Source: Planctomycetota bacterium
GTDB taxonomy: Bacteria; Planctomycetota; Planctomycetia; Pirellulales; Lacipirellulaceae
NCBI GenBank assembly: GCA_024278955.1
Contig: JAJRSE010000033.1
Location: forward strand, 1 to 64,000
DNA: 64,000 bases
Reading direction: 5' to 3'
Of the stretch, positions 1-64,000 are shown one piece after another. Each line of letters starts with the position of its first letter. The first letter of the stretch is position 1. The position numbers and the translations under genes were made by a program. The notes under the pieces are model-generated. The model did no database searches. It saw only the letters and a list, made by a program, of their open reading frames with translations, and was not told the origin of the DNA.

Positions 1-2333
1 GTGAGGTGACCGGCAGCTTGACCGACCTGCAAGGCCACTCGTTGAACCAGCTTGGGCTACATAACTGCGGTAAGGTGACCGGCAGCTTGACCGACCTGCA
101 AGGCCACTCGTTGAACGAGCTTTATTTGGTGAATTGTCCGCAACTTGTTGACGATGATAGCCTGCGAGATTTTGCGCAGTATCGACAGGAACATTTCAAA
201 GAAAGCGAGACGCTCAAGAAACTCTATCTCAAAAGCTGTGGAATTACGCTTGTTGATGAAGCCGTGTTTGATGGCAGCGCCAAAGAAGTGCTTGCGGCTG
301 TTCTGGCAGGGGTCACGTTGCTAATGGCCCGCGTGGCGATTGTCGGCGAAGGAACTGTCGGCAAAACATTTCTCGCCGAACGAATTTTTCTCGATACGAC
401 CCCAGAACAGAAGGAGCATGAAGAAACCGACGATATCGACATTCTTAGCGGGGACAAAATTCAATGGAAACCTCAGATCGCGGCCCGTGGCGCGAATCCA
501 GTTTCAGGAGGCGCCAGCCAACTGACGGTCGAACCATTTGTTTGGGACTTTGGAGGGCAATGGATCCTCAGGAATTTGCATCACGAATTCATGGAGCGAG
601 ACGACCGGCGAACCCTCTACTTGATGGTCGTTGCAGCGCATCGGCAGCCTGATGGGGATGCCGAAAACGGAAATCGGTTGCACTATTGGCTACGAACGAT
701 TCAACGGTTTGCCGGCAGTCAAGCACCGGTCGTCGTGGTCATTTCGCAGTGCAATCAATACGCAAACGCGAGTGAGCCACGACCTATCGATGACGAAATG
801 AATCGCTATGGCGACAAGTCGCTGCGAGAAGTTTCGTCCGATGAGCTTAGTAATCAAACCGTCGATGGTAAGACTTCTGAGGGAGTCAACCAAAACGCAG
901 TAACCTTGATTCTCGATGGTTTTGATTCGCGGTCGCAGAGCACCGAGAAAACTGAGGAGCTGCGTACTGCGATTTCCACTGCGATTGGAACGCTCAGCAG
1001 CTTGCAAGGTGAAAGGCGATTTTCAAAACACTTGCGCGACTTGGCATCTTTTGTGACGAAGAAAATCGAGAACCAGACTCTTGTTTCTCTCAAGGATTTT
1101 CAAGGTTGGTATCGAGAGGCGGGATTCGAGGAACCAGATATCGAGAAAGTCGTCGGCGATCTAAGAGTGCTACACAATCTTGGGATCGTTTTTTATTTTG
1201 GTCGTAGCCCGGCAGAACGACAGCAGCAGCAAAGAATGCTTGGCATGTCTGCGAAAGACCTTTTTGGCTTCGGTCGACCAGAACGCTCGGTGCCTGATGT
1301 GTTGCAAAAATACGCAGCAAATCCTACTTGGCTTAAACGGCCTGTCTACCAAATTCTTAGGAAGGCAGGAAGTAAGGAGAAGCAAGGAGACTTGAGCGCA
1401 GAAGATATTGAAGCGTGTGTTCGGCAGGGAGAAGACACCGATAGCCTAGAATACGAATTTGCCCTTGGGTTCCTTAAATATACCGAGTGCTGTGTCGAGC
1501 GTGGTAATAGTTGTTTTTTCTTTCCGTGTGGTTTGCCACACGAGGAGACCAATCAACTCCCAGCTTGGTCAAAATCACGCGAGCCAAGCTATCGAGAATC
1601 GGACCAAGGAAAAATTCAGTGGTCGTTCATGCCGCTCAGCCGCTTTCACCGATTGATGGTTTACTGGTGGGACAAGATCGTTGACAAAAAGCGGTGGCAT
1701 ACAGGAATGGTGGTTTCACATGAAGAAGAAGCAACCGAAGACGATGCGCAAGCAACGGTGATTGCTGCTCCCGAAGAAGATGCCGTCAAAATCATCCTCC
1801 ACGGCGGAACTTCAAAAGATCGTCAAGACCTTTGGCGCGACCTCTGCCGTGACCTTGAGCACTCTACCCGCGTTGGCGAGGCGGATAGCAAGCAAGAGCC
1901 CGATTGGGAGGCTGCGGCTGCATCGAGATCGTGGGCCGCTGGTTCTGATGCTGGGGGAGTAGAGACTGGGGTGAGCGATGCGGAGCAGGCGTCTGAAGTG
2001 GCTGGGTCTGGAGATGGGAAGGAAGAGGCGAACCCGGGCGATGCAGAGACAGATCGGAAAGACATTGATGCGATTGGTGAGGATTATCCGCGACTTGACG
2101 TGAATTCTCAAGATTGGGTACCTTCGCGCGAGGCTGCCAAAATAGACGATGTAACACTAGATAGTCTAAAAGCAATGCGAGGCGATATCGAGCTTGCTCA
2201 AAAAAATAAAGATAAGACCTTTGGAATCGATAAAGCTGGCCGCGTGTGGCGCAAGAAATCAGGAAAGACATCAGAAAAAGTTTATTACTACCTCCCCAAG
2301 CTTCGGAACAGCAAACTGTCCAACGACGGCTGA
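1..2333 (+). CDS. ROCO family protein (LRR-Roc GTPase-COR), 5' end outside window
   Basis: The reading frame is open to the window edge, so the true start is upstream. Counting from the GTG at base 6, residues 1-80 hold cysteine-type leucine-rich repeats. A Ras-like Roc domain follows, with a P-loop GEGTVGKT (114-121), a switch motif WDFGGQ (about 180-185) and SQCNQ (247-251) where NKxD is expected. Residues about 380-600 carry COR-like patterns: LHNLGIVFYF, a P-x-W-L element, and FMPLSRFHRLMVYWW. An acidic, low-complexity stretch (about 610-700) leads to a small C-terminal region (about 705-770) beginning PSREAAKIDD that resembles a helix-turn-helix. Bacterial ROCO proteins are GTPases thought to act in signalling, and their partners are usually unknown. 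The variant G4 motif suggests altered nucleotide specificity. Family assignment is confident; the role is not known. Confidence 0.8.
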   Translation, partial: EVTGSLTDLQGHSLNQLGLHNCGKVTGSLTDLQGHSLNELYLVNCPQLVDDDSLRDFAQYRQEHFKESETLKKLYLKSCGITLVDEAVFDGSAKEVLAAVLAGVTLLMARVAIVGEGTVGKTFLAERIFLDTTPEQKEHEETDDIDILSGDKIQWKPQIAARGANPVSGGASQLTVEPFVWDFGGQWILRNLHHEFMERDDRRTLYLMVVAAHRQPDGDAENGNRLHYWLRTIQRFAGSQAPVVVVISQCNQYANASEPRPIDDEMNRYGDKSLREVSSDELSNQTVDGKTSEGVNQNAVTLILDGFDSRSQSTEKTEELRTAISTAIGTLSSLQGERRFSKHLRDLASFVTKKIENQTLVSLKDFQGWYREAGFEEPDIEKVVGDLRVLHNLGIVFYFGRSPAERQQQQRMLGMSAKDLFGFGRPERSVPDVLQKYAANPTWLKRPVYQILRKAGSKEKQGDLSAEDIEACVRQGEDTDSLEYEFALGFLKYTECCVERGNSCFFFPCGLPHEETNQLPAWSKSREPSYRESDQGKIQWSFMPLSRFHRLMVYWWDKIVDKKRWHTGMVVSHEEEATEDDAQATVIAAPEEDAVKIILHGGTSKDRQDLWRDLCRDLEHSTRVGEADSKQEPDWEAAAASRSWAAGSDAGGVETGVSDAEQASEVAGSGDGKEEANPGDAETDRKDIDAIGEDYPRLDVNSQDWVPSREAAKIDDVTLDSLKAMRGDIELAQKNKDKTFGIDKAGRVWRKKSGKTSEKVYYYLPKLRNSKLSNDG
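6..143 (+). repeat. Tandem 69-bp LRR-coding repeat
   Basis: Two copies of a 69-bp unit (6-74 and 75-143) encode 23-residue leucine-rich repeats. Their first 42-43 bases are identical, including synonymous positions, and the rest has diverged. More copies probably lie upstream of the window. Nucleotide-level identity points to recent unequal crossing-over or gene conversion in the sensor part of the ROCO protein. Confidence 0.85.
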
Positions 2334-2385
2334 AATTTTTTTTCCGTTGGGACGGTAACTCTTTCGATAACTACCGATAACTTCT

Positions 2386-2428
2386 CCGGTAACCTACCGA
2401 TAACCAAGGATTGTTACCGGTTTTTTTT
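2386..2428 (+). terminator. Rho-independent terminator after the ROCO gene
   Basis: A perfect 8-bp stem (CCGGTAAC at 2386-2393, GTTACCGG at 2413-2420) is followed directly by eight Ts. The 19-nt loop and the upstream flank contain further copies of CGATAAC/GGTAAC, so alternative pairings exist. Confidence 0.75.
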
Positions 2429-2514
2429 GCTGCGCGGACTCGAAATGATGGACTCGTCAGGCGAGCAATGGTGCTCGTCCTTTCATGGTCCAATTCTTCT
2501 GGAGGGTCCCACCC

Positions 2515-2706
2515 ATGCGAACCAATCTCGCATCAATAACTAATTCACGCACTGTCTTACGCAAGCAGCGAATCAGGAAGCACGGCATGCCCTTGCTACC
2601 CGAGCGCGTCCTCTCGCTGCCAAACGGCGATCCAGCGTGGTCGGCTTGGATCGCCTATGCCGAGGCACGACGCGTCGCTCTCGATAGTGGCGAAGCGGCC
2701 GGCTGA
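2515..2706 (+). CDS. Small hypothetical basic protein (63 aa) upstream of ATP-grasp ligase
   Basis: The start is ATG 2515 because GGAGGG (2501-2506) sits 8 nt upstream. An earlier GTG-type start has no such site. The product is 63 aa. Its N-terminal half is rich in Arg/Lys (RTVLRKQRIRKHG) and its C-terminal half is acidic and Ala-rich, ending SGEAAG. There is no signal peptide or membrane segment. It lies 54 bp upstream of the ATP-grasp gene, and a terminator isolates the pair from the ROCO gene, so the two are probably co-transcribed. I do not recognise the family. It could be a substrate or accessory peptide of the ligase, but that is only inferred from position. Confidence 0.55.
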   Translation: MRTNLASITNSRTVLRKQRIRKHGMPLLPERVLSLPNGDPAWSAWIAYAEARRVALDSGEAAG

Positions 2707-2760
2707 GCGAGCCAGCTTAGCGGTTTTACTACAACTACCTTGGTTCAAGGAGCAGATATC

Positions 2761-3741
2761 ATGATTCCAATCTCGACTACACAAGAAACCGTCGGTTCGT
2801 TACTACGAGACCTCCAGAATGGCCATGCCGCCACGGTGCCCGATACGTGGATCCTTCAAAACGAAGGTGATACAAGCGAAGCGTTTGAATCGAAAAAACT
2901 GCGAGAAACGGCATCCGAGTGTGGTCTGAATATCAAGACCCACTCGGTCGACGATTTTCAGTTGGTGAGCAATCACCAAAACTCGCTTTTCCTCTGCGGA
3001 AAGCGAGTGGCACCGCCAGCGATTGTCTTGGCTCGGACAGGCGCCGAAACTTCGCCGCTCGGGTTTTCGGTGTTGCATCATCTCGAATCGCTCGGCTCGC
3101 GGGTCGTTAATTCGACGGCCAGCATTGCCGACTCGCGTTGCAAGTTTCGATCGGCCCAGATGCTTTCGGCCGCCGGGCTGCCAATCCCGACGACCATCAG
3201 CCTTCGCGAGAAGGTCGACCCGCAGTTTATTGCACGGCAATTGGGCACTCCGCTGGTCGTCAAGTACGCAGCTTCGACCCGAGGCGAGGGAGTTGCGATT
3301 TGTCGAAATGCAAACGCGCTGGAAGAGATGCTTCAGATGATCGCCAATATGGGTCAACGGCCACCTATGATTGCCCAGCAGTATGTAGCCGAAAGCTGCG
3401 GCCGCGATTTGCGGGTGATCGTGATCGGAGGCAAGGTCATCGGCTGCATGGAGCGGCAGTCGCAAACCAACACCTGGAAGGCGAACATTTCGCTCGGCGG
3501 TCGGCTGAGTCTCTACGGCAATGTGACGCCAGAGATCGAGCGGCTGGCCGTGGATGCGGCTCAGGTGCTGGGGCTCGAAATCGCCGGTGTCGATTTGCTG
3601 TTCGGCGGCGAGGGCCCGATTCTTTGCGAAGTAAATTCGGCACCCGATTTCGAGGGCGTGCACGAAGCTTCGGCAGGATCGGTCGACGTGGCCTCAAGCA
3701 TCGTCAGCTATTGCGGCGACATCCTGAGCAAGTTGCAATAA
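2761..3741 (+). CDS. RimK-like ATP-grasp ligase
   Basis: The start is ATG 2761, with AAGGAG (2747-2752) 8 nt upstream. The 326-aa protein has the layout of RimK-type alpha-L-glutamate ligases: a divergent pre-ATP-grasp N-terminus, then KFRSAQMLSAAGLPIPTT, the lysine-bearing LVVKYAASTRGEGV loop, FVAESCGRDLRV-like catalytic segment (here YVAESCGRDLRV) and the metal-binding CEVNSAPDFEG near residue 290. Members join an amino acid to the carboxylate of a protein, peptide or cofactor using ATP. The substrate is not evident here. No ribosomal S6 gene or RimB-type protease is nearby; the only neighbour in the transcript is a 63-aa protein. Fold assignment is strong, substrate unknown. Confidence 0.85.
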   Translation: MIPISTTQETVGSLLRDLQNGHAATVPDTWILQNEGDTSEAFESKKLRETASECGLNIKTHSVDDFQLVSNHQNSLFLCGKRVAPPAIVLARTGAETSPLGFSVLHHLESLGSRVVNSTASIADSRCKFRSAQMLSAAGLPIPTTISLREKVDPQFIARQLGTPLVVKYAASTRGEGVAICRNANALEEMLQMIANMGQRPPMIAQQYVAESCGRDLRVIVIGGKVIGCMERQSQTNTWKANISLGGRLSLYGNVTPEIERLAVDAAQVLGLEIAGVDLLFGGEGPILCEVNSAPDFEGVHEASAGSVDVASSIVSYCGDILSKLQ

Positions 3742-5099
3742 CGGCGAACATAGTGGCTGTGGATTTTTTGAAGGCCGGGTCCGTGGATGGGCCCGGCCTT
3801 TTTGTGGTCGACAAACAGCTTCTGAAGCTTGTTCACACCGCACGTACTTTTTTCTTGAGCGGCAAGAACCGACTCTCGACTCAGTAATCCCCGGCCTGAA
3901 GGCCAGCAGCATAAACCAACAACTACGAGCACCCAAGAATTTGGCTCTGGAATCGCCGTAACGCCTAGCAATGCAGGCGTGCCAAACTGCTGCTTCCAAA
4001 CTGCGAGATCAAAAACATTGACCGAGCTACTACCATTCGCGTCCCCATCGGCCAGCGTAGCACCAACCTCCAAACCATACCCTTTCTGCCAAGCTAAGAA
4101 GTCCGCCCCGTCGATGTTGCCGTCAGACGTAAAATCGGCAGAGAAAGTAGGCGTAGGCGAAAGGTCGGTGTAAGTCGTCATTGGCTGAAAGTCGATGCCT
4201 GTGATACTCGCCCCGTAAAAAGCTTCAAGATCGTCTGCCATCGTAAGCATGGCTGCGAAGTCTTCAAAAGTTTCGCCTGGTCCAACTTCATTGACGTTGA
4301 GCCCAATGCGAACTTCACCGTCGAAATTTGCAACTTCCCAGCCAACACCGCTCGTGATTTTTGACAACGTGTCTCTCTCGAAAGCCATCATCGTGATGCC
4401 GTCAAGCGGCACCCCGATGTCGTCGAACCACTGATCGCGATCGGCCGTATCAAGCCACCCGATACTAGCCGAGCTGTCATACCAAACAGGCAGGTCGGCA
4501 TAGATCCTGACCTCCGACGCACCGTTGTCGTCGAGCTGCGCTCGGGCCGCCACATAAGTGTCACGCAAATCGAATAACAAGTTACGCCGGTCAGCTGGTG
4601 TGCCCGAGTCCCAAGCAGCCGAGGCATGGGGTTCGATGTCTAAATGGACCGCATCGAATCGCTCTCGCGGATCAGCCCGCGAGACGTTGAAATCGATCAA
4701 CTGAGTTTGAATTTTGTTTGCTAAGCTAACCGGATTGGGGGTCACAATGCCATGTAGCTTCTGCGATTCGACGCCCATATCGTCTAGCGCCGCATTCCAA
4801 CGTGCCATCGAAGTCGGATCGCTAATCCCCAGGCTGCCGACACTGGCATAAACTCGGTCGACTCCCCAAGCTCCGAAGTACGAGACCAATTCGTCCTCTA
4901 GCGGCAGATCGCCGATAACATTCGAAGCGCCATAAGGGTGCGAAGCACTCCCCCACATCCAAGTTCCGCGCTGCGTTTGTGCAAAAGCAGATCCACAAAT
5001 TGCCAAGACGATCAGCAAGGACGCCAGAAACTTGGTTGCCCCCCGCCTCACGCTTTGCCAACCGCCTCGTCCCCATAGCTGATGCTTTGTGTCATTCAA
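3708..5099 (-). CDS. Secreted TIM-barrel-like PEP-CTERM protein with dockerin-like repeats and abnormal C-terminal tail
   Basis: Translation probably starts at TTG 5099, since GGGAGG (complement of 5106-5111) lies 6 nt upstream. A signal peptide (KFLASLLIVLAICGSAFA) leads to about 270 residues that look like a glycosidase-type barrel (FDAVHLDIEPH). Then comes a dockerin-like calcium repeat pair (DFTSDGNIDGADFLAW and DGDANGSSSVNVFDL), and a PEP-CTERM signal (IPEPNSWVLVVVGLCC) from about residue 383. Such proteins are exported and processed by exosortase. The oddity is the end: instead of a short Arg-rich tail the frame runs about 55 residues further, through the terminator and 34 nt into the convergent ATP-grasp gene. 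One base fewer in the T6 run at 3848-3853 would give a normal end (QEKVRAV, stop). The natural stop has probably been lost. Confidence 0.75.
   Translation of the reverse strand: MNDTKHQLWGRGGWQSVRRGATKFLASLLIVLAICGSAFAQTQRGTWMWGSASHPYGASNVIGDLPLEDELVSYFGAWGVDRVYASVGSLGISDPTSMARWNAALDDMGVESQKLHGIVTPNPVSLANKIQTQLIDFNVSRADPRERFDAVHLDIEPHASAAWDSGTPADRRNLLFDLRDTYVAARAQLDDNGASEVRIYADLPVWYDSSASIGWLDTADRDQWFDDIGVPLDGITMMAFERDTLSKITSGVGWEVANFDGEVRIGLNVNEVGPGETFEDFAAMLTMADDLEAFYGASITGIDFQPMTTYTDLSPTPTFSADFTSDGNIDGADFLAWQKGYGLEVGATLADGDANGSSSVNVFDLAVWKQQFGTPALLGVTAIPEPNSWVLVVVGLCCWPSGRGLLSRESVLAAQEKSTCGVNKLQKLFVDHKKAGPIHGPGLQKIHSHYVRRYCNLLRMSPQ
3771..3803 (+). terminator. Rho-independent terminator after the ATP-grasp gene
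   Basis: A 12-bp stem with one wobble pair (AAGGCCGGGTCC at 3771-3782, GGGCCCGGCCTT at 3789-3800) has a 6-nt loop and is followed by Ts. It lies inside the unusual 3' extension of the convergent PEP-CTERM gene. Confidence 0.8.
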
Positions 5100-5239
5100 A
5101 GCAAACCTCCCTTTTCTATAAAATGCCCGAGTACTTTGTCTTACCCGGTGCCGCCTGCGACGGTGTTGCTAATTTGCTAACCTGTATTTTACCGGCTGCT
5201 CTTCGGGTACGACACCCGACTGCTTTGTCGAACAATTAC

Positions 5240-5560
5240 CTAAAGCGGGTTGAGTTTGACAGGATAAAACAGGATGGGCGTGCCGTTTATGTTACGCAAT
5301 CGTGTTGACTCGACCGTTAACTTGTACATCTTGGATGTGTCAAACGTGAACGTACCAGAAGGTGCTGAGACCATGGTAACAACAGCGCCGGGACCCGGGG
5401 CGCACATGTTACCATTCGGCTTGAAGTCGGCCACATAGAGGCCTGTATTCGGAAAGGCAAAAGTTGGGTCGTCGGCAAACAGAACAAGGCCGATGTCGGC
5501 GTTGCTCGTGAAACTCGTAGCAAAGAGCGTCGTCGATACCGCGATGTCGGTAGTGCTCAA
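5240..5560 (-). CDS. Doubtful ORF or gene remnant, in frame after the lipoprotein stop
   Basis: About 106 codons from a possible TTG start with no ribosome binding site. The frame is continuous with the lipoprotein gene upstream and separated from it only by that gene's TAG (5600-5602). The translation is beta-rich (DIGLVLFADDPTFAF, YKLTVESTRLRNINGT) and resembles the end of an extracellular protein. It may be a remnant of a gene truncated by rearrangement. I do not recognise the family. Confidence 0.25.
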   Translation of the reverse strand: MSTTDIAVSTTLFATSFTSNADIGLVLFADDPTFAFPNTGLYVADFKPNGNMCAPGPGAVVTMVSAPSGTFTFDTSKMYKLTVESTRLRNINGTPILFYPVKLNPL

Positions 5561-5599
5561 ATCAAAAGAGTACGTTCTGAGCGATACTTCCCCGTTGCT

Positions 5600-6013
5600 C
5601 TATCGAGCAGGGCGCGTCCGGGTTAACTCAAAATCGAAACGGTTTTCGCCTTCTTCACTCACGGTTGCTTCAAGCGTTTTTTCTTCTTGAAATCGGATCA
5701 TCAGGGTCTCGGGCACTTTGCCGAACTGAGGGTCTATAATCATGCGCCCAGTCTCTTCAAATGCCTGGATGATTACCTTGTAGTCGCCCGGCAACAGCCC
5801 CTGGTTGGCGGCGATTTTGAATTCCCCGTCTTCGAGTCCGGCCCCAGCGCTGTTGGATTGATTGCCTGGAGCGGGTCGGAAGTTGATGATTGCTCTCGAC
5901 AGAGCCTTGCCGTCGAGTGTGACCGAGCCAGTCACGGCCTGTCGCCGATCGGCTGGGCCGCAGCCAATCGCTACGACGATGCAAACGCAATAGAAAAGGC
6001 CTAGTGGACCCAC
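5600..6013 (-). CDS. Lipoprotein with carboxypeptidase-regulatory-like (transthyretin-like) domain
   Basis: A GTG at 6013 gives a short hydrophobic leader ending in the lipobox VAIGC, so the protein is predicted to be lipid-anchored. The mature part (about 118 aa) begins AVTGSVTLDGKALSRAIINF and has LLPGDYKVIIQAF. This is the usual pattern of small planctomycete lipoproteins with a carboxypeptidase-regulatory-like fold, commonly encoded just after DUF1559 genes, as here. A longer reading to 6157 would run through an inverted repeat and gives a poor leader. No strong ribosome binding site precedes the GTG, so the start is uncertain. It is probably the last gene of the operon 10713-5600. Confidence 0.7.
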   Translation of the reverse strand: MGPLGLFYCVCIVVAIGCGPADRRQAVTGSVTLDGKALSRAIINFRPAPGNQSNSAGAGLEDGEFKIAANQGLLPGDYKVIIQAFEETGRMIIDPQFGKVPETLMIRFQEEKTLEATVSEEGENRFDFELTRTRPAR

Positions 6014-6032
6014 ACGCTTGAATTGCCATGTT

Positions 6033-6108
<76 letters not shown>

Positions 6109-6202
6109 TGTCAATCCAGTTGTGTTGACGCACTAGACTGGCATCACGTTGGCTCATGTGATTTGATATTTCGGTAGGAGTGAGGCGTAAAATGGTTTGG
6201 AT

Positions 6203-7192
6203 CTAAAACGATTCGGAGAGGGTTTCCCCTCCCGCAGGAGTGCCAAGGGCTTGCCAAACTTCGATCGAGATCGAATCCCCAATAAATCGCACACTACCAT
6301 CACAGAGAGCAACCGTCACTCCGCCCGGGTGCAAGCTGCGGGAGGTATGGATGATCATGTCAAATTGACTACCCATAATCCCTCCACCTAAGCCGGGGCC
6401 AGGAGCACAAGGCGACGCCCCTTGGTTGGCATCCTCCGGATCGCACCAGCGAGTCAGATCGGGCGTGGGATCGTTGGGCGTATAGTTTTGCATGAAGACA
6501 GGCCCTTCGTCGTAGCAGTGAGTGGTCCTGATGGTCGTAGGGCCTCCTGAGATTAACTCCGACACCAGCAACGTGTTCGACGAGCCGTCGGTGATATGCT
6601 TGAAGCTTGCCCCCTTGAACCTGCCGAAGATTCCCTCCATGCGAAGAGGCACCTCCGTTAGATCAATGGATATGGGCTGCCCCATCGGCCCTTGGCCAAA
6701 ATTTCCTGCATAGGAAATCCTACCGTACGTTCTTGCAACGACCGAATGATCAAAGGGCACAAGGGCACTCGGGTCGGACGGACAAAGGAAGCTGCTGATC
6801 TGCGCTCGCGTAACCTGGTCGAGGGGAGGATTCAAGCTTGTACTACCGATGTGCACTCCCCAATCGATCAAGTCGGAAAGTGCCTGCTGTTCCACGTACG
6901 GAAAGATGCGAGGTACCCACGGCCACTCGGAATTAATCGTCGTGCCCGTCCTGAACATCCCATAACCGGGCGGGAACGATCCGTGATCGCCATGATAGCC
7001 GTGCAGGGCCAACGCGATTTGCTTGGTGTTGTTGCTGCATTGCATCCGCCGCGCTGCCTCGCGCGCCGCCTGCACGGCAGGCAGCAACAGCGCCACCAAG
7101 ACACCGATGATGGCAATCACCACCAAAAGTTCTACAAGCGTAAATGCCGAGCGTCGCGGTCGAAGATTGGAGATCAAAATTGGTGGTGCCAT
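6203..7192 (-). CDS. DUF1559 protein with prepilin-type N-terminal methylation signal
   Basis: ATG 7192 is preceded by GGAG 5 nt upstream. The 329-aa protein starts with a short basic leader, then the type IV pilin-like signal AFTLVELLVVIAIIGVLVAL and the conserved AVQAAREAARRMQC helix. The C-terminus carries the DUF1559 signature (HPGGVTVALCDGSVRFIGDSI). The family is greatly expanded in planctomycetes; members are thought to be pseudopilin-like envelope proteins with no proven function. It lies 51 bp downstream of the beta-helix PEP-CTERM gene and is followed by a lipoprotein gene, so it belongs to a probable four-gene operon. Confidence 0.9.
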   Translation of the reverse strand: MAPPILISNLRPRRSAFTLVELLVVIAIIGVLVALLLPAVQAAREAARRMQCSNNTKQIALALHGYHGDHGSFPPGYGMFRTGTTINSEWPWVPRIFPYVEQQALSDLIDWGVHIGSTSLNPPLDQVTRAQISSFLCPSDPSALVPFDHSVVARTYGRISYAGNFGQGPMGQPISIDLTEVPLRMEGIFGRFKGASFKHITDGSSNTLLVSELISGGPTTIRTTHCYDEGPVFMQNYTPNDPTPDLTRWCDPEDANQGASPCAPGPGLGGGIMGSQFDMIIHTSRSLHPGGVTVALCDGSVRFIGDSISIEVWQALGTPAGGETLSESF

Positions 7193-7243
7193 AATAACTC
7201 CTAGGTATCTAAATCAGGTCTGAATAGATCGCTTACTTTTTCG

Positions 7244-9247
7244 CTATGCCAAGCCAAATTTCCGCTTTCTTCCCAGCAACGAACCGCATACGAGTCCACC
7301 AAGCATGAGCAAGGAAGTGGAAGGTTCGGGCACGGCGTCTACGCCGGCAGCTAAACCAGATAGCGGCGCACCGACTGCGCCAAAATACGTTTCCCAGGCG
7401 GCCAAGTCGCCCGCGCTCCCTTGATTGGGCGACTCGCCTTGTTGCCAGCTGAGGAAGTCGAACCCGTCGATACCGGCATCGGCATCGAAATCGCCAGCGA
7501 CACCTCGAGCGCCCATGAAGCTGCCATCCGACGCTCCCAGGCTGATGAGTGTCGAAGTGCTCGGGTCGAGATAGTAGTAAAGCGGGTTCGTAGGGTCGGT
7601 GTTGTCGACAAAGATCGGCACGTTCGTGACGGCCCCTGGAATGGTCGCCCCGGAAGAAATATCCGCGCCGTTGCCTGAGAATGCACTGTTTGTCATCGTT
7701 ACGGTGCCAACCCCGGTCACGTTTCTGAGGCCGATGCCGCCATTGTTCACCACGATATTGTCCAGAAGCACCACGCCCGCGATCGCGTCTTTCCCGAACG
7801 TCACGCCATCATCGGCATTGCCAGCGATCGTGTTGTTTTCGATGAGGATGCTAACGGGCAACGTCTGCGCGGCATCACTGACAGCCATATCAATCCCATC
7901 GCCAGTGTTTCCCACAATAGTACTGTTGCGGACAATCGCGTTCACTATCCTTTGGTCTGGAGAGTTAGGTTCAAAATCGATCCCTGTCTGAGGGGGCGTT
8001 CCATCGGTGTTGATAATCACGGCATTGTCGATCGTCAGATCTTGGGCACTGATCACGGAAATACCATTGCGATAGGCACCATCGATGACGACGTCTTCAA
8101 TGGTCACCGTATCGCTAAATTCACTGTTCATGCCAAATGTCGAGCCCACGTAAATCCCGTCTCCTGCGGCATTATTGATCGTCAACCCGGCGATTTCAAA
8201 ATTAGTGACGCTCGTCAGATCGATTGCATGTCGCCAATCACCGCCTAACGCCGCAGAGTCAATGTTGCCCATGCTGAGCGTTGCGCCGTAACCTTCCAGA
8301 CGCACACCCGTAACTGCTTCAGCTTCAAAAAGACTGTTATTAGCGTTGCCAAATGCTCCTGCTTTGGCCTCAATCACGACTCCCTCCTCGAAGCGAATAG
8401 TTTGATTATCATTTGTCAGGAAGAGTCCCTCGGTAATCCAGTCCATCTCCGCGCCCATGTTGGGAACAAAGACGTCGAGGCCAGTGGCGAGGGCTGCCCG
8501 TAGCTTTTCGGTCGAATCGGCCGCATTGAAAGGGCCACCGTAAATCACGTCAGCCGCATTGATGAAACCTGTCGGGGTGGGTAAGGATGGCAGATCAGGA
8601 ACGGCTTTGTAGGCTACGCCGAAGTACCCCCCATTAGTATAGATCCCCGCTGCGCCTCCTATGGTATCAAATTCATCGATGTTGACGGTGAAACTTGTAG
8701 AGCTGGCCGCAGTCGTACCGAGGGAAGCAAGGCCGACGGCCCACGTAGATCCCCCAGGCGTACCTATCGTTGCTTCGACCTCACTTCGATCGTAGAGCTG
8801 CCTACTGTAGGCAGGGTTGGTGCTGCCATACAGGTTCGCGAGCAAGCCGGCCGCCGTGTCGCTGTCTTGACGGTAGAGGTAGACAACCGAGACATCATAC
8901 GTACTGGGCGCTAGGCCGGAAATTGTTGTTACCAGCTCGGGAGCAGAATTGGAATTTTCAAACAGCCGGTCCGAAGCTCCAGGCACATTTTGATAGCCCG
9001 TATCGAAAGGTGCGCTGCTCAGTCGCTGCTGCCAAGTCGCACTATTGAAAGCAAAATCGGAGAAAAACCCGCCTCCGACGGTCGTGGTGTTCCCAGCCAT
9101 ACCGCCATTAGCAAACGGGTCGGCCTCAACAACGGTGTAATCTCCGAACGTGTAGGTCTGCGCCGCTACGGGACTGCTGCTGAGGACAAGGCCCAGTACT
9201 GACGTGGCGCAGATCGCTGCAAATCTAAGCTTTTTACTCTTGTTCAT
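7244..9247 (-). CDS. Secreted right-handed beta-helix protein with dockerin-like repeat and PEP-CTERM anchor
   Basis: The start is ATG 9247, which gives a clean signal peptide (AAICATSVLGLVLSSSPVAA). The frame is open 450 nt further upstream but that is antisense to the preceding gene. The 667-aa product has an N-terminal beta-sandwich-like part, then a long parallel beta-helix region from about residue 260 (ITNAAGDGIYVG-like rungs such as LTINNAAGDGIYVGS, IENNTIAGNADDGVTF). A dockerin-like DFDADAGIDGFDFLSWQQ follows and a PEP-CTERM tail (VPEPSTSLLMLGGL, GRKRK) ends it. Beta-helix domains often bind or cleave polysaccharide. The start lies 2 nt from the stop of the glycosidase-like gene, which implies co-transcription and a shared role in carbohydrate degradation. 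Confidence 0.85.
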   Translation of the reverse strand: MNKSKKLRFAAICATSVLGLVLSSSPVAAQTYTFGDYTVVEADPFANGGMAGNTTTVGGGFFSDFAFNSATWQQRLSSAPFDTGYQNVPGASDRLFENSNSAPELVTTISGLAPSTYDVSVVYLYRQDSDTAAGLLANLYGSTNPAYSRQLYDRSEVEATIGTPGGSTWAVGLASLGTTAASSTSFTVNIDEFDTIGGAAGIYTNGGYFGVAYKAVPDLPSLPTPTGFINAADVIYGGPFNAADSTEKLRAALATGLDVFVPNMGAEMDWITEGLFLTNDNQTIRFEEGVVIEAKAGAFGNANNSLFEAEAVTGVRLEGYGATLSMGNIDSAALGGDWRHAIDLTSVTNFEIAGLTINNAAGDGIYVGSTFGMNSEFSDTVTIEDVVIDGAYRNGISVISAQDLTIDNAVIINTDGTPPQTGIDFEPNSPDQRIVNAIVRNSTIVGNTGDGIDMAVSDAAQTLPVSILIENNTIAGNADDGVTFGKDAIAGVVLLDNIVVNNGGIGLRNVTGVGTVTMTNSAFSGNGADISSGATIPGAVTNVPIFVDNTDPTNPLYYYLDPSTSTLISLGASDGSFMGARGVAGDFDADAGIDGFDFLSWQQGESPNQGSAGDLAAWETYFGAVGAPLSGLAAGVDAVPEPSTSLLMLGGLVCGSLLGRKRKFGLA

Positions 9248-9249
9248 TG

Positions 9250-10713
9250 TTATTCGCCTTTTCTTTCTGATTGCCACTCGCGTAGCCAGGGGATTGTCGA
9301 GGAGCGAACATTCATCACGTGTCGCGCCGGGCCCAGCCCCAAAACCTGACGTTGTAATCGTTCTCGGGTGGCCCAAAACTCCTCGGCCAGTTCCATTCGT
9401 TCGGGAGTCCACGACGTGTGTTGCATAATTTGGTGGTTCAGGTGGAGCATCTTTTGCTTGAACTCCAGTTGCTGTCGTCGCCAGTTGCCTGTCGGTGTTG
9501 CGGCTGGCGTTGCCGCGAGCAGCGATTGGAGTCTGTTTCCAGAGGCCACGGTGTCCACGTCGTAGGGCATCTCCCACAGGGCGATCCAGCGAGCCCACTC
9601 GTTGGAGACCTCTTCGCTCGTCCCGAAATATCGCTGGGCATATGCCGCTAGAATTTCGTTGGAAGTGGTGTACTGTTGCGAGGCCAAGCCGGCACACAAG
9701 GCCTTGTTGACATCGTCGAACAACCCTTCCGAGTAGGCCATGATACTGGTCACTCCCTGTTTCTTCAGATCTCGAATGGTTTGCTCCATACGTTCCGGGG
9801 CCGCTACCGGGCCGAGGTGTCCATACACATCGCGTGGCCCTGTTTTCCCTGCATAACCGATATGCACGAAGGCGGCGAGTGCGCAGTCCTTGGGAAGCGA
9901 GACTTCGGCCACGGCGGTTTTGTTATAGGGAATGTGCATGTAGATTCGGTCGATCCATCCAGGGGCATGTTCGTCGGCCCATGCGGCAAGCGCTTCGTGT
10001 TCCGACTTCTCCCACCACCAACCGATCATGTGTACTTCCACGCCCGGATGATGTTTTTCGCAGAGCGTGTGAATCTCTTTGCTGAGCTGAGCAAAAGTGA
10101 GAATCCAAGGATCGCATTGTTTGCAGTTACACCCTCCGTAATCGTAAGGGGCGGGGCAGATAGCCGAGAGGCGAACCCCCGATTTCGCTAAATCGGAAAA
10201 CCACCGCTCGTAGTTTTTCAGAATGATCTCGCGCCCCTCGGGAATCGAAGGACATACCAACTGCCCAAACACACTCCCTCCCATTTTTGCCCGAACCTTC
10301 GGGAGGCACTGGTCGAGAAACACATGGTTGGGCGTGAGCACCATATCGCACTTCATCCCGGCTGCTTGAGCCGACAGGAAGTTTTCTTTTTTTCTTTTCC
10401 AGATCGCATTGGCCAGTCGAAAGCCCGAATTGGCAGACGGGTCGGCACAATCGATGGTGTCGAACCAGTCGGCGTAGCGGTTGAACCCCCAATGTTTGGC
10501 CTCGTCGATCATGGCCCGCATTTCGCGCTGGCCCATCACTTCGTAACTGTTCCCAAAATGGCCAGGCGCATAAAGCACGCGATCGGAAATTTGCGGAGCG
10601 TTTGGCTCGGAAGACGTACTTTCCGTACGCACTTCTTCATTCGCCGCTGCGACCGCGGTAGCGAAGGCGAAGACCATCAACACCAGGAGTGGTGCGAGGA
10701 AAAGCGATCTCAT
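9250..10713 (-). CDS. Secreted glycoside-hydrolase-like protein
   Basis: ATG 10713 gives a signal peptide (MRSLFLAPLLVLMVFAFA then TAVAAA). The open frame to 10797 adds an implausible leader. The mature protein of about 460 aa has barrel-like strands (SGVRLSAICPAPYDYGG, HPGVEVHMIGWWW, DRIYMHIPYNK, TSIMAYSEGLFDD). It also has the cysteine pair GGCNCKQCDPW, seen in several uncharacterised glycosidase-like families of planctomycetes. An alpha-helical C-terminal part rich in Trp and Arg follows. I infer a polysaccharide-degrading enzyme of the GH20/DUF4838 type of fold, but no catalytic pair can be named. It is the first gene of the operon with the beta-helix, DUF1559 and lipoprotein genes. Confidence 0.65.
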   Translation of the reverse strand: MRSLFLAPLLVLMVFAFATAVAAANEEVRTESTSSEPNAPQISDRVLYAPGHFGNSYEVMGQREMRAMIDEAKHWGFNRYADWFDTIDCADPSANSGFRLANAIWKRKKENFLSAQAAGMKCDMVLTPNHVFLDQCLPKVRAKMGGSVFGQLVCPSIPEGREIILKNYERWFSDLAKSGVRLSAICPAPYDYGGCNCKQCDPWILTFAQLSKEIHTLCEKHHPGVEVHMIGWWWEKSEHEALAAWADEHAPGWIDRIYMHIPYNKTAVAEVSLPKDCALAAFVHIGYAGKTGPRDVYGHLGPVAAPERMEQTIRDLKKQGVTSIMAYSEGLFDDVNKALCAGLASQQYTTSNEILAAYAQRYFGTSEEVSNEWARWIALWEMPYDVDTVASGNRLQSLLAATPAATPTGNWRRQQLEFKQKMLHLNHQIMQHTSWTPERMELAEEFWATRERLQRQVLGLGPARHVMNVRSSTIPWLREWQSERKGE

Positions 10714-10913
10714 GAAAATGGATCGGCAGCAGGATTTAAGTAACCCAGGCACAGCGTCTGTCCTTGTTTCTAAAGGCCAAAGGGATGCCGAAAACAAAGT
10801 TCGGTTTTCCAGGAACTCGTATTAGGCGAGCGGTGGCAACTGTCTGCCGGGTCAAAAAAAGTGGGTTCTTCAGTGATTTTAGTGACTTCGAAAATGCCAA
10901 ATGCGGCCAACAT

Positions 10914-11098
10914 GCATGCCCTGAAAGGGCATATTACGACAGCCCAGGGCGCGAGCCCTGGGTCGCTTTTCCGCGTTGTGAATCAAACCCTGAAGGGGTG
11001 GCATACCACGGCTGCTCCTATGCCGCCCTTTCAGGGCTTGGTTCCTCTCTCGTGTGTGTCCCAGGGCTCACTCATGCGGAAAGGTTGGTTACAATAGC
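10914..11098. repeat. Complex intergenic repeat with several hairpins
   Basis: The segment holds nested palindromes: ATGCCCT/AGGGCAT with a 3-nt loop (10916-10932), CCCAGGGC-GCGA-GCCCTGGG (10943-10962), and later copies of CCCTGAAGGGG, GCCCTTTCAGGGC and TCCCAGGGCT. One frame is open for 78 codons across it, but that is probably a by-product of the repeat. The composition resembles dispersed intergenic repeats of planctomycetes. It fills most of the 488-bp gap between 10714 and 11201. Confidence 0.65.
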
Positions 11099-11134
11099 CA
11101 AGCACTAAAAGCACTGGAGAACCAAAGAAGTGAG

Positions 11135-11181
11135 AAAAAAATCGATGGTTGGCCCCAGGCAAAACCTGGGGCCAAACCATC
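11135..11181 (-). terminator. Strong rho-independent terminator for the PEP-CTERM gene
   Basis: On the minus strand GATGGTT(T)GGCCCCAGG pairs with CCTGGGGCCAACCATC around a 5-nt loop and is followed by GA and seven Ts. The stem has 16 pairs with one bulge. It lies 20 nt past the stop of the gene ending at 11202. Confidence 0.85.
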
Positions 11182-11201
11182 AATTACTGCATTCAAAACG
11201 C

Positions 11202-11852
11202 TTAGCGCTGGCGTCGGCGTCTTACGACACCCATCCCTAAAACGCCAAGGCCGACCAACAACATCGAACTCGGTTCGGGAATCTGGGTTACGCTAAGCGT
11301 CACGTCGTCGACCCAGAGTAGCCGTGTTAACGGCGCAAGATCAGGTGCGGAAAAAAACACGTAGACATCGGTCCCTCCGGCGACGCCTGTTGCGGTAACA
11401 GACTGCACGTCCCAACTCCCAACCGGGGGTGTTAGGCCGGTCGACTCCGCCAGTGGAACGAGGCCATCCGCGTCGCTATAAAGGCCGAAAGAGTACGTTA
11501 AACCAGTTTCGAAACCGGTTCTCGCAGAAAAGCCCGCCGACAACGTGATGTCGCTCGCCGGCCCCGCATCTGTGGCTCCCACCAACTGGGAAATCCTACC
11601 GCCTCCATTAGCATTCACCTGAATATACTGACCGCCATCGAGGGCAGCCAGTGTACCGCCAAACGTGGCTGCGGTGGCTATGAACGCGGACGGGCCAGGA
11701 CCAGAAGCAGTCCAATTGCCTGCCGTATTCCCCTGCGTTATTTCAGTGGTCCCCACGGGAAGCTCAAAACTCCCGTTCTGTAGCACCAGCGCCGCCGATG
11801 CCTGCGTTGCTGCGAACATCACGATCGCAGATGTTAGTAAGACAATTCTCAT
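11202..11852 (-). CDS. PEP-CTERM sorting-domain protein
   Basis: The start is ATG 11852, with GGGAG 7 nt upstream. A start 24 nt earlier would place that site inside the gene. The 216-aa protein has a signal peptide (IVLLTSAIVMFAATQASA), a beta-sandwich body beginning ALVLQNGSFELPVG (the N-G-S-F-E pattern common in carbohydrate-binding-like PEP-CTERM proteins) and a canonical tail IPEPSSMLLVGLGVLG ending RRRRQR. It is predicted to be exported and processed by exosortase. It stands alone, with a strong terminator behind it and the divergent xylR in front. Confidence 0.85.
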   Translation of the reverse strand: MRIVLLTSAIVMFAATQASAALVLQNGSFELPVGTTEITQGNTAGNWTASGPGPSAFIATAATFGGTLAALDGGQYIQVNANGGGRISQLVGATDAGPASDITLSAGFSARTGFETGLTYSFGLYSDADGLVPLAESTGLTPPVGSWDVQSVTATGVAGGTDVYVFFSAPDLAPLTRLLWVDDVTLSVTQIPEPSSMLLVGLGVLGMGVVRRRRQR

Positions 11853-12472
11853 TTCATTTCTCCCTTTAGGTTTCAAAACAGATGAGTTTCAGTACACAAG
11901 CTTCTTCTCTCTTGTGGCGGATGACGCAAAGTGCCACCCGCTTCCGTCGGTAGTGCAAGTATCTCTGATGCAGCAGCACTCCTTTCCCAAAAGCCGTTCT
12001 CAAAAAGACGGCACAATCATGTTAGTGCGAACCTCACAAGAGGCACTGCCAATTCGCCTGTTTCAGAAATCGCACCTCACCACCCCTCATTATGTTGCCC
12101 TCGTAGGGGAAATCTAAAAAAATTAGTTGCAATATTCCCCAGAAGCGTTTCGTATTTCCCCGGCCAGGTTGTTTTAACGCGATCTTTAGCTTGGTCGGCA
12201 GGGGTAGAGCACTTAGCTAAGAGGAAGCAGGCCTCCGTTTCGCACAGCCTCCCTAACGGATTGCATTCTAAACCAGTTATGCAAAACTCGGCGCGAGAAA
12301 GCTTTGTAAGATGGCCCAAAAGATTTATGAGGATACACAACGGCAAACATCTTTGTTGACAGAAGCTGGTGTCTTGGGAAGATGTCGTGCGGGGGTTTCT
12401 TCCTCTAGGAGTTCGTTGTTAGGATCGGTAGTTTTTCATTCACCACTCGCCGAGACATGGGAACCAACGCGG
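11853..12472. other. Divergent intergenic region without a convincing gene
   Basis: These 620 bp separate the PEP-CTERM gene from xylR. Open frames on both strands are short and lack ribosome binding sites. Promoters for both genes must lie here, but I cannot place them. Confidence 0.5.
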
Positions 12473-13636
12473 ATGTCTAAATTGCGACGAGTCGTGTTGA
12501 TCGTCGACACGGCAAGACATTACCATCGAAAAATCGTCGTGGGCGTTGCTTCTTACTTGCACGCCATGGACGGCTGGAGTCTCTATGTCGAAGAAGATCC
12601 GCATGAGAGGCTGCCCGACTTTCGTGATTGTCGAGCCGATGGCGTGATCTCCACGTTCCACGATCAGAAGATCTCGGCAACGGTTAGTCGGCTGAAGATT
12701 CCAGTCGTAGGAATCGAAGGAGACTACGGCTGGCGCGACGAGGAGTCTCGCATTCCTTATTTTGCCACCGACAACGGGGCAATTGGCCGTATGGGTGCCC
12801 AAGACCTGATCGAGCGAGGGTTTCGCCAACTTGCTTTCTGCGGGATCCCCTCGAAACGAACGACCGGCTGGTCGCACGAGCGAGCATCCGCATTTGAGCA
12901 AGCCGCCCGCGAAGCCGAGATTCCTTGCTCTTCGTTCATAGGCCGGTACTCGACCGCTCGGGAATGGTCGGAGGTGCAGCGGGAGCTGACCAAGTGGCTT
13001 GCAACGCTCGAGAAGCCGGTCGGTCTGATGGCTTGCAATGATATTCGCGCTCGGCACGTGCTTGAAGCCTGCCGAGAACTCGGCGTTCGAGTGCCAGAAG
13101 ATGTAAGCGTGATTGGCGTGGACAACGACGAAATGATGTGCGAGTTGACCACGCCGTCGCTGAGCAGCGTCGAACAGGGAACCAGAAACCTCGGTTATCG
13201 GGCCGCCGAGCTTCTGGATCGAATGATGGCTGGTGAGAAGCCGGTACAAATTCGTTTTCTTGTGGAGCCGGAAGGAGTGGTCACGCGCCGTTCGAGCGAT
13301 ATTTTGGCAATCGCGGATGATGATGTGAAAGTGGCGGTGCAATACATCCAAGAAAAAGCCTGTGATGGCATCAGTGTTCCTGATGTCGTTGCGTCGGTCG
13401 ACGTCTCCCGATCGACACTGGAGGTGAAATTCAAGGACGTGATGCAGCGAACGATTCGCGAAGAAATCCAGCGGGTGCAACTTCAACGGGCGATGCAACT
13501 GGCGGCGACGACGGACCTGCCACTCAAACAGGTCGCTGCACAAGCCGGTTTTAGTTCAGTGCAGTACATGACGACCGTGTTCCACAAGTCGACCGGAGAG
13601 ACGCCCCGAGAGTATCGCCGCCGGTCACGCACGTAG
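12473..13636 (+). CDS. xylR: XylR-type transcriptional activator (LacI-like sensor plus AraC HTH)
   Basis: The start at ATG 12473 gives 387 aa, close to the length of E. coli XylR; the frame is open to 12311 but that part is not protein-like. Residues 1-270 form a periplasmic-binding-protein-like sugar sensor (RRVVLIVDTARHYHRKIVVG, GLMACNDIRARHVLEACREL, VPEDVSVIGVDNDEMMCELT). The C-terminal 100 residues are an AraC-type double HTH (LPLKQVAAQAGFSSVQYMTT, HKSTGETPREYRR). Planctomycetes have many paralogues, so xylose as the ligand is not assured. The next gene downstream encodes a sugar-acid kinase, a possible target. Confidence 0.85.
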   Translation: MSKLRRVVLIVDTARHYHRKIVVGVASYLHAMDGWSLYVEEDPHERLPDFRDCRADGVISTFHDQKISATVSRLKIPVVGIEGDYGWRDEESRIPYFATDNGAIGRMGAQDLIERGFRQLAFCGIPSKRTTGWSHERASAFEQAAREAEIPCSSFIGRYSTAREWSEVQRELTKWLATLEKPVGLMACNDIRARHVLEACRELGVRVPEDVSVIGVDNDEMMCELTTPSLSSVEQGTRNLGYRAAELLDRMMAGEKPVQIRFLVEPEGVVTRRSSDILAIADDDVKVAVQYIQEKACDGISVPDVVASVDVSRSTLEVKFKDVMQRTIREEIQRVQLQRAMQLAATTDLPLKQVAAQAGFSSVQYMTTVFHKSTGETPREYRRRSRT

Positions 13637-13711
13637 CTTTGATGGAACCTTCAGTTATCTTTCGCAAGAAGGACGCGGAGCAGCACCGATTAGAGCACTT
13701 CCTTAAAAAAC

Positions 13712-13787
13712 GTAGCCACCGAGCACGCAGAGGAAATATGGAAGTGAACCACCTTCTCTCGGTGTTTTCTGGGAACTCTGCGGCTAC
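13712..13787. repeat. Imperfect inverted repeat (GTAGCC ends)
   Basis: The segment starts GTAGCCACCGAG and ends AACTCTGCGGCTAC, giving imperfect inverted ends. The right end (GGGAACTCTGCGGCTAC, 13771-13787) recurs with one change at 61985-62001 and in part at 17213-17226. It lies in the 280-bp gap before the kinase gene; an open frame of 93 codons across it lacks protein-like composition. Confidence 0.55.
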
Positions 13788-13807
13788 TATTTTCTTCAAT
13801 TACGCGA

Positions 13808-14034
13808 CTTGGCAGATCGTTCTGCCTCTCTCAATCGGCAACTTCCCAACGGGCTCAAAAAACCCTAAGATGAGTGGTTCCAAAAAACCGTGCCACTCCA
13901 AGGGAAAGCAGCTGATATGAGTTTGAAAGTAAGATCCGCCGACGAGTGTGAATTCGATTTAGTTTCCCTTGGCGAGTGCATGTTGCGGCTTTCGCCCACA
14001 GGCCATGGACGAATCGAATTTGCTCCTTCTTTAG
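13808..14034 (+). repeat. Source copy of a 227-bp duplication (kinase 5' end)
   Basis: These 227 bp (109 bp of leader plus the first 118 bp of the kinase gene) recur at 56017-56243 with about 8 substitutions and no length change. The copy here is continuous with the full gene and so is taken as the source. Confidence 0.9.
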
Positions 14035-15002
14035 AAGTTTGGGTGGGTGGCGGTGAATACAACGTGGCCTACGCGCTTTCCCGTTTAGGGCTCCGAACCG
14101 GCTGGGTTGGGGGACTCAACACCTCGCCCATGGGTCGGATGATTGCCAATCATGCTCGATCGGCTGGCGTCGATATCTCTCATGCGATCACCCGCGATTA
14201 CGACGGGCTCGGCGCCGTTGATCGAATCGGTCTGAACTTCACCGAGGTCGGCACCTCGAAACGCGGCTCAACCACGCTCTACGACCGAGGGCATTCCGCC
14301 ACCGCTGGCATCAAGCCCGGCGAAATCGATTGGCACACTCTGTTCAGCAAACGGGGGGTGCGCTGGCTCCACACCGGCGGCATCTTCGCCGCGCTCTCCG
14401 AAAACACCCGTGCCGTTGCTGCCGAGGCGGTCAAAGCGGCGCACGAAGCGGGCACGATTGTCAGCTACGATCTGAATTTCCGCTCCAAGCTTTGGACTTC
14501 CGAAGAAGCGATTGCCACCACAAAGCCGCTCGTTCCGTTCATCGATTGTCTGATCGGTAACGAAGAAGATTTCCAGCAAGTGCTCGGCTACGAAGTCGAA
14601 GGAGTGGATGTCGAAAAGGGCGAGATCGACAACAACGCTTTCCGCGCGATGGTCAATCGCGTGGTGAAAGACCATTCCAACATCCAAGTCGTCGGCACCA
14701 CGCTTCGAGGCGTCAAAACGGCTTTGGTAAACGACTGGTCGGCCATTATGTGGCACGACGGCACCTTCTACGATGGGCCATCTTACCCCAACCTAGAAAT
14801 CGAAGACCGCGTTGGCGGCGGCGACGGTTTTGCTTCCGGCTTTACCTATGGCTTCCTCGCCGGCATGGAACCGCAGCAATGTGTCAACCTGGGCGTCGCC
14901 CACGGGGCCATGTTGATGAGCACCCGCGGCGACACGAGCCAAATCACCCTTGAAGAGCTACAGCATGTAGCCGGCGGCGGCTCGGCCCGTATCATTCGTT
15001 GA
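13917..15002 (+). CDS. kdgK: PfkB-family sugar kinase, probable 2-keto-3-deoxygluconate kinase
   Basis: ATG 13917 follows AAGGGAAAG. The 361-aa protein has the PfkB signatures: an N-terminal LVSLGECMLRLSP, a glycine-rich GGGEYNVAYALSRLG, and the C-terminal anion-hole motif VGGGDGFASGFTYG. The catalytic Asp is present, although the usual G-A-G-D reads G-G-G-D. KDG kinase phosphorylates 2-keto-3-deoxygluconate in hexuronate and pectin/alginate breakdown. The assignment within PfkB rests on general similarity (GECMLRLSP start, length), so another sugar acid or fructose is possible. It lies 280 bp downstream of xylR on the same strand. Its 5' end was copied to 56.0 kb. Confidence 0.7.
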   Translation: MSLKVRSADECEFDLVSLGECMLRLSPTGHGRIEFAPSLEVWVGGGEYNVAYALSRLGLRTGWVGGLNTSPMGRMIANHARSAGVDISHAITRDYDGLGAVDRIGLNFTEVGTSKRGSTTLYDRGHSATAGIKPGEIDWHTLFSKRGVRWLHTGGIFAALSENTRAVAAEAVKAAHEAGTIVSYDLNFRSKLWTSEEAIATTKPLVPFIDCLIGNEEDFQQVLGYEVEGVDVEKGEIDNNAFRAMVNRVVKDHSNIQVVGTTLRGVKTALVNDWSAIMWHDGTFYDGPSYPNLEIEDRVGGGDGFASGFTYGFLAGMEPQQCVNLGVAHGAMLMSTRGDTSQITLEELQHVAGGGSARIIR

Positions 15003-15065
15003 TCGTACTTCATTGTGAGCGACCGATTCGCAAAGCTAAAAAACGGTTTCACGGGTGCCACGGGA

Positions 15066-15485
15066 TTACCCCGCATCGGTATCCCAAGGATTAACCATAG
15101 GGATACCACACCCCTCGAAATCGTTCGTATTGCGTGTTGCGATCGCTAGGTGATGTTGTTTCGCAGTGGCAGCGATTAGGCTGTCTTTTATCGGCATCGC
15201 CTTGCCGTTGCGTTTCAATTGGGCTAGCAATTGTGCCCAAGCCTCGGCTGTCGCAGAGTCGAAATCTAATACCGGAAACCGAGGGACCCCTGCAGCAAAC
15301 CACTTGAGAAGTCGTGCCCGTTTCTGTCCGTCGGGAAGAAGCAGAATTCCATATTGCAGTTCGCCCAGAACGATTGGGCTGAGGATTAACTCCGACTCGT
15401 GGCTTTTGAGCCACCTGATCACCGCAGAGGACGGCTGCAACTTTGTCGGTTCGCTCATCACATTCGTATCGACGAGATACTTCAT
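15066..15485 (-). CDS. vapC: VapC-type PIN-domain toxin
   Basis: The protein (139 aa) begins MKYLVDTNVMSE and has the acidic residues of a PIN nuclease: the first Asp, Glu in VLGELQYG, Asp in PIKDSLIAATA and the final Asn/Asp pair (RNTNDF). VapC toxins are Mg-dependent RNases that cleave tRNA or rRNA. The ATG at 15485 shares its A with the stop codon (TGATG) of the antitoxin gene, which indicates translational coupling. An in-frame TTG one codon earlier is less likely. Confidence 0.9.
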   Translation of the reverse strand: MKYLVDTNVMSEPTKLQPSSAVIRWLKSHESELILSPIVLGELQYGILLLPDGQKRARLLKWFAAGVPRFPVLDFDSATAEAWAQLLAQLKRNGKAMPIKDSLIAATAKQHHLAIATRNTNDFEGCGIPMVNPWDTDAG

Positions 15486-15748
15486 CAAGGGTCCGCTTCA
15501 TCAAGGGGCACTGCCGTCGAGAGGGAATCGGTCGACTCCGAGGCGATCGGCTCAAACCAGCCCGTCTCGGGGCAACCCAATAACCAATCCACTAGCCCGC
15601 GAGAATGTTTGCTGGGCAACGCCTTGAGCAGATATTCGCCCGTCTCGATTCGCTCTACGGTAAACTCTTGCCCAGGCAGGATATGATCCTGATCGCGCAG
15701 CTCAACCGGCAAAACAATCTGCCCTTTAGATGATACCGTGGTCTTCAT
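15485..15748 (-). CDS. vapB: VapB-type AbrB/SpoVT antitoxin
   Basis: The 87-aa protein starts with the swapped-hairpin AbrB motif MKTTVSSKGQIVLPVELRD followed by LLPGQEF-like sequence (ILPGQEFTVERI). The C-terminal half (SRGLVDWLLGCPETGWFEP) should wrap around the toxin. It neutralises VapC and represses the operon. The perfect palindrome just upstream of its start is a candidate operator. Confidence 0.88.
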   Translation of the reverse strand: MKTTVSSKGQIVLPVELRDQDHILPGQEFTVERIETGEYLLKALPSKHSRGLVDWLLGCPETGWFEPIASESTDSLSTAVPLDEADP

Positions 15749-15753
15749 ACCTA

Positions 15754-15770
15754 GTAAGATAGCGTCTTAC
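15754..15770. promoter_or_regulatory. Candidate VapB operator palindrome
   Basis: GTAAGA-TAGCG-TCTTAC is a perfect 6-bp inverted repeat 6 nt upstream of the vapB start. AbrB-type antitoxins bind such sites to autoregulate. The assignment is positional. Confidence 0.5.
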
Positions 15771-15923
15771 CATCCGTAAGTCAACTCAAAATACTCCTAT
15801 TTGTAGCCAAGGCTAAGGGAATCTTCGCTAATCTTTCTCCCCCTCGCCGTTCTGCGCCCTAGGGTTGCTACAGACACTCTTCTCTTCAATCCATTCGGAA
15901 CCTATCTCATAGGAATTTTCGCC

Positions 15924-17132
15924 ATGTCGAAAAAGCGTATTGGTATTCTTACAAGCGGTGGTGATTGTCCTGGACTCAACGCCGTGATTCGCGGAGCCGT
16001 CAAAACTTCGGAGCAGCTGGGCTACGAGTGTATTGGCTTTCTTAAAGGTTACGAAGGGCTGTACGACCCGGTCCGTTACATCAACCTCACACAAAAAAAC
16101 ACGGCCGGCATCCTGAACCAGGGCGGCACGATATTGGGTTCGACCAACAAAGGACGCTTTGCCGCTACCGTGGGCGTTGCCGATCGAGTTGAGCTAGATC
16201 CTGAACTTCTCGACGGAGTAAAAACCACAATCAACCAGCTCGGTATCGAAGGCCTGGTTTGCGTCGGCGGCGATGGCTCGCTAGCCGTTGCCCAGCAGTT
16301 TCACGAATTCGGCATTCCGGTCGTGGGCGTTCCCAAAACAATCGACAACGATCTGTCGGCAACCGCCTTTACGTTTGGTTTTGACAGCGCAATCGATTGT
16401 GCCACCAACGCACTCGACCGCCTTCACACCACCGCAGCAAGCCACGAGCGCATCATGGTTTTGGAAGTCATGGGCCGACACGCTGGCTGGATCGCGCTAC
16501 ACGCCGGAATCGCCGGCGGCGGCGACGTGATCCTTATTCCAGAAATCCCCTGGACCTACGAAGACGTCTGCCACAAAATCCTTGATCGCGAAAGCAAAGG
16601 GAAGCGATTCTCTCTAGTTGTCGTAGCAGAAGGAGCCGAACTCCCTCAGGGGGGTCGCGTAGGCGAAGCACAAAGCGGCGCCCAAGAACGACTCGGCGGC
16701 ATCGGGCAAATTGTTGCCGAAGAAATCGAACGCCGTCTCCATCGCGAAACTCGCACCTCGGTACTAGGCCATCTGCAACGCGGCGGAGCCCCGACGACTT
16801 TCGACCGCGTGCTTGCTACGCAATACGGAGCCCACGCGGTACGACTCGTCCTCGAAGGACGCTTTGGCGAAATGGTTTGCTATCATCCGCCCGAGATCGA
16901 AAGTGTTCCGATCATCGAAGCCGTCAATCAACTGCGTCAGGTCGAACCAAATGGCTCTGCCGTTCAAGCCGCGCGGGCATTAGGCGTTAGCTTTGGCGAT
17001 CACACGTCCGACGAAAGCGTTTTCGCCGTCCAATCAACTGCTACCGAAGCCGCCACAGCCAAAGACGTCGAAGTCGATGCCGAATTCGTACTCGACCTGG
17101 CCGAAGCAGCTGCTGAAGAAGCCATGTCTTAG
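15924..17132 (+). CDS. pfkA: 6-phosphofructokinase, group III type
   Basis: ATG 15924 follows AGGAA. The 402-aa protein has TSGGDCPGLN (11-19), GGDGS (115-119), PKTIDND (137-143) and MGRHAGWIA. Gly in GGDGS favours ATP over pyrophosphate as phosphoryl donor, while Lys in PKTIDND (Gly in classic ATP enzymes) is typical of the PPi/group III branch. The enzyme makes fructose 1,6-bisphosphate in glycolysis. A C-terminal acidic, Ala-rich extension of about 35 residues follows the core. It is a single-gene transcript with a terminator-like repeat behind it. Confidence 0.92.
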   Translation: MSKKRIGILTSGGDCPGLNAVIRGAVKTSEQLGYECIGFLKGYEGLYDPVRYINLTQKNTAGILNQGGTILGSTNKGRFAATVGVADRVELDPELLDGVKTTINQLGIEGLVCVGGDGSLAVAQQFHEFGIPVVGVPKTIDNDLSATAFTFGFDSAIDCATNALDRLHTTAASHERIMVLEVMGRHAGWIALHAGIAGGGDVILIPEIPWTYEDVCHKILDRESKGKRFSLVVVAEGAELPQGGRVGEAQSGAQERLGGIGQIVAEEIERRLHRETRTSVLGHLQRGGAPTTFDRVLATQYGAHAVRLVLEGRFGEMVCYHPPEIESVPIIEAVNQLRQVEPNGSAVQAARALGVSFGDHTSDESVFAVQSTATEAATAKDVEVDAEFVLDLAEAAAEEAMS

Positions 17133-17150
17133 GTCTGAAGAACTAAAAAC

Positions 17151-17236
17151 AAGCCACAGAGAGATCTGAGGACTCAGAGGTGGTGGCCAGTGGCTGCGAG
17201 CTGAGTTTTCGGTGAACTCTGTGGCTTTTTCTTTTT
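17151..17236 (+). terminator. Repeat-derived terminator after pfkA
   Basis: AAGCCACAGAG (17151-17161) pairs perfectly with CTCTGTGGCTT (17217-17227), and the Ts continue (TTTCTTTTT). The 55-nt interior has further weak pairing. The ends resemble the dispersed repeat at 13712-13787. Confidence 0.6.
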
Positions 17237-17362
17237 CGAGGGTTTTGTTTCCCCCTCGATTAGGGTCCATTTTTCAATGGTTGAGTCCGTCGTTCCGAGC
17301 GGCTAAGATGCTTCTTAATCGTTTTTTGTTTTTTTCGCGAGAACTTAGGGACGTCGAACGCT

Positions 17363-18397
17363 ATGAAATTTTCCTGCTGGGGTATCTACTTACATCTGCT
17401 TCTGCTCGTAGTCGTCTCTGCGAACTATGCAATTGCCGCGGACAAGGAAGTCTCTTCTATGGCCTGGCACAATGTGCCAGGCAAGTACACCGAGCTGCGA
17501 CTTGGCGAGCGCCCCATCCTTCGTTACATGCACCTCACCCGAGACGAGTCGACCGAGCAGGCTAAGTACGAAACCAAAAAGGTTTTCCACCATATCTACT
17601 CGCCTTCGGGCGAACAGCTGCTTACGAACGGCCCCACAGGCGACATGCCTTACTCGAAAGACGTCCTCTACCCTCACCACCGAGGTCTCTACTACGGCTT
17701 CAACCATATTACCTACGGCGAGGGCCTTGAGGCCGACACATGGCATTGTGGCAAGGGCGAATCGCAGCAACACGTCGAGATTCTTGACGAAGAAGTCGGG
17801 GCCGATTTTGGCCGACACCGACTCGCCATCGACTGGCACGGCCGCGATAGCAAAGTCTTTGCCAAGGAAATTCGAGAAGTTTCCGCAAGGCTACTTTCCA
17901 ATTGCACACAAATCGACTTCGTATCGACGCTCACTTCTGCCACCGACGGCGTCATCCATCTCGATGGCGACCCGCAACATGCCGGAGTCCAGTTTCGAGC
18001 TATCGATGAAGTAGCAAAAAAAACGGCGAAGCAAACCTACTACCTCCGCACCGACGGCAAAGGAAAATTGGGCGAAATTCGCAATTGGAACCACAGGGAC
18101 CTCGACGATCCGATCAATCCCGAATGCACAAATCGCCCTTGGAATGCCCTTAGTTTTGTTGTCGGTGGAAAGCGATTTACGGCCATTTACCTAGATCACC
18201 CCAATAATCCCAAGCCGGCTTGCTACAGCGAACGCGACTACGGCCGCTTTGGTTCGTATTTCGTGCATGAAATAACCCCAGAAAAACCGCTCACCGTTCG
18301 TTACCGTCTATTGATTCAAGAAGGCGAAACAACGGTAGACGAGTGCGAGGCCTTCTCCAAAAAATTCGTTCGCGACAACGCTTCCGACTCAAAGTAA
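17363..18397 (+). CDS. Secreted DUF6807 (PmoA-like) protein
   Basis: The 344-aa protein has a signal peptide (HLLLLVVVSANYAIA). The body carries the pattern of the DUF6807 family, often labelled PmoA because of a misnomer: RYMHLTRDEST, YPHHRGLYYGFNHITYG, DTWHCGKGE, PECTNRPWNALSF and YFVHEITPEKPLTVRYRL. The conserved His/Asp set in PHHRGLYYGF could bind metal or sugar. The family is common in planctomycete and Bacteroidota carbohydrate loci; no biochemical role is established. ATG 17363 is the only good start. Confidence 0.8.
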   Translation: MKFSCWGIYLHLLLLVVVSANYAIAADKEVSSMAWHNVPGKYTELRLGERPILRYMHLTRDESTEQAKYETKKVFHHIYSPSGEQLLTNGPTGDMPYSKDVLYPHHRGLYYGFNHITYGEGLEADTWHCGKGESQQHVEILDEEVGADFGRHRLAIDWHGRDSKVFAKEIREVSARLLSNCTQIDFVSTLTSATDGVIHLDGDPQHAGVQFRAIDEVAKKTAKQTYYLRTDGKGKLGEIRNWNHRDLDDPINPECTNRPWNALSFVVGGKRFTAIYLDHPNNPKPACYSERDYGRFGSYFVHEITPEKPLTVRYRLLIQEGETTVDECEAFSKKFVRDNASDSK

Positions 18398-18557
18398 GCT
18401 AAATGTCTGTCAAATCAGAATTCCAGTAAGAGCTGTTTTAACGCTAGCCCCGGTTGGTACAGAAGATTTGCAGAGAAAAAGGCTGTACCATGGAGCGGCT
18501 GTCGCGGGTACAATTCTAGAGAGATCAGCCCACGCCCAGCGCGACCGAGGTAATCCA

Positions 18558-18809
18558 ATGAATACCATCAATCTTACCAACTCGAAGCAGGATCTTCAGC
18601 AGCTTGCCACCCAAGTAATCGCCAATGCAGAGCCAACCATCATTGACCTGGGATCGGGCGACCGTGTCGTACTCATGCCGTTCAGTGACTTTAATGCTTG
18701 GCAAGAAACGGCTTACCTACTAAAAAATCCTGCGAACGCCGAGCATCTTCGGAAGTCGATCACAGAAGCTGAAGCTGGCAAGGTTTCTCCTCACAAACTG
18801 AGCGAGTAA
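18558..18809 (+). CDS. yefM: YefM/Phd-type antitoxin
   Basis: The 83-aa protein begins MNTINLTNSKQDLQQLATQV and has PTIIDLGSGDRVVLMPFSDFNAWQETAYLL, the usual Phd/YefM N-terminal DNA-binding fold, followed by a toxin-binding helix (NAEHLRKSITEAEAGK). ATG 18558 is preferred; the frame runs back to 18468 without protein-like sequence. Its TAA overlaps the toxin ATG by 1 nt (TAATG). Confidence 0.88.
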   Translation: MNTINLTNSKQDLQQLATQVIANAEPTIIDLGSGDRVVLMPFSDFNAWQETAYLLKNPANAEHLRKSITEAEAGKVSPHKLSE

Positions 18810-19069
18810 TGAGGCTGGTCTTTACCGAATCTGCTTGGCAAGACTATGTGTGGTTTCAAAACCATGACCGCAAGCTAATCAAAAAAATCAATACCCTGAT
18901 CAAGGAAACCTTGCGATCACCTCAAGAAGGAACCGGCAAGCCTGAGCGGCTCAAGGCCGATCTTTCTGGTCTCTGGTCACGGCGAATTAACGAGAAACAC
19001 AGGCTCATCTACTTTGTCCAAAATTCGGATCTCGTGATCGTTGCTTGTCGGTATCACTATGGAAAGTAA
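18809..19069 (+). CDS. yoeB: YoeB/Txe-type mRNA interferase toxin
   Basis: The 86-aa protein matches YoeB over its full length: LVFTESAWQDYVWFQ at the start, KPERLKADLSGLWSRRINEKHRLIY in two conserved blocks (21 nt of linker removed by alignment is not needed), and the C-terminal catalytic ACRYHYGK. YoeB cleaves mRNA on the ribosome. The catalytic Glu, Arg and terminal His-Tyr positions are all present, so it looks active. It is coupled to the antitoxin by a 1-nt overlap. Confidence 0.92.
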   Translation: MRLVFTESAWQDYVWFQNHDRKLIKKINTLIKETLRSPQEGTGKPERLKADLSGLWSRRINEKHRLIYFVQNSDLVIVACRYHYGK

Positions 19070-19102
19070 CTTGTAACGGCAACCTTCCCTTTACCTAGCC
19101 TC

Positions 19103-20293
19103 ATGATTACCCGTCGATTTGGACGCACTGAAATTGAGATGCCCGTCTTTAGTTGCGGCGGCATGCGCTATCAGTATAAATGGCAGGATGTTCCGCTCGG
19201 GGAAGTTCCCCCTGAGAACCAAGCCAACCTCGAAGCCACCATCCGCCGCTCGCTTGAGCTTGGCATCAGCCATATCGAGACCGCTCGCGGCTATGGTTCC
19301 TCTGAAAGGCAACTAGGCCTCGTGCTGCCCAAGCTGCCGCGGGAGGAGATGATCGTCCAAACCAAGCTCGAGCCGCAAGCCGACTCACAAGAGTTCAAGC
19401 GGCAGTTTTACGATTCTCTCAAGCGACTGCAACTCGACTACGTCGATCTACTCGGAATCCACGGCATCAATAACCACGAGCTGCTTTGGCACTCGGTACG
19501 CAAAGGCGGCTGCCTGTCGGTTGCCCGCCAGCTGCAAGCCGAGGGGCTGGTCCGCCACATAGGGTTCTCAACCCATGGGTCGACCGATGTGATTCTCTCC
19601 GCGATCTGCCATGAGGCCGATGGCGGATTCGACTACGTCAATCTTCACTGGTACTACATTTACCAGCGAAATTGGGCCGCAGTCCAAGCCGCGACCGAGC
19701 GAGACATGGGGCTCTTTATCATTAGCCCTGCCGATAAAGGGGGCATGCTCTACAAGCCGTCAGAAAAACTCGTCGAGCTATGCCAACCGCTGCATCCGCT
19801 GGTATTCAATTGTCTCTTCTGTTTATCGCGGGCAGAAATTCATACGCTAAGCCTTGGCGCCAGTTGCCCCAGCGATTTCGATTTGCAGCTCACCGCCCTG
19901 CCCTTTCTCGAAAAAGCCGACGAGCTGTTGCCCCCGATCCTCGATCGACTCCGCCAAGCAATGGTTGACGCCGTCGGCGAGCAGTTCACCGATCAACACT
20001 TAGAAGGCCTTCCCACTTGGGAGAACGCCCCAGGCTACATGAATCTACCGATCATGCTTTGGCTTCGCACTTTAGTCGAGGCCTACGACATGCAAGAGTA
20101 CGGCAAAATGCGTTACAACCTGCTCGGCAACGGCGGCCACTGGTTTCCCGGTCTCAACGCGGCCCATGTCGATAAGCTCGATTTTTCGGACGCCCTGAAA
20201 AGCTCCCCTTTCGCCGAGCAAATCCCCACCTGGCTCGCCGACACCCATACCCAACTCTACGAAGCACCAAAAAAACGACTCAGCCAGAGTTAG
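19103..20293 (+). CDS. Aldo/keto reductase family oxidoreductase
   Basis: The 396-aa protein starts MITRRFGRTEIEMPVFSCGG and has the AKR barrel motifs IETARGYGSSERQLG, VQTKLEPQ, and DYVDLLGIHGINN. The catalytic tetrad is thus Glu (usually Asp), Tyr, Lys and His. The Asp-to-Glu change at the first position may alter activity. The C-terminal 100 residues form a planctomycete-type extension with conserved aromatic motifs (PTWENAPGYMNLP) and no visible iron-sulphur ligands. It begins 33 nt after yoeB but is probably an independent gene. Substrate unknown. Confidence 0.85.
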   Translation: MITRRFGRTEIEMPVFSCGGMRYQYKWQDVPLGEVPPENQANLEATIRRSLELGISHIETARGYGSSERQLGLVLPKLPREEMIVQTKLEPQADSQEFKRQFYDSLKRLQLDYVDLLGIHGINNHELLWHSVRKGGCLSVARQLQAEGLVRHIGFSTHGSTDVILSAICHEADGGFDYVNLHWYYIYQRNWAAVQAATERDMGLFIISPADKGGMLYKPSEKLVELCQPLHPLVFNCLFCLSRAEIHTLSLGASCPSDFDLQLTALPFLEKADELLPPILDRLRQAMVDAVGEQFTDQHLEGLPTWENAPGYMNLPIMLWLRTLVEAYDMQEYGKMRYNLLGNGGHWFPGLNAAHVDKLDFSDALKSSPFAEQIPTWLADTHTQLYEAPKKRLSQS

Positions 20294-20304
20294 GAAGCCG
20301 AGAG

Positions 20305-20508
20305 TCAAGACTCTCGACTCCTGACATCGTGCAACAATCGCCTCCACGAATACACTTCCACGTACAAAATCATTGCACCAAGTAAAACTGGGAATATCGT
20401 TTCAAACCACCCGGATGTTTGAGGAACTTTGAAAGGTATCGAAACGAAAAAAATGCCGATTGTTCCCATCAAAAGAGTGCGAGCAAATTGAAACACATAT
20501 TGCAACAT
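20305..20508 (-). CDS. Small two-helix membrane protein
   Basis: A 67-aa protein from ATG 20508, preceded by GAGAG. Two hydrophobic helices are visible (TLLMGTIGIFFVSIPF and TIFPVLLGAMILYVEVY), joined by a short polar loop, with a charged C-terminus (SWRRLLHDVRSRES). An upstream start at 20532 is possible. I do not recognise the family. It is convergent with the aldo/keto reductase and divergent from acs. Confidence 0.45.
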   Translation of the reverse strand: MLQYVFQFARTLLMGTIGIFFVSIPFKVPQTSGWFETIFPVLLGAMILYVEVYSWRRLLHDVRSRES

Positions 20509-20625
20509 TATCTCTCTCGCAAAGTTTCTCAAATCGGCTGTCTAACTGCTTGCCCTTCCAACTCAGTCTAGTAAAATCGCGGTAAGCGTAATAATAGCGT
20601 ATTTCCAGGGCAAGGAGCAAATTTG

Positions 20626-22581
<1,956 letters not shown>

Positions 22582-22776
22582 AAATGCGATAGACCGTGGA
22601 TCACACCCCTCGGACCCCGGCGCAGCGGAAAGTCGAACCTCCCCCCTATCGACGTAAGCTACTCGGAATTTCTGAGAAAGCACTACGGTATTCGTAGAGG
22701 CTATAATCAGTGGTGAAATTCAGCTATAGTCAGAAGAAGACCCAATCTGACCCCGTTTTGGGGGCAAGATTTTTTA

Positions 22777-22850
22777 GCGCCCGTAGCTCAGTTGGTTAGA
22801 GCAGGAAACTCATAATTTCTTGGTCGGGGGTTCGAGTCCCTCCGGGCGTA
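22777..22850 (+). tRNA. tRNA with CAU anticodon, favouring tRNA-Ile2
   Basis: The full cloverleaf is visible: acceptor GCGCCCG/CGGGCGT with a G-U first pair, D arm GCTC/GAGC, anticodon loop CTCATAA, and T arm GGGGG-TTCGAGT-CCCTC. CCA is not encoded. The anticodon CAU fits Met or the Ile2 species whose C34 becomes lysidine. The anticodon arm and variable region (CTCATAAT, TTGGTCG) and C4-G69/C5-G68 resemble tRNA-Ile2 of E. coli more than elongator tRNA-Met. A perfect TATAAT lies at 22702-22707, without a clear -35 box. Confidence 0.88.
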
Positions 22851-23242
22851 CTCTGTTATTTCTCTCTGCCTTGCCAGTGTTTCTAGGCGATCTCGACGTA
22901 GCCCATGTTGGGCTTCTGTCGGGAATCAGGAGAACTTCAACAATACGCGAAGTGCAGGCTGCCCCCATCAGGCGACTGCCAGGTCAAAAAAACCGCCCGG
23001 ACGCTGAAATGCCCAGTGCGGTGGCCGGAGCACGTCCGTGCGACACGCACTAATATGCCTGTTTTGGCGGTCTCTTTCTTCTTCTCCTTGGCGGTTCAAA
23101 ATGGGACAGAGATCGCTAGCAATGTTGACCTCTCTGGTGAGGATTGATACAGTTGGCCGCTCTTTCCCTAATCGCTTCCCTGAGTGATATCATGTCGGTC
23201 CTATGCAAGCCTGCTGCAAAATCTCCCATTGGCGGGCTGCCG
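22851..23242. other. Intergenic region, nothing convincing
   Basis: About 390 bp between the tRNA and the receiver-like gene. Short open frames exist but none has a ribosome binding site or protein-like composition. I see no terminator or repeat. Confidence 0.4.
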
Positions 23243-24175
23243 ATGCGGATGAAGGTCTTGTATATCACGACGCCGAGGCGAACCGGCGATTGGTTGGCCG
23301 AGGCATTTGCCACGGACAGTGCCTCGCGGATTTTTCTGAAAGAGGTGGTGGGCGAGGCAGAGGGTTTGGCCCGATTACGCGACGAGATATTCGACGCCGT
23401 TCTGCTGAGTCACGAACCGGGGGAACTTGACGCTTTAGATCTGGTTGAAGGCCTGCGGGCGGGCGGCAACGAAGAACCGATGATCATTTTGGGCCGCCAA
23501 CCTCCGCAGCAGATCGATGCGCTGTGTTATGAAGTTGGCGCGGACGACTATTGTTGCGTAGCCGAGACAACGGTTCGTGGACTGCTCTGGAAATTTGCGC
23601 GTGCAATTCAACAGCTTCAGTTGAAACGCGAAAATCGACGGCTGGTGCAAGCCGAGCGGCAACGCTTACAACAAGAACACCGAGAAGCAGAACGGCTACT
23701 CGATCAACAACGGGCCTTGATAACAGACCTGAGAGTTCTGAGCGAAGGCGGAACCACTCCCGGCTCCAGAGAACCTGCCAGCGTGGAAGGGTGTCTTGCC
23801 CTCTCAGCGACGACGGGAGACGACTCTCCGCTCAACTTGCCAACCCCTTTGATCGCGCACTACCGCGAACTGCTTCGGACCTACGTCATTATGGGTATGG
23901 GAAACCTTGCGAAAGAAATGGCCGAACTAGCCGAGCTGCTAGCCATGTCGGGCGTCTCGGCCCAGCGTGCGCTGCAATTGCACGTGCTTGTCCTCGAAGA
24001 GCTTGTACAAGGCCTAGGCACCCGTAGTGCGAGGCATGTGATGAATCGTGCCGATCTGCTGGTACTTGAAATGATGGGCCACCTGGCAGATGGCTATCGG
24101 CTGCGCTACTTCGAGCGGCGCGACCCGCCACGACAAATGCAGCTACCAGGTTTCGAGTCGTCGCATGCGGCGTAA
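23243..24175 (+). CDS. Degenerate response-regulator-like protein with coiled coil
   Basis: The start is ATG 23243 or the ATG two codons later (MKVLYITTPRR). The frame is open to 23144 without support. Residues 1-120 have the alternating strand/helix pattern of a receiver domain, but the phospho-acceptor position reads FDAVLLSHEPGELD with no Asp in place. It would therefore not be phosphorylated in the classic way. A charged coiled coil (KRENRRLVQAERQRLQQEH) follows. The C-terminal 100 residues are helical (MGNLAKEMAELAELLAMSG) and may mediate interaction. No output HTH is visible. I infer an adaptor or scaffold in a signalling pathway. It is convergent with the SpoIIAA-like gene. Confidence 0.55.
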   Translation: MRMKVLYITTPRRTGDWLAEAFATDSASRIFLKEVVGEAEGLARLRDEIFDAVLLSHEPGELDALDLVEGLRAGGNEEPMIILGRQPPQQIDALCYEVGADDYCCVAETTVRGLLWKFARAIQQLQLKRENRRLVQAERQRLQQEHREAERLLDQQRALITDLRVLSEGGTTPGSREPASVEGCLALSATTGDDSPLNLPTPLIAHYRELLRTYVIMGMGNLAKEMAELAELLAMSGVSAQRALQLHVLVLEELVQGLGTRSARHVMNRADLLVLEMMGHLADGYRLRYFERRDPPRQMQLPGFESSHAA

Positions 24176-24180
24176 GAGAT

Positions 24181-24576
24181 TCATTTCCTGTGAACGGTGG
24201 GCTTTTCTAGCCAATCTTCCGCGAGATCTCTGTCGGTAAATAGAGAGCAACTGTAGCCGGCATTGCGAAGCGTGGTTTCGAGAAAAGTGCGTGAAGAGTC
24301 TTCGCCTCTTACAAGGATTGCGATTCTAGCAAAGCGGTCGAAACCGAATTTCCCAAGCTCGTTGTTTACGAGCTGGTACTGATCGACAACACTCTTGACG
24401 CTTGGCGCCCTCAAAACATCGAGCAGGATTCCATGGATGCCGTGGCTATTGGCAAGCTCGACGGTTTCGATGAGCATAGCTCTCCCTATCTCGGCAGATA
24501 TGGAATCGCATATTTCAATGTGAATCCAAGACGCGCCGTCAGGAATTGAGAGTTCGTAGCTTGTCGTTTCACTCAT
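24181..24576 (-). CDS. SpoIIAA-like (STAS/SEC14-related) protein
   Basis: ATG 24576 gives 131 aa; the frame is open to 24630 but that extension is not conserved-looking. The pattern ASWIHIEICDSISAEIGRAM, GIHGILLDVLRAPSVKSVV, RFARIAILVRGED and AGYSCSLFTDRDLAEDWLE is that of the SpoIIAA-like/STAS fold family, which often acts in anti-sigma or signalling contexts. No phosphorylatable Ser motif typical of SpoIIAA is obvious. The ends of this gene and the degenerate receiver gene are 5 bp apart. Confidence 0.6.
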   Translation of the reverse strand: MSETTSYELSIPDGASWIHIEICDSISAEIGRAMLIETVELANSHGIHGILLDVLRAPSVKSVVDQYQLVNNELGKFGFDRFARIAILVRGEDSSRTFLETTLRNAGYSCSLFTDRDLAEDWLEKPTVHRK

Positions 24577-24637
24577 CAGAGCAAACCTCACCAAAAAAGA
24601 ACTCCATCGAAAGCACGAGTGCTTTGTCATAGCTAAA

Positions 24638-24702
24638 AATTGGGGTGCTGGCCGTCAGAACAACCTACTGGATAGCAAATTCTGTCAGCCAGCACCCCAA
24701 TT
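24638..24702. repeat. Palindromic element with 15-bp perfect ends
   Basis: AATTGGGGTGCTGGC (24638-24652) and its exact complement (24688-24702) flank 35 bp. Read on the minus strand it ends in five Ts. It lies 62 bp upstream of the SpoIIAA-like gene, so it could be a leader hairpin or a small mobile repeat. The rest of the 587-bp gap to 25163 holds no gene I can support. Confidence 0.6.
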
Positions 24703-25090
24703 CTAAGAGTTGTCAAAGTACTAGTCCTTAAGCAAGCATAAGGCCCTTGCCAGGCGTAGGATTTGCGCATAAAAAACTCGAAACGCCCTAGAGAGCGTTG
24801 GTCTTTTTGAAGCAGTCCAACGATTCCCGGCTTAACCTGCGAAGGAGATTTCGAGTGAAGGCGATTAGACCAGAACTTCTCCGACAACGCAAACGGTGAA
24901 TCGGCAAGCGATTAGAAGATTCGGCTCGCCACGATCGAGGGAGACCGATGCTCGCCGGAGCCAACCTGCGTTACGAGTTAGCTGAGAAAGCAGGCGGAAC
25001 GGGCTGTGTGCGGAACCTGCTTGCAAGATATCGAGACAAGACGTAATGATGAATTCTTTCTCGATTCGATCGGTGCCGAACGGCTTGGAT

Positions 25091-25134
25091 CAAACTCAAC
25101 TACTACCGGCTTCAGCCATTGGTAGTTGAGTTTG
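25091..25134 (-). terminator. Hairpin downstream of the NtrC-type regulator
   Basis: CAAACTCAACTAC (25091-25103) pairs perfectly with GTAGTTGAGTTTG (25122-25134). It lies about 30 nt past the regulator stop. There is no clear T-run, so it may terminate weakly or only stabilise the mRNA end. Confidence 0.4.
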
Positions 25135-25163
25135 GTAGGCCTGGTATTTGTCAGCACTGCTGG

Positions 25164-26576
25164 TCACTGGATTCCGTATTCATCTATTTTTTTCCTGAGC
25201 GTCGTGCGATGAAGTCCAAGACGACGGGCGGCCGATGCACATTGCCCGTGATGTTTTTCGAGTATGGCCTGAAACAAAGGGGGCTCGATCAGACGTAATA
25301 GTTGCTCGTATAAGTCGTCGGTTTCGTCCGCATCTGCGTGTTTAGCTTCCGCCCAGCGGGCAATCAGAGAGACAATAGATTCCTCAACGGGTGCCTTACG
25401 GTCATGGGCGTCAAGCAAGGAAGCGGCTGCGGGTTGGGGCAGATGTTCTGGTTCAATCACACCTCCGCGTGCCACGATGACTGCGTGTTCCAGAGCATTG
25501 TGCAATTCGCGGACGTTTCCGTACCACGGTCTTCGTTGCAACTCTTCAATCGCTGCCTCGGAAAGCGATGGTGACGAAGCCTTTTCTCTTCGCATTGCTT
25601 TGAGCCTCGTCCCAAGAAAGTGTTCAGCCAATTCGCCTATATCGTCACGACGCTCGCGAAGTGATGGAATATCGATGCGAAACGCGCCGAGCCGAAAGTA
25701 AAGGTCGTGGCGAAACGAACCGTCCTTTACCTTTGCCGAAAGATCTTGATGTGTAGCGGAAACTACGCGAAAAGCTGTCTTTACCGCTTGGCTTGAGCCA
25801 ACAGGAACCACTTCGCCAAGGTCCAATGCACGCAGTAGCTTTACCTGAGCACTCAGCGGGATATCGGCGACTTCGTCCAAGAACAGAGTGCCGCCATCGG
25901 CCTGAACCAACAGACCAATGCGATCCTGGTCCGCGCCGGTAAATGCCCCCCGCATATGTCCAAAAAGTTCGCTCTCGGCAAGCGACGGGCTGAGCGACGC
26001 AACGTTTACGGCCACGAATGGCCCATCGGCTCGGTGGCTATATTGATGGATGGCACGAGCAACCAATTCTTTACCCGTGCCGCTCTCACCACACAGCAAC
26101 ACACTTGCGTCCGAAGCGGCCGCTAGGGCGATGTGGTTGAACATCTCTTGCATCACCACGGACTGGCCGACGAGCGCACCTACGTGGGCACCCTGTGGCC
26201 GGCTGGGAACAGGGTGCCCACTTGCGAGCGCACGTATCAAGGCGTGTTGAACCTTTTCCAGGTCGAAGGGCTTGACGAGGTATTCAAATGCTCCGAAGCG
26301 AACCGCTTCGACAGCCGTTTTTAAGTCGCCATAGGCGGTAATGACGATAATCGGCACCTGCCCCACACGCTCGCGAAACTGGTCCATCGCTGTTAGCCCG
26401 TCCATGCCAGGCAAACGCACGTCGAGCACAATCACGTCGGGTCGCACCTCTTCGACTGCCTCCAGAGCTTGCTCAGCCGAGGAAGCTGTAACCACCTCAT
26501 GGCCAATGCTTTCCCCAAGCCGTCTTAATCCCCAGCAGATACTTTCTTCATCGTCAACTACGAGTAACTTTGACAC
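25164..26576 (-). CDS. NtrC-family sigma54-dependent response regulator
   Basis: The 470-aa protein has three domains: a receiver with phospho-acceptor Asp52 (VIVLDVRLPGMDG), an AAA+ module with Walker A GESGTGKE (163-170), the sigma54-contacting GAFTGA loop (210-215) and Walker B GTLFLDEV (229-236), and a C-terminal Fis-type HTH (GQCASAARRLGLHRTTLRKK). It should activate sigma54 promoters when phosphorylated. The start overlaps the kinase gene upstream by 19 nt. A sigma54-like promoter lies in front of the divergent operon at 28.4 kb, the most likely target. Confidence 0.93.
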   Translation of the reverse strand: MSKLLVVDDEESICWGLRRLGESIGHEVVTASSAEQALEAVEEVRPDVIVLDVRLPGMDGLTAMDQFRERVGQVPIIVITAYGDLKTAVEAVRFGAFEYLVKPFDLEKVQHALIRALASGHPVPSRPQGAHVGALVGQSVVMQEMFNHIALAAASDASVLLCGESGTGKELVARAIHQYSHRADGPFVAVNVASLSPSLAESELFGHMRGAFTGADQDRIGLLVQADGGTLFLDEVADIPLSAQVKLLRALDLGEVVPVGSSQAVKTAFRVVSATHQDLSAKVKDGSFRHDLYFRLGAFRIDIPSLRERRDDIGELAEHFLGTRLKAMRREKASSPSLSEAAIEELQRRPWYGNVRELHNALEHAVIVARGGVIEPEHLPQPAAASLLDAHDRKAPVEESIVSLIARWAEAKHADADETDDLYEQLLRLIEPPLFQAILEKHHGQCASAARRLGLHRTTLRKKIDEYGIQ

Positions 26577-28063
26577 GCTGATTCTCCACGGGGGTGTACT
26601 GGTTCTTTTTGAACCAGTAGCTCAACAGTAAAGCAAGTCGTGTTGTCACGGCGACACCATCGTATTTCGCCGCCATGCTGTTCGACGATTTCCCGCGCGA
26701 CCGACAAGCCTAGGCCGGTTCCCTCGGGCTTATCCGTGGCAAAGGGCTCGAACAGTTTTTCTTGCATGCAACAAGAGGGCCCTGCTCCTGAGTCTATCAC
26801 TTCTAGTACAACCCGGCCATGGTTGTGCTGGCCAAGCTGAATGGCCACCGTTGCTTGTCCCGTGAGAGGTAACGATTCTCCACCGCATCGAGAAGCTGCT
26901 TCAATCGCATTGAGCAGCAGGTTCATCAACATTTGCTCCAAGGCGTCGTAATCGCCAAGTATGTCGCCAAGTGTTGTGAATGCATTGGCAGGCCGGTTCC
27001 ACTCGATTTTAACATGAAGATGGCGTGCGATCGGTTGCAGCAGCGGCAGGATGTTTTCAATCAGCGTGGTAAGATCGACTGTTGCCATGGGCTTCGTGCT
27101 CGGTTTTCCAAGCGACAGAAAACGCTTCAGTTGTTTTTCCATGAGGGTTATCTGCCGATTGGCAACATCCAGACAGTCGCAAGCGTCATTACAATCGTTA
27201 TCGGACGGGCACTCGCGTTGATGCAGCTCAATGGCAAGCCGGCACCCGGTTGCCGAGTTGCGCATCTGGTGCGCGATGCCGCTGCCAAGTTGCCCTAGCG
27301 TACGAAGCCGCTCACTCCGCCGCACTTCGTCTTCGTAACGACTCAATAACTCCGCCATGCGACTGATCGAGACGCTTAAATCCCGAACTTCGTCGTCGAG
27401 AGGTGGTAACTCAATGCGACGAAAATCGCCCTCAGCAATCTGCCCGACTAAGCTTTGGAGCCGAAGCATTGGGCGCACGACTCGTGACGCAATCGCGGCT
27501 GCAAACGCGACCACGAGCAGAAGGGCAACCGCTCCGATCACCAGAGGGGGGTAGACCGCCTGTCGCCACACTTCGCGGTAATTTTTCTCTGGATAGAGGA
27601 TGTGAAGTCGAACGGTTTGTTCCCGTGCGTTAGGGCGCCATAGTTGAATAGCAGTGTGAAAATACCACTGGCCGCCAACGTCGATGGATTCGCCAAGGGT
27701 CAGCTTTTCAGTTGGCGAAGGTTGAGCTTGTAGAGGAGATGGGTTTACAAAAGACGAATTTGCAAAAGAAGGGGCCTCGGCACTCAAAGTCGACGCAATC
27801 TTTTCTCCAGAGCGGTTGGCCTCGGAATCGTTGACTAAGATGAACTCCGCCCCAGTGAGTCCGCTCATCTGACGTAGGATTGTGCTGGTCAGAGGGAAGC
27901 TGGACTCTAACAGAGTGCCCGTTACCTCCTGCAACTGATTCTCTATCTGTTGCTTCACCCTGCGGCCAGAGAGATACGCATTCAGCGTGCTAACGCCAAC
28001 GAGCGCAGCAAGCATTACGCCGATCATCGGCAGCATAATTTGGTTTCGAAGCGGCCATCGCAT
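26558..28063 (-). CDS. NtrB-like membrane sensor histidine kinase with cysteine cluster
   Basis: The 501-aa protein has a transmembrane helix (about 10-31), a sensor domain outside the membrane (about 32-170), a second helix (about 171-193), a HAMP-like segment, the H-box with His265 (SGIAHQMRN) and an ATPase domain (NLLLNAIEAA, EGTGLGLSVAREIVEQHGG). Between the two DHp helices lie Cys274, 285, 291, 295 and 297 (ECPSDNDCNDACDC). One Cys there is common in related kinases; a cluster is unusual and could bind metal or sense redox. It phosphorylates the regulator encoded next. The divergent operon starts 323 bp away. Confidence 0.9.
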   Translation of the reverse strand: MRWPLRNQIMLPMIGVMLAALVGVSTLNAYLSGRRVKQQIENQLQEVTGTLLESSFPLTSTILRQMSGLTGAEFILVNDSEANRSGEKIASTLSAEAPSFANSSFVNPSPLQAQPSPTEKLTLGESIDVGGQWYFHTAIQLWRPNAREQTVRLHILYPEKNYREVWRQAVYPPLVIGAVALLLVVAFAAAIASRVVRPMLRLQSLVGQIAEGDFRRIELPPLDDEVRDLSVSISRMAELLSRYEDEVRRSERLRTLGQLGSGIAHQMRNSATGCRLAIELHQRECPSDNDCNDACDCLDVANRQITLMEKQLKRFLSLGKPSTKPMATVDLTTLIENILPLLQPIARHLHVKIEWNRPANAFTTLGDILGDYDALEQMLMNLLLNAIEAASRCGGESLPLTGQATVAIQLGQHNHGRVVLEVIDSGAGPSCCMQEKLFEPFATDKPEGTGLGLSVAREIVEQHGGEIRWCRRDNTTCFTVELLVQKEPVHPRGESACQSYS

Positions 28064-28307
28064 TCTGAACTTTCAGGTACGGAAATTCCTTGATTTGACT
28101 TCATCATAGGGACCGTGAAGGACGCGTTCAACGGTGCAATCAACAGCCGATCGGGCCGCCCCTGGCAGTCGCACCGAAGGCGAGGCGTCGTTTGTTTCGC
28201 CACGGGTGTCGGAAGGATCGCCACTCTCGCCACCCTTTGCTGCGGCAATGCGCCTGATACCTGCCGTTATCAAGGTGTTTTCTTGTTTTGCGAATGCCAA
28301 TCCTCTG

Positions 28308-28323
28308 CGGTATGCCATTTGCT
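28308..28323 (+). promoter_or_regulatory. Candidate sigma54 (-24/-12) promoter
   Basis: CGGTATGCCATTTGCT has GG (28309-28310) and GC (28321-28322) exactly 10 nt apart and an intact TTGCT. It matches the YTGGCACGN4TTGCW pattern apart from the C's of GGCAC. Transcription would begin near 28335, about 50 nt before the lipoprotein gene, whose GGAGG is at about 28371. The divergent sigma54 activator gene supports it. Confidence 0.5.
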
Positions 28324-28386
28324 AAGAAATCCCGCTTCTCGCGCTGACGTTGCGCGTAAATTCAAACAAGGAGGTAAATCTCAACT

Positions 28387-28662
28387 ATGCGAAACGCTCG
28401 TTTTTTTGGGTCTGTCCGTCCAGTCCTCGCAGTGGCCCTACCCGCAATGTGCTTGTTGTCTACAGGTTGCGGTGAAAAGGCACCGGAGTTGGATACGACA
28501 ACAGTGACCAGTCCCGTGGGACGCCCGAGCGTCTGTGAACACTGCGAGAAGAAAATCGAAAGCGTTACCAGGGAACACCTCACCACCGTTCGCGGAAATC
28601 AGCATACGGTCTGCGACGAAAAGTGTGTGACTGGTTTGAAAGAATGGCTCGCCAAGCAGTAG
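28387..28662 (+). CDS. Small Cys-rich lipoprotein
   Basis: The start is ATG 28387 with GGAGG upstream. The 91-aa precursor has a basic leader and hydrophobic core, then the lipobox LSTGC (Cys28), so it is membrane-anchored. The mature part carries CEHC (50-53) and CDEKC (76-80) with His52 and His73 nearby. This spacing looks like a zinc-ribbon or metal/haem ligand set. It is the first gene of the operon with DUF1559, CobN-like, ExbB-like and DUF2149 genes. I infer a metal or haem carrier or sensor. The family is not one I can name. Confidence 0.75.
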   Translation: MRNARFFGSVRPVLAVALPAMCLLSTGCGEKAPELDTTTVTSPVGRPSVCEHCEKKIESVTREHLTTVRGNQHTVCDEKCVTGLKEWLAKQ

Positions 28663-28703
28663 TAATAGCTCCCCCCTTCCCCGCCACAAAGGAAAATCTC
28701 CCC

Positions 28704-29663
28704 GTGAAAAGACAGGATGGTTTCACTCTCGTAGAATTATTGGTCGTGATTGCGATTATTGGCGTTTTGGTCTCGCTGTTGCTGCCAGCAGTGCAGGCGG
28801 CCAGAGCTGCGGCAAGACGGACCCAATGTACGAATAACTTCAAACAGCTTGGCATCGCGCTTCACAACTTTCACGATTCGAGAAAATCGTTTCCGCCAGG
28901 GCACATGGATACGGGAACTATCGGCCCGGCTTATCGACACCAAGTGGGCTGGTTGACATACTTGCTGCCGTATGTCGAACAAACGGCCGTAGATAGTTTG
29001 GTCGACCTCACTCAGATCGGTCCCAGCAACGACAGCCCGAATCCTAACGGATCGGTGACCAACAATCCTGCATTTCACGCAGCTGGAGGGGTCGGGATCA
29101 GCAGTTACGTTTGCCCCAGTGATCCGATCGGTCGAGTGGATGAGGTCTGGGCACCCACAAACTACCTGGGAAATCAAGGGCCCCTTTGCAGGTGCCGCGG
29201 GAAAGATTGCGTCGGAATTTTTGGGCACGATACCTGGATGCGATTTCGGGAGATCACCGACGGCACCTCAAACACCATCGCTGTCGGCGAGACACTGAAG
29301 GGCGATCTCGATGTAAACACCCTGCAAGACAACTACTTTTATCGACCCTCTGGAGGAAACGCTCAAGACATCGACACTTGTCAGGGCGGGACTCTCAGTA
29401 GGTCCGATCGCGCCACCGTTTGGCTCGGCGGAAACCCCCAACACAACATGTTCAGCACTGATCGTGCGCCGAACGACGGACGGTTCGACTGCATTGCCCC
29501 AAACAATGGTTGTGTCAACTTCGCTGCACGTAGCGCCCACGCTGGTGGGGTGAATATCGGGATGTGCGATGCCTCGGTCCAATTCATTACCGACAGTATC
29601 GACGTTGCCGTTATGCAGGCTTTGGGCACTCGAAACGGCGAGGAGATCGTCGGTGAATTTTGA
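28704..29663 (+). CDS. DUF1559 protein with prepilin-type signal
   Basis: GTG 28704 is preferred: AAGGA lies 10 nt upstream and it gives the short basic leader MKRQDG before FTLVELLVVIAIIGVLVSL. An ATG at 28644 would overlap the lipoprotein gene and give an odd leader. The 319-aa protein has the DUF1559 core (AVQAARAAARRTQCTNNFKQ) and end (SAHAGGVNIGMCDASVQFITDSID). Its stop overlaps the CobN-like start by 11 nt, so translation is coupled. A pseudopilin-like protein inside a chelatase operon is unexpected and may be structural or a cell-surface partner. Confidence 0.88.
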   Translation: MKRQDGFTLVELLVVIAIIGVLVSLLLPAVQAARAAARRTQCTNNFKQLGIALHNFHDSRKSFPPGHMDTGTIGPAYRHQVGWLTYLLPYVEQTAVDSLVDLTQIGPSNDSPNPNGSVTNNPAFHAAGGVGISSYVCPSDPIGRVDEVWAPTNYLGNQGPLCRCRGKDCVGIFGHDTWMRFREITDGTSNTIAVGETLKGDLDVNTLQDNYFYRPSGGNAQDIDTCQGGTLSRSDRATVWLGGNPQHNMFSTDRAPNDGRFDCIAPNNGCVNFAARSAHAGGVNIGMCDASVQFITDSIDVAVMQALGTRNGEEIVGEF

Positions 29664-32600
29664 TCCTGGGAGCCAGCACAACATTGTCGGTCAAGAAAAT
29701 CGCGCTAAAGGGAAAAATAGAATTGCTCGGTGGGCTGTTGGATTGGCGATGTGCTGCGCTCTGAGTCAGGCAGCGAAGGGACAGACCGCTCCCAAACCGC
29801 AAGAGCTGGAACCTGTCTTGGAAAGCCAATCGACGGATAGCACCAATGCTTCTAGTCGAGATAAAATTGCTTTTGTAGGCCTTCACGGCGGTCTCTTCAA
29901 GGGCTTCAAGCGTTTTGAAACCGAGGTAGGACTACAAATTGATTATCTCACCGACGAGCAACTTTCAAAGGAGCAAGTCGATCTTGCCGTGTATCGGCTC
30001 GTTTTTCTACAACATCTCCGCGCGGAAGATCGCGAGCAATACCGCCGACTGATCGCCTCGGCCAGGAAACGCAATCCCACTCTTCGGATTTTTTCGATTT
30101 CAGGGTTGGCCGAGCGACATCTACCCAAGCTGACCAAGCAGGGGGTTATCGAAAACGATTCCAAACTGACGGCGTATTACGGATCGTCGCCGGAAAATCT
30201 CAAACGGTTTTTGATTTACGCAAACGTAACGTACCTAAAACGCTTGGGCAACATCTTGCCTCCGGTAGAGAGTAAACAAGTTAGCGGATTGTTTCATCCT
30301 GACCACGAGGGCTTGTTCGAGAACTCTGGACAGTTTTTGCGCTGGGCACGTGACCAGGGACGCAAGACCGAGGACGCTGCGCGAGTCGTCATCGCCGTAC
30401 ACTCGACACACCTCCTCTTTCAACAGCCCAAAGTTATTGAGGCATTGATCCGCGCATTTGAGAAGCAAGGTGTGCTCGCGGTCGCGATGATCGATCTTGG
30501 CCCCGGCTACCAGCAGAGCGTACTGGAATTCAAACCGCTGGCGATCATTCATACCTGTCACAGCCGCGAGAGAGTGTCGTTTCGGGAGAAGGCCGGCGTC
30601 CCGCATTTGCATTCGATTTTCTTCCGCAAGCAATCGATCGACGAGTGGCAGAATAATTTGCTGGGAATTTCGTCTAGCGAAATGGCCTTTCATATCGTCG
30701 GCCAGGAACTACGCGGGGCGATCGAACCGCAAATCGGCTCGGGTACGCTAACCGGAGGCGGAAGCTCCGAAGCTTTTACGCCAATTCCCGAACGAATTGA
30801 GCACTTGGTCAGCCGAACGGTCGCGTGGATGAAGCTGGCTCGCACTCCGAACAGCAAAAAGAAAATTGCCATGGTCTATTACGATCGCGAAATGGGCAAG
30901 GCGGAGCTGATGCGCGGCAGTGCGACTGGCATGTTCATGAATGGCCCACGAAGTCTGGTGAAAGTGCTGAGCCAGATGCAAAAGGCGAGTTACTCGATGG
31001 CTCGCGTGCCGGCTGACGAAGACGAATTGGTCGGCTGGATGATGCGTCGCGGTCGGCAAATAGGCATATGGGCACCGGGCGTATTGGACCGACTCGCCCG
31101 TAGCGGCAATGCCGTTTTGATTCCGGAAGAGACCTACAGGAAGTGGTTCGAAACAAAAGTCCCTGAAAAGCAACGTGAATCGCTCATCCAGCGATGGGGC
31201 CCACCGCCAGGGAAATTTCTTGTCTGGGAAAACGACAAGGATAAATTCATTGTGATTCCCCGTATCGACCTAGGGAATGTGATTCTCTTGCCTCAGCCGT
31301 TGCGTGGCGAGGCGCACGATACGTCTCTGGTGCATGACAAACTCGTTCCGCCGCCGCATAATTATCTGGCGACCTACTTTTGGTTGCAGGAAGAGTTTGG
31401 AGCCGATGCCATGGTCCACTTCGGCACGCACGGCACCGAGTTCATGCTGCCAGGTAAAGCAGCGGGCCTCTCTCGCGCCGATTGGCCTGACATCGCGATG
31501 GGAACCATGCCCAACATCAATCCATGGATCATCAACAATCTGGGCGAGTCGTCGCCGGCTCGACGGCGGGCGTATGCCGTGCTGATCGATCATCTCGTCC
31601 CGCCGTCGGTCAACGCCGAACTTTCCGACGAACTACTGAATCTGCATAACGACATCGACAAATGGGTTGTGCTAGAACCTGGCGCGCTCAGGAAAAAGTT
31701 TCGGGAGTCGATTACCAAACAGTTTCAGGCAGAGGGGCTGGGACAGGATCTTCACCTCAACCTAGCTGATGGGCGATTGTTGACGCCGCAGGAAGTCGAA
31801 CAACTCTTGGAATACTTGCACGATATCCACAACGAGACGACACCCGTAAGCTTGCACGTGTTTGGAGAGCCGCCGCGAGACGATTTACTGGTTCCCTGGA
31901 TTGTTACCTGCCTTCGCAAACAGTTTCGCGACGGACTGGGAGAAGTCCTCGAAGTTCCGCCAGAAGAGGCGCTCAACCCTGGCGATCGGCAGAAATACCT
32001 GCGGCGAAAAGCTGAAGAGATCGTCACACTGGTTCTTCGGCAAGGATTCAGCGCCGAAGACGCTCTTCAATCCCTCGGCGGAAATCTCCCCCCCGAGGGA
32101 CTGCCTGAACCGGTGCAAAAAGGGGTCGAATTGGCCCACTGTCTAAAAGAAAATTTTGCTCAGACGCACAACGAAGTCGACAACCTACTGGCCGCACTCG
32201 ACGGAAAGTTTATCCCCCCAGGACCAGGCAACAGTCCCGACCGCAACCCGGCAGTTGTTCCTACTGGCCGCAATATGGTGGTCATGAATCCTGAGGAAGT
32301 TCCTACGCGGCCGTCGTGGGAAATCGGCAAGCAACTCGTCGATCAACTGCTTGCTGGGCAATTGAAAGCAAACGGCCATTATCCCAGAAAAGTCGCGTTC
32401 ACGCTAAATTCCTTTGCCACGTTTCAGGATTACGGCGTGATGGAATCGCAGATTTTGTATCTGATGGGTGTCCGCCCGGTATGGGACGAACGGAATTTGG
32501 TGGCGGATCTGGAATTGATCTCAGCAGCCGAACTTGGGCGACCTCGGATTGACGTCTTCATTTCGTCGCTCGGATATTACCGCGACATGCTGCCGACCCG

Positions 32601-33819
32601 CATGAGGCTGCTGGATAAAGCAGTCCGCTTGGTCGCGGAACACCAGGAAGAGCACAACCTTGTCTACGAAAACAGTCGACGCGTTAAAGAGGAGCTAGAG
32701 AAACAAGGCATCGCCCCTCAGAAGGCGGCGACTCTATCGCAGGCACGCATCTTCGGCGGCCCGCCGGGGCAGTTTGGCAGCGCGGGGTACTATTATCTCG
32801 TTGAAAAATCGGGCGAATGGGATAGCCGCGAAGAGTTGATGGGCACCTACCTCAGTTTCGCTCGGCATGTCTACACCGAAGGCCTCTGGGGAGAAGACGC
32901 ACCAGAAACCTACAACCGTCACATCCAGGGAACCGACGTACTGCTGCGAAGCTGGTCGGACCGCACCCGCAGCCCGCTCTCCAACAAATACACTTGGTAC
33001 AAAGGAGGTAGCCTGTCGCTGGCAATCAAGCATCTCACGGGCAAGGAGCCCGAGTGGTTTCTTTCGGACGTCCGAGACCCCGACCGCGCATCGATGGTCC
33101 GAGCGGAAGACGCCTTGCGCAAGGACTACCGCGTGCGGCTGTTCAACCGCAAGTGGATCGAAGGCATGATGAAGGAAGGCTATGCAGGGGCCGATCAAGT
33201 TGCCGTCCACGTCTCGAATACAATGGGTTGGAAAATTATGCGCGAGGGCAGCGTCTCGGACGACATCTGGGAAGAGATCGTCGATATTTTCATTCGTGAC
33301 AAGCGGAACCTCAACATCCGCGATTGGTTCGAGGCTGAAAATCCGTTTGCCTTTCAGGAGGTTACTGAAATTTTGCTAGAAACGGTTCGCAAAGGATACT
33401 GGGAACCAAGCGAGTTGATGCTCCGCGAAATTACGACCGAATACGCCCGTTCGGTTGCACGCCACGGCGAAGGGGGCGGACTACGCGGCGGTGGCAACAA
33501 GAAGCTGGAAGCCTTCCTCGAAAAAGTCCTCAGCGCCCCGGGCAGTCGGGAGCTGGATACACTACTGGCCCAATTCCAAGAAAGAGGACTTGAGTCGTCG
33601 ACACCCGAGCCGCCTACTCCCGCCGAGGCTAAAACTAAAATCATCGAAACCAAGCCGACCGAAGAAATCGAGGGACGCCAGCTAGTCCCCAAGTCGACCT
33701 CACAAAATCATTCAGAAGATTCGGAAGCTTGGCACCTTCTCGGAATCGCAATAGCCACCGGATGTCTCGTTCTGATTTTACTCGGGTATCGCTTCCGCCG
33801 AGGCGTACCGCGTCAATAG
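29653..33819 (+). CDS. CobN-like chelatase with signal peptide and C-terminal anchor (HmuS-like)
   Basis: GTG 29653 is chosen because AGGAG (29641-29645) lies 7 nt upstream. The frame is open to 29569 but overlaps DUF1559. The 1388-aa protein has a predicted signal (RWAVGLAMCCALSQAAKG, about 25-43), then the CobN/magnesium-chelatase H-subunit fold over about 60-1300: PPPHNYLATYFWLQ, DAMVHFGTHGTEFMLPGK, MGTMPNINPWIINNLGE, GYYRDMLPTRMRLLDKAVRL and RIFGGPPGQFGSAGYYYLV. A helix (about 1360-1378) ends it. CobN inserts cobalt into cobyrinate in the cytosol, but no cobS/cobT or cobalamin genes are here. Export signal, anchor and the ExbB-like/DUF2149 neighbours instead match HmuS of haem operons, which has been implicated in removing iron from haem. 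Substrate remains inferred. Confidence 0.85.
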   Translation: MNFDPGSQHNIVGQENRAKGKNRIARWAVGLAMCCALSQAAKGQTAPKPQELEPVLESQSTDSTNASSRDKIAFVGLHGGLFKGFKRFETEVGLQIDYLTDEQLSKEQVDLAVYRLVFLQHLRAEDREQYRRLIASARKRNPTLRIFSISGLAERHLPKLTKQGVIENDSKLTAYYGSSPENLKRFLIYANVTYLKRLGNILPPVESKQVSGLFHPDHEGLFENSGQFLRWARDQGRKTEDAARVVIAVHSTHLLFQQPKVIEALIRAFEKQGVLAVAMIDLGPGYQQSVLEFKPLAIIHTCHSRERVSFREKAGVPHLHSIFFRKQSIDEWQNNLLGISSSEMAFHIVGQELRGAIEPQIGSGTLTGGGSSEAFTPIPERIEHLVSRTVAWMKLARTPNSKKKIAMVYYDREMGKAELMRGSATGMFMNGPRSLVKVLSQMQKASYSMARVPADEDELVGWMMRRGRQIGIWAPGVLDRLARSGNAVLIPEETYRKWFETKVPEKQRESLIQRWGPPPGKFLVWENDKDKFIVIPRIDLGNVILLPQPLRGEAHDTSLVHDKLVPPPHNYLATYFWLQEEFGADAMVHFGTHGTEFMLPGKAAGLSRADWPDIAMGTMPNINPWIINNLGESSPARRRAYAVLIDHLVPPSVNAELSDELLNLHNDIDKWVVLEPGALRKKFRESITKQFQAEGLGQDLHLNLADGRLLTPQEVEQLLEYLHDIHNETTPVSLHVFGEPPRDDLLVPWIVTCLRKQFRDGLGEVLEVPPEEALNPGDRQKYLRRKAEEIVTLVLRQGFSAEDALQSLGGNLPPEGLPEPVQKGVELAHCLKENFAQTHNEVDNLLAALDGKFIPPGPGNSPDRNPAVVPTGRNMVVMNPEEVPTRPSWEIGKQLVDQLLAGQLKANGHYPRKVAFTLNSFATFQDYGVMESQILYLMGVRPVWDERNLVADLELISAAELGRPRIDVFISSLGYYRDMLPTRMRLLDKAVRLVAEHQEEHNLVYENSRRVKEELEKQGIAPQKAATLSQARIFGGPPGQFGSAGYYYLVEKSGEWDSREELMGTYLSFARHVYTEGLWGEDAPETYNRHIQGTDVLLRSWSDRTRSPLSNKYTWYKGGSLSLAIKHLTGKEPEWFLSDVRDPDRASMVRAEDALRKDYRVRLFNRKWIEGMMKEGYAGADQVAVHVSNTMGWKIMREGSVSDDIWEEIVDIFIRDKRNLNIRDWFEAENPFAFQEVTEILLETVRKGYWEPSELMLREITTEYARSVARHGEGGGLRGGGNKKLEAFLEKVLSAPGSRELDTLLAQFQERGLESSTPEPPTPAEAKTKIIETKPTEEIEGRQLVPKSTSQNHSEDSEAWHLLGIAIATGCLVLILLGYRFRRGVPRQ

Positions 33820-33871
33820 CCGATACGACAGAGCCCTCAGCACAGGCCAACACCACAGAAATGGTACTCCA

Positions 33872-34522
33872 ATGGGTTCACTCGTTGAAATCCTCTTCTT
33901 TCTTTCGACCGCGCTGTTGGTTCCAGTTATCGGCGTGCTGCTGGTGTTTGTGGCGTGGGTACTACTAGAGATCGGCGGGTTCGTGAGCGAAGCACGAGAG
34001 CGACACCAACAGAATTCAGCTTGGCAATCTTTCTTGAAGGAGCTTCACGACCGGCCCAATCTGCCCTGTCAATCAGCGGCAACAACATTTTTCCAGCACA
34101 ACGTCTATTCGGGACTACTGGGTTCTTTCTCCGCACGAGGACGCGAAATCTGTGGCAGCGAGTTGCATTTGAGCAAGCTGGTTTCGGATTTGGAGGTCGA
34201 AGCTGCCGGTCGGTTGGCGCGGATGAGCCTCGGTGTGCGTATCGGACCGATGCTGGGGCTGATGGGAACCCTCATTCCGCTAGGCCCTGCTCTGATTGGC
34301 CTCTCGACAGGAAACATCGAAGATATGGCCCAACACCTCGTCGTTGCGTTTAGTACAACGGTGTTGGGGTTATTTGTGGGTGGAGTGTGCTACGGCCTCT
34401 GGCTAACCCGTCGGCAGTGGTATGCCCGTGATTTGGCCCACATCGAACACATTACCCAGTGTTTGTACGCAGCAGAAGGAGAACAGACCCATGCCTCGGG
34501 CAACTCGCAACCACAACACTAA
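33872..34522 (+). CDS. MotA/TolQ/ExbB-type proton channel (HmuT-like)
   Basis: The 216-aa protein has three hydrophobic helices (about 5-33, 120-142 and 155-178). The last two carry the family pattern VRIGPMLGLMGTLIPLGPAL and AFSTTVLGLFVGGVCYGL. Such channels couple the proton gradient to work across the envelope. A cytosolic segment follows helix 1, and a polar tail ends it. It lies 52 bp after the CobN-like gene and overlaps the DUF2149 gene by 32 nt, so the three are one transcript. Order and family match hmuT. Confidence 0.85.
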   Translation: MGSLVEILFFLSTALLVPVIGVLLVFVAWVLLEIGGFVSEARERHQQNSAWQSFLKELHDRPNLPCQSAATTFFQHNVYSGLLGSFSARGREICGSELHLSKLVSDLEVEAAGRLARMSLGVRIGPMLGLMGTLIPLGPALIGLSTGNIEDMAQHLVVAFSTTVLGLFVGGVCYGLWLTRRQWYARDLAHIEHITQCLYAAEGEQTHASGNSQPQH

Positions 34523-34865
34523 TCTCTCCGCGCATCGGCGCTTGCTTGCTAGCCACGACGACGACCCGCTCGCCAGCGTCGCCAATCTGTTCGACGTGGC
34601 GATGGTCTTCGCCGTCGCGCTGCTGCTGGCGCTGGTCACGCACTTTCAGCTACCGGAAATGCTTCAATTGCCAGAACTCCTCTCCGGGCATCAAGAGACC
34701 ACCATCCTGAAGAATCCGGGAACGGCGAACATGGAAATTATCCACCGTAAAGGCAAGAAACTGGAACACTACCGAATGACCAAGCAGACCTTGGGCGGCG
34801 AAGGAGAAAAACTCGGCACGGCGTATCGCCTCAAGACGGGAGAAGTGGTGTATGTACCCGAGTAA
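34491..34865 (+). CDS. DUF2149 membrane protein (HmuU-like)
   Basis: ATG 34491 follows AGAAGGAGAA. The 124-aa protein has the DUF2149 signature DDDPLASVANLFDVAMVFAV with one membrane helix (about 30-48) and a soluble C-terminal part ending GEVVYVPE. The layout (one helix near the N-terminus, periplasmic C-domain) resembles ExbD/TolR-like partners of proton channels. DUF2149 genes are repeatedly found beside CobN-like and ExbB-like genes in archaea and bacteria. It is the last gene of the operon. Confidence 0.82.
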   Translation: MPRATRNHNTNLSAHRRLLASHDDDPLASVANLFDVAMVFAVALLLALVTHFQLPEMLQLPELLSGHQETTILKNPGTANMEIIHRKGKKLEHYRMTKQTLGGEGEKLGTAYRLKTGEVVYVPE

Positions 34866-35063
34866 CGGTTCACGTTCAACCCGCGTCGGCCAATTCAATT
34901 GATATTCACGACCAGCAGCCCGCTTACTCAATTCACCGGTCAATACTCACCGTTCAACTTTTGGATGAAGCTTTCGGGAGGGACAGCTGCCCAAATTAAT
35001 GCGAGCACTATTGATAGGCGTTATCTTGCAAGTAGGAATCGTCTCATGGTATCATCGTGCTAA

Positions 35064-35095
35064 CAGACTTTGCGTCGGGCAGACTTTGCGTCGGG
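35064..35095 (+). repeat. Tandem 16-bp repeat in the leader of the DMFase-like gene
   Basis: CAGACTTTGCGTCGGG occurs twice back to back (35064-35079, 35080-35095), about 75 bp before the start codon. It may be a slippage product or a leader element. Confidence 0.7.
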
Positions 35096-35169
35096 GCCGC
35101 AGGAAGGCCAGCTGGAGAAAATTCGGGACAAATGACCACTGCTCGCGTACTCGAAGGAATAACCCACCA

Positions 35170-36657
35170 ATGGCTTCAAAACCGCTGACCCGTCGTTCGT
35201 TGTTAAGGGGTGCTATTGCCGGCTCTCTGGCCATGCCCTCGTTGGCTGCCGCTATCCCTGCCCGAGCAGGTGTGATCGCCAAGGAGAATGAACTCCCCGG
35301 CACACATGAGTGGCAACTCTCGAATACGCAGATCGATCCGGCCACTCGCTACCGTTGCCCGTGGATCGAAGGCTACTGCTCGCATAACAGTATCCATGCT
35401 GGAGAGACGCTGCAGTTCTTTGTGAGCACGAATCCTGCTTCGTCATTTACGCTCGAAATTTTTCGCCTCGGTTACTATGGCGGGAAGGGCGGCCGGCTGA
35501 TGAAGCAAATCGGTCCGCTCCCTTCCAAGACGATGCCTGATCCAAAAGTCGGCCCCAAACGTCTCCGCAACTGTCGCTGGCAGCCAAGTGTGGAATTGAC
35601 CATTCCCGACAATTGGCTGAGCGGCGTCTACGTTGGCAAACTTACCGCCCAAAACGAGGGGTTGCAAAGCTATGTCATTTTTATCGTTCGGGACGATCGT
35701 CAGGCCGATTTGCTGTTTCAGTGCAGCGATAACACTTGGCAAGCATACAACCGCTGGCCTTCCCAATTTTCTTTGTACGATGATGGCAAGAACCCGTGGT
35801 ACTGGGGTTCGGACGTGCAGGTCAGCTTTAACCGCCCTTATGGCAAGTACTGCCAGATCATGGATCAGCCCCTCTCAATTGGTTCAGGCGATTTTTTCTT
35901 GTGGGAGTTCCCTTTTGTCTATTGGCTGGAATCCCAAGGTTACGACGTCAGCTATATCTCCAACTTGGATACGCACCGCGATCCAGCAGGCCTCAGGCGG
36001 GCACGCGGATTCTTAAGTGTGGGGCATGACGAGTACTGGACTATCGAAATGTTCCGCAACCTCCAGAAAGCGATCGCGGATGGCGTCAATGTCGGGTTTT
36101 TCTCCGGAAACGCGGTTTATGGTCGGATTAAATACGATCCCGAGGTGCGTGGCTTTGAGCGGGTTGGTGTTTTCGGACCACCGGGGGGCACACAAGAATT
36201 CGCTTCCATGTCGACTTTGCCCCACCAGCGACCCTATGCCAACGAACTGATTGGTGCCCACAGTACGGGGCCTGTCACGGGCGGGGCCGACTGGATCTGT
36301 GTCGAGCCAGATCACTGGATCTATCAGCAAACCGGCATGAAAAAAGGGGATACGATTCCAGGAATTATAGGCTGGGAATGGCATGGCGACCCCGCGCCGA
36401 AAGAGGGTCTGCAGATCGTGGCAACAGGACCAACACAAAGCGGCCCTGGTAAGCCGAACGGCGGGCAATATACGGCCACCGTTTATCCGGGGCCCAAAGA
36501 TAACTTTGTCTTCAACGCGGCGACATGCTGGTGGGCCGACGGACTGAGCGAACCGCCCGGTTACATCCGGCCCAAAGTCTATACGAACCCCCAAGGTCCG
36601 AACCCTCAAATCCAACAGATCACACGCAATATTCTCGATCGCATGATCGATCGTTAG
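35170..36657 (+). CDS. Tat-exported N,N-dimethylformamidase large-subunit-like protein
   Basis: ATG 35170 gives 495 aa beginning MASKPLTRRSLLRGAIAG, a twin-arginine signal; an upstream start at 34999 would bury it. The body has the pattern of the DMFase beta-subunit family: EGYCSHNSIHAGETLQFFVS, IFRLGYYGGKGGRLM, DNTWQAYNRWP, and FLSVGHDEYWTIEMFRNL. DMFase hydrolyses dimethylformamide with a small alpha subunit, and none is encoded nearby. Most family members are uncharacterised. Tat export implies a folded, perhaps metal-containing enzyme outside the cytosol. It starts about 300 bp after DUF2149 and is probably separate from that operon. Confidence 0.78.
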   Translation: MASKPLTRRSLLRGAIAGSLAMPSLAAAIPARAGVIAKENELPGTHEWQLSNTQIDPATRYRCPWIEGYCSHNSIHAGETLQFFVSTNPASSFTLEIFRLGYYGGKGGRLMKQIGPLPSKTMPDPKVGPKRLRNCRWQPSVELTIPDNWLSGVYVGKLTAQNEGLQSYVIFIVRDDRQADLLFQCSDNTWQAYNRWPSQFSLYDDGKNPWYWGSDVQVSFNRPYGKYCQIMDQPLSIGSGDFFLWEFPFVYWLESQGYDVSYISNLDTHRDPAGLRRARGFLSVGHDEYWTIEMFRNLQKAIADGVNVGFFSGNAVYGRIKYDPEVRGFERVGVFGPPGGTQEFASMSTLPHQRPYANELIGAHSTGPVTGGADWICVEPDHWIYQQTGMKKGDTIPGIIGWEWHGDPAPKEGLQIVATGPTQSGPGKPNGGQYTATVYPGPKDNFVFNAATCWWADGLSEPPGYIRPKVYTNPQGPNPQIQQITRNILDRMIDR

Positions 36658-36713
36658 CCCTGATCACTATCGCAGCTTACGAAAGTCCGTGGCAGGCGCT
36701 GGTGCGAAAAAAA

Positions 36714-39700
36714 CTATCGCAATGTTTGCAAATAGGCTAGCAAGTCGGCCAGTTCATTCTCGGTCATAGATTGGTCCAAACCGTTAGGCATGATGGAGGT
36801 GTCGCTGGGGACCATTTCTTCGATCTCCTGTCGTAAGATACGGAGTTCTTGTTGATCTGAAGTACGCATGTGAATTGCGTCGCTGGATTGCCGAACAATC
36901 ATACCGGTATGAGCCTTACCGCTGTCTGTAACGACCGTCATTGATTCGAAGCCTCGCACGATCGAGACGCTCGGGTAGAGAATTGCCTCAGCTAAGTCGC
37001 GACTCGATCGTCGCTGGCCAACTTGCGTGAGATCGGGGCCAACCAACCCCCCTTCGTTTCCAATGCGATGGCAAACATAACAACTCGTCCGGCGGCTGAA
37101 AAAGACCTTCTTCCCGAGTTTAGCCTGGCCCTTGGTCGCGCGATGTTCTAGTTTCGCAATTCGCTTTGCTTGTGCCTCACGGTTGGGATGCAACTTGCTG
37201 ATCAGCGCGGCGGCTGCTTGCTGGACTTCAGGAGAGAACGATTTGAACAGCAATGAGATTTGGTTTGCTCCTACATTGGACCGACCAGGCGATGCCATGA
37301 GCGATTGCAATAATTTCTCGCCGAGTTGGGTATCGTTTACCTCTTCGAACGAGGCGAGAAGAGGTGCTAGTTCGAGAGGGCCTACTTCGGCAATCAATTC
37401 GAGAACTCGAAGCAATTGCGGTCGTGTAAGTTTTGCCTTCCCAATCGCCCTTGCTGCCGTGAGTCGTTGGATTGGTTCCCCGTTTCGGAGCTGGACGGTC
37501 AAGAGAGCTAGCAATGCATCTTCAAGCGGACACCTCATTGGTAGAACAGACATGGCTTGGACTCGAATATCCGTGGGGCGCGTGGTATCTCGAGCAAGTA
37601 ATAAAAGCGGTTCTCGTAGTCGGTCGTTGCCTTCGACGCCGAGGATTGCCACAGCTTGTCGTACCACGGAGTCGTCCTTATCGACTAGGCATTGGGCTAC
37701 TGCTTTGGACCAGGTAGTCGGAAGGGACTTCAATCCGGTTCGGCCGATTGACTCAAGAACGAGCCGTTTCGTTGCTGGATCAAAAGCATTGCTTACTAAG
37801 ACACCGACGACACGGTGCCGGATTTTATCGTTATCGCTAAACGCAATAATTGCTCCCGCGAAGAGGGAGCGACCTTCCTCGTCGAGCGGCCGAGTAAGTA
37901 AGTCGTTGAGGATTTCATCAACATCGCTTGCCCAGTCTGGATGCTTGGTGACAACTCGTAGTGCTGCAGAACTCAGTTCAAAATCATCGGAGTGCAGCAA
38001 CGGAAGCACCTGCTCTCGAAGAATCGGGTAGCCAGGCATTTGGTCGAGAGCAATTAAAGCACTACGACGAACCTGGGGGCTGACGTCTGAAAGAGCATGC
38101 GTCAATTCTTGGGGAGCTTCGATTTCGATTAGTGCATAGATCAATGCATGCTCAAGAACCCGATCAAGATCTGTACGGAGGGCCGCTAACAAGGAGGGTA
38201 TGGCCGCAGCATCGCCAATCTGCCCTAACGCTGTAGCGGCTTGACGTCGGATAGGCAGCGAGTCTGATTCCACGAGTTGACAGAGCTTCTCGACAGCCGC
38301 TCGGTCGCGATTTATTCCACATGCGTAAACGGCTGCATTGCGTACCGATTCAGATACCTCCGAGAGCGCCTGTCGAAGAATTTTCTGGGCTGACGGAGAA
38401 CCGATGCGTGCGAGTGCCCAAACAGCACGTCTAGTAACTTCATCCTCTTTACGGGCGTTGTTCAAAACTGTTTCCGTTAGCGCCGGTATTGCTTCTTCGC
38501 CGCGAGTCACCAATTCTCCGAGTGCTCGCTTTTGAACGACAAAACGGCTGTCCGCGAGTAGCTTGATGAGATCTTCGGGGGAAGCGTTAGCCCAGTTGAT
38601 GGCATTGCCCCAAGGGTCGTCTGGTCTTGCGGCGTCCGTGCGGCGGATGCGGTAGATGGTTCCCAACCTTTCTGGATGTGCGACCTGAGACGTGGGACAT
38701 CCGAGGAGGAACCAACCTCCCGTATCAACGACGAGGAGGCTGCCATCAGCATCTTCCAGAATATCGGTCGGATGGAAGTAGGTGTTTTCCGAGACAAGGA
38801 ATTTTTCTACTTGAGCTTGAAAGGTCGATCCGACTCGATCCAACTGCACGCGATCCACGCGATGGGAGTTGAAGTGGACAGCAAACCAGTTGTCGCGAAA
38901 GTCGTCGCCAAAACCGCCACTACGATATCTTGTTACACCGGAGACCCCCACATGGCCAAAATTGTGGACTTCTGGTAAGAAATCCCCGGTCTTGGGAAAC
39001 TCGTCCGTGTATTTTTCCAGGTTGAATTTTGGATAGACGCCGCCGTGCATCCAATGGACTAGGCAGTCGCCCCGTTGGCTGTACATGAGATTGACCGTGC
39101 CAAGCATTTCGCCTTCGGAAGTAAAATCAACCTCGACGGGGTTGTCCATCCCCCCGCCACAGTGGACTCGAACATCGCTTCCATCTGGCTTGCAGGAGAA
39201 AATACGGGCCGCCTTGCCTTGCTCTGTAACGCCTCCGTCTTTGTCTTGAAGTTTGTATCCATGACGACCATCGCACCAATAGATACGCCCTGCGGGGCCA
39301 AGAAAACAACCGTGGATACTTGCTGCATTTCCGGTGTAACCAAATTGACCGACGAGCTGGTCACGCCGGTCGGCAACCCCATCGCCATCGGTATCTTCGA
39401 GTCGCCAGATAAACGGCGGTGAGGCGGCATAGATAGCGCCATTGTGCCATAGAACACCTTGTGGCAACGTAAGTTCGTCGGCAAAAACCATGCTCTTGTC
39501 GTAATGGCCATCGCCATTGGTATCTTCAAGAATCCGGATTGAACCAGGCAGTTTTTCTTCAAGGGCCTTGCGTTTCAGGTTTTCTCCACCGCTCTCGGCA
39601 ACAAAAAGCCGACCCGTATCGTCAAAGCAAGCCATTGTTGGATGCGAGACATGAGGAGGCTTCGCAACGACCTCGATAATAAACCCCTCGGGAACTGTCG

Positions 39701-39890
39701 GCATGGCCGAAGTGGAGGAGCCATCGCTCGGCGTGATCGGCTCGGTGGCCGAGACAGCAACGACGCTGTAGGCAATTAGCAACACTGCCATTGGTGATGT
39801 TCTTCGAAGACAAAACGCAAACCGACAACTGGCTGATAATTGTGCGATTACGTGACCGTGAAACCACAAAAACATTCTACTGAACCTCAT
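36714..39890 (-). CDS. PVC-type haem-binding protein: beta-propeller dehydrogenase-like, HEAT repeats, cytochrome c
   Basis: The protein (up to 1058 aa) has a signal region near MAVLLIAYSVVAVSA, so the start may be 39890 or ATG 39791. An N-terminal beta-propeller (about 60-440) carries FDDTGRLFVAESGG, DTNGDGHYDKSMVFADEL and GTIYRIRRTDA. HEAT-like repeats follow (about 450-900). A C-terminal cytochrome c domain has the haem site CYVCH, VGPDLTQVGQRRS and a late Met (SIMPNGL). This architecture is specific to the Planctomycetes-Verrucomicrobia-Chlamydiae group and is thought to oxidise sugars or other substrates in the periplasm. It is convergent with the DMFase-like gene, with 56 bp between stops. 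Confidence 0.92.
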   Translation of the reverse strand: MRFSRMFLWFHGHVIAQLSASCRFAFCLRRTSPMAVLLIAYSVVAVSATEPITPSDGSSTSAMPTVPEGFIIEVVAKPPHVSHPTMACFDDTGRLFVAESGGENLKRKALEEKLPGSIRILEDTNGDGHYDKSMVFADELTLPQGVLWHNGAIYAASPPFIWRLEDTDGDGVADRRDQLVGQFGYTGNAASIHGCFLGPAGRIYWCDGRHGYKLQDKDGGVTEQGKAARIFSCKPDGSDVRVHCGGGMDNPVEVDFTSEGEMLGTVNLMYSQRGDCLVHWMHGGVYPKFNLEKYTDEFPKTGDFLPEVHNFGHVGVSGVTRYRSGGFGDDFRDNWFAVHFNSHRVDRVQLDRVGSTFQAQVEKFLVSENTYFHPTDILEDADGSLLVVDTGGWFLLGCPTSQVAHPERLGTIYRIRRTDAARPDDPWGNAINWANASPEDLIKLLADSRFVVQKRALGELVTRGEEAIPALTETVLNNARKEDEVTRRAVWALARIGSPSAQKILRQALSEVSESVRNAAVYACGINRDRAAVEKLCQLVESDSLPIRRQAATALGQIGDAAAIPSLLAALRTDLDRVLEHALIYALIEIEAPQELTHALSDVSPQVRRSALIALDQMPGYPILREQVLPLLHSDDFELSSAALRVVTKHPDWASDVDEILNDLLTRPLDEEGRSLFAGAIIAFSDNDKIRHRVVGVLVSNAFDPATKRLVLESIGRTGLKSLPTTWSKAVAQCLVDKDDSVVRQAVAILGVEGNDRLREPLLLLARDTTRPTDIRVQAMSVLPMRCPLEDALLALLTVQLRNGEPIQRLTAARAIGKAKLTRPQLLRVLELIAEVGPLELAPLLASFEEVNDTQLGEKLLQSLMASPGRSNVGANQISLLFKSFSPEVQQAAAALISKLHPNREAQAKRIAKLEHRATKGQAKLGKKVFFSRRTSCYVCHRIGNEGGLVGPDLTQVGQRRSSRDLAEAILYPSVSIVRGFESMTVVTDSGKAHTGMIVRQSSDAIHMRTSDQQELRILRQEIEEMVPSDTSIMPNGLDQSMTENELADLLAYLQTLR

Positions 39891-40102
39891 GGTTTGGTTG
39901 GTTCACTCAGATGTGTCGTAAGTTCAAAGAAAAGGAAATGCCCGCCATAGATCGGCTTACCTACTAGCAGCATATCGAGTCGATTCAAGTTGTCGACGTC
40001 ACTTCCGCTGTTGCCATAGGAAAAACAGCGTTGAAATTCAACTCGGTCGTCCCGGACTCTGTGATGATCATAAAACGGGGGGAGTTGTTTTTGACCTGTT
40101 CC

Positions 40103-41422
40103 TTAGGAGAAGTCGGCTTCGGCGGCGGCATCTTCGGCCCCGTCGGGTGATGTTTCGGCTTTTTCCCAACTGTCGACAACGGCGCGAACTTGGCTTTCTA
40201 GCTCGATTACTTTCGGAGTGATATCTAGGTCTTCTGAATTTTTGTCGTGAGCAACTTCCATGACTTGGACGGCGGTTGCGAGCAGATTTGAGATTTGAGT
40301 TTGCTCGGCATCTTGCAGGCCACTCCGAAGCGAGCTGGCACCTGTGAGGATTGCCTCTAGGCGGGCCACGAGCTGGCTACGTTGGTAGGTGACTGGGCTC
40401 TTACCAAACTGGCGAACATTACCGCCTTGAAGCATTTGCTTTTGAAACTCCTCTGCCTTTTCGGCTTCGTCCCTGACGACCGACTTCATCAGGTTGCCGA
40501 AGGCGCTGACCGAAGAGGCCAATTCGACGCCTGAGGCGGCATCGTACTTGATTTTTCCGAGTAGCCCCGCCACACAGCAGCGATCTTCGAGGCCCATATT
40601 GGCATCGGCGATCATACTCGCGAAAGCTGCTTGAACTTCGGCGTTGGGTCCGCCGGCGAATTGGCGAGAGAGGACCCGAGCGGCTTGGCATCGGATCCAA
40701 TGGTGTACGTCGGGGTCCAAATCGGCGGGCGGCTCTTCTTGGGCAATGGTTGCCAAGGCCGCTTTTGTCAGCCGGTCGGCAAGTTTGGGGTCGAGGCCAA
40801 ACCGCGTGTGACGTTCGAGGCCAACAAGTGCTCCAAGCTTGAGCGACGCAGGTACTTTGACGTTGTTGATTTCGTCCTTCTCTAAAATCTCGATGAGCTC
40901 GATAGTTGCAGCAGGCAGTGGCACAGGCTTCGACGCGGCAGCACCTGAGCCGGCTACTTTTTCGTCTAACATTCCAAGAACCAAAACGGCGTTGTATCGC
41001 GCCTGAGGATAGAAGTTACCTTGGGCAATCCTGCGCATTTCTGTAAGTGTAAGGTTGGTGAGATACTTCTGAGCGGCAGGAACCTTTGCTGGACGGATGT
41101 ACTGTTTGAAGAGACCTTCTCGCAGCTTTTCGAGCAGGCCGAATTGGGCAGGTAGGGTCATCTGCGGGAAATAAAATTTCTTGAAGTAATCGTCGAGGGC
41201 TTGTTTTTTTGATTGAAAAGCTGCGGGATCGCGAAGTGCTTGGGCTGCTGGCCCACGCATTGGTTTGGATTCTCTTACCGTCACTTCTGGCTTGAGGGTC
41301 TCGAACTGCTGGGCAGTCGAAACGGCTGAAGTGCCGAGAAGAAAAATCAAGACGATTGCGCCAGCGAATCGCGGGCCTGTTTTTTCCGCCGAGAAGAGAG
41401 ATCGATTCAGTTGTACAGACAT
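40103..41422 (-). CDS. Secreted protein of unknown function
   Basis: ATG 41422 gives 439 aa with a signal peptide (FAGAIVLIFLLGTSAVSTAQ). The frame runs back to 41632 but only adds a basic leader. The mature part is largely helical (QALDDYFKKFYFPQMTLPAQ, RYNAVLVLGMLDEKV, ARVLSRQFAGGPNAEVQAAF), with a HEAT-like feel between residues 130 and 300, and an acidic tail. I do not recognise the family. A periplasmic structural or adaptor protein is plausible. It lies about 340 bp downstream of the DUF11-repeat gene and 210 bp upstream of the PVC cytochrome gene. Confidence 0.65.
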   Translation of the reverse strand: MSVQLNRSLFSAEKTGPRFAGAIVLIFLLGTSAVSTAQQFETLKPEVTVRESKPMRGPAAQALRDPAAFQSKKQALDDYFKKFYFPQMTLPAQFGLLEKLREGLFKQYIRPAKVPAAQKYLTNLTLTEMRRIAQGNFYPQARYNAVLVLGMLDEKVAGSGAAASKPVPLPAATIELIEILEKDEINNVKVPASLKLGALVGLERHTRFGLDPKLADRLTKAALATIAQEEPPADLDPDVHHWIRCQAARVLSRQFAGGPNAEVQAAFASMIADANMGLEDRCCVAGLLGKIKYDAASGVELASSVSAFGNLMKSVVRDEAEKAEEFQKQMLQGGNVRQFGKSPVTYQRSQLVARLEAILTGASSLRSGLQDAEQTQISNLLATAVQVMEVAHDKNSEDLDITPKVIELESQVRAVVDSWEKAETSPDGAEDAAAEADFS

Positions 41423-41763
41423 GGCCCTGTTCCTATTTTGTTTGCCAATAATTCTGGGGGCACCCTGAGCGCATCGTATTGTACGCATCTCGGTGGGCCG
41501 GCGTAAAACCGCGCGAGTCGTCGCTTCTCCGAGCGGGAGAACCCTTGAAAAGACCCAACCCCTTGCTCTGAAAAGGCTTGGGAGCCTCAAATCCCTTACT
41601 TTACAGTACTCACCCAAGACCCCAGATGTCAAGCTGGGAGAGGCTCTGGGTGGACCGATAGGGCCGGAAACGCAAGGGAATAATGAGGGGACTCCGACGA
41701 TCTGCTAGATCGCGACTGTCGGAGTCGATTGCGGGTATGCAGAAATGCTTCGATAGGGGCCAG
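41423..41763. other. Intergenic region with one hairpin
   Basis: About 340 bp. The only structure I see is GACTCCGAC (41690-41698) pairing with GTCGGAGTC (41718-41726), about 40 nt past the DUF11-repeat stop, without a T-run. It may be a weak terminator. Confidence 0.5.
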
Positions 41764-44094
41764 CTACTCGTCCGCGTAGACCCGGGTGTTGACTTCTTTG
41801 GTGATTGGCTGCTGGAGCCCGTCGGTTTTGACGTGTACGCGGACGCGTTGGTCGCCTGGGCGGACGCCTTGGGCTTGGACACGCAAAGTGGTCTCGGCCT
41901 TGGGTGCTAGCTGGGGAAGCGGCGCGAAGGTAACCCGCTCGCCTTGGATGGTGTGACGGGTTTCGCCTTGGCCGGAGAGGGCTCGCATTCCTGGCGGCAT
42001 GACGACGACGACTTCTACGTTGGTGGCTGCTTTGGAGCCTTGGTTTGCGACGACGATTTCGTAGGTTGTTTCGCCGCCCACTTCGATGAGGCCTTGTCGG
42101 TCGGTGACTTCAAAAGTGAGAGCTGCGAGGCCTTCCACCTGGACGGCCTTTTCGGCTCGATCTTCTAAAGTCTGCCCTGCGCTGGTCGAAGCCTGAATAA
42201 TTTGTTCGCCTGCCTCGACGGGAAGGGCGACCAATTCGACCGTTCCACGCTCGTTGGCTGGCAACTCGGCAAGGCTCCAGCGTACGCTGTGGTCAGAGGC
42301 ATCGTATTCGCCCAGATTGTTGGCACTAACAAATTGCAAGCCCTTGGGAAGCTTGGTTACAAGCTGTACCTCTTGGGCGGTTGCGGTGCCAGGGTTGTCG
42401 ACGCTGATACGATAGGTGGCCGGGCGTTCAAGATAGCGGCGCTGTGGGCCTTCAATAGTCAGAAGTAACTCGGGAGCGATGACCTCGAATTCGCAACTAG
42501 CTTCGACTCGTAAGTTGGCATCGGCCCGTGCGGTCATGACGTTGTTGATTTTTCCTGCTTGTTCTGCAGTCAGAATCAAATCCATCCGGCGCGATTCGCC
42601 CGGTCGGAGTGTTCCGATCTCGTATTCGAGGGCAGGCCCTGCTTCGTGGCTAACGCCTTGGGGTAAATTCTCGATAAGCATAACTCCGGTCGCGTCGCCG
42701 CTGCCGGGGTTTGAGATTTCGATTTGTACGATATGTTGCTCTCCTTCGAGCACCTGGGGACCGCTGGTAAGTCGGAGTGCCAGTTCAGGACGGGTGCAGA
42801 GAGACTTGGCAGAAGCTTGGGCTGCCATCGTGACGGTTGCGACACTGCCGAGTTCGCCTTCTTCGACGGGAATCAGCTCCATCTCGACGGTGCGCTCTTC
42901 GCCAACAGAGAGAGTGCCTAGGTCCCAGACGACTTTGGTGCCCGAAACCGCAGCCCGGGGCGCGGTGCCGACAAGCTCGGTACCGAGTGGCACTTCGTCG
43001 TAAACTTGCACGTTCTGGGCGGTGCGTTGGCCCGTGTTTTGGACTCGAATTGCTATGGTGCAGCGTTTACCGACTTGAATTTCCTCGGGAGCAAGTTTTA
43101 AGATCGTAATCGAAGGGGTCTGCTCGCCCTCGAGCAGCTGCTCGCCAGGGCGACCCGTGCCGGGGCGATTGGTGATTCCAGGCGTGGGGGTGATTCTCTC
43201 GCTGGCGGTTTCTCGTTGTGCCGTGAGGGGCGCGATGGGGGTTCGTGTTGGTGGTTGTTTGACGTTAAGCGGTTGGTCGATGCCAAAGGCAGGTGCCGGA
43301 CGTTGCGTAACGGTTTTGGGGCGAGCAGACGCACCGAATCCTACCGGGGGGGCTCCCAGCTCGGGTGGGGATTGCTCGTAGCGGCTGCTTGGCTGGTTGG
43401 CAGCTTTTTGCGGCAAAGGACGTGGGTTGAACATCGCCTCGGAGGCGGCTTCGGCAGTGTTGTTGTTTGGCGGGTTGGATGCGACTGGAAGCGGAGAAGC
43501 TGGGGCAGTGGTTGCGTTAAGAGGCTTGGCTTCAAAAGCGTCGGCTTCTTTGGTTTGCTGCTTGCCTGCTCGAAGGGGATTTGCACTAGGTCCTTGTCCA
43601 CGGGCCACATTGGGGCTACCGACAGGCTCCGAGGGTGCCGACGGTTCTTCGAGGAGACTCTCTTCTGTTTGAGCGACATTGGCTTCGGTTTTCAATTCAG
43701 AAGTGCCGAACGGGTTGGCGGCAACCGAAGCATAACGATCGCCTAAGAGAGACGTGCTGGAGGTTTTCAAGGAAACCTTAGGCTCAGCAGCAAGGGTTGC
43801 GGAGGGCTCTTCAGCGGTCAATGAATAGCGAGCTTGCTTTGGCTTGTCGGCCTCTACTTTGTCGGCAGGTAGCTTAGGCGTTTCCTCAGCGAACATGTTC
43901 TTTAGGCGATCGCTATCGATCGGAGCGCTGTGCGCGATTTCGCTGGGCGCTGCGGTTTCTTCGATTTGAGTGCCTGTGACATAGTGATGAACGCCCCAGC
44001 CTGCGCCGGCGAGCGTAGCGACTGAAAAGCATAACGGAACAGCAACGCGGCGTGTAAGCGAACGTGACTGACGAACTGATACTTTATTTTCCAT
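41764..44094 (-). CDS. Surface protein with DUF11-type (conserved repeat) domains
   Basis: The 776-aa protein has one N-terminal membrane segment (VAVPLCFSVATLAGAGWGV) after a basic leader (SVRQSRSLTRR). A Pro/Ala/Glu-rich linker fills residues 50-330. Then come about four beta-sandwich repeats of the DUF11 kind: NTGQRTAQNVQVYDEVPLG, NPGSGDATGVMLIENLPQG, NPGTATAQEVQLVTKLPKG and NQGSKAATNVEVVVVMPPG. Each has the N-x-G-x3-A pattern. Such repeats form stiff, extracellular or periplasmic stalks. The long disordered linker suggests spanning of the cell envelope. Single gene. Confidence 0.85.
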   Translation of the reverse strand: MENKVSVRQSRSLTRRVAVPLCFSVATLAGAGWGVHHYVTGTQIEETAAPSEIAHSAPIDSDRLKNMFAEETPKLPADKVEADKPKQARYSLTAEEPSATLAAEPKVSLKTSSTSLLGDRYASVAANPFGTSELKTEANVAQTEESLLEEPSAPSEPVGSPNVARGQGPSANPLRAGKQQTKEADAFEAKPLNATTAPASPLPVASNPPNNNTAEAASEAMFNPRPLPQKAANQPSSRYEQSPPELGAPPVGFGASARPKTVTQRPAPAFGIDQPLNVKQPPTRTPIAPLTAQRETASERITPTPGITNRPGTGRPGEQLLEGEQTPSITILKLAPEEIQVGKRCTIAIRVQNTGQRTAQNVQVYDEVPLGTELVGTAPRAAVSGTKVVWDLGTLSVGEERTVEMELIPVEEGELGSVATVTMAAQASAKSLCTRPELALRLTSGPQVLEGEQHIVQIEISNPGSGDATGVMLIENLPQGVSHEAGPALEYEIGTLRPGESRRMDLILTAEQAGKINNVMTARADANLRVEASCEFEVIAPELLLTIEGPQRRYLERPATYRISVDNPGTATAQEVQLVTKLPKGLQFVSANNLGEYDASDHSVRWSLAELPANERGTVELVALPVEAGEQIIQASTSAGQTLEDRAEKAVQVEGLAALTFEVTDRQGLIEVGGETTYEIVVANQGSKAATNVEVVVVMPPGMRALSGQGETRHTIQGERVTFAPLPQLAPKAETTLRVQAQGVRPGDQRVRVHVKTDGLQQPITKEVNTRVYADE

Positions 44095-44558
44095 GGAAAA
44101 ACCCCGGTTCTACCGATGTGTGTTCCGACTTAAAAGACTACGAGCGACCCTGCGGAGGATGTCGAGGGGGCGATATTTAGCAAAACGCCGACCTGAGTGC
44201 TAGGCCACTCCAGAGGCACCCCCTCATTTCGGGGGGTGCGGAGCCGGACTCGCTAGGCTTTTTGTGCCTTGGAGAGAAACATCCGTTCGGACTCGTGTCG
44301 GTGCTACCCTCGTGAGGAAGGCGTAGCTCGCGAAATTCCCGAACCTGCCGGCTTCTAGCAGTCGTTGCATTTGGGCATAAGGAGAACCTTTAGCGAGGAA
44401 GCGGTCCTCCAAATCCGGGCCGCCCGTTATGCGACAATGATCGGCTCAGCGAATTCCCCTGCAACCGTCCCGGATATCCCTTCCACTCCAACGTCAAAGC
44501 CTGCTAGCAAAGCTAGCAATCGCTGCCTGAGAAGAAGCCTGTTCCTGCACCGAGGCTA
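44095..44558. other. Intergenic region, nothing convincing
   Basis: About 460 bp between the DUF11-repeat gene and the end of parB. Short open frames on both strands lack ribosome binding sites. Only a small GCTAGCAAAGCTAGC palindrome near 44503 stands out. Confidence 0.4.
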
Positions 44559-45554
44559 CTACCCCGCATCGCGGAGCAACTCGCCCTCGCCACAGAGAAT
44601 CGCCTTGAGCCGCTCGAATTCCTGGTGGTTCTTAAAGTGGAGCGTAATTCGGCCCCGGCCTTTTGCCGTCTGACGAAGGTCGACTTTGGCCCCTACGGCC
44701 AACCGTAGCTGCTCTTCGATTTGGAGTAAGTGCTCGCTCGCCCCGGGCTTGGCTGACTTGGCTTTGCCATCTGCCGTGACGACGGCAAAGGGCTCGGCAT
44801 CGGCCCGGTGGATGTGATCTTGCACCAGCTGCTCGGTCGCTCGAACCGAAAGCGATTCGCTCTTAATCTGCTTCGCAAATTGCCGCTGCTCGTCCTCGTC
44901 GCCTAGGGGCAACAAGGCCCGAGCATGGCCTTGCGTCAAATCGCCACTCGCTAACATTTGCTTTACCTGCTCGGGCAGCTCAAGTAGGCGGATGAGATTG
45001 GCGATGGTCGACCGGTCAACACTTACCCGGGCGGCTAGCTCTTCTTGGGTGCATCCGTACTCTTGAAGATAGCGTTGGAACGAAGCTGCCTTTTCGAGCG
45101 CGTTCAGATCTTTCCGCTGAACGTTTTCAACGATGGCCAACTCCGCCATTTCGCGATCTTCGACTTCGCGAAGTTGGATCGGTACGCTTTGCATGTTGGC
45201 AAGTTGGGCAGCACGAAAACGCCGCTCGCCAGCGATGATCTGAAATTGTCCTTCGACCTGCCGTACGACAATCGGCTGCAAAAATCCGTGGGTGCGGATG
45301 CTGTCACACAGATCGGCAATCTCGGCTTCGTCGAATTGCTTGCGAGGCTGATACGGGTTCGCAACAATCGAACCAATATCGAGCCATTTCTGGCCGTCTT
45401 CATCTCGAGAGATCGATTCAGGATCGTCGGTACGAGCGATACCCAAGGGGACAATATCCTGTGGCGACGCGGCGGGCACCTCGGGCGATCGCCCTAAGAG
45501 TGCTTCCAATCCTCGACCTAAACGCCGTTCTCTTGTTACATTGGCTTCAGACAC
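44559..45554 (-). CDS. parB: Chromosome partitioning protein ParB
   Basis: GTG 45554 is chosen because AGGAGG (complement of 45564-45569) lies 9 nt upstream. This start overlaps the end of parA by 8 nt. The 331-aa protein begins with the usual LGRGLEALLG, then the CTPase/parS-binding domain (NPYQPRKQFDEAEIADL, ITAGERRFRAA-like IIAGERRFRAAQLAN, IVENVQRKDLNALEKA), the HTH (CTQEELAARVSVDRSTIANLI) and a C-terminal dimerisation region. It loads on parS and, with ParA, segregates the origin. Three parS sites lie about 900-1,150 bp away on the far side of parA. Confidence 0.97.
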   Translation of the reverse strand: MSEANVTRERRLGRGLEALLGRSPEVPAASPQDIVPLGIARTDDPESISRDEDGQKWLDIGSIVANPYQPRKQFDEAEIADLCDSIRTHGFLQPIVVRQVEGQFQIIAGERRFRAAQLANMQSVPIQLREVEDREMAELAIVENVQRKDLNALEKAASFQRYLQEYGCTQEELAARVSVDRSTIANLIRLLELPEQVKQMLASGDLTQGHARALLPLGDEDEQRQFAKQIKSESLSVRATEQLVQDHIHRADAEPFAVVTADGKAKSAKPGASEHLLQIEEQLRLAVGAKVDLRQTAKGRGRITLHFKNHQEFERLKAILCGEGELLRDAG

Positions 45555-46293
45555 GTTCCAGCACCTCCTGGCAAAGCTCGACGTAGCCTCGTGCCCCCCG
45601 CGAACGGGGAGCATAATCGACCACCGACCGTCCATGGCTCGGCGCTTCCGAAACGGCTACGTCTCGTGGAATTACATTTTGAAAAACGATCTCACCAAAA
45701 AACTCGCGAACCTCACGGGCAACTTCGCCCGTGAGTTCCACGCTAGCATCAAACATCGTGAGCAGGATGCCCCCGAATTTTAATCGGCTTTCTGGTCGGT
45801 CGATCGTTTGGCGTATTACTTCAATCATTTGCGTCAGCCCCTCCATCGCAAAATATTCGCATTGGATTGGCATCAGCACTTCGCTAGCACTCGTAAGTGC
45901 GGTACGCGTCAACGGCCCAAGCGACGGAGGGCAATCGATCAGCACCGTGTCGAACGAGCCAAGGCTGCCCGACAGATGAGTTGCTAGCATCGTCGAGTGC
46001 GAGTCGGACGAATTGGCCAACACATCGACATCCTGAAAACTGCGTGAGCCGGGCAGCAACGACAGCCCCGTCAAGTAGGTCTCGCTAAACGACTCTCTTA
46101 GCGGTCGACTGTCGACCAACGCGTGTCGTTCTGACGGACTCTGACCTAGGCCCGTCGTGGCGTTGCACTGCGGGTCGAGATCAACCAACAGCACCCGCTG
46201 GCGAGTCTTCGCCAGCGTGCACGCAAGGTTCAACGCGGTCGTCGTTTTACCAACGCCCCCCTTCTGATTCGCAACACAAATAACTCGACCCAT
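45547..46293 (-). CDS. parA: Chromosome partitioning ATPase ParA/Soj
   Basis: ATG 46293 gives 248 aa starting MGRVICVANQKGGVGKTT, with the deviant Walker A of ParA; the frame is open to 46389 without support. Walker A' (LLVDLDPQCNATTGLG) and Walker B (FDTVLIDCPPSLG) are intact. The short N-terminus without HTH marks a chromosomal (Soj-like) ParA, not a plasmid one. It overlaps parB, forming the parAB operon. parS palindromes lie in its upstream region. Confidence 0.97.
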   Translation of the reverse strand: MGRVICVANQKGGVGKTTTALNLACTLAKTRQRVLLVDLDPQCNATTGLGQSPSERHALVDSRPLRESFSETYLTGLSLLPGSRSFQDVDVLANSSDSHSTMLATHLSGSLGSFDTVLIDCPPSLGPLTRTALTSASEVLMPIQCEYFAMEGLTQMIEVIRQTIDRPESRLKFGGILLTMFDASVELTGEVAREVREFFGEIVFQNVIPRDVAVSEAPSHGRSVVDYAPRSRGARGYVELCQEVLERV

Positions 46294-46397
46294 AGATGAA
46301 TTCGGATTGTGGATTGCGGAATTTGGAATAGCCCAGCCGGGCTGCCATGCAGTGAACTGCCACGAGAAAGTTATCGTCCACCTTGGCACCTAGAAAT

Positions 46398-46413
46398 CGT
46401 TTCACGTGAAACA
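46398..46413. promoter_or_regulatory. parS site 1
   Basis: CGTTTCACGTGAAACA matches the bacterial parS consensus TGTTNCACGTGAAACA except at the first base. Confidence 0.92.
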
Positions 46414-46429
46414 ATCGCTAGAGTCTTTC

Positions 46430-46445
46430 TGTTTCACGTGAAACA
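46430..46445. promoter_or_regulatory. parS site 2 (perfect)
   Basis: TGTTTCACGTGAAACA is a perfect 16-bp palindrome identical to the parS consensus. It lies 16 bp from site 1 and 136 bp upstream of parA. Confidence 0.96.
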
Positions 46446-46503
46446 CGCAAGCTTCCCGAATAACCCTAGCTACCAGGCTTGCTTACTCAAACTGGAAAGA
46501 GAG

Positions 46504-46683
46504 AACCACGAATTAGACGAATGCCACGAATGAATTACCACCCGCTGAAGCTCTTCGCCCACGAGCAAACTGACTCGAACGATTGTTGGTGCCACCCAAA
46601 AACATCGATGCCCGTAATGGCACTTGGCCTTACTGGATCGTAAAATCCTTAAAGGATTCGTGGTATTCGTAACATTCGTGGTT
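46504..46683. repeat. Imperfect inverted repeat between parS sites (CCACGAAT type)
   Basis: The left arm (from 46504, AACCACGAATTAGACGAATG then CCACGAATG) and the right arm (46655-46683) are imperfect complements, sharing the spaced motif AACCACGAAT-n3-ACGAAT-n-CCACGAAT. The arms enclose about 120 bp. Such CCACGAAT repeats look like a dispersed intergenic element. It sits between parS sites 2 and 3. Confidence 0.6.
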
Positions 46684-46711
46684 GGTCTTGTTTGTCCGTC
46701 TGACGTGACTC

Positions 46712-46727
46712 AGTTTCACGTGAAACA
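46712..46727. promoter_or_regulatory. parS site 3
   Basis: AGTTTCACGTGAAACA keeps the 14-bp core GTTTCACGTGAAAC and differs from the consensus at the first base. It lies 46 bp past the stop of the DUF1015 gene. Confidence 0.92.
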
Positions 46728-46773
46728 GCGAGAGCAAGGAACCAGCAATCCGAAATCCAAATTCCGCATTGGC

Positions 46774-48135
46774 TCATTCCAGCGGATTGATCACCAACCC
46801 GCTCAGTAGCTTCGGGTAGAAATACGTGCTCTTTGCTGGCATGCGCTCGGCGGCATTGCTGATCGCGCGGATGTGCTCCAGCGTCGCCGGCATCACCATC
46901 GCGGCCAACTCGAAGCGACCGCCGCTGGCCTCTTGCCCCGTATGGTCGCGGCCAACCGAGTCGCCGTGCGTCAGACCTTCGACGACTTCTTCGATGGCGC
47001 GAACGTATTTTGGGGCCGTCAGGTTGGGGCGGTCGAGTAAGGTCTCGACGATCAATCGTTGCAAGATGCTCACGCCGAGCCCTTGCCAGTCGTCGCAATG
47101 GTCGTCCGACACTTCGGCCATCTTCCTCTGTCCAGCTTCAGAAAGTCGAACCATTGTCCACTGCTGATCCTCCGCGGTGTACAGAGCCAAGGTGCTTTGG
47201 CTGTCTTCGGTCTCGATTTCCTCCCATAGCTCAGGCGCTCGGGCGGGGCCTTCGCCGGCCGGTTTCGTCTCAAAACAATCGCCCAGCTTCTCGCAAAGCT
47301 CGGCGGCTGTCATGGCCGGAAGATCACGGAACAACCGATGCGTCGGCAGAACGATCATGCCCGGGTCGCTCATCGAGACGCACATCATCAGTACGAAGTT
47401 GGCCGGATGTTGTTCGTCGAATTTTTCGCCTTTGGCTTCGGTCTCTGCCTTGAGCTCGTCACGGTAGTTGCAAGCCGTCTCATAACGGTGGTGGCCGTCG
47501 GCGATATAAACCGGCTTGCCTCCCATGGCAGCGATCGCCTTGGTAATCACTGCCACGTCGGTCACAGGCCAAAGCCGATGCAAAACGCCAATGTGGTCGG
47601 TCGCTTCGAGGGGCGTCTGCCCAACAATCGCTTTTTCAAGCACGTCCTGGGCGACGTTCTCGGGGTCGGGATAGAGGCCAAAGATCTGGCTCAGGTTTGC
47701 CTTGCAGTTCTTCCATAGTTTCAAGCGGTCGGCCTTGGCTCCGCCATGGGTTTCTTCGTGGGGATGGATGTTTCCCTCGCCAAAGGGTTCGAGCTGCACA
47801 CGGCTCATGAAACCTCGACGCGTAAACTTTTGGCCCGCTTCTTCAAATTCCTGATGGTAAACATAGATGGCCGGATCAGACTCCGTGAACAGCACCCCAT
47901 CGTGCAGCCATCGTTTCATGAATTTCGCTGCCCGCGAATAGCGGTTGTTATAGTCGTCGTCGCCGGGCTCATCGCGTCCAAGAATGAGCCGTACACAGTT
48001 GGCCTCGTTCAGATCGTAAAGCTGCTGCTGCAACTTCGCGTCGATGACGTCGTAAGGCGGAGCGATCACTTCGCTAAGCGAGCCAACATGGCCAAGGTCG
48101 TAACGGATACCGCGAAAGGCTGAGATATGGGGCAT
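46774..48135 (-). CDS. DUF1015 family protein
   Basis: ATG 48135 starts MPHISAFRGIRYDLGHVGSL, the typical DUF1015 N-terminus; a TTG at 48180 would add 15 Ser/Pro-rich residues. The 453-aa protein has APPYDVID, FGEGNIHPHEETHGGAK-type sequence, KPVYIADGHHRYETACNYRD and VLPTHRLFRDL. The His pair in ADGHHRYET suggests a ParB/sulfiredoxin-like nucleotide or phosphate site. Members are conserved in many phyla, often near serine or SAM metabolism genes; the function is not established. It follows ahcY on the same strand, but a terminator lies between them. Confidence 0.9.
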   Translation of the reverse strand: MPHISAFRGIRYDLGHVGSLSEVIAPPYDVIDAKLQQQLYDLNEANCVRLILGRDEPGDDDYNNRYSRAAKFMKRWLHDGVLFTESDPAIYVYHQEFEEAGQKFTRRGFMSRVQLEPFGEGNIHPHEETHGGAKADRLKLWKNCKANLSQIFGLYPDPENVAQDVLEKAIVGQTPLEATDHIGVLHRLWPVTDVAVITKAIAAMGGKPVYIADGHHRYETACNYRDELKAETEAKGEKFDEQHPANFVLMMCVSMSDPGMIVLPTHRLFRDLPAMTAAELCEKLGDCFETKPAGEGPARAPELWEEIETEDSQSTLALYTAEDQQWTMVRLSEAGQRKMAEVSDDHCDDWQGLGVSILQRLIVETLLDRPNLTAPKYVRAIEEVVEGLTHGDSVGRDHTGQEASGGRFELAAMVMPATLEHIRAISNAAERMPAKSTYFYPKLLSGLVINPLE

Positions 48136-48209
48136 AGGAGAGGTGGGAGGTGAGAGGGCGGAGGTGGAGTCAGAGTTCAAGGAGCCAAGTCTACGCGATA
48201 TCAGCGCAG

Positions 48210-48236
48210 AAAAAAACCGCCGGCTTCCGCCGGCGG
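48210..48236 (-). terminator. Rho-independent terminator of ahcY
   Basis: On the minus strand CCGCCGGC-GGAA-GCCGGCGG forms a perfect 8-bp stem with a GNRA tetraloop, followed by seven Ts. It lies about 50 nt past the ahcY stop. Confidence 0.9.
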
Positions 48237-48284
48237 CTAAGATGGCTTCTTTTCCCTGACCTCTCGCCTCTGACCTTCACCGAA

Positions 48285-49637
48285 TCAATATCGATAGTAG
48301 TCAGGCTTGTAGGGGCCTTCGACCGGGATGCCAATGTAGTCGCTTTGGGTCTCGGTCATCGTGGTAAGCCGGACGCCCAGCTTCTCGAGATGCAGGCGAG
48401 CGACCTCCTCGTCGAGCAGCTTAGGCAACACATGGACGCCTAGCGGATAGCTGTCAGTCTCGTTCCAAAGAGCCAGTTGAGCGAGCACCTGATTGGTAAA
48501 CGAGTTGCTCATCACAAACGAAGGGTGTCCTGTCGCACAGCCCAGGTTGACCAATCGGCCTTCGGCCAGAATCAAAATCGAACGACCACTCTTGAGCGTG
48601 TACTTATCGACCGCTCCGACTTCGGCTGGTTTGATACGATCGACCGACGCCCGGCCTGCGGCGACTTCGCCTTCGAGCCAGGCCATGTCGATCTCAAGAT
48701 CAAAATGTCCAATGTTACAGACAATCGAATCGTCCTGCATCTTCGACATGTGCTCACCCGTGACGATGTCACGGTTGCCGGTGGTCGTGACAAAGATATT
48801 GCCCTCGAGCGCGGCGTCTTCCATGGTCATCACTTCGTAGCCTTCCATCGCGGCTTGAAGCGCGTTGATCGGGTCGATCTCGGTCACAATCACGCGAGCC
48901 CCCAGTCCGCTCATCGAGTGAGCACAGCCCTTGCCGACGTCGCCGTAACCGGCAATGACGATGACTTTGCCGGCGATCATAATGTCGGTCGCACGCTTGA
49001 TACCGTCGGCCAACGATTCGCGACAGCCATAGAGGTTGTCGAACTTGCTCTTCGTTACCGAGTCGTTAACATTGATCGCAGGCACTTTGAGCTTGCCCTG
49101 CTCGTGCATCTGGTAGAGGCGGTGGACTCCGGTGGTAGTCTCTTCCGAAAGACCTCGGATGTCTTCCAAGTACTCAGGCGTCTTGTCGTGGACCATGGCG
49201 GTCAGATCGCCACCGTCGTCGAGAATTAGATTCAGCGGCTTGCCCGAGGGGAACATCAACGTCTGCTCGATGCACCAATTGAAATCTTCTTCGCTCATGC
49301 CCTTCCAAGCATAAACGGGAATGCCTGCCTGGGCCATTGCACAAGCGGCATGATCTTGAGTCGAGAAAATGTTGCAGCTACTCCAGGTAACCTCAGCCCC
49401 TAGCTCAACCAACGTCTCAATCAGCACAGCCGTCTGGATGGTCATGTGCAGGCAACCGGCAACTCGGGCACCGGCGAGCGGCTTGTCCTTGCCGTGCTTT
49501 TCACGCAACGCCATCAAACCCGGCATTTCGTTCTCGGCCAGCGTAATTTCTTTGCGACCCCAAGCGGCCAAACGCTCAAACTCTTCGGGGGAACAATCGA
49601 CAACTTTATACGGCAACTCGGTTTCGACTTGGGCCAC
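48285..49637 (-). CDS. ahcY: S-adenosylhomocysteine hydrolase
   Basis: GTG 49637 has AAGGAG close upstream. The 450-aa protein is complete, from [19 protein letters not shown] through [17 protein letters not shown] and the NAD-binding [16 protein letters not shown] to the C-terminal KPDYYRY, whose Lys-Tyr contacts NAD of the partner subunit. It splits SAH into adenosine and homocysteine to keep methylation going. It lies downstream of trpF on the same strand with about 150 bp between them. I saw no SAH riboswitch in that gap. Confidence 0.97.
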
Positions 49638-49785
49638 GGCAGGACTCCTTAGGGGGATGTTTGATGTGAGATGTTTGATTCAAGGTAAGGACTCGCCGGC
49701 CAGGAGGTCGGCTTCCGGTTTTTCGGGTTCTAACGGCTGTGACGATTCTAGCCTGGAAGGGTGTTGGGTGGCAATACGGCACGGC

Positions 49786-50451
49786 TTAGGAAACGATTTC
49801 GCCGAAGGCCGCTTTGGCAGCCGCGACGAACAATCGCACTTTTTCTGGGTCCTTAACCCCCGGCGAGCTTTCGACCCCGCTCGCCACGTCCACCCCATAG
49901 GGGCGAACCGTACGAATGGCCTCCGTGACATTCTCGGGCGTCAGGCCACCTGCAAGGATCAGCGGAACACCGCGAAGCCACTTTGTGTGATCCACCAATC
50001 CGGCCCACGAAACAGTTTCGCCCGTGCCGCCATACTGCCCCGCCGATATCGCGTCGACTAGCAATGCATCGGGAAGCCGCCCCGCCGCTTCACAGGCAAC
50101 AAGGTCTTCGGCCACAGCCGCAGCTCCTCGATCATCCACCCGGCGCGCGCGGATTACTGGTCGACTCGGTATCCGGGAAATGAAATCCGGAGGCTCGTCT
50201 CCGTGGAGTTGAACGCCCTGGAGGCCAACCTCGACACAGATACGTTCTATCTCCTCTTGATCGCAATTGACGAACACTCCCACGCTTTGAACTCGACTGG
50301 CAATGGCCGTAGCAATTTCTTTGGCTGGCCCCGTGGAAAGATACCGCGAACTTTTCTCATAAAAATTCAACCCCAGCGCATCGGCACCCGCGTCGACTGC
50401 CAGCAAGGCATCGTCTACCGAGGTAATTCCACAAATCTTGATTCGAAACAC
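49786..50451 (-). CDS. trpF: Phosphoribosylanthranilate isomerase
   Basis: The conserved core starts FRIKICGITSVDDALLAVDAG, so GTG 50451 is favoured (221 aa). Starts up to 50484 are possible, and none has a good ribosome binding site. Other motifs are GADALGLNFYEKSSRYL, GVQLHGDEPPDF, LILAGGLTPENV and the C-terminal GVDVASGVESSPGVKD. The catalytic Cys (KICGI) and Asp (in LLVDA) are present. It converts phosphoribosylanthranilate to CdRP in tryptophan synthesis. No other trp gene is nearby, so the pathway is dispersed. Confidence 0.95.
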   Translation of the reverse strand: MFRIKICGITSVDDALLAVDAGADALGLNFYEKSSRYLSTGPAKEIATAIASRVQSVGVFVNCDQEEIERICVEVGLQGVQLHGDEPPDFISRIPSRPVIRARRVDDRGAAAVAEDLVACEAAGRLPDALLVDAISAGQYGGTGETVSWAGLVDHTKWLRGVPLILAGGLTPENVTEAIRTVRPYGVDVASGVESSPGVKDPEKVRLFVAAAKAAFGEIVS

Positions 50452-50654
50452 GATAGCTACCCGTACAAAGTCGAAATCTCCCAAGCCTAGAACCTACAGA
50501 CTAACCCCTCCGGCCTCTAGCCTAAAGCCTTCAGCCCCTGTTTGCCGATGGTTGTCGGTAGAAGCAGAAGACTTCGCAGAGGCTGAGCGTCTGCGCAGCC
50601 CTGATTTGAATAGAATACTACTACACTATAGAGTCGCCAGAGGATGTCGTGCCC

Positions 50655-52226
50655 ATGAACGACCCATGCCCCCAAAACCTTGCTCCTCGTGCTTTTACCG
50701 CGGTGCCCGATCCGAATCGTTACTTCCCTGCTGCTGTGATTGAGGAAGCCCGGCAAAAAGTCGCTCGAAGTATCGAGCGGGGAGAAGGGCCGGCAATGAT
50801 CGTTGGCGCCCCGGGCATCGGTAAAACAATGCTCTTGGAAGTGCTGGCTGAGCAGTTTCGTGGTCAACTCACGATCGTCTCTTTACCTGGCTCCCAGCTA
50901 TGCTCTCGCCGAGCACTGCTGCAAATGATTCTTTTCCAGGCGGGACTCCCCTATCAGGGCATCGAAGAAGGCGAACTGCGAGTTTCTCTGCTTAGCTACT
51001 TGAGGCCCCAAGATGGCCCCGCCCGACGGATGCTACTACTTGTCGACGAAGCCGACTCGCTGCCTTCTCGACTCCTTGAAGAAGTCCGCGTGCTGACCAA
51101 TGTTGCCGACCGGGGCCAACAGCTTGTCAGTTTGGTCCTCGCAGGCAGCTCGACTTTAGAAGAACGATTCGCCGAACCAAGAATGGAAGCCCTGAGCCAG
51201 CGTATCTCGACTCGATGCTATCTTTCTGCATTCGGTCGGGAAGAGTCGTTTCAATACATTCGCGCACAGGTTGCTGCAATCGGCAGCGACCCAGACCAGC
51301 TCTTCTCTGTCGATGGGCTCGAAGCCATGTTTGCCACCACCGATGGTGTGCCTCGTTTGCTCAACCAACTGGGCGACCAGCTCATGTGGATGACTCAGGA
51401 AACTGGCTATGCTCCGCTCGACGGCACCATTGTCCAGCAAGCTTGGTCTGAGCTGCAACAATTGCCAGCCCCCTGGAATTCGACTCCCGCGAATATCCCG
51501 AGTGATGCCGCGACGGTCTTTGACGACCTTACGTCGGAAACTGAAGATTCTCTCGAAGATATTTTTGTCGACGAACTCGAAGACGACCTACCCGCCTCGA
51601 TTCCTATTCATGCCCCTCAGCAACTGGCCTCGTTCGCCCCTCAAGAATTTGTCCCCCAAAAAACCGAAGAGCATTTCGTCGAAACTTTCGACGCCACCCA
51701 GCAGCTGATGGAACAGCTTCAAGAAATTGAATCGAACGGCAGAGTCTCGATTCCGCAGAAGGCTGCCGAGCCTGAGCTTTCTCAGAATCCGTTCCAAGAA
51801 TCGTTTGAAACCGAAGAAGTGGTTCTCGACCGATACGCCACCTTTGAAACCCATTTGCTCGCAACCGCCCAGCGTGTTGTCAATCAAGTCGATACCGCCT
51901 TTTCTCAGCAACTCAGCCACTGCGAAGTCATCGAGACGCCGGTTGTTACGAGCTGCCCTGAAAAACCTTTGACAACGCTCGACACGGCCCCTCAGCCGAT
52001 CGGGCCCGTCGTGTCGGCGCCACTTGAAGAATCGGCCCTCGCCGTCGGCACCATGATTTCTGACTCGCTCGATGCGGCAAACGTTCCCTCGCCCAGCGAA
52101 CCCGGGAGTCTCTTGGTTGTCGAAGACCAAGACCGTTCCAACATCACGGTCGTGCCCGGCGACAAATTTCGTCACCTCTTCAGTAGCCTAGAGTCTGGCA
52201 GCAACGTCCCTTGCATGGGGAGCTAG
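50655..52226 (+). CDS. ExeA/GspA-like AAA ATPase with long C-terminal extension
   Basis: Translation begins at ATG 50655 or GTG 50649. Residues 1-270 are an ExeA-type AAA ATPase: Walker A IVGAPGIGKTMLLEVL, Walker B MLLLVDEADSLP, then LVLAGSSTLEERF and ISTRCYLSAFGREESFQYI. Residues 275-523 are low-complexity, rich in Glu, Pro and Gln and probably disordered (DDLTSETEDSLEDIFVDELE). ExeA proteins use ATP to help assemble secretion or pilus machinery; here no gsp genes adjoin. No transmembrane segment or peptidoglycan-binding domain is visible. Confidence 0.82.
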   Translation: MNDPCPQNLAPRAFTAVPDPNRYFPAAVIEEARQKVARSIERGEGPAMIVGAPGIGKTMLLEVLAEQFRGQLTIVSLPGSQLCSRRALLQMILFQAGLPYQGIEEGELRVSLLSYLRPQDGPARRMLLLVDEADSLPSRLLEEVRVLTNVADRGQQLVSLVLAGSSTLEERFAEPRMEALSQRISTRCYLSAFGREESFQYIRAQVAAIGSDPDQLFSVDGLEAMFATTDGVPRLLNQLGDQLMWMTQETGYAPLDGTIVQQAWSELQQLPAPWNSTPANIPSDAATVFDDLTSETEDSLEDIFVDELEDDLPASIPIHAPQQLASFAPQEFVPQKTEEHFVETFDATQQLMEQLQEIESNGRVSIPQKAAEPELSQNPFQESFETEEVVLDRYATFETHLLATAQRVVNQVDTAFSQQLSHCEVIETPVVTSCPEKPLTTLDTAPQPIGPVVSAPLEESALAVGTMISDSLDAANVPSPSEPGSLLVVEDQDRSNITVVPGDKFRHLFSSLESGSNVPCMGS

Positions 52227-52261
52227 TGTCTCGATACACTTCTTTTGTGGTCTGGGGCGGC

Positions 52262-52283
52262 CCGGAGGCAAGTGTGCCTCCGG
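52262..52283. repeat. Perfect 9-bp hairpin, REP-like
   Basis: CCGGAGGCA-AGTG-TGCCTCCGG is a perfect stem with a 4-nt loop and no T-run. It lies 36 nt past the ATPase stop. It may act as a weak terminator or be a dispersed palindrome. Confidence 0.6.
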
Positions 52284-52364
52284 CTACTCAGATAACCTAC
52301 TCAGGCAACTCGCAATTTCAAACGGCGTCGTTTGTCCTTTAACTCCCTACCGGAAGATTTCGCT

Positions 52365-53084
52365 ATGGCCAACGACAAGTCCGTTCTTGTCGCGCTGGCC
52401 ACCTACAACGAGAAAGAAAATCTCCCCTCGCTCGTTGAGGCAATCCATGCCGAGTTACCCGACGCCGACTTGCTGGTTGTCGACGACAACTCTCCCGATG
52501 GCACCGGCCAATGGTGCGACCAGTTTGCCGCCCAGGCACCTTGGCTCACCTGCTTGCACCGTTCTGGTAAACTTGGCCTAGGTTCTGCGCTGCGTGCCGC
52601 CAAGGAGTATGCGGTCGAAAAAAATTACGATCTTCTCATCACCCTCGACGCCGACTGGAGCCATCCCCCCGATGCCCTGCCGCGAATCCTTGCCGCGGCA
52701 GACAACGCCGAAGTTGTTGTTGGTTCACGCTATTGCGCCGGCGGTGGCATCGAAGGTTGGCCCTTGCGACGGCGACTTGCCAGCCGAATAATTAACCGCC
52801 TAACCCGCCTCGCGCTTGGCATTCCTGTTCGAGATTGCAGCGGAAACTACCGGGCCTACCATACCACGCTGCTCCGAAAAATCCGTTGGCCCGAAGTCCA
52901 GGACACCGGCTACGGCTACATGGAAGAAATCCTCTGGCACCTGCATCTCCTTGGCGGCACCTTCGTCGAAGTGCCGATCGTCTTTACCGACCGCCGCGAA
53001 GGAGAATCGAAAATCAGCACGAGCGAAATTTTCGGAGCGGTACGCACTTTGCTTCGGCTCGCGATGAAAAGAGTCAAAGGCTGA
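52365..53084 (+). CDS. Dolichyl-phosphate-mannose-synthase-like glycosyltransferase (GT2)
   Basis: ATG 52365 gives 239 aa; the frame is open to 52332. The GT2 fold is clear: VALATYNEKENLPSLV, ADLLVVDDNSPDGTG, ITLDADWSHPPDALPRIL (the DxD metal site), VVGSRYCAGGGIEGWP, and SGNYRAYHTTLLRKI. The length and lack of C-terminal membrane helices match soluble Dpm1-type enzymes, which transfer mannose from GDP-mannose to a polyprenyl phosphate. A related sugar is possible. Single gene. Confidence 0.92.
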   Translation: MANDKSVLVALATYNEKENLPSLVEAIHAELPDADLLVVDDNSPDGTGQWCDQFAAQAPWLTCLHRSGKLGLGSALRAAKEYAVEKNYDLLITLDADWSHPPDALPRILAAADNAEVVVGSRYCAGGGIEGWPLRRRLASRIINRLTRLALGIPVRDCSGNYRAYHTTLLRKIRWPEVQDTGYGYMEEILWHLHLLGGTFVEVPIVFTDRREGESKISTSEIFGAVRTLLRLAMKRVKG

Positions 53085-53295
53085 GGGTTCAAACCTTTTT
53101 GAATTCGGCGAGGTTTTCGCGTCGCCGTCCGGTTAGCAAGCGTTAGCGGCCGCGTCGCGGTAACGTCACCGATCACGGGGCGACGATTGATTGTCCACTT
53201 CGATTCCGTCTGACTTCGCCGCTCCTGTACATCCGTTTGCTCTCTGCCGTTCCCACGAGGCGTCACCATCGGCTTCTGGCGTCACGTAACAGGAA

Positions 53296-54891
53296 ATGGT
53301 AGAATCTACTCGACCTAGACTTGATATCGCAAAGGCGTGCGAAATGCTTACCGAGGCCCAGACCGCTGTATCCTACCACGAATCGGCAACGACTCCAGAG
53401 TCCAGAAAAGCCAAAGGGCAGTTCTTTACTCCCTCTGTCGTCGCCGAATTTATGGCCAACATGTTTTGCGACATTCCCACGGAATTTCGAATGTTGGACG
53501 CGGGTGCCGGCGTTGGGACGTTGACAGCAGCAGTTTGCGAACGAATTATGAATGAACCGTGCCGTCGGATTTTTCATGCTGACTTGTATGAGACCGACGT
53601 GGAATCAATACCGCGCCTACGACATGTGCTTGATGCGTGTAGCGATGCTCTTGTGACACACGGCCACAACTTTTCTTACTCGATTCTTGACAAGGACTTT
53701 GCGTTTGCGACAACTCGCCAATCCTTGCCCCTGTTCACCGATGAAGACGAACCGGTTCAGTATGATCTGGCGATCATGAATCCGCCGTATTTCAAGATCG
53801 GGGCGGATTCTGAGCATGCGCGAGCAGCTTCACAACTTGGTGTTGTTCAGCCGAATATCTACAGCTTGTTTTTGGCAATGGCTGTCGAATGCCTGCGGCC
53901 AAACGGTGAACTCGTTGCCATCACGCCTCGAAGCTACTGCAATGGCAGATACTTCCGCCCCTTTCGGCAGTGGCTGTTTCAAAGAGTGTCGTTGGAACAA
54001 GTGCATTCCTTCGCATCGCGAACTGAAACATTCAAGGAATCGCAAGTCTTGCAGGAAAGCATCATTACACGTTTCAGAAAAACACTCTACCCGACAGAGA
54101 CCGTAAAAATCACGCGCAGTTTTGGTCGAGATTTTTCGTCAGTCGAAACGCAACAGGTTGGACGTAACCGCATAATTGACAATTCATGTGGTGACAACCT
54201 GATTTGCATTCCAGAGACAAGAGAGGATTCAGCGGTAGTAGAGGTTGCGGAGAGCTGGAGTCAACGTTTTGCCGATATGGGATTGCGTATTTCGACCGGC
54301 CCAGTTGTGATGTTTCGAACGCGACAATTTCACGTTGACAAACTTGGTGTCAAAGCAACGGTGCCGTTGTTCGCATCACATCACATAAAACGAACCGGGT
54401 TGTATTGGCCAAACCAGAAACCAAAATGGCCCGAAGCGTTTGCAGCGACTCGCGATTCGAGAAAACACCTTGTGCCCCGAGACAACTATCTTTTAGTAAA
54501 GCGATTTACCTCCAAAGAAGAGCGACGCCGTTTGACGGCGTCCGCGATTTTTTCCGACACCGTTTCAAGTGAATACGTCGCATTTGAGAATCATATCAAC
54601 TACGTCAGGCACGCGGAACGTAGCCTGTCACTATCGGAACTTTGTGGTTTGGAAGCAGTTTTTAATTCTGTGATTCTCGACCGCTATTTCCGCAGCTTTA
54701 GCGGGAATACTCAAGTGAATGCAACTGAAGTTCGGTCAATGAAGTTTCCTGACATGGAAACGATCGCGTCGATCGGAGACTTGATTCGAGAGGCAAATAT
54801 TACGTCGTGCTCGGCAAGAGAGCATGTTGTACTCGATGCCTTAGCGATTCGCGGTGACACGAGACGCTATTTGGAGGGATTGATTCTTTGA
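53296..54891 (+). CDS. N6-adenine DNA methyltransferase, PstI/BsuBI type
   Basis: The 531-aa protein has GQFFTPSVVAEFMANMF, SAM motif I (MLDAGAGVGTLTAAV), catalytic motif IV NPPY (IMNPPYFKIG) and GELVAITPRSYCNGRYFRPF. It methylates adenine; the coupled restriction gene belongs to the BsuBI/PstI family, which reads CTGCAG, so that is the likely site. The stop overlaps the endonuclease start (TTGA). The locus looks somewhat more AT-rich than pyrG or the par genes and is flanked by repeats, in line with horizontal transfer, though I did not compute composition. It appears intact. Confidence 0.88.
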   Translation: MVESTRPRLDIAKACEMLTEAQTAVSYHESATTPESRKAKGQFFTPSVVAEFMANMFCDIPTEFRMLDAGAGVGTLTAAVCERIMNEPCRRIFHADLYETDVESIPRLRHVLDACSDALVTHGHNFSYSILDKDFAFATTRQSLPLFTDEDEPVQYDLAIMNPPYFKIGADSEHARAASQLGVVQPNIYSLFLAMAVECLRPNGELVAITPRSYCNGRYFRPFRQWLFQRVSLEQVHSFASRTETFKESQVLQESIITRFRKTLYPTETVKITRSFGRDFSSVETQQVGRNRIIDNSCGDNLICIPETREDSAVVEVAESWSQRFADMGLRISTGPVVMFRTRQFHVDKLGVKATVPLFASHHIKRTGLYWPNQKPKWPEAFAATRDSRKHLVPRDNYLLVKRFTSKEERRRLTASAIFSDTVSSEYVAFENHINYVRHAERSLSLSELCGLEAVFNSVILDRYFRSFSGNTQVNATEVRSMKFPDMETIASIGDLIREANITSCSAREHVVLDALAIRGDTRRYLEGLIL

Positions 54892-55835
54892 AACGCATTG
54901 ACGAAGCAATTGAAATACTGAAGGAGTTAGGGCTTCCGAAAGCACAATAAAATGAACGTTCTGCCCTGACCTTGCTCGCGCTTGCGGGGATCAATCCGAA
55001 AAACCAGTGGAAGCACGCGAAACAATCGCTGCTTCGGACGGTCGACATCATGCAGTTCATGCGTGAGAAGTACAACAAAGACTACAAACCAAATTCACGA
55101 GAAACCATTCGCAGACAAACGCTGCACCAGTTTGAGCAAGCAAGAATCGCAAATCGAAATCCAGACGATCCGTCACGTCCGACAAACAGCGGCAAGAATT
55201 GCTATGCGATCTCCGATGAAGCATTGAAAGTGCTCAAGACTTTCGGCACACGATCATTCGCAAAGGAACGAAGCCAGTTTATCCGAAGAATGGGGTCCCT
55301 GCGTGAGGCGTATAAACGCACGAGAACCTCGAAGGAAGTCCCGCTTGTTTTGCCAAATGGCAAGACGTTCCGGCTTTCACCGGGGGAACACAACCAGCTT
55401 CAAGCAGCCGTGATTGAACAAATGGGCCCTCGGTTTTCACCCGGCGCACAAGTGCTTTACGTCGGCGATACGGCGTCAAAACACTTGGTTCTTGACAAGG
55501 GTGGTTTGAAGAAAGCGGGCGTCCCAATCAACCTGCATGACAAGCTGCCAGATGTAGTCCTGTTTTGGAAAAGCAAGAACTGGTTGTTTCTGATCGAAGC
55601 TGTTACATCACATGGTCCCGTAAGTGAAAAACGACATGCCGAGCTTGAGTCGATGCTGGCTAACTCACCAGTTGGTCGCGTTTACGTAACCGCGTTCATG
55701 ACACGGGCTGAATTTCGCAAATATGCGGGCGAAATCGCATGGGAAACAGAAGTGTGGATCGCAGAGAATCCCGGTCACATGATTCACTTTAATGGCGAGA
55801 AGTTCTTGGGGCCTTACGACGGGGGAGCCCAGTGA
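54888..55835 (+). pseudogene. BsuBI/PstI-family restriction endonuclease, interrupted by an early stop codon
   Basis: The gene starts at TTG 54888, 10 nt after GGAGG, overlapping the methylase stop. It encodes MKRIDEAIEILKELGLPKAQ, then TAA (54948-54950), then continues in frame as NERSALTLLALAGINP. In this family the motif normally runs through Gln-Asn-Glu-Arg, so CAA has become TAA. The remainder is intact: NSRETIRRQTLHQFEQARI, the catalytic region VLYVGDTASKHLVLDKGGL, LHDKLPDVVLFW and FLIEAVTSHGPVSEKRH. Full length would be 315 aa. Restart at TTG 54972 would give 287 aa without the N-terminal helix, with no ribosome binding site. Loss of cleavage with retained methylation is the simplest reading. 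Confidence 0.85.
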
Positions 55836-56016
55836 TCGGACGTGACGAAATCGGTATTGCGAGGAGGCACATAACAAGAAGCAGATCGATTCTACCTTGG
55901 TGCAATCCAATATTCTAGCAACTTCTCCTACACCCACAAACACCTTGCCGTAAAGAGGTTACTGATTTTTCGGTTGGGGTGCCTCTGGATTTTTATGCTG
56001 GAAAGTGTTTTTATTC

Positions 56017-56243
56017 CTTGGCAGATCGTCCTGCCTCTCTCAATCGGCAACTTCCCAACGGGCTCAAAAAACCCTAAGATGAGTGGCTCCAAAAAACAGT
56101 GCCACTCCAAGGGAAAGCAGCCGATATGGGTTTGAAAGTAAGATCCGCCGACGAGTGTGAATTCGATTTAGTTTCCCTTGGCGAGTGCATGTTGCGGCTT
56201 TCGCCCACGGGCCATGGACGAATCGAATTTACTCCCTCTTTAG
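56017..56243 (+). pseudogene. Truncated 5' fragment of the kdgK-like gene (duplicated copy)
   Basis: These 227 bp match 13808-14034 with about 8 substitutions and no gaps: the leader, ribosome binding site and first 39-40 codons (MGLKVRSADECEFDLVSLGE onward). The match ends exactly at TCTTTAG. Beyond it the frame enters unrelated sequence and stops at 56303-56305. It has no domain left and cannot encode a kinase. Confidence 0.9.
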
Positions 56244-56249
56244 TCCGTA

Positions 56250-56359
56250 GGGTGCGTGATTGTCAAAAAACGGTGCGTTCGTTTCGCGATGTAAGTTGGT
56301 ACTAGCATGGACGCACTACTCCCTTGGAACGCACCAAATTAAGTGACTACCACGCACCC
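56250..56359. repeat. Inverted repeat GGGTGCGTG ... CACGCACCC
   Basis: GGGTGCGTG (56250-56258) and CACGCACCC (56351-56359) are perfect inverted ends, with pairing continuing imperfectly inward (TTGTCA against TGACTA). Inside, GGTGCGTTC and GAACGCACC form a second pair. It abuts the truncated kinase copy 6 bp after its breakpoint. Confidence 0.7.
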
Positions 56360-56393
56360 GACCTCCGTCTGGGCCACCCTCACATAGTCGGGT

Positions 56394-56430
56394 TTCACTC
56401 CGTGAAACCAAATTCGATTCACGGAGTGAA
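56394..56430. repeat. Nested palindrome with GTTTCAC/GTGAAAC core
   Basis: TTCACTCCGTGAA (56394-56406) and its exact complement (56418-56430) form a 13-bp hairpin with an 11-nt loop. The left arm is itself part of a palindrome GGTTTCAC-TCC-GTGAAACC (56391-56409), like parS with 3 bp inserted at the centre. Confidence 0.65.
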
Positions 56431-57143
56431 TCGCGACATTGTTTGATGACTCACAACACCAACTCTGCGCCCCTGCGAGAGCACTTTTCCTGGACATCCT
56501 CGCAGCTCAAAAAAACTCGTCGTGCCCGCCGTGTCGTCGTGGTTCCCTCTTCATCTATTCCGAACCCGGCCAAAAACAACCTTCGCATTCCCTTCCTCAA
56601 AATGCGATAATCACCGTGGCAACAATTTCTGAAAAGACCAACGACAAAAAGTTTTAACGCAGAGCCCGCGGAGAAAATTTCCCAGCACCACCTCCGCGGT
56701 CCTCTCCGAACTCTGCGTAAAAAATTCATTTGAAGCATCACCAATAATATTGTCCCAAGAGGAGACTCCAAAAATCCTAAATTCAACCAATATTGTCCCA
56801 GTCGCCATGTAGGAAACCCTGGAATCCTCGAACCAATCGAAAATCCCAAGGGACAGAAACCCCGAATTTTGTCCCAAAACATGGGACCCCTACCCATGGG
56901 ACAAAACCCCGACAGAGGGGGTGCAGAAGAAATAGGTGGAGGCAAGAAATCAACGGTCACCAAAGAAAACAGAGCCTAAAACGCACAGCCGAACATCCAT
57001 TCCAAGCCCTTCCTCCTGAGACGTCCAGCGCGTTACAATGAGGGGTTGGAATAGAAAATTGGCCTCACGCACCAACCGCCCTGCCCTACCTGGGGGAACT
57101 TGGGCTAGAGAATAAAGATTAGCAAGGAAGGTAAATCGCAACC
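56431..57143. other. Non-coding leader region of pyrG with GTCCCA/TGGGAC motifs
   Basis: No gene is supported here; a 170-codon minus-strand frame lacks a ribosome binding site and normal composition. Features seen: an inverted pair of GCAGAG-type ends (about 56659-56719), two direct copies of CCAATA(AT)ATTGTCCCA (56741-56757 and 56787-56800), and TTTTGTCCCA (56867-56876) facing TGGGACAAAA (56898-56907), with another CATGGGACC between them. GGAAGG precedes the pyrG start. Confidence 0.5.
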
Positions 57144-58802
57144 ATGACCAAACATTTATTCGTAACCGGCGGCGTCGTCAGCTCGCTCGGCAAAGGGCTT
57201 ACCAGCGCTTCGGTGGGCATGCTGCTCGAACAACGCGGCCTGACCGTTCGCATGCAGAAGCTCGACCCCTATATCAACGTCGACCCCGGCACGATGAGCC
57301 CCTACCAGCACGGCGAAGTTTATGTCCTCGACGATGGCAGCGAAACCGACCTCGACCTGGGCCACTACGAGCGATTTACCAATTCGCCGTTAACCCGCGA
57401 TTCCAATTACACCACCGGCCAGATTTACCAGTCCGTCATCAATAAAGAACGCCGCGGCGAGTTTCTCGGAAAAACCGTTCAGGTAATCCCCCACATCACC
57501 AACGAAATCAAGTCAGTCATCCACAAACTGGCCGACGAATCAGTCGACGTCGTGATTACCGAAATCGGCGGCACCGTTGGCGATATCGAAAGCCTGCCCT
57601 ACCTCGAAGCCATCCGCCAATTCTCGAACGACGTCGGCAAAGGCAACTGTCTCTATCTCCACCTCACCTTGGTGCCTTACCTCAAGGCGGCCCGCGAGCT
57701 GAAAACCAAGCCAACCCAACATTCGGTCGGCCAGTTACGAGAAATCGGCATCCAACCCGACATTCTCGTCTGTCGTACCGAACAGCCAATGAGTCGCGAA
57801 GAGTGCGAAAAAATTTCGCTGTTTTGCAATCTCGAACTAGAAGCGGTAATCGAAGAACGAGACAAAGATTTCTCGATCTACGAAGTCCCTCTGAGTCTCT
57901 ATGAACATCGCCTCGACGCTCTCGTCTGCCAAAAACTGGGCCTGCAAACACAAGAACCCGATCTCGATATGTGGCGAGATTTGCTCCAACGCTTGCGCAA
58001 CCCAAAGCATGAAGTAAGCATCGCCGTGGTGGGGAAATACGCCGACCATCGCGATGCCTACAAATCGATTTACGAAGCGCTCGACCACGCCGGCATGGCC
58101 AATACTACCCAGATTCGCCTGGCACGAATTCGTAGCGAAGATGTCGAATCCAAAGGCCCCGAACGACTCCTAGCCGGATTCGATGGAATCCTCGTCCCCG
58201 GAGGTTTTGGCGAACGTGGCATCGAAGGCAAAGTCGCTACCGTGCGATATGCACGCGAAAAAGGCATTCCATTTTTCGGAATTTGCCTCGGAATGCAGTG
58301 TGCCGTGGTCGAATTCGCGCGGAACGTTTGTGACCTCAAAGACGCACATTCCACGGAATTCGACAAAGAAACCAACAACCCAGTCATCTGCATGCTAGAC
58401 GAGCAGCAATCGATTACTGACAAAGGCGGCACCATGCGACTCGGGGCACAGCCAGCAAAACTCGCCGAAGGCAGCCACGCAGCTGAGTGTTACGCGACGA
58501 CCGAAGTCTCTGAACGGCATCGTCACCGGTTTGAAGTAAACAACGTCTATCGACAGCAACTCGAAGCCCACGGACTGCAAATCACAGGCACCAGCCCCGA
58601 TGGCTCGCTCGTCGAAATCATCGAATTGCCCGACCACCGCTGGTTCGTTGCTGTGCAGTACCACCCCGAATTCAAATCGAAGCCCACCTCTGCCCATCCG
58701 CTATTCAAGGGCTTCGTCGACGCGGCCATCGGCCATCACAAGGCCAAACACGGCAAGTCGGCCGCTGACGCCGACTCCTCCTGTTCACCTATCACTCACT
58801 AG
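57144..58802 (+). CDS. pyrG: CTP synthase
   Basis: The 552-aa protein is full length. The N-terminal synthetase domain begins [20 protein letters not shown] and has [20 protein letters not shown] and [20 protein letters not shown]. The C-terminal class I glutaminase has the nucleophile in [16 protein letters not shown] and the His-Glu pair in [10 protein letters not shown]. It makes CTP from UTP, ATP and glutamine. The DUF1844 gene follows after 18 bp on the same strand, so the two are probably co-transcribed. Confidence 0.97.
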
Positions 58803-58820
58803 CATAGAGTTTCCAAAATT

Positions 58821-59225
58821 ATGAGCGAAGAAAAAAAGATTTTTATCGACGAAGATTGGAAAAGCCAAATCGCAGCTGAGAAAGAAGAACTTCAGCGCGA
58901 GGCCGAAGAACAGACCGAGTCGCCAGAGCCACAGCAGGGAGAAGTGCCCCCCGCTTCGCTAGAAATGCTTGTGACCATGTTCGCCAGTGAAGCAATGATG
59001 GCCCTGGGGCAATTGCCCAATCCGGCAACGGGCCAACTATCGATCAGCCTTGATCACGCACGCTATGCGATCGACATGCTCCAGATGCTACAAGAGAAGA
59101 CCAAGGGGAACCTCGATCCGAATGAAGCCAAAATGCTCGAAGACCTTTTGCATCAACTTAGAATGCTCTTCGTAGCGTCGCAATCCCCTCCGGAAGATAC
59201 GCCAAGCATTCAACTGGAAGGTTAA
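58821..59225 (+). CDS. DUF1844 protein
   Basis: The 134-aa protein has a charged N-terminal half (IDEDWKSQIAAEKEELQREA) and the DUF1844 core PASLEMLVTMFASEAMMALGQ, ISLDHARYAIDMLQMLQEKT and MLEDLLHQLRMLFV. It is a small helical cytosolic protein of unknown role. The spacing of 18 bp after pyrG suggests one transcript. Confidence 0.85.
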   Translation: MSEEKKIFIDEDWKSQIAAEKEELQREAEEQTESPEPQQGEVPPASLEMLVTMFASEAMMALGQLPNPATGQLSISLDHARYAIDMLQMLQEKTKGNLDPNEAKMLEDLLHQLRMLFVASQSPPEDTPSIQLEG

Positions 59226-59231
59226 AAAACA

Positions 59232-59350
59232 CCATGCCTGGTTGACGTCAATGAGACGCCAATGACCCAATAACCCTTTAATTTCGACTTGCATCCCGAT
59301 CCGGGTGACAACGGACGGGTAAAACAGGCTATTGTGCCAACCAGGCATGG
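59232..59350. repeat. Intergenic segment with 13-bp perfect inverted ends
   Basis: CCATGCCTGGTTG (59232-59244) and its exact complement (59338-59350) enclose about 93 bp. The segment fills the gap between the convergent DUF1844 and mraZ genes. It may be a two-way transcription stop or a small mobile repeat. Confidence 0.6.
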
Positions 59351-59385
59351 CGGCTTTGTATTACTTTTTGTTTTGGTTTAGTTTG

Positions 59386-59901
59386 TTAGTTGGCCAGTTG
59401 GTTGAACAAATCTCGAAACCCGGGCATATGTTCGCCGATATGTTCGCTCCAGCGGCGCGGATGCCAAATCTCGACGCAAACCGCGGCGCCAACTACCATG
59501 ACGTTTTCCCCCGCTTCAATCTCCAAAAATTCGCGAAAGCTATCAGGAATTGCCAGCCGACCACGGCCAGCAATCGGCACCGTCCGGTGGCGTGTCGAAA
59601 GCAATCGGCCAAGCTTCTGAACCTGATCCAACCGACCGGCCAGCCGACCACTTTGAATCTTGCTTTTCACCAAGCTCACCCCATCTGCCAACCAAGACTC
59701 CCATTGCTTGCTATTCCAGACGCTCACACAACCGGGCCGCTCCTTAGCAAGGACGCACCCCCCAGAACTCGCAGCCAGCCCACTCGCCCATTCAAGAGGC
59801 AAGGAAACCCGGAATCGCTCGTCGATCGACCGGCTCCACTCGCCAAGGTAGAGGCCCTCATTGTTAGGGGCATCGCAAATCGGCTCGTGATTTTGTGGCA
59901 T
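59386..59901 (-). CDS. mraZ: MraZ-like SpoVT/AbrB-fold transcription regulator
   Basis: The 171-aa protein has two AbrB-like halves: GEWSRSIDERFRVSLPLEWA near residues 20-40, and RGRLAIPDSFREFLEIEAGE near residues 112-131, ending with VVGAAVCVEIWHPRRWSEH. This is the MraZ layout. MraZ normally heads and represses the division/cell-wall cluster. Here no rsmH, ftsL or mur gene is near, in line with planctomycetes lacking FtsZ. It is a solitary copy whose targets are unknown. Confidence 0.8.
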   Translation of the reverse strand: MPQNHEPICDAPNNEGLYLGEWSRSIDERFRVSLPLEWASGLAASSGGCVLAKERPGCVSVWNSKQWESWLADGVSLVKSKIQSGRLAGRLDQVQKLGRLLSTRHRTVPIAGRGRLAIPDSFREFLEIEAGENVMVVGAAVCVEIWHPRRWSEHIGEHMPGFRDLFNQLAN

Positions 59902-60226
59902 TGATCGCTTTTCAAGCAGCTTGACCTAATTCAAATCCTCCATGAACACTACAGGGGCTGAAATCCCCGAAAATAATTCCATTTATCTAATAAAATGGGC
60001 CGCATACCCACAGTTAAGCATTCTAGCGAAGGCTTCTAGTTGTGCAAGTCTTTGGCTAACAAACGTCGAAAAACCTCGGAAAACGGCGAGTTTGTCCCCA
60101 GGAATCGCAAAAGACTTGCTCTCATATCGGTGTGGCGTACTCCCGGAGTATTTTGTATTGATGGGCTTCCACTTTTTAGGCCTTTTACGCTCCCGAATCG
60201 ACATCCACCGAGGACCGGCGAAAGTT
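59902..60226. other. Divergent intergenic region
   Basis: About 325 bp between mraZ and the ketosynthase gene. The frame of the ketosynthase is open through it (to 59942), but residues before its Met are not family-like. Promoters for both genes should lie here. I see no repeat. Confidence 0.4.
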
Positions 60227-61471
60227 ATGTTCAACCGTGTCGTTATCACCGGAATAGGCATGGTCACGTCTGTTGGCGAAGATCGAGATTCCACTTGGAG
60301 TGCCGTTCGAGCAGGGCGAAGCGGAATACGGCGGCTGCAGGGTATCCCGGGGCTGTCTGGCATTGAAATGCTTGGCGCAACTGTCGGGAGCCCTCCTGCG
60401 GACGACTACGGTACGCGGAACCTCCCCATGGCGCTGCAAGCGGCCAACGAGGCTCTCGAGGACAGCCAGCTTTACGACCAGCCTCTCGAACGTTCGCGGT
60501 TTGGTTGTGCCCTCACCGCTCAAATGGGCGATACTCCCGGTTATTCAGAATTGAGAGCGAACGAGTCGCGTTCTGGCACGGCGTCGACATGGTGGCATGA
60601 GTGGCTCCCTAATACCGTTTGTGCGAACGTGGCCAACCACTTTCGCATTGAAGGACCAAGACTTAGTAATTCGGCCGCGTGTGCTAGCAGTACCGTTTCG
60701 ATGCTTCAAGCAGTGCGAGCTATTAAGGAGGATCAGTGCGATTTGGTTTTGGCAGGTGGAGTGCAAACGATCCATCCGCTGATCGCTGCTGGCTTTCACA
60801 ACATGCGAGTGCTTGCTTATCACGACCAACCCGAACTGGCTTGTCGACCATTCGATTCTAATCGCACTGGCTTTGTCATGGGGGAAGGCTCTGCGATGCT
60901 GGTACTCGAACGACTTAGCCATGCTGTGGCGAGGCGTGCTCCGATCTATGCCGAAGTGGTCGGCGGGCGTATCTGTTGCGATGCGCATCACATCACAGGG
61001 TTAAGCGAAGATAGTGCTGGGCTAACTCGGTTGATCTCCGATACGCTAAAAACTTCGCGATTGGATCCGACGGATATTTCGTATATTAACGCCCACGGGA
61101 CAGGCACCTTGCAAAACGATGTGACGGAGACTCGCGGCATTAGAAATTCCTTTGGGAAAGCTGCTGAGCAGGTGTGCATGAGTTCTACAAAATCGATGTT
61201 GGGACATTTGGTCAATGCGGCGGGAGCTGTTGAACTTGCCATTTCGACGCTAGCCTTACGTGATGGTTTTGCACCTCCCACGGTGAATCTGACCCAGCCC
61301 GACCCGCTGTGCGATCTTGATTGTCTGCCCTTGGTTGGCAGGCGACAGGAATTCGAGCACGCTCTCAAATTGTCGATCGCCTTTGGAGGCCACTTGGCAG
61401 CAGTGGCTCTGCGTCGCTGGAGCGACCAAGGGGCCAGGCCCTCACTGCTTCCCGACGCGGTTGCTGCCTAG
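60227..61471 (+). CDS. Beta-ketoacyl-ACP synthase II-like enzyme
   Basis: ATG 60227 starts MFNRVVITGIGMVTSVGED, a typical KAS N-terminus, giving 414 aa. The catalytic set is present: Cys in NSAACASSTVSMLQ, His in INAHGTGTLQND, Lys in STKSMLGHLVNAAGAVE and the second His in the same motif. The core matches FabF. It condenses malonyl-ACP with acyl-ACP. No acpP or fabG adjoins, so it may serve a secondary lipid or be one of several paralogues. Confidence 0.88.
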   Translation: MFNRVVITGIGMVTSVGEDRDSTWSAVRAGRSGIRRLQGIPGLSGIEMLGATVGSPPADDYGTRNLPMALQAANEALEDSQLYDQPLERSRFGCALTAQMGDTPGYSELRANESRSGTASTWWHEWLPNTVCANVANHFRIEGPRLSNSAACASSTVSMLQAVRAIKEDQCDLVLAGGVQTIHPLIAAGFHNMRVLAYHDQPELACRPFDSNRTGFVMGEGSAMLVLERLSHAVARRAPIYAEVVGGRICCDAHHITGLSEDSAGLTRLISDTLKTSRLDPTDISYINAHGTGTLQNDVTETRGIRNSFGKAAEQVCMSSTKSMLGHLVNAAGAVELAISTLALRDGFAPPTVNLTQPDPLCDLDCLPLVGRRQEFEHALKLSIAFGGHLAAVALRRWSDQGARPSLLPDAVAA

Positions 61472-62233
61472 AAGTAAAATCGCATGGTGCTTTCATGAGT
61501 ATCTGATCCTGTGAAAATTCATGAGTTAGGTTGCAGGCTTTAGGCGTAACTACTCAGCGGTGATTGGTATGGCTCAACGTTAGAAGTATTTTTGCCCTTT
61601 GCTATTCGGAATTTCATCCGTCTGGTAGGGCGAAGGCGAATGGAAGAGGAAAGTAGGCTATCATTGTCACAGTCTTGCCGAAAGGAAGCGTCCCAATGAT
61701 TGTTGAAACTTGAAGGTGGTCTCCCGAAAAGCACGGCTCTTCCCTTCGTTCGATCGGGTTGCTCGCCAGCAGAGCCCGATTGGACGGCGATTGTAACCGA
61801 ATCCCCTTTGTTCTGAAAACGCACCTCAAACCGAGTCAAACACGTTATGGTTACGAGTTGTATAGGCAAACTGTTTGTCAGGAACAACTTACGGAAAAGT
61901 ACGCTTAATCCGGATGAACCCTATTTCTTATCCTTTTCGTGTTTTTTGTGGCTACTGCTTTTGGTTGTGGCCGGCGACCGCGTTGGGAACTCTGTGGCTA
62001 CACAATTAAAGGAACTGCTCTAACAATGGTGTGTGTGGTTGGTAGTTTCGGTATTGCTCCTTCGTAATGATTCCTCCGTCGTCGAAACGACAACGGCAGG
62101 AGCGATTGGAGCTTTCCGGACGGAGGATAGGTCGTTAACGTGTGATTCTTGTATTTCCATTGAACCTAACCCTTCTCTGTTGGAGTTGGGACAGACCGCT
62201 TGGCGCATGCACATCACGCGAAGAGACGCACCC
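61472..62233. other. Long intergenic region with a repeat copy
   Basis: About 760 bp. Open frames of 115 codons (minus) and longer antisense frames towards 62.6 kb lack ribosome binding sites. At 61985-62001 GGGAACTCTGTGGCTAC repeats the right end of the element at 13712-13787 with one change, and TTTTGTGGCTAC lies at about 61945. No RNA gene was recognised. Confidence 0.45.
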
Positions 62234-63306
62234 TTATTTGGGCAATTCATCGGGAATCGCCTCGGTTGTTTGACGCTGCCTGACCGGGCGGAATTTTTGT
62301 GCGCGCTCACCATAAATATCGCCGACGTAGAGATTGCCCTCGGCGTCTTGGACGATGCAGTGAATACCGACCGCTTCTCCTGGCTTGAGCTTCGAAGTAT
62401 CCGGGTTCTCTTTATCTGGCCCCACATCCCCGAGTGGAATCGACCAGACTTGCTGAATGATCCCCTCCGCAGTGAATCGCATGAAAAGCTGGTCCTTGAA
62501 CTCGAGTGCTTTCCCGTCGCGAACCCACCAATGGGGCGACGAACCACAGACCCAGAGTTGATCGTCCTCGGTAACGGAAAGTCCCCAAGGCATGATCATG
62601 TTCGCCCACTGGTTTAGAAATTTGCCTTCCTGATTGAAAACCTGAATCCGCCCACTATTCCGGTCTGCAACATACAAAAGCCCCTTCGAGTCGACCACGA
62701 TCGCATGGGGCAGAACAAATTGGCCTGGTGCCGATCCGTACTCGCCCCAGGTTTTGATAAAGTTTCCGTCCTTGTCGAAATGAACGATCCTCCGGTTGCC
62801 GTAGCCATCGGTGACAAAAATGTCGCCTTCCGGGGTGATCGCCATGTCGGTCGGCATGTTGAAATGCGATTGGTCTTCGCCCTTTCTCCACGAACGCCTA
62901 AGGTAAGCAGTAGCTCCCCTTCGGGTGTGTATTTCTGGACAATGTGTAGCCCAAAGTCGGCAACCCAAATGTTCCCTTCTGGGCCGACACGTAGTTGGTG
63001 CGCATCCTTAAAGCGATCTTTCCCCCAAGTCCGTACGAACTTGCCTTCGGTCGTATAAACTTGGACCGGATCGGGACCCCGATTGAAAATCCAGACTTGT
63101 TTCTCCCCGTCGATGGCGATGCCCGAAACCCAGCCAAAGGGGCTCACGTCGTCAGGGCGATTTGGCCAGGAAGGGATTACGTCGTACTCAACAACGATCG
63201 GCTCTTCCGCATAGCTCGGATTCCCCTCGGCCAAGACCGATAGGGGATTGGCAACCGCCGCCGCGAGGCATAGCAGTAAGCGAAACAAATTAGAGGGAGC
63301 AGTCAT
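62234..63306 (-). pseudogene. NHL-repeat (six-bladed propeller) protein, frameshifted
   Basis: The 5' part starts at ATG 63306 with a signal peptide (FRLLLCLAAAVANPLSVLA) and propeller blades (GWVSGIAIDGEKQVWIFNRG, VYTTEGKFVRTWGKD, YTPEGELLLTLGVRG). At about 62880-62885 the frame breaks. The remaining blades continue in another frame: GEDQSHFNMPTDMAITPEGD, IVHFDKDGNFIKTWGEYG, and so on to the stop at 62234. One extra base in the AAAGGG tract would restore a 357-aa protein. Each half alone is incomplete. A sequencing error is possible. The start overlaps the stop of the acetamidase gene (ATGA), so they form an operon. Confidence 0.82.
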
Positions 63307-64000
63307 GCTGTTGTTTCCTGTTCTTGATCGAGAGAGTATTGTTCTAAAACGAAGGGGAGCAGCCCGCAGCTTTCTAATCGCTCCAGCGGTGCCTGGAACG
63401 TGACTTGAACCACCCCCGGATGACGGCCGATTTCGATCGCCCCGTTGATTGTCGCGAGATTTTTGACTTCTTCGACACTCATGGCCAAGAGCTTGGCTGC
63501 TCGCTCCAGGCCGTTCTCGGTGGCGACGTTCAAGTCGCGGCCCGTGCCGACCACCGAAATCGGAGCCGTTCGTTCGATCTTACTCAAACCATGACGGCGG
63601 GCAATCGCTAGGGCCCGACTTCTTTCTTCCGAAGAAAATGGCTTCGCTAAAAAAGGAAGATCTTCTGGCACCGGTAGCAGCACAGGTCCGTCGATGCAAA
63701 GCCCTTTTAATACTTGGACTTGAAGCGTGACTGTGCCGGCAACATCGCACGTATGTCCGGCGATCTCGCCATCACCTTGCAGGGCGTGCATGTCGCCGAG
63801 ATAGATTCCTCCGCCGGGCACTTTTACTGGGCAGATCAAGATGGCTCCGGTTCGGACTGCGTTGATGTCCATGTGGCCGTCGGTACGCAGCTTCAACTGC
63901 TCCTCGGTAATTGCAAGTTCATGGGGAGCACCGATGAGAAATTGGCCGAAATCGCCCGCATTGTGACTATCGGGCATGGCAATGGCGGGAGTCGTGCCGA
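63303..64000 (-). CDS. Acetamidase/formamidase family protein, partial
   Basis: The reading frame runs off the right edge; the 5' part lies beyond the window. The visible 230 residues have the FmdA/AmdA pattern: PAIAMPDSHNAGDFGQFLIG, ILICPVKVPGGGIYLGDMHA, LQGDGEIAGHTCDVAGTV and ATENGLERAAKLLAMSVEEV. The family hydrolyses formamide or acetamide to the acid and ammonia. The His and Asp residues in GDMHALQGDGE are the likely metal/active-site ligands. It is coupled to the NHL gene by a 4-nt overlap. Confidence 0.85.
   Translation of the reverse strand, partial: GTTPAIAMPDSHNAGDFGQFLIGAPHELAITEEQLKLRTDGHMDINAVRTGAILICPVKVPGGGIYLGDMHALQGDGEIAGHTCDVAGTVTLQVQVLKGLCIDGPVLLPVPEDLPFLAKPFSSEERSRALAIARRHGLSKIERTAPISVVGTGRDLNVATENGLERAAKLLAMSVEEVKNLATINGAIEIGRHPGVVQVTFQAPLERLESCGLLPFVLEQYSLDQEQETTA

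Follow-up and report, generated by a model that had tools for sequence, protein, structure and literature searches.

A planctomycete gene cluster pairing an exported CobN-superfamily protein with ExbB and DUF2149: a lineage apart from HmuS and a candidate for proton-driven metal (de)chelation

Five closely spaced or overlapping genes lie on the forward strand at positions 28387 to 34865 of the window, the whole 64,000-nucleotide stretch of a Planctomycetota contig that was analysed, and the tight same-strand arrangement described in the initial annotation is borne out by coordinates and Pfam matches. The first gene (28387..28662) encodes a 91-residue lipoprotein, here called Cys4, with a lipobox cysteine and a C-x2-C-x22-C-x3-C domain. 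After 41 bp comes the gene for a DUF1559 pseudopilin-like protein of 319 residues (28704..29663, GTG start; PF07596 with E 5e-53, N_methyl and H-X9-DG), which overlaps by 11 bp the gene for a predicted exported CobN-superfamily protein of 1388 residues, a member of what is termed group A below (29653..33819, also with a GTG start; PF02514, CobN-Mg_chel, 949 bits, E 5.7e-285), with a C-terminal transmembrane helix. A further 52 bp separates it from the gene for a MotA/TolQ/ExbB family proton-channel subunit of HmuU type (33872..34522; PF01618, MotA_ExbB, 32.6 bits against a cut-off of 22.9, E 7.8e-8), and this in turn overlaps by 32 bp that for a HmuV-type, ExbD-like DUF2149 protein (34491..34865; PF09919, 110.6 bits against 27.1, E 4.9e-32). 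Start codons were picked by eye from reading frame and ribosome-binding sites. The genome has a single CobN-superfamily gene; its two TonB-receptor plug domains lie on contigs other than that of the cluster, and neither a TonB receptor nor HmuT, HmuR or HmuY is encoded beside the CobN-like gene, in keeping with the earlier remark that the receptor and HmuY are missing. The order hmuS-hmuT-hmuU first read into the cluster is wrong: in the published hmuYRSTUV operon HmuT, a hypothetical protein, comes fourth, ExbB (HmuU) fifth and DUF2149 (HmuV) sixth (PMC10434189), and the gene order on a Bacteroides finegoldii plasmid agrees. By that order the cluster here is S-U-V without T.

A candidate sigma-54 (-24/-12) promoter at 28308..28323 on the forward strand matches 8 of 12 consensus positions, a score that 21% of shuffles reach and that is not significant alone. 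Sites of this kind scoring at least 9 precede 16 of 21 group A loci against 4 of 44 control regions; they lie anywhere between 52 and 289 bp ahead of the gene start assumed, the promoter regions ending at assumed rather than mapped starts and L084 being left out of the count. Divergent from the operon on the reverse strand are genes for a sensor histidine kinase (26558..28063; HATPase_c, HAMP) and an NtrC-family sigma-54-dependent response regulator (25164..26576; Sigma54_activat E 3.9e-64). A homolog of the kinase adjoins the cluster in L081 and L199, with a fragment in L096, and response regulator homologs are found in L081 and L199.

A tree of 92 proteins assigns the CobN-like protein to group A, a clade of 23 members, mostly from planctomycetes, set apart from the HmuS group with support of 100; groups A to D were named first from the domain V motif and checked on the tree afterwards, and the tree is not blind to the grouping. 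Truncated, frameshifted or duplicate proteins (L080, L091, L121b, L014, L084 and L116) were left out, and L197, L198 and L201, apparent duplicates of L077, L081 and L086, added nothing to the counts. Placement within the HmuS clade is rejected (p-AU 7e-64), as are a single clade of group A with the HmuS group (p-AU 4e-8) and a grouping with the cytosolic CobN and BchH rows (p-AU 1e-45), and the proposed phylogenetic comparison with HmuS, CobN and BchH thus yields a separate clade instead of an HmuS-type one. The nearest solved chain is nevertheless HmuS 9d26 (473 bits, versus 389 for Mycobacterium tuberculosis CobN); identity to its counterparts in the ten other genomes of the order with a CobN of group A strength is 51-83%. 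Another genome of the same genus, G009, encodes a protein (L015) that has the HmuS motif and falls in the HmuS group, which indicates that group A and HmuS are distinct types. The genome under study, 93% complete, gave no CbiC in a cobalamin-pathway check, and its best match to the ChlI/D-type model TIGR02442 reached 32.6 bits against a cut-off of 779; with these results and the tree, a true cytosolic CobN, the case raised at the outset against an exported chelatase, fails. Judged by placement and motifs, the cluster is a lineage of its own and not a copy of the gut-bacterial heme-iron system.

HmuS removes iron from heme, and activity is lost in its H538A mutant (PMC12583661). His-538, in the HFG(T/A)HG motif (HFGTHG here), and Glu-577 are features of the whole superfamily and are present in all 23 group A rows, as are His-506 and His-254; L080, L091, L121b, L014 and L084 were left out of this residue table. 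The HmuS motif LSLDHxxEFMGG, with His-1209 and Glu-1212, is gone from group A and reads LSNKYTWYKGG here. Asp-1208, His-1209, Glu-1212 and Trp-1202 are all replaced, position 1209 being Tyr in 23/23 rows, or Lys/Arg/Gln were the alignment shifted by one residue, and the missing His-1209 and Glu-1212 could mean a loss of catalysis. Met-79 is kept in one row of 23 (Leu here), is preceded by His in all of them, and occurs in only 12 of 27 rows of the HmuS group itself. A Met-rich insertion is likewise absent, with 3 Met in the 278 residues between HFGTHG and PTGRN, and some HmuS-group rows are, on this count, Met-poor too. The HmuSTU identity first assigned therefore finds no support, the protein lying outside the HmuS clade, lacking the motif and Met-79, and having no adjoining HmuT, HmuR or HmuY. 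Conversely, His-78, His-121, His-250, His-253, His-300, Cys-302 and His-318 occur in 22-23 of the 23 group A rows and in 0/27 HmuS-type rows.

Export and anchoring were judged by a hydropathy test with thresholds set by the analyst. The C-terminal helix initially predicted is clear (17-residue hydropathy 2.63), while the signal peptide predicted with it is weak (1.59); in group A as a whole, a value of 1.9 is attained by 18 of the 25 rows. The N-terminal test discriminates badly: 57 of the 66 ORFs linked to a stator pass it, and so do 3 of the 8 linked to AAA/VWA genes. At the C-terminus the partition is sharper: among 98 CobN-superfamily ORFs, 66 are at most 6 kb from ExbB and/or DUF2149, 64 of them with a hydrophobic segment at the C-terminus; 8 have AAA/VWA genes nearby, and all 8 lack such a segment; no ORF is near both. 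Across 392 Planctomycetota genomes, 37 of 45 DUF2149 places are on a contig with a CobN gene, all 37 at most 4.6 kb from it (two fragments of one match in G273 making one count). ExbB and/or DUF2149 is retained in 24 of 25 group A rows, and profiles built here detect a TonB receptor near 0/25, and HmuT likewise near 0/25, these tallies, and the hydropathy and partner counts before them, including the duplicate L084 and the truncated L080. Exported CobN-like proteins with neither ExbB nor DUF2149 in the available flank are L082 of group A and also L115, L117, L119, L120 and L154, the flanks of L115 and L120 being mainly one-sided. TonB-receptor, ExbB, DUF2149, DUF1559, lipoprotein and AAA/VWA genes in the loci were recognised with home-made few-seed profiles or single queries, not curated models. 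The ExbB-DUF2149 pair coexists with an ExbB-ExbD-TonB set in Trichlorobacter, and separate ExbD and TonB genes lie beside it in the Lentisphaerae locus L110; it accompanies the CobN gene with or without a receptor present. HmuV has already been published as an ExbD homolog (PMC10100974). DUF2149 is predicted to consist of one transmembrane helix with a conserved Asp followed by a small beta-rich domain, Asp-35 being conserved in at least 90% of the rows in a set of 53 and without exception in a set of 45, and a structure model of low overall confidence (pLDDT 74.7, pTM 0.33) giving a helix at 26-51 and then strands. The broader initial proposal of a membrane-anchored exported CobN-superfamily protein beside ExbB and DUF2149, related to hmu operons, is upheld.

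The Cys4 lipoprotein has no Pfam match up to E 0.1. The TRASH domain has the motif C-x(19-22)-C-x3-C, and the lipoprotein pattern C-x2-C-x22-C-x3-C tentatively points to a TRASH/YHS-like treble clef with putative metal binding. A search of 396 genomes of the order gives clear matches to the lipoprotein in 9 of the 11 that have a CobN of group A strength, the other two lacking it, and in 0 of the remaining 385; scoring was per genome with at most 15 lipoprotein and 2 CobN candidates, and absences are therefore incomplete. Upstream of group A CobN genes are found the lipoprotein with DUF1559, DUF1559 alone, or an undescribed secreted protein of ~630 residues. In 12 other loci of Pirellulales type the DUF1559 protein encoded ahead of CobN is 47-69% identical to the one here; for five further DUF1559 proteins of this genome the figure is 34-40%, and for the copies in L085, L089 and L094 only 29-38%, that of L094 being a weak match (97 bits). 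Both parts regarded at first sight as additions to an hmu-like operon are thus linked to the CobN-like gene in related genomes.

Given the gene content, linkage, clade, residue changes and partner pattern, we give about an even chance to the reading that the system (de)chelates metal in the periplasm, driven by protons and probably serving metal acquisition. The cluster would encode a periplasm-facing inner-membrane machine, in which the group A CobN-like protein would bind a metal-tetrapyrrole or similar metal chelate and the His-538/Glu-577 site would move metal out of the chelate or, less likely, into it. ExbB and the ExbD-like DUF2149 would form a proton-driven stator supplying conformational work, as the AAA+/VWA ATPases do for cytosolic CobN and ChlH. 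The Cys4 lipoprotein, with the group-specific His/Cys set in the head/neck region, may hand the metal on, and DUF1559, or the secreted ~630-residue protein in other loci, may replace a TonB receptor for substrate delivery. Metal acquisition is suggested by relatives, namely HmuS (heme iron), PA1922-1925 of the Pseudomonas aeruginosa Zur regulon (PMC9431628) and a Runella plasmid copy that sits within a hyp hydrogenase-maturation cluster. As the published assay shows heme conversion by recombinant HmuS with no apparent requirement for HmuU/V (PMC12583661), proton coupling is possibly unnecessary for catalysis. A wider proposal is more tentative and falls short of an even chance: exported CobN-superfamily proteins overall may be pmf-driven metal (de)chelatases whose AAA+ motor has given way to an ExbB-DUF2149 stator. 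Group A would then be a variant selective for its metal and probably not acting on heme, its head/neck cleft holding a His/Cys site, a Cys4 lipoprotein carrying the metal and a pseudopilin or secreted protein standing in for the TonB receptor.

That the cluster is a true HmuS-type system, removing heme iron by the chemistry of Bacteroides HmuS in a planctomycete setting, is unlikely: the closeness to 9d26, the invariance of His-538, Glu-577, His-506 and His-254 and the presence of FeoB in one group A locus (L011) are in its favor, but it has to contend with the rejected HmuS-clade placement, the changes at positions 1202, 1208, 1209 and 1212 and, in 22 of 23 rows, at Met-79, the absence of HmuY, HmuR, HmuT and the Met-rich insertion, and the separate HmuS-motif protein of G009. 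ExbB/ExbD normally serve TonB. The ExbB-DUF2149 pair might power an outer-membrane or pseudopilus step, through a distant TonB receptor or DUF1559, instead of the CobN-like protein; this matches the published view that HmuU/V power the outer-membrane receptor (PMC10100974), and two receptor plugs do exist elsewhere in the genome. We think it improbable, as no receptor is found near any of the 25 group A rows, Trichlorobacter and L110 have their own ExbD and TonB genes beside ExbB-DUF2149, and the pair tracks the CobN gene regardless of a receptor.

Little probability attaches to the opposite direction of reaction, in which a metal from the lipoprotein and the His/Cys site would be loaded into an exported tetrapyrrole. 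CobN and ChlH, relatives with AAA+ motors, do insert metals (PMC12583661), and the lipoprotein could act as a donor, but the characterized exported relative, HmuS, removes its metal (PMC12583661), neither the five genes nor those directly next to them include a recognised tetrapyrrole-modifying gene, and the genome has no CbiC. Least probable of all would be a protein without catalytic activity that binds or senses, serving as a metal buffer or sensor coupled to the two-component system. The loss of the second active-site His, the new His/Cys residues and the NtrC-type two-component genes adjoining the cluster here and in L081 and L199 would fit; against it are His-538 and Glu-577 in every row, the 51-83% identity to the proteins of the ten other genomes, the retention of ExbB and/or DUF2149 in all rows but one and the detection of two-component homologs beside few group A loci.

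HmuS was characterized in 2025 (PMC12583661), and the job of HmuU and HmuV appears to be assigned by analogy. With stator genes accompanying the exported proteins and AAA/VWA genes the cytosolic ones, and above all with group A keeping its stator where no TonB receptor is found, proton-driven extracytoplasmic metal removal becomes directly testable and, if true, would extend the machinery beyond heme iron to other metals, while the planctomycete DUF1559 protein gains a defined genetic partner.

Among known systems, cytosolic CobN-CobS-CobT and ChlH-ChlI-ChlD share the superfamily with group A and differ in having no C-terminal hydrophobic segment and in AAA/VWA genes adjoining 8 of 21 cytosolic CobN-type rows. 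The HmuS-HmuU-HmuV system of Bacteroides and Porphyromonas likewise unites in one operon a C-terminally anchored exported CobN-superfamily protein, ExbB and DUF2149, and its His-538, Glu-577 and His-254 are kept in group A. Group A, in contrast, is a separate clade without the domain V motif, Met-79 or the Met-rich insertion and has seven His/Cys positions unseen in 27 HmuS-type rows, and the cluster here adds the Cys4 lipoprotein and DUF1559 and is without adjoining HmuY, HmuR and HmuT. PA1922-PA1925 and the Runella plasmid cluster also combine a CobN-like protein with ExbB/D-type and DUF2149 proteins in a metal-starvation or nickel-enzyme context, PA1923 being outside the alignments made here; both, however, have a TonB receptor, and the Runella protein is of another clade (group D) with Asp at the His-1209 position. 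Group B, from Verrucomicrobia, Lentisphaerae, other Planctomycetes and one gammaproteobacterial MAG, has a TonB receptor in the vicinity of 12 of its 16 rows, reads LSNHHxYEYLGG in most and keeps His-1209 and Glu-1212 in 15/15, yet it joins group A with support of 100 and has the same CobN-ExbB-DUF2149 order.

The five same-strand genes of the cluster (28387-34865, + strand), encoding a Cys4 lipoprotein, a DUF1559 protein, an exported CobN-like protein of 1388 aa, ExbB and DUF2149, are borne out in position and strand on re-examination. DUF1559, CobN-Mg_chel, MotA_ExbB and DUF2149 each score above the Pfam cut-off, and the lipoprotein is without a Pfam hit at E values up to 0.1. The order hmuS-hmuT-hmuU proposed in the initial annotation has to be revised. 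Passages of PMC10434189 give hmuYRSTUV of P. gingivalis and P. intermedia as HmuY, TonB receptor, CobN-like protein, hypothetical protein, ExbB and DUF2149, and a Bacteroides finegoldii plasmid has the identical gene order, so the window reads as S-U-V rather than S-T-U, with T absent. HmuV has already been described as an ExbD homolog (passages of PMC10100974), and the role published there, and in a figure legend of PMC12583661, for HmuU/V is energizing an outer-membrane receptor.

Relatives came from a scan of named genomes (the best 80 of 578 relatives), from 17 plasmid records that the author picked among 159 matching ones, and from further loci in genomes of the same order and phylum; the assembled loci yielded 98 CobN-superfamily ORFs longer than 2.9 kb. 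A midpoint-rooted tree of 92 of them, made by a quick method and with uneven composition in many rows, has a branch with support of 100 parting 70 exported rows from 22 of cytosolic CobN/BchH type. Within the exported proteins are the HmuS type (26 rows, support 100), group D (6 rows, 98), group B (15 rows, only 48) and the mostly planctomycete group A (23 rows including the window protein, 100), with A and B joined at 100. Grouping the window protein with the cytosolic proteins is rejected (p-AU 1e-45), and so is placing it inside the HmuS group (p-AU 7e-64), which speaks against its identification with HmuS. A single clade of group A and the HmuS group was likewise rejected (p-AU 4e-8). The source genome (4.6 Mb in 146 contigs, 93% complete) has one CobN-superfamily gene; CbiC was not found in it, nor was a ChlI/D-type partner above the cut-off, the best match being 32.6 bits versus 779.

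Partner genes follow a pattern across the superfamily. ExbB and/or DUF2149, the proposed stator, lie within 6 kb of 66 of the 98 ORFs, and 64 of these 66 have a hydrophobic C-terminal segment, the exceptions being L085 and the frameshifted L091. AAA/VWA genes lie near eight of the 98, none with such a segment, and no ORF has both kinds of neighbor. Neither is present for 24; nine of these have the segment, and some of the nine sit at the end of a contig. With permissive search settings, ExbB/DUF2149 did not turn up beside L082, L115, L117, L119, L120 or L154. An N-terminal hydropathy test separates the classes less well, being passed by 57/66 stator-linked and 3/8 AAA/VWA-linked ORFs. Among 392 Planctomycetota genomes surveyed separately, DUF2149 is present in 43, a CobN-superfamily gene in 49 and both in 38. 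Of the 45 DUF2149 places, 37 are on a contig that also bears CobN, never more than 4.6 kb from it; the other eight have no CobN on their contig. No published account of this planctomycete cluster, or of a stator-for-ATPase exchange in the superfamily, was found in the titles, abstract beginnings and passages of a mostly non-subscription literature, with the best-ranked papers taken where many matched.

With HmuS residue numbers from PMC12583661 transferred through the 9d26 structure alignment, His-506, His-534, His-538, Glu-577 and His-254 are kept in all 23 full-length group A rows. Positions 1208, 1209 and 1212, which are Asp, His and Glu in 27/27 HmuS-type rows, are in group A Lys, Arg or Gln, then Tyr, and mostly Tyr or Leu, and the position of Trp-1202 is Arg, Thr or Ser. 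Seven further residues, numbered on the window protein (His-78, His-121, His-250, His-253, His-300, Cys-302 and His-318), are shared by 22-23 of the 23 group A rows and by 0/27 of HmuS type; of these, group B has His-250 in 20% of rows, His-318 in 7% and the other five in none. Since His-121 aligns one residue ahead of HmuS Met-79, and the neighboring His-303 corresponds to HmuS His-254, the set probably lines the cleft that in HmuS receives the site 1 heme.

Upstream of CobN, 17 group A loci carry the lipoprotein and DUF1559 (divergent from CobN in L012), and five (L010, L011, L085, L089, L094) have DUF1559 without the lipoprotein. DUF1559 matches number 44 in the source genome, about one per 100 kb, so that a single adjacency carries little weight and it is conserved adjacency in relatives that matters. 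In a 13-row comparison (L084 duplicates L011), the window copy shares 47-69% identity with its operon counterparts in 12 other Pirellulales-type loci, against 34-40% with five other DUF1559 proteins of the source genome; the figure is 29-38% for L085, L089 and L094, where position alone supports the link. Several copies contain an additional C-x-C-R motif close to a third Cys, which others have lost. A secreted protein of about 630 aa or a homolog takes the slot in eight loci (copies in L078, L082, L092 and L112, none of which gave a Pfam hit up to E 0.01; homologs in L088, L097, L106 and, on the opposite strand, L107); the upstream regions of L080 and L114 are cut off. This protein occurs at two distinct places in the group A tree, which suggests repeated change of the slot. 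By eye, the family has a repeated aromatic motif. TonB receptors were found near CobN in 12/16 group B rows and 0/25 of group A; the source genome's two TonB-receptor plug domains are both off the cluster contig.

Candidate sigma-54 promoter elements (-24/-12) were scored against the 12-position consensus. A score of at least 9/12 is reached by 13/17 group A upstream regions and 3/4 further ones, versus 4/44 in groups B-D (Fisher p 1e-7), at candidate distances of 52 to 289 bp; the window candidate scores 8/12. An NtrC-type pair adjoins the cluster in the window (25164-28063, - strand), L081 and L199. Directly downstream of the cluster is a DMFA2_C-domain protein with a twin-arginine-like N-terminus (34999-36657), then one with DUF7133, HEAT repeats and a C-terminal cytochrome c domain (36714-39890). 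Elsewhere, an additional DUF1559 gene (6203-7192) adjoins that of a right-handed beta-helix (NosD-like) protein with a PEP-CTERM signal (7247-9697), and an Eco57I-type DNA methylase followed by a BsuBI/PstI-type restriction endonuclease (53296-55835) is a restriction-modification pair.

HmuS strips heme of its iron, an activity lost in the H538A mutant, according to PMC12583661, where section 23 and a figure legend describe most remaining superfamily sequences as not reliably annotatable. Thermoguttaceae and an uncultured planctomycete (L130, L131, L132, L136, L143) have HmuS-clade proteins lacking His-254, in the gene order DUF1559-ExbB-DUF2149-CobN; neither HmuT nor a TonB receptor was found in their surroundings. 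In the gammaproteobacterial BB4 loci L128 and L148 the CobN-like protein is divided over two successive open reading frames. A Trichlorobacter copy is near bzaF, with a separate ExbB-ExbD-TonB set also present. The P. aeruginosa cluster PA1922-1925, which includes CobN-like, ExbB/D-type and DUF2149 genes, belongs to the Zur regulon (passages of PMC9431628, PMC8456098 and PMC11761036). On plasmid pRUNSL01 of Runella slithyformis (L158), a TonB receptor, a gene annotated as a urease accessory protein, ExbB, DUF2149 and the CobN-like gene lie within a hydrogenase-maturation cluster, between hypF and hypC-hypD-hypE, a setting that suggests a nickel version of the system. By this comparison the theme common to the relatives is acquiring metal across the envelope, which favors a reading in which the group A protein would remove a putative metal from a putative substrate for uptake, and the chelatase would be the target of the stator.
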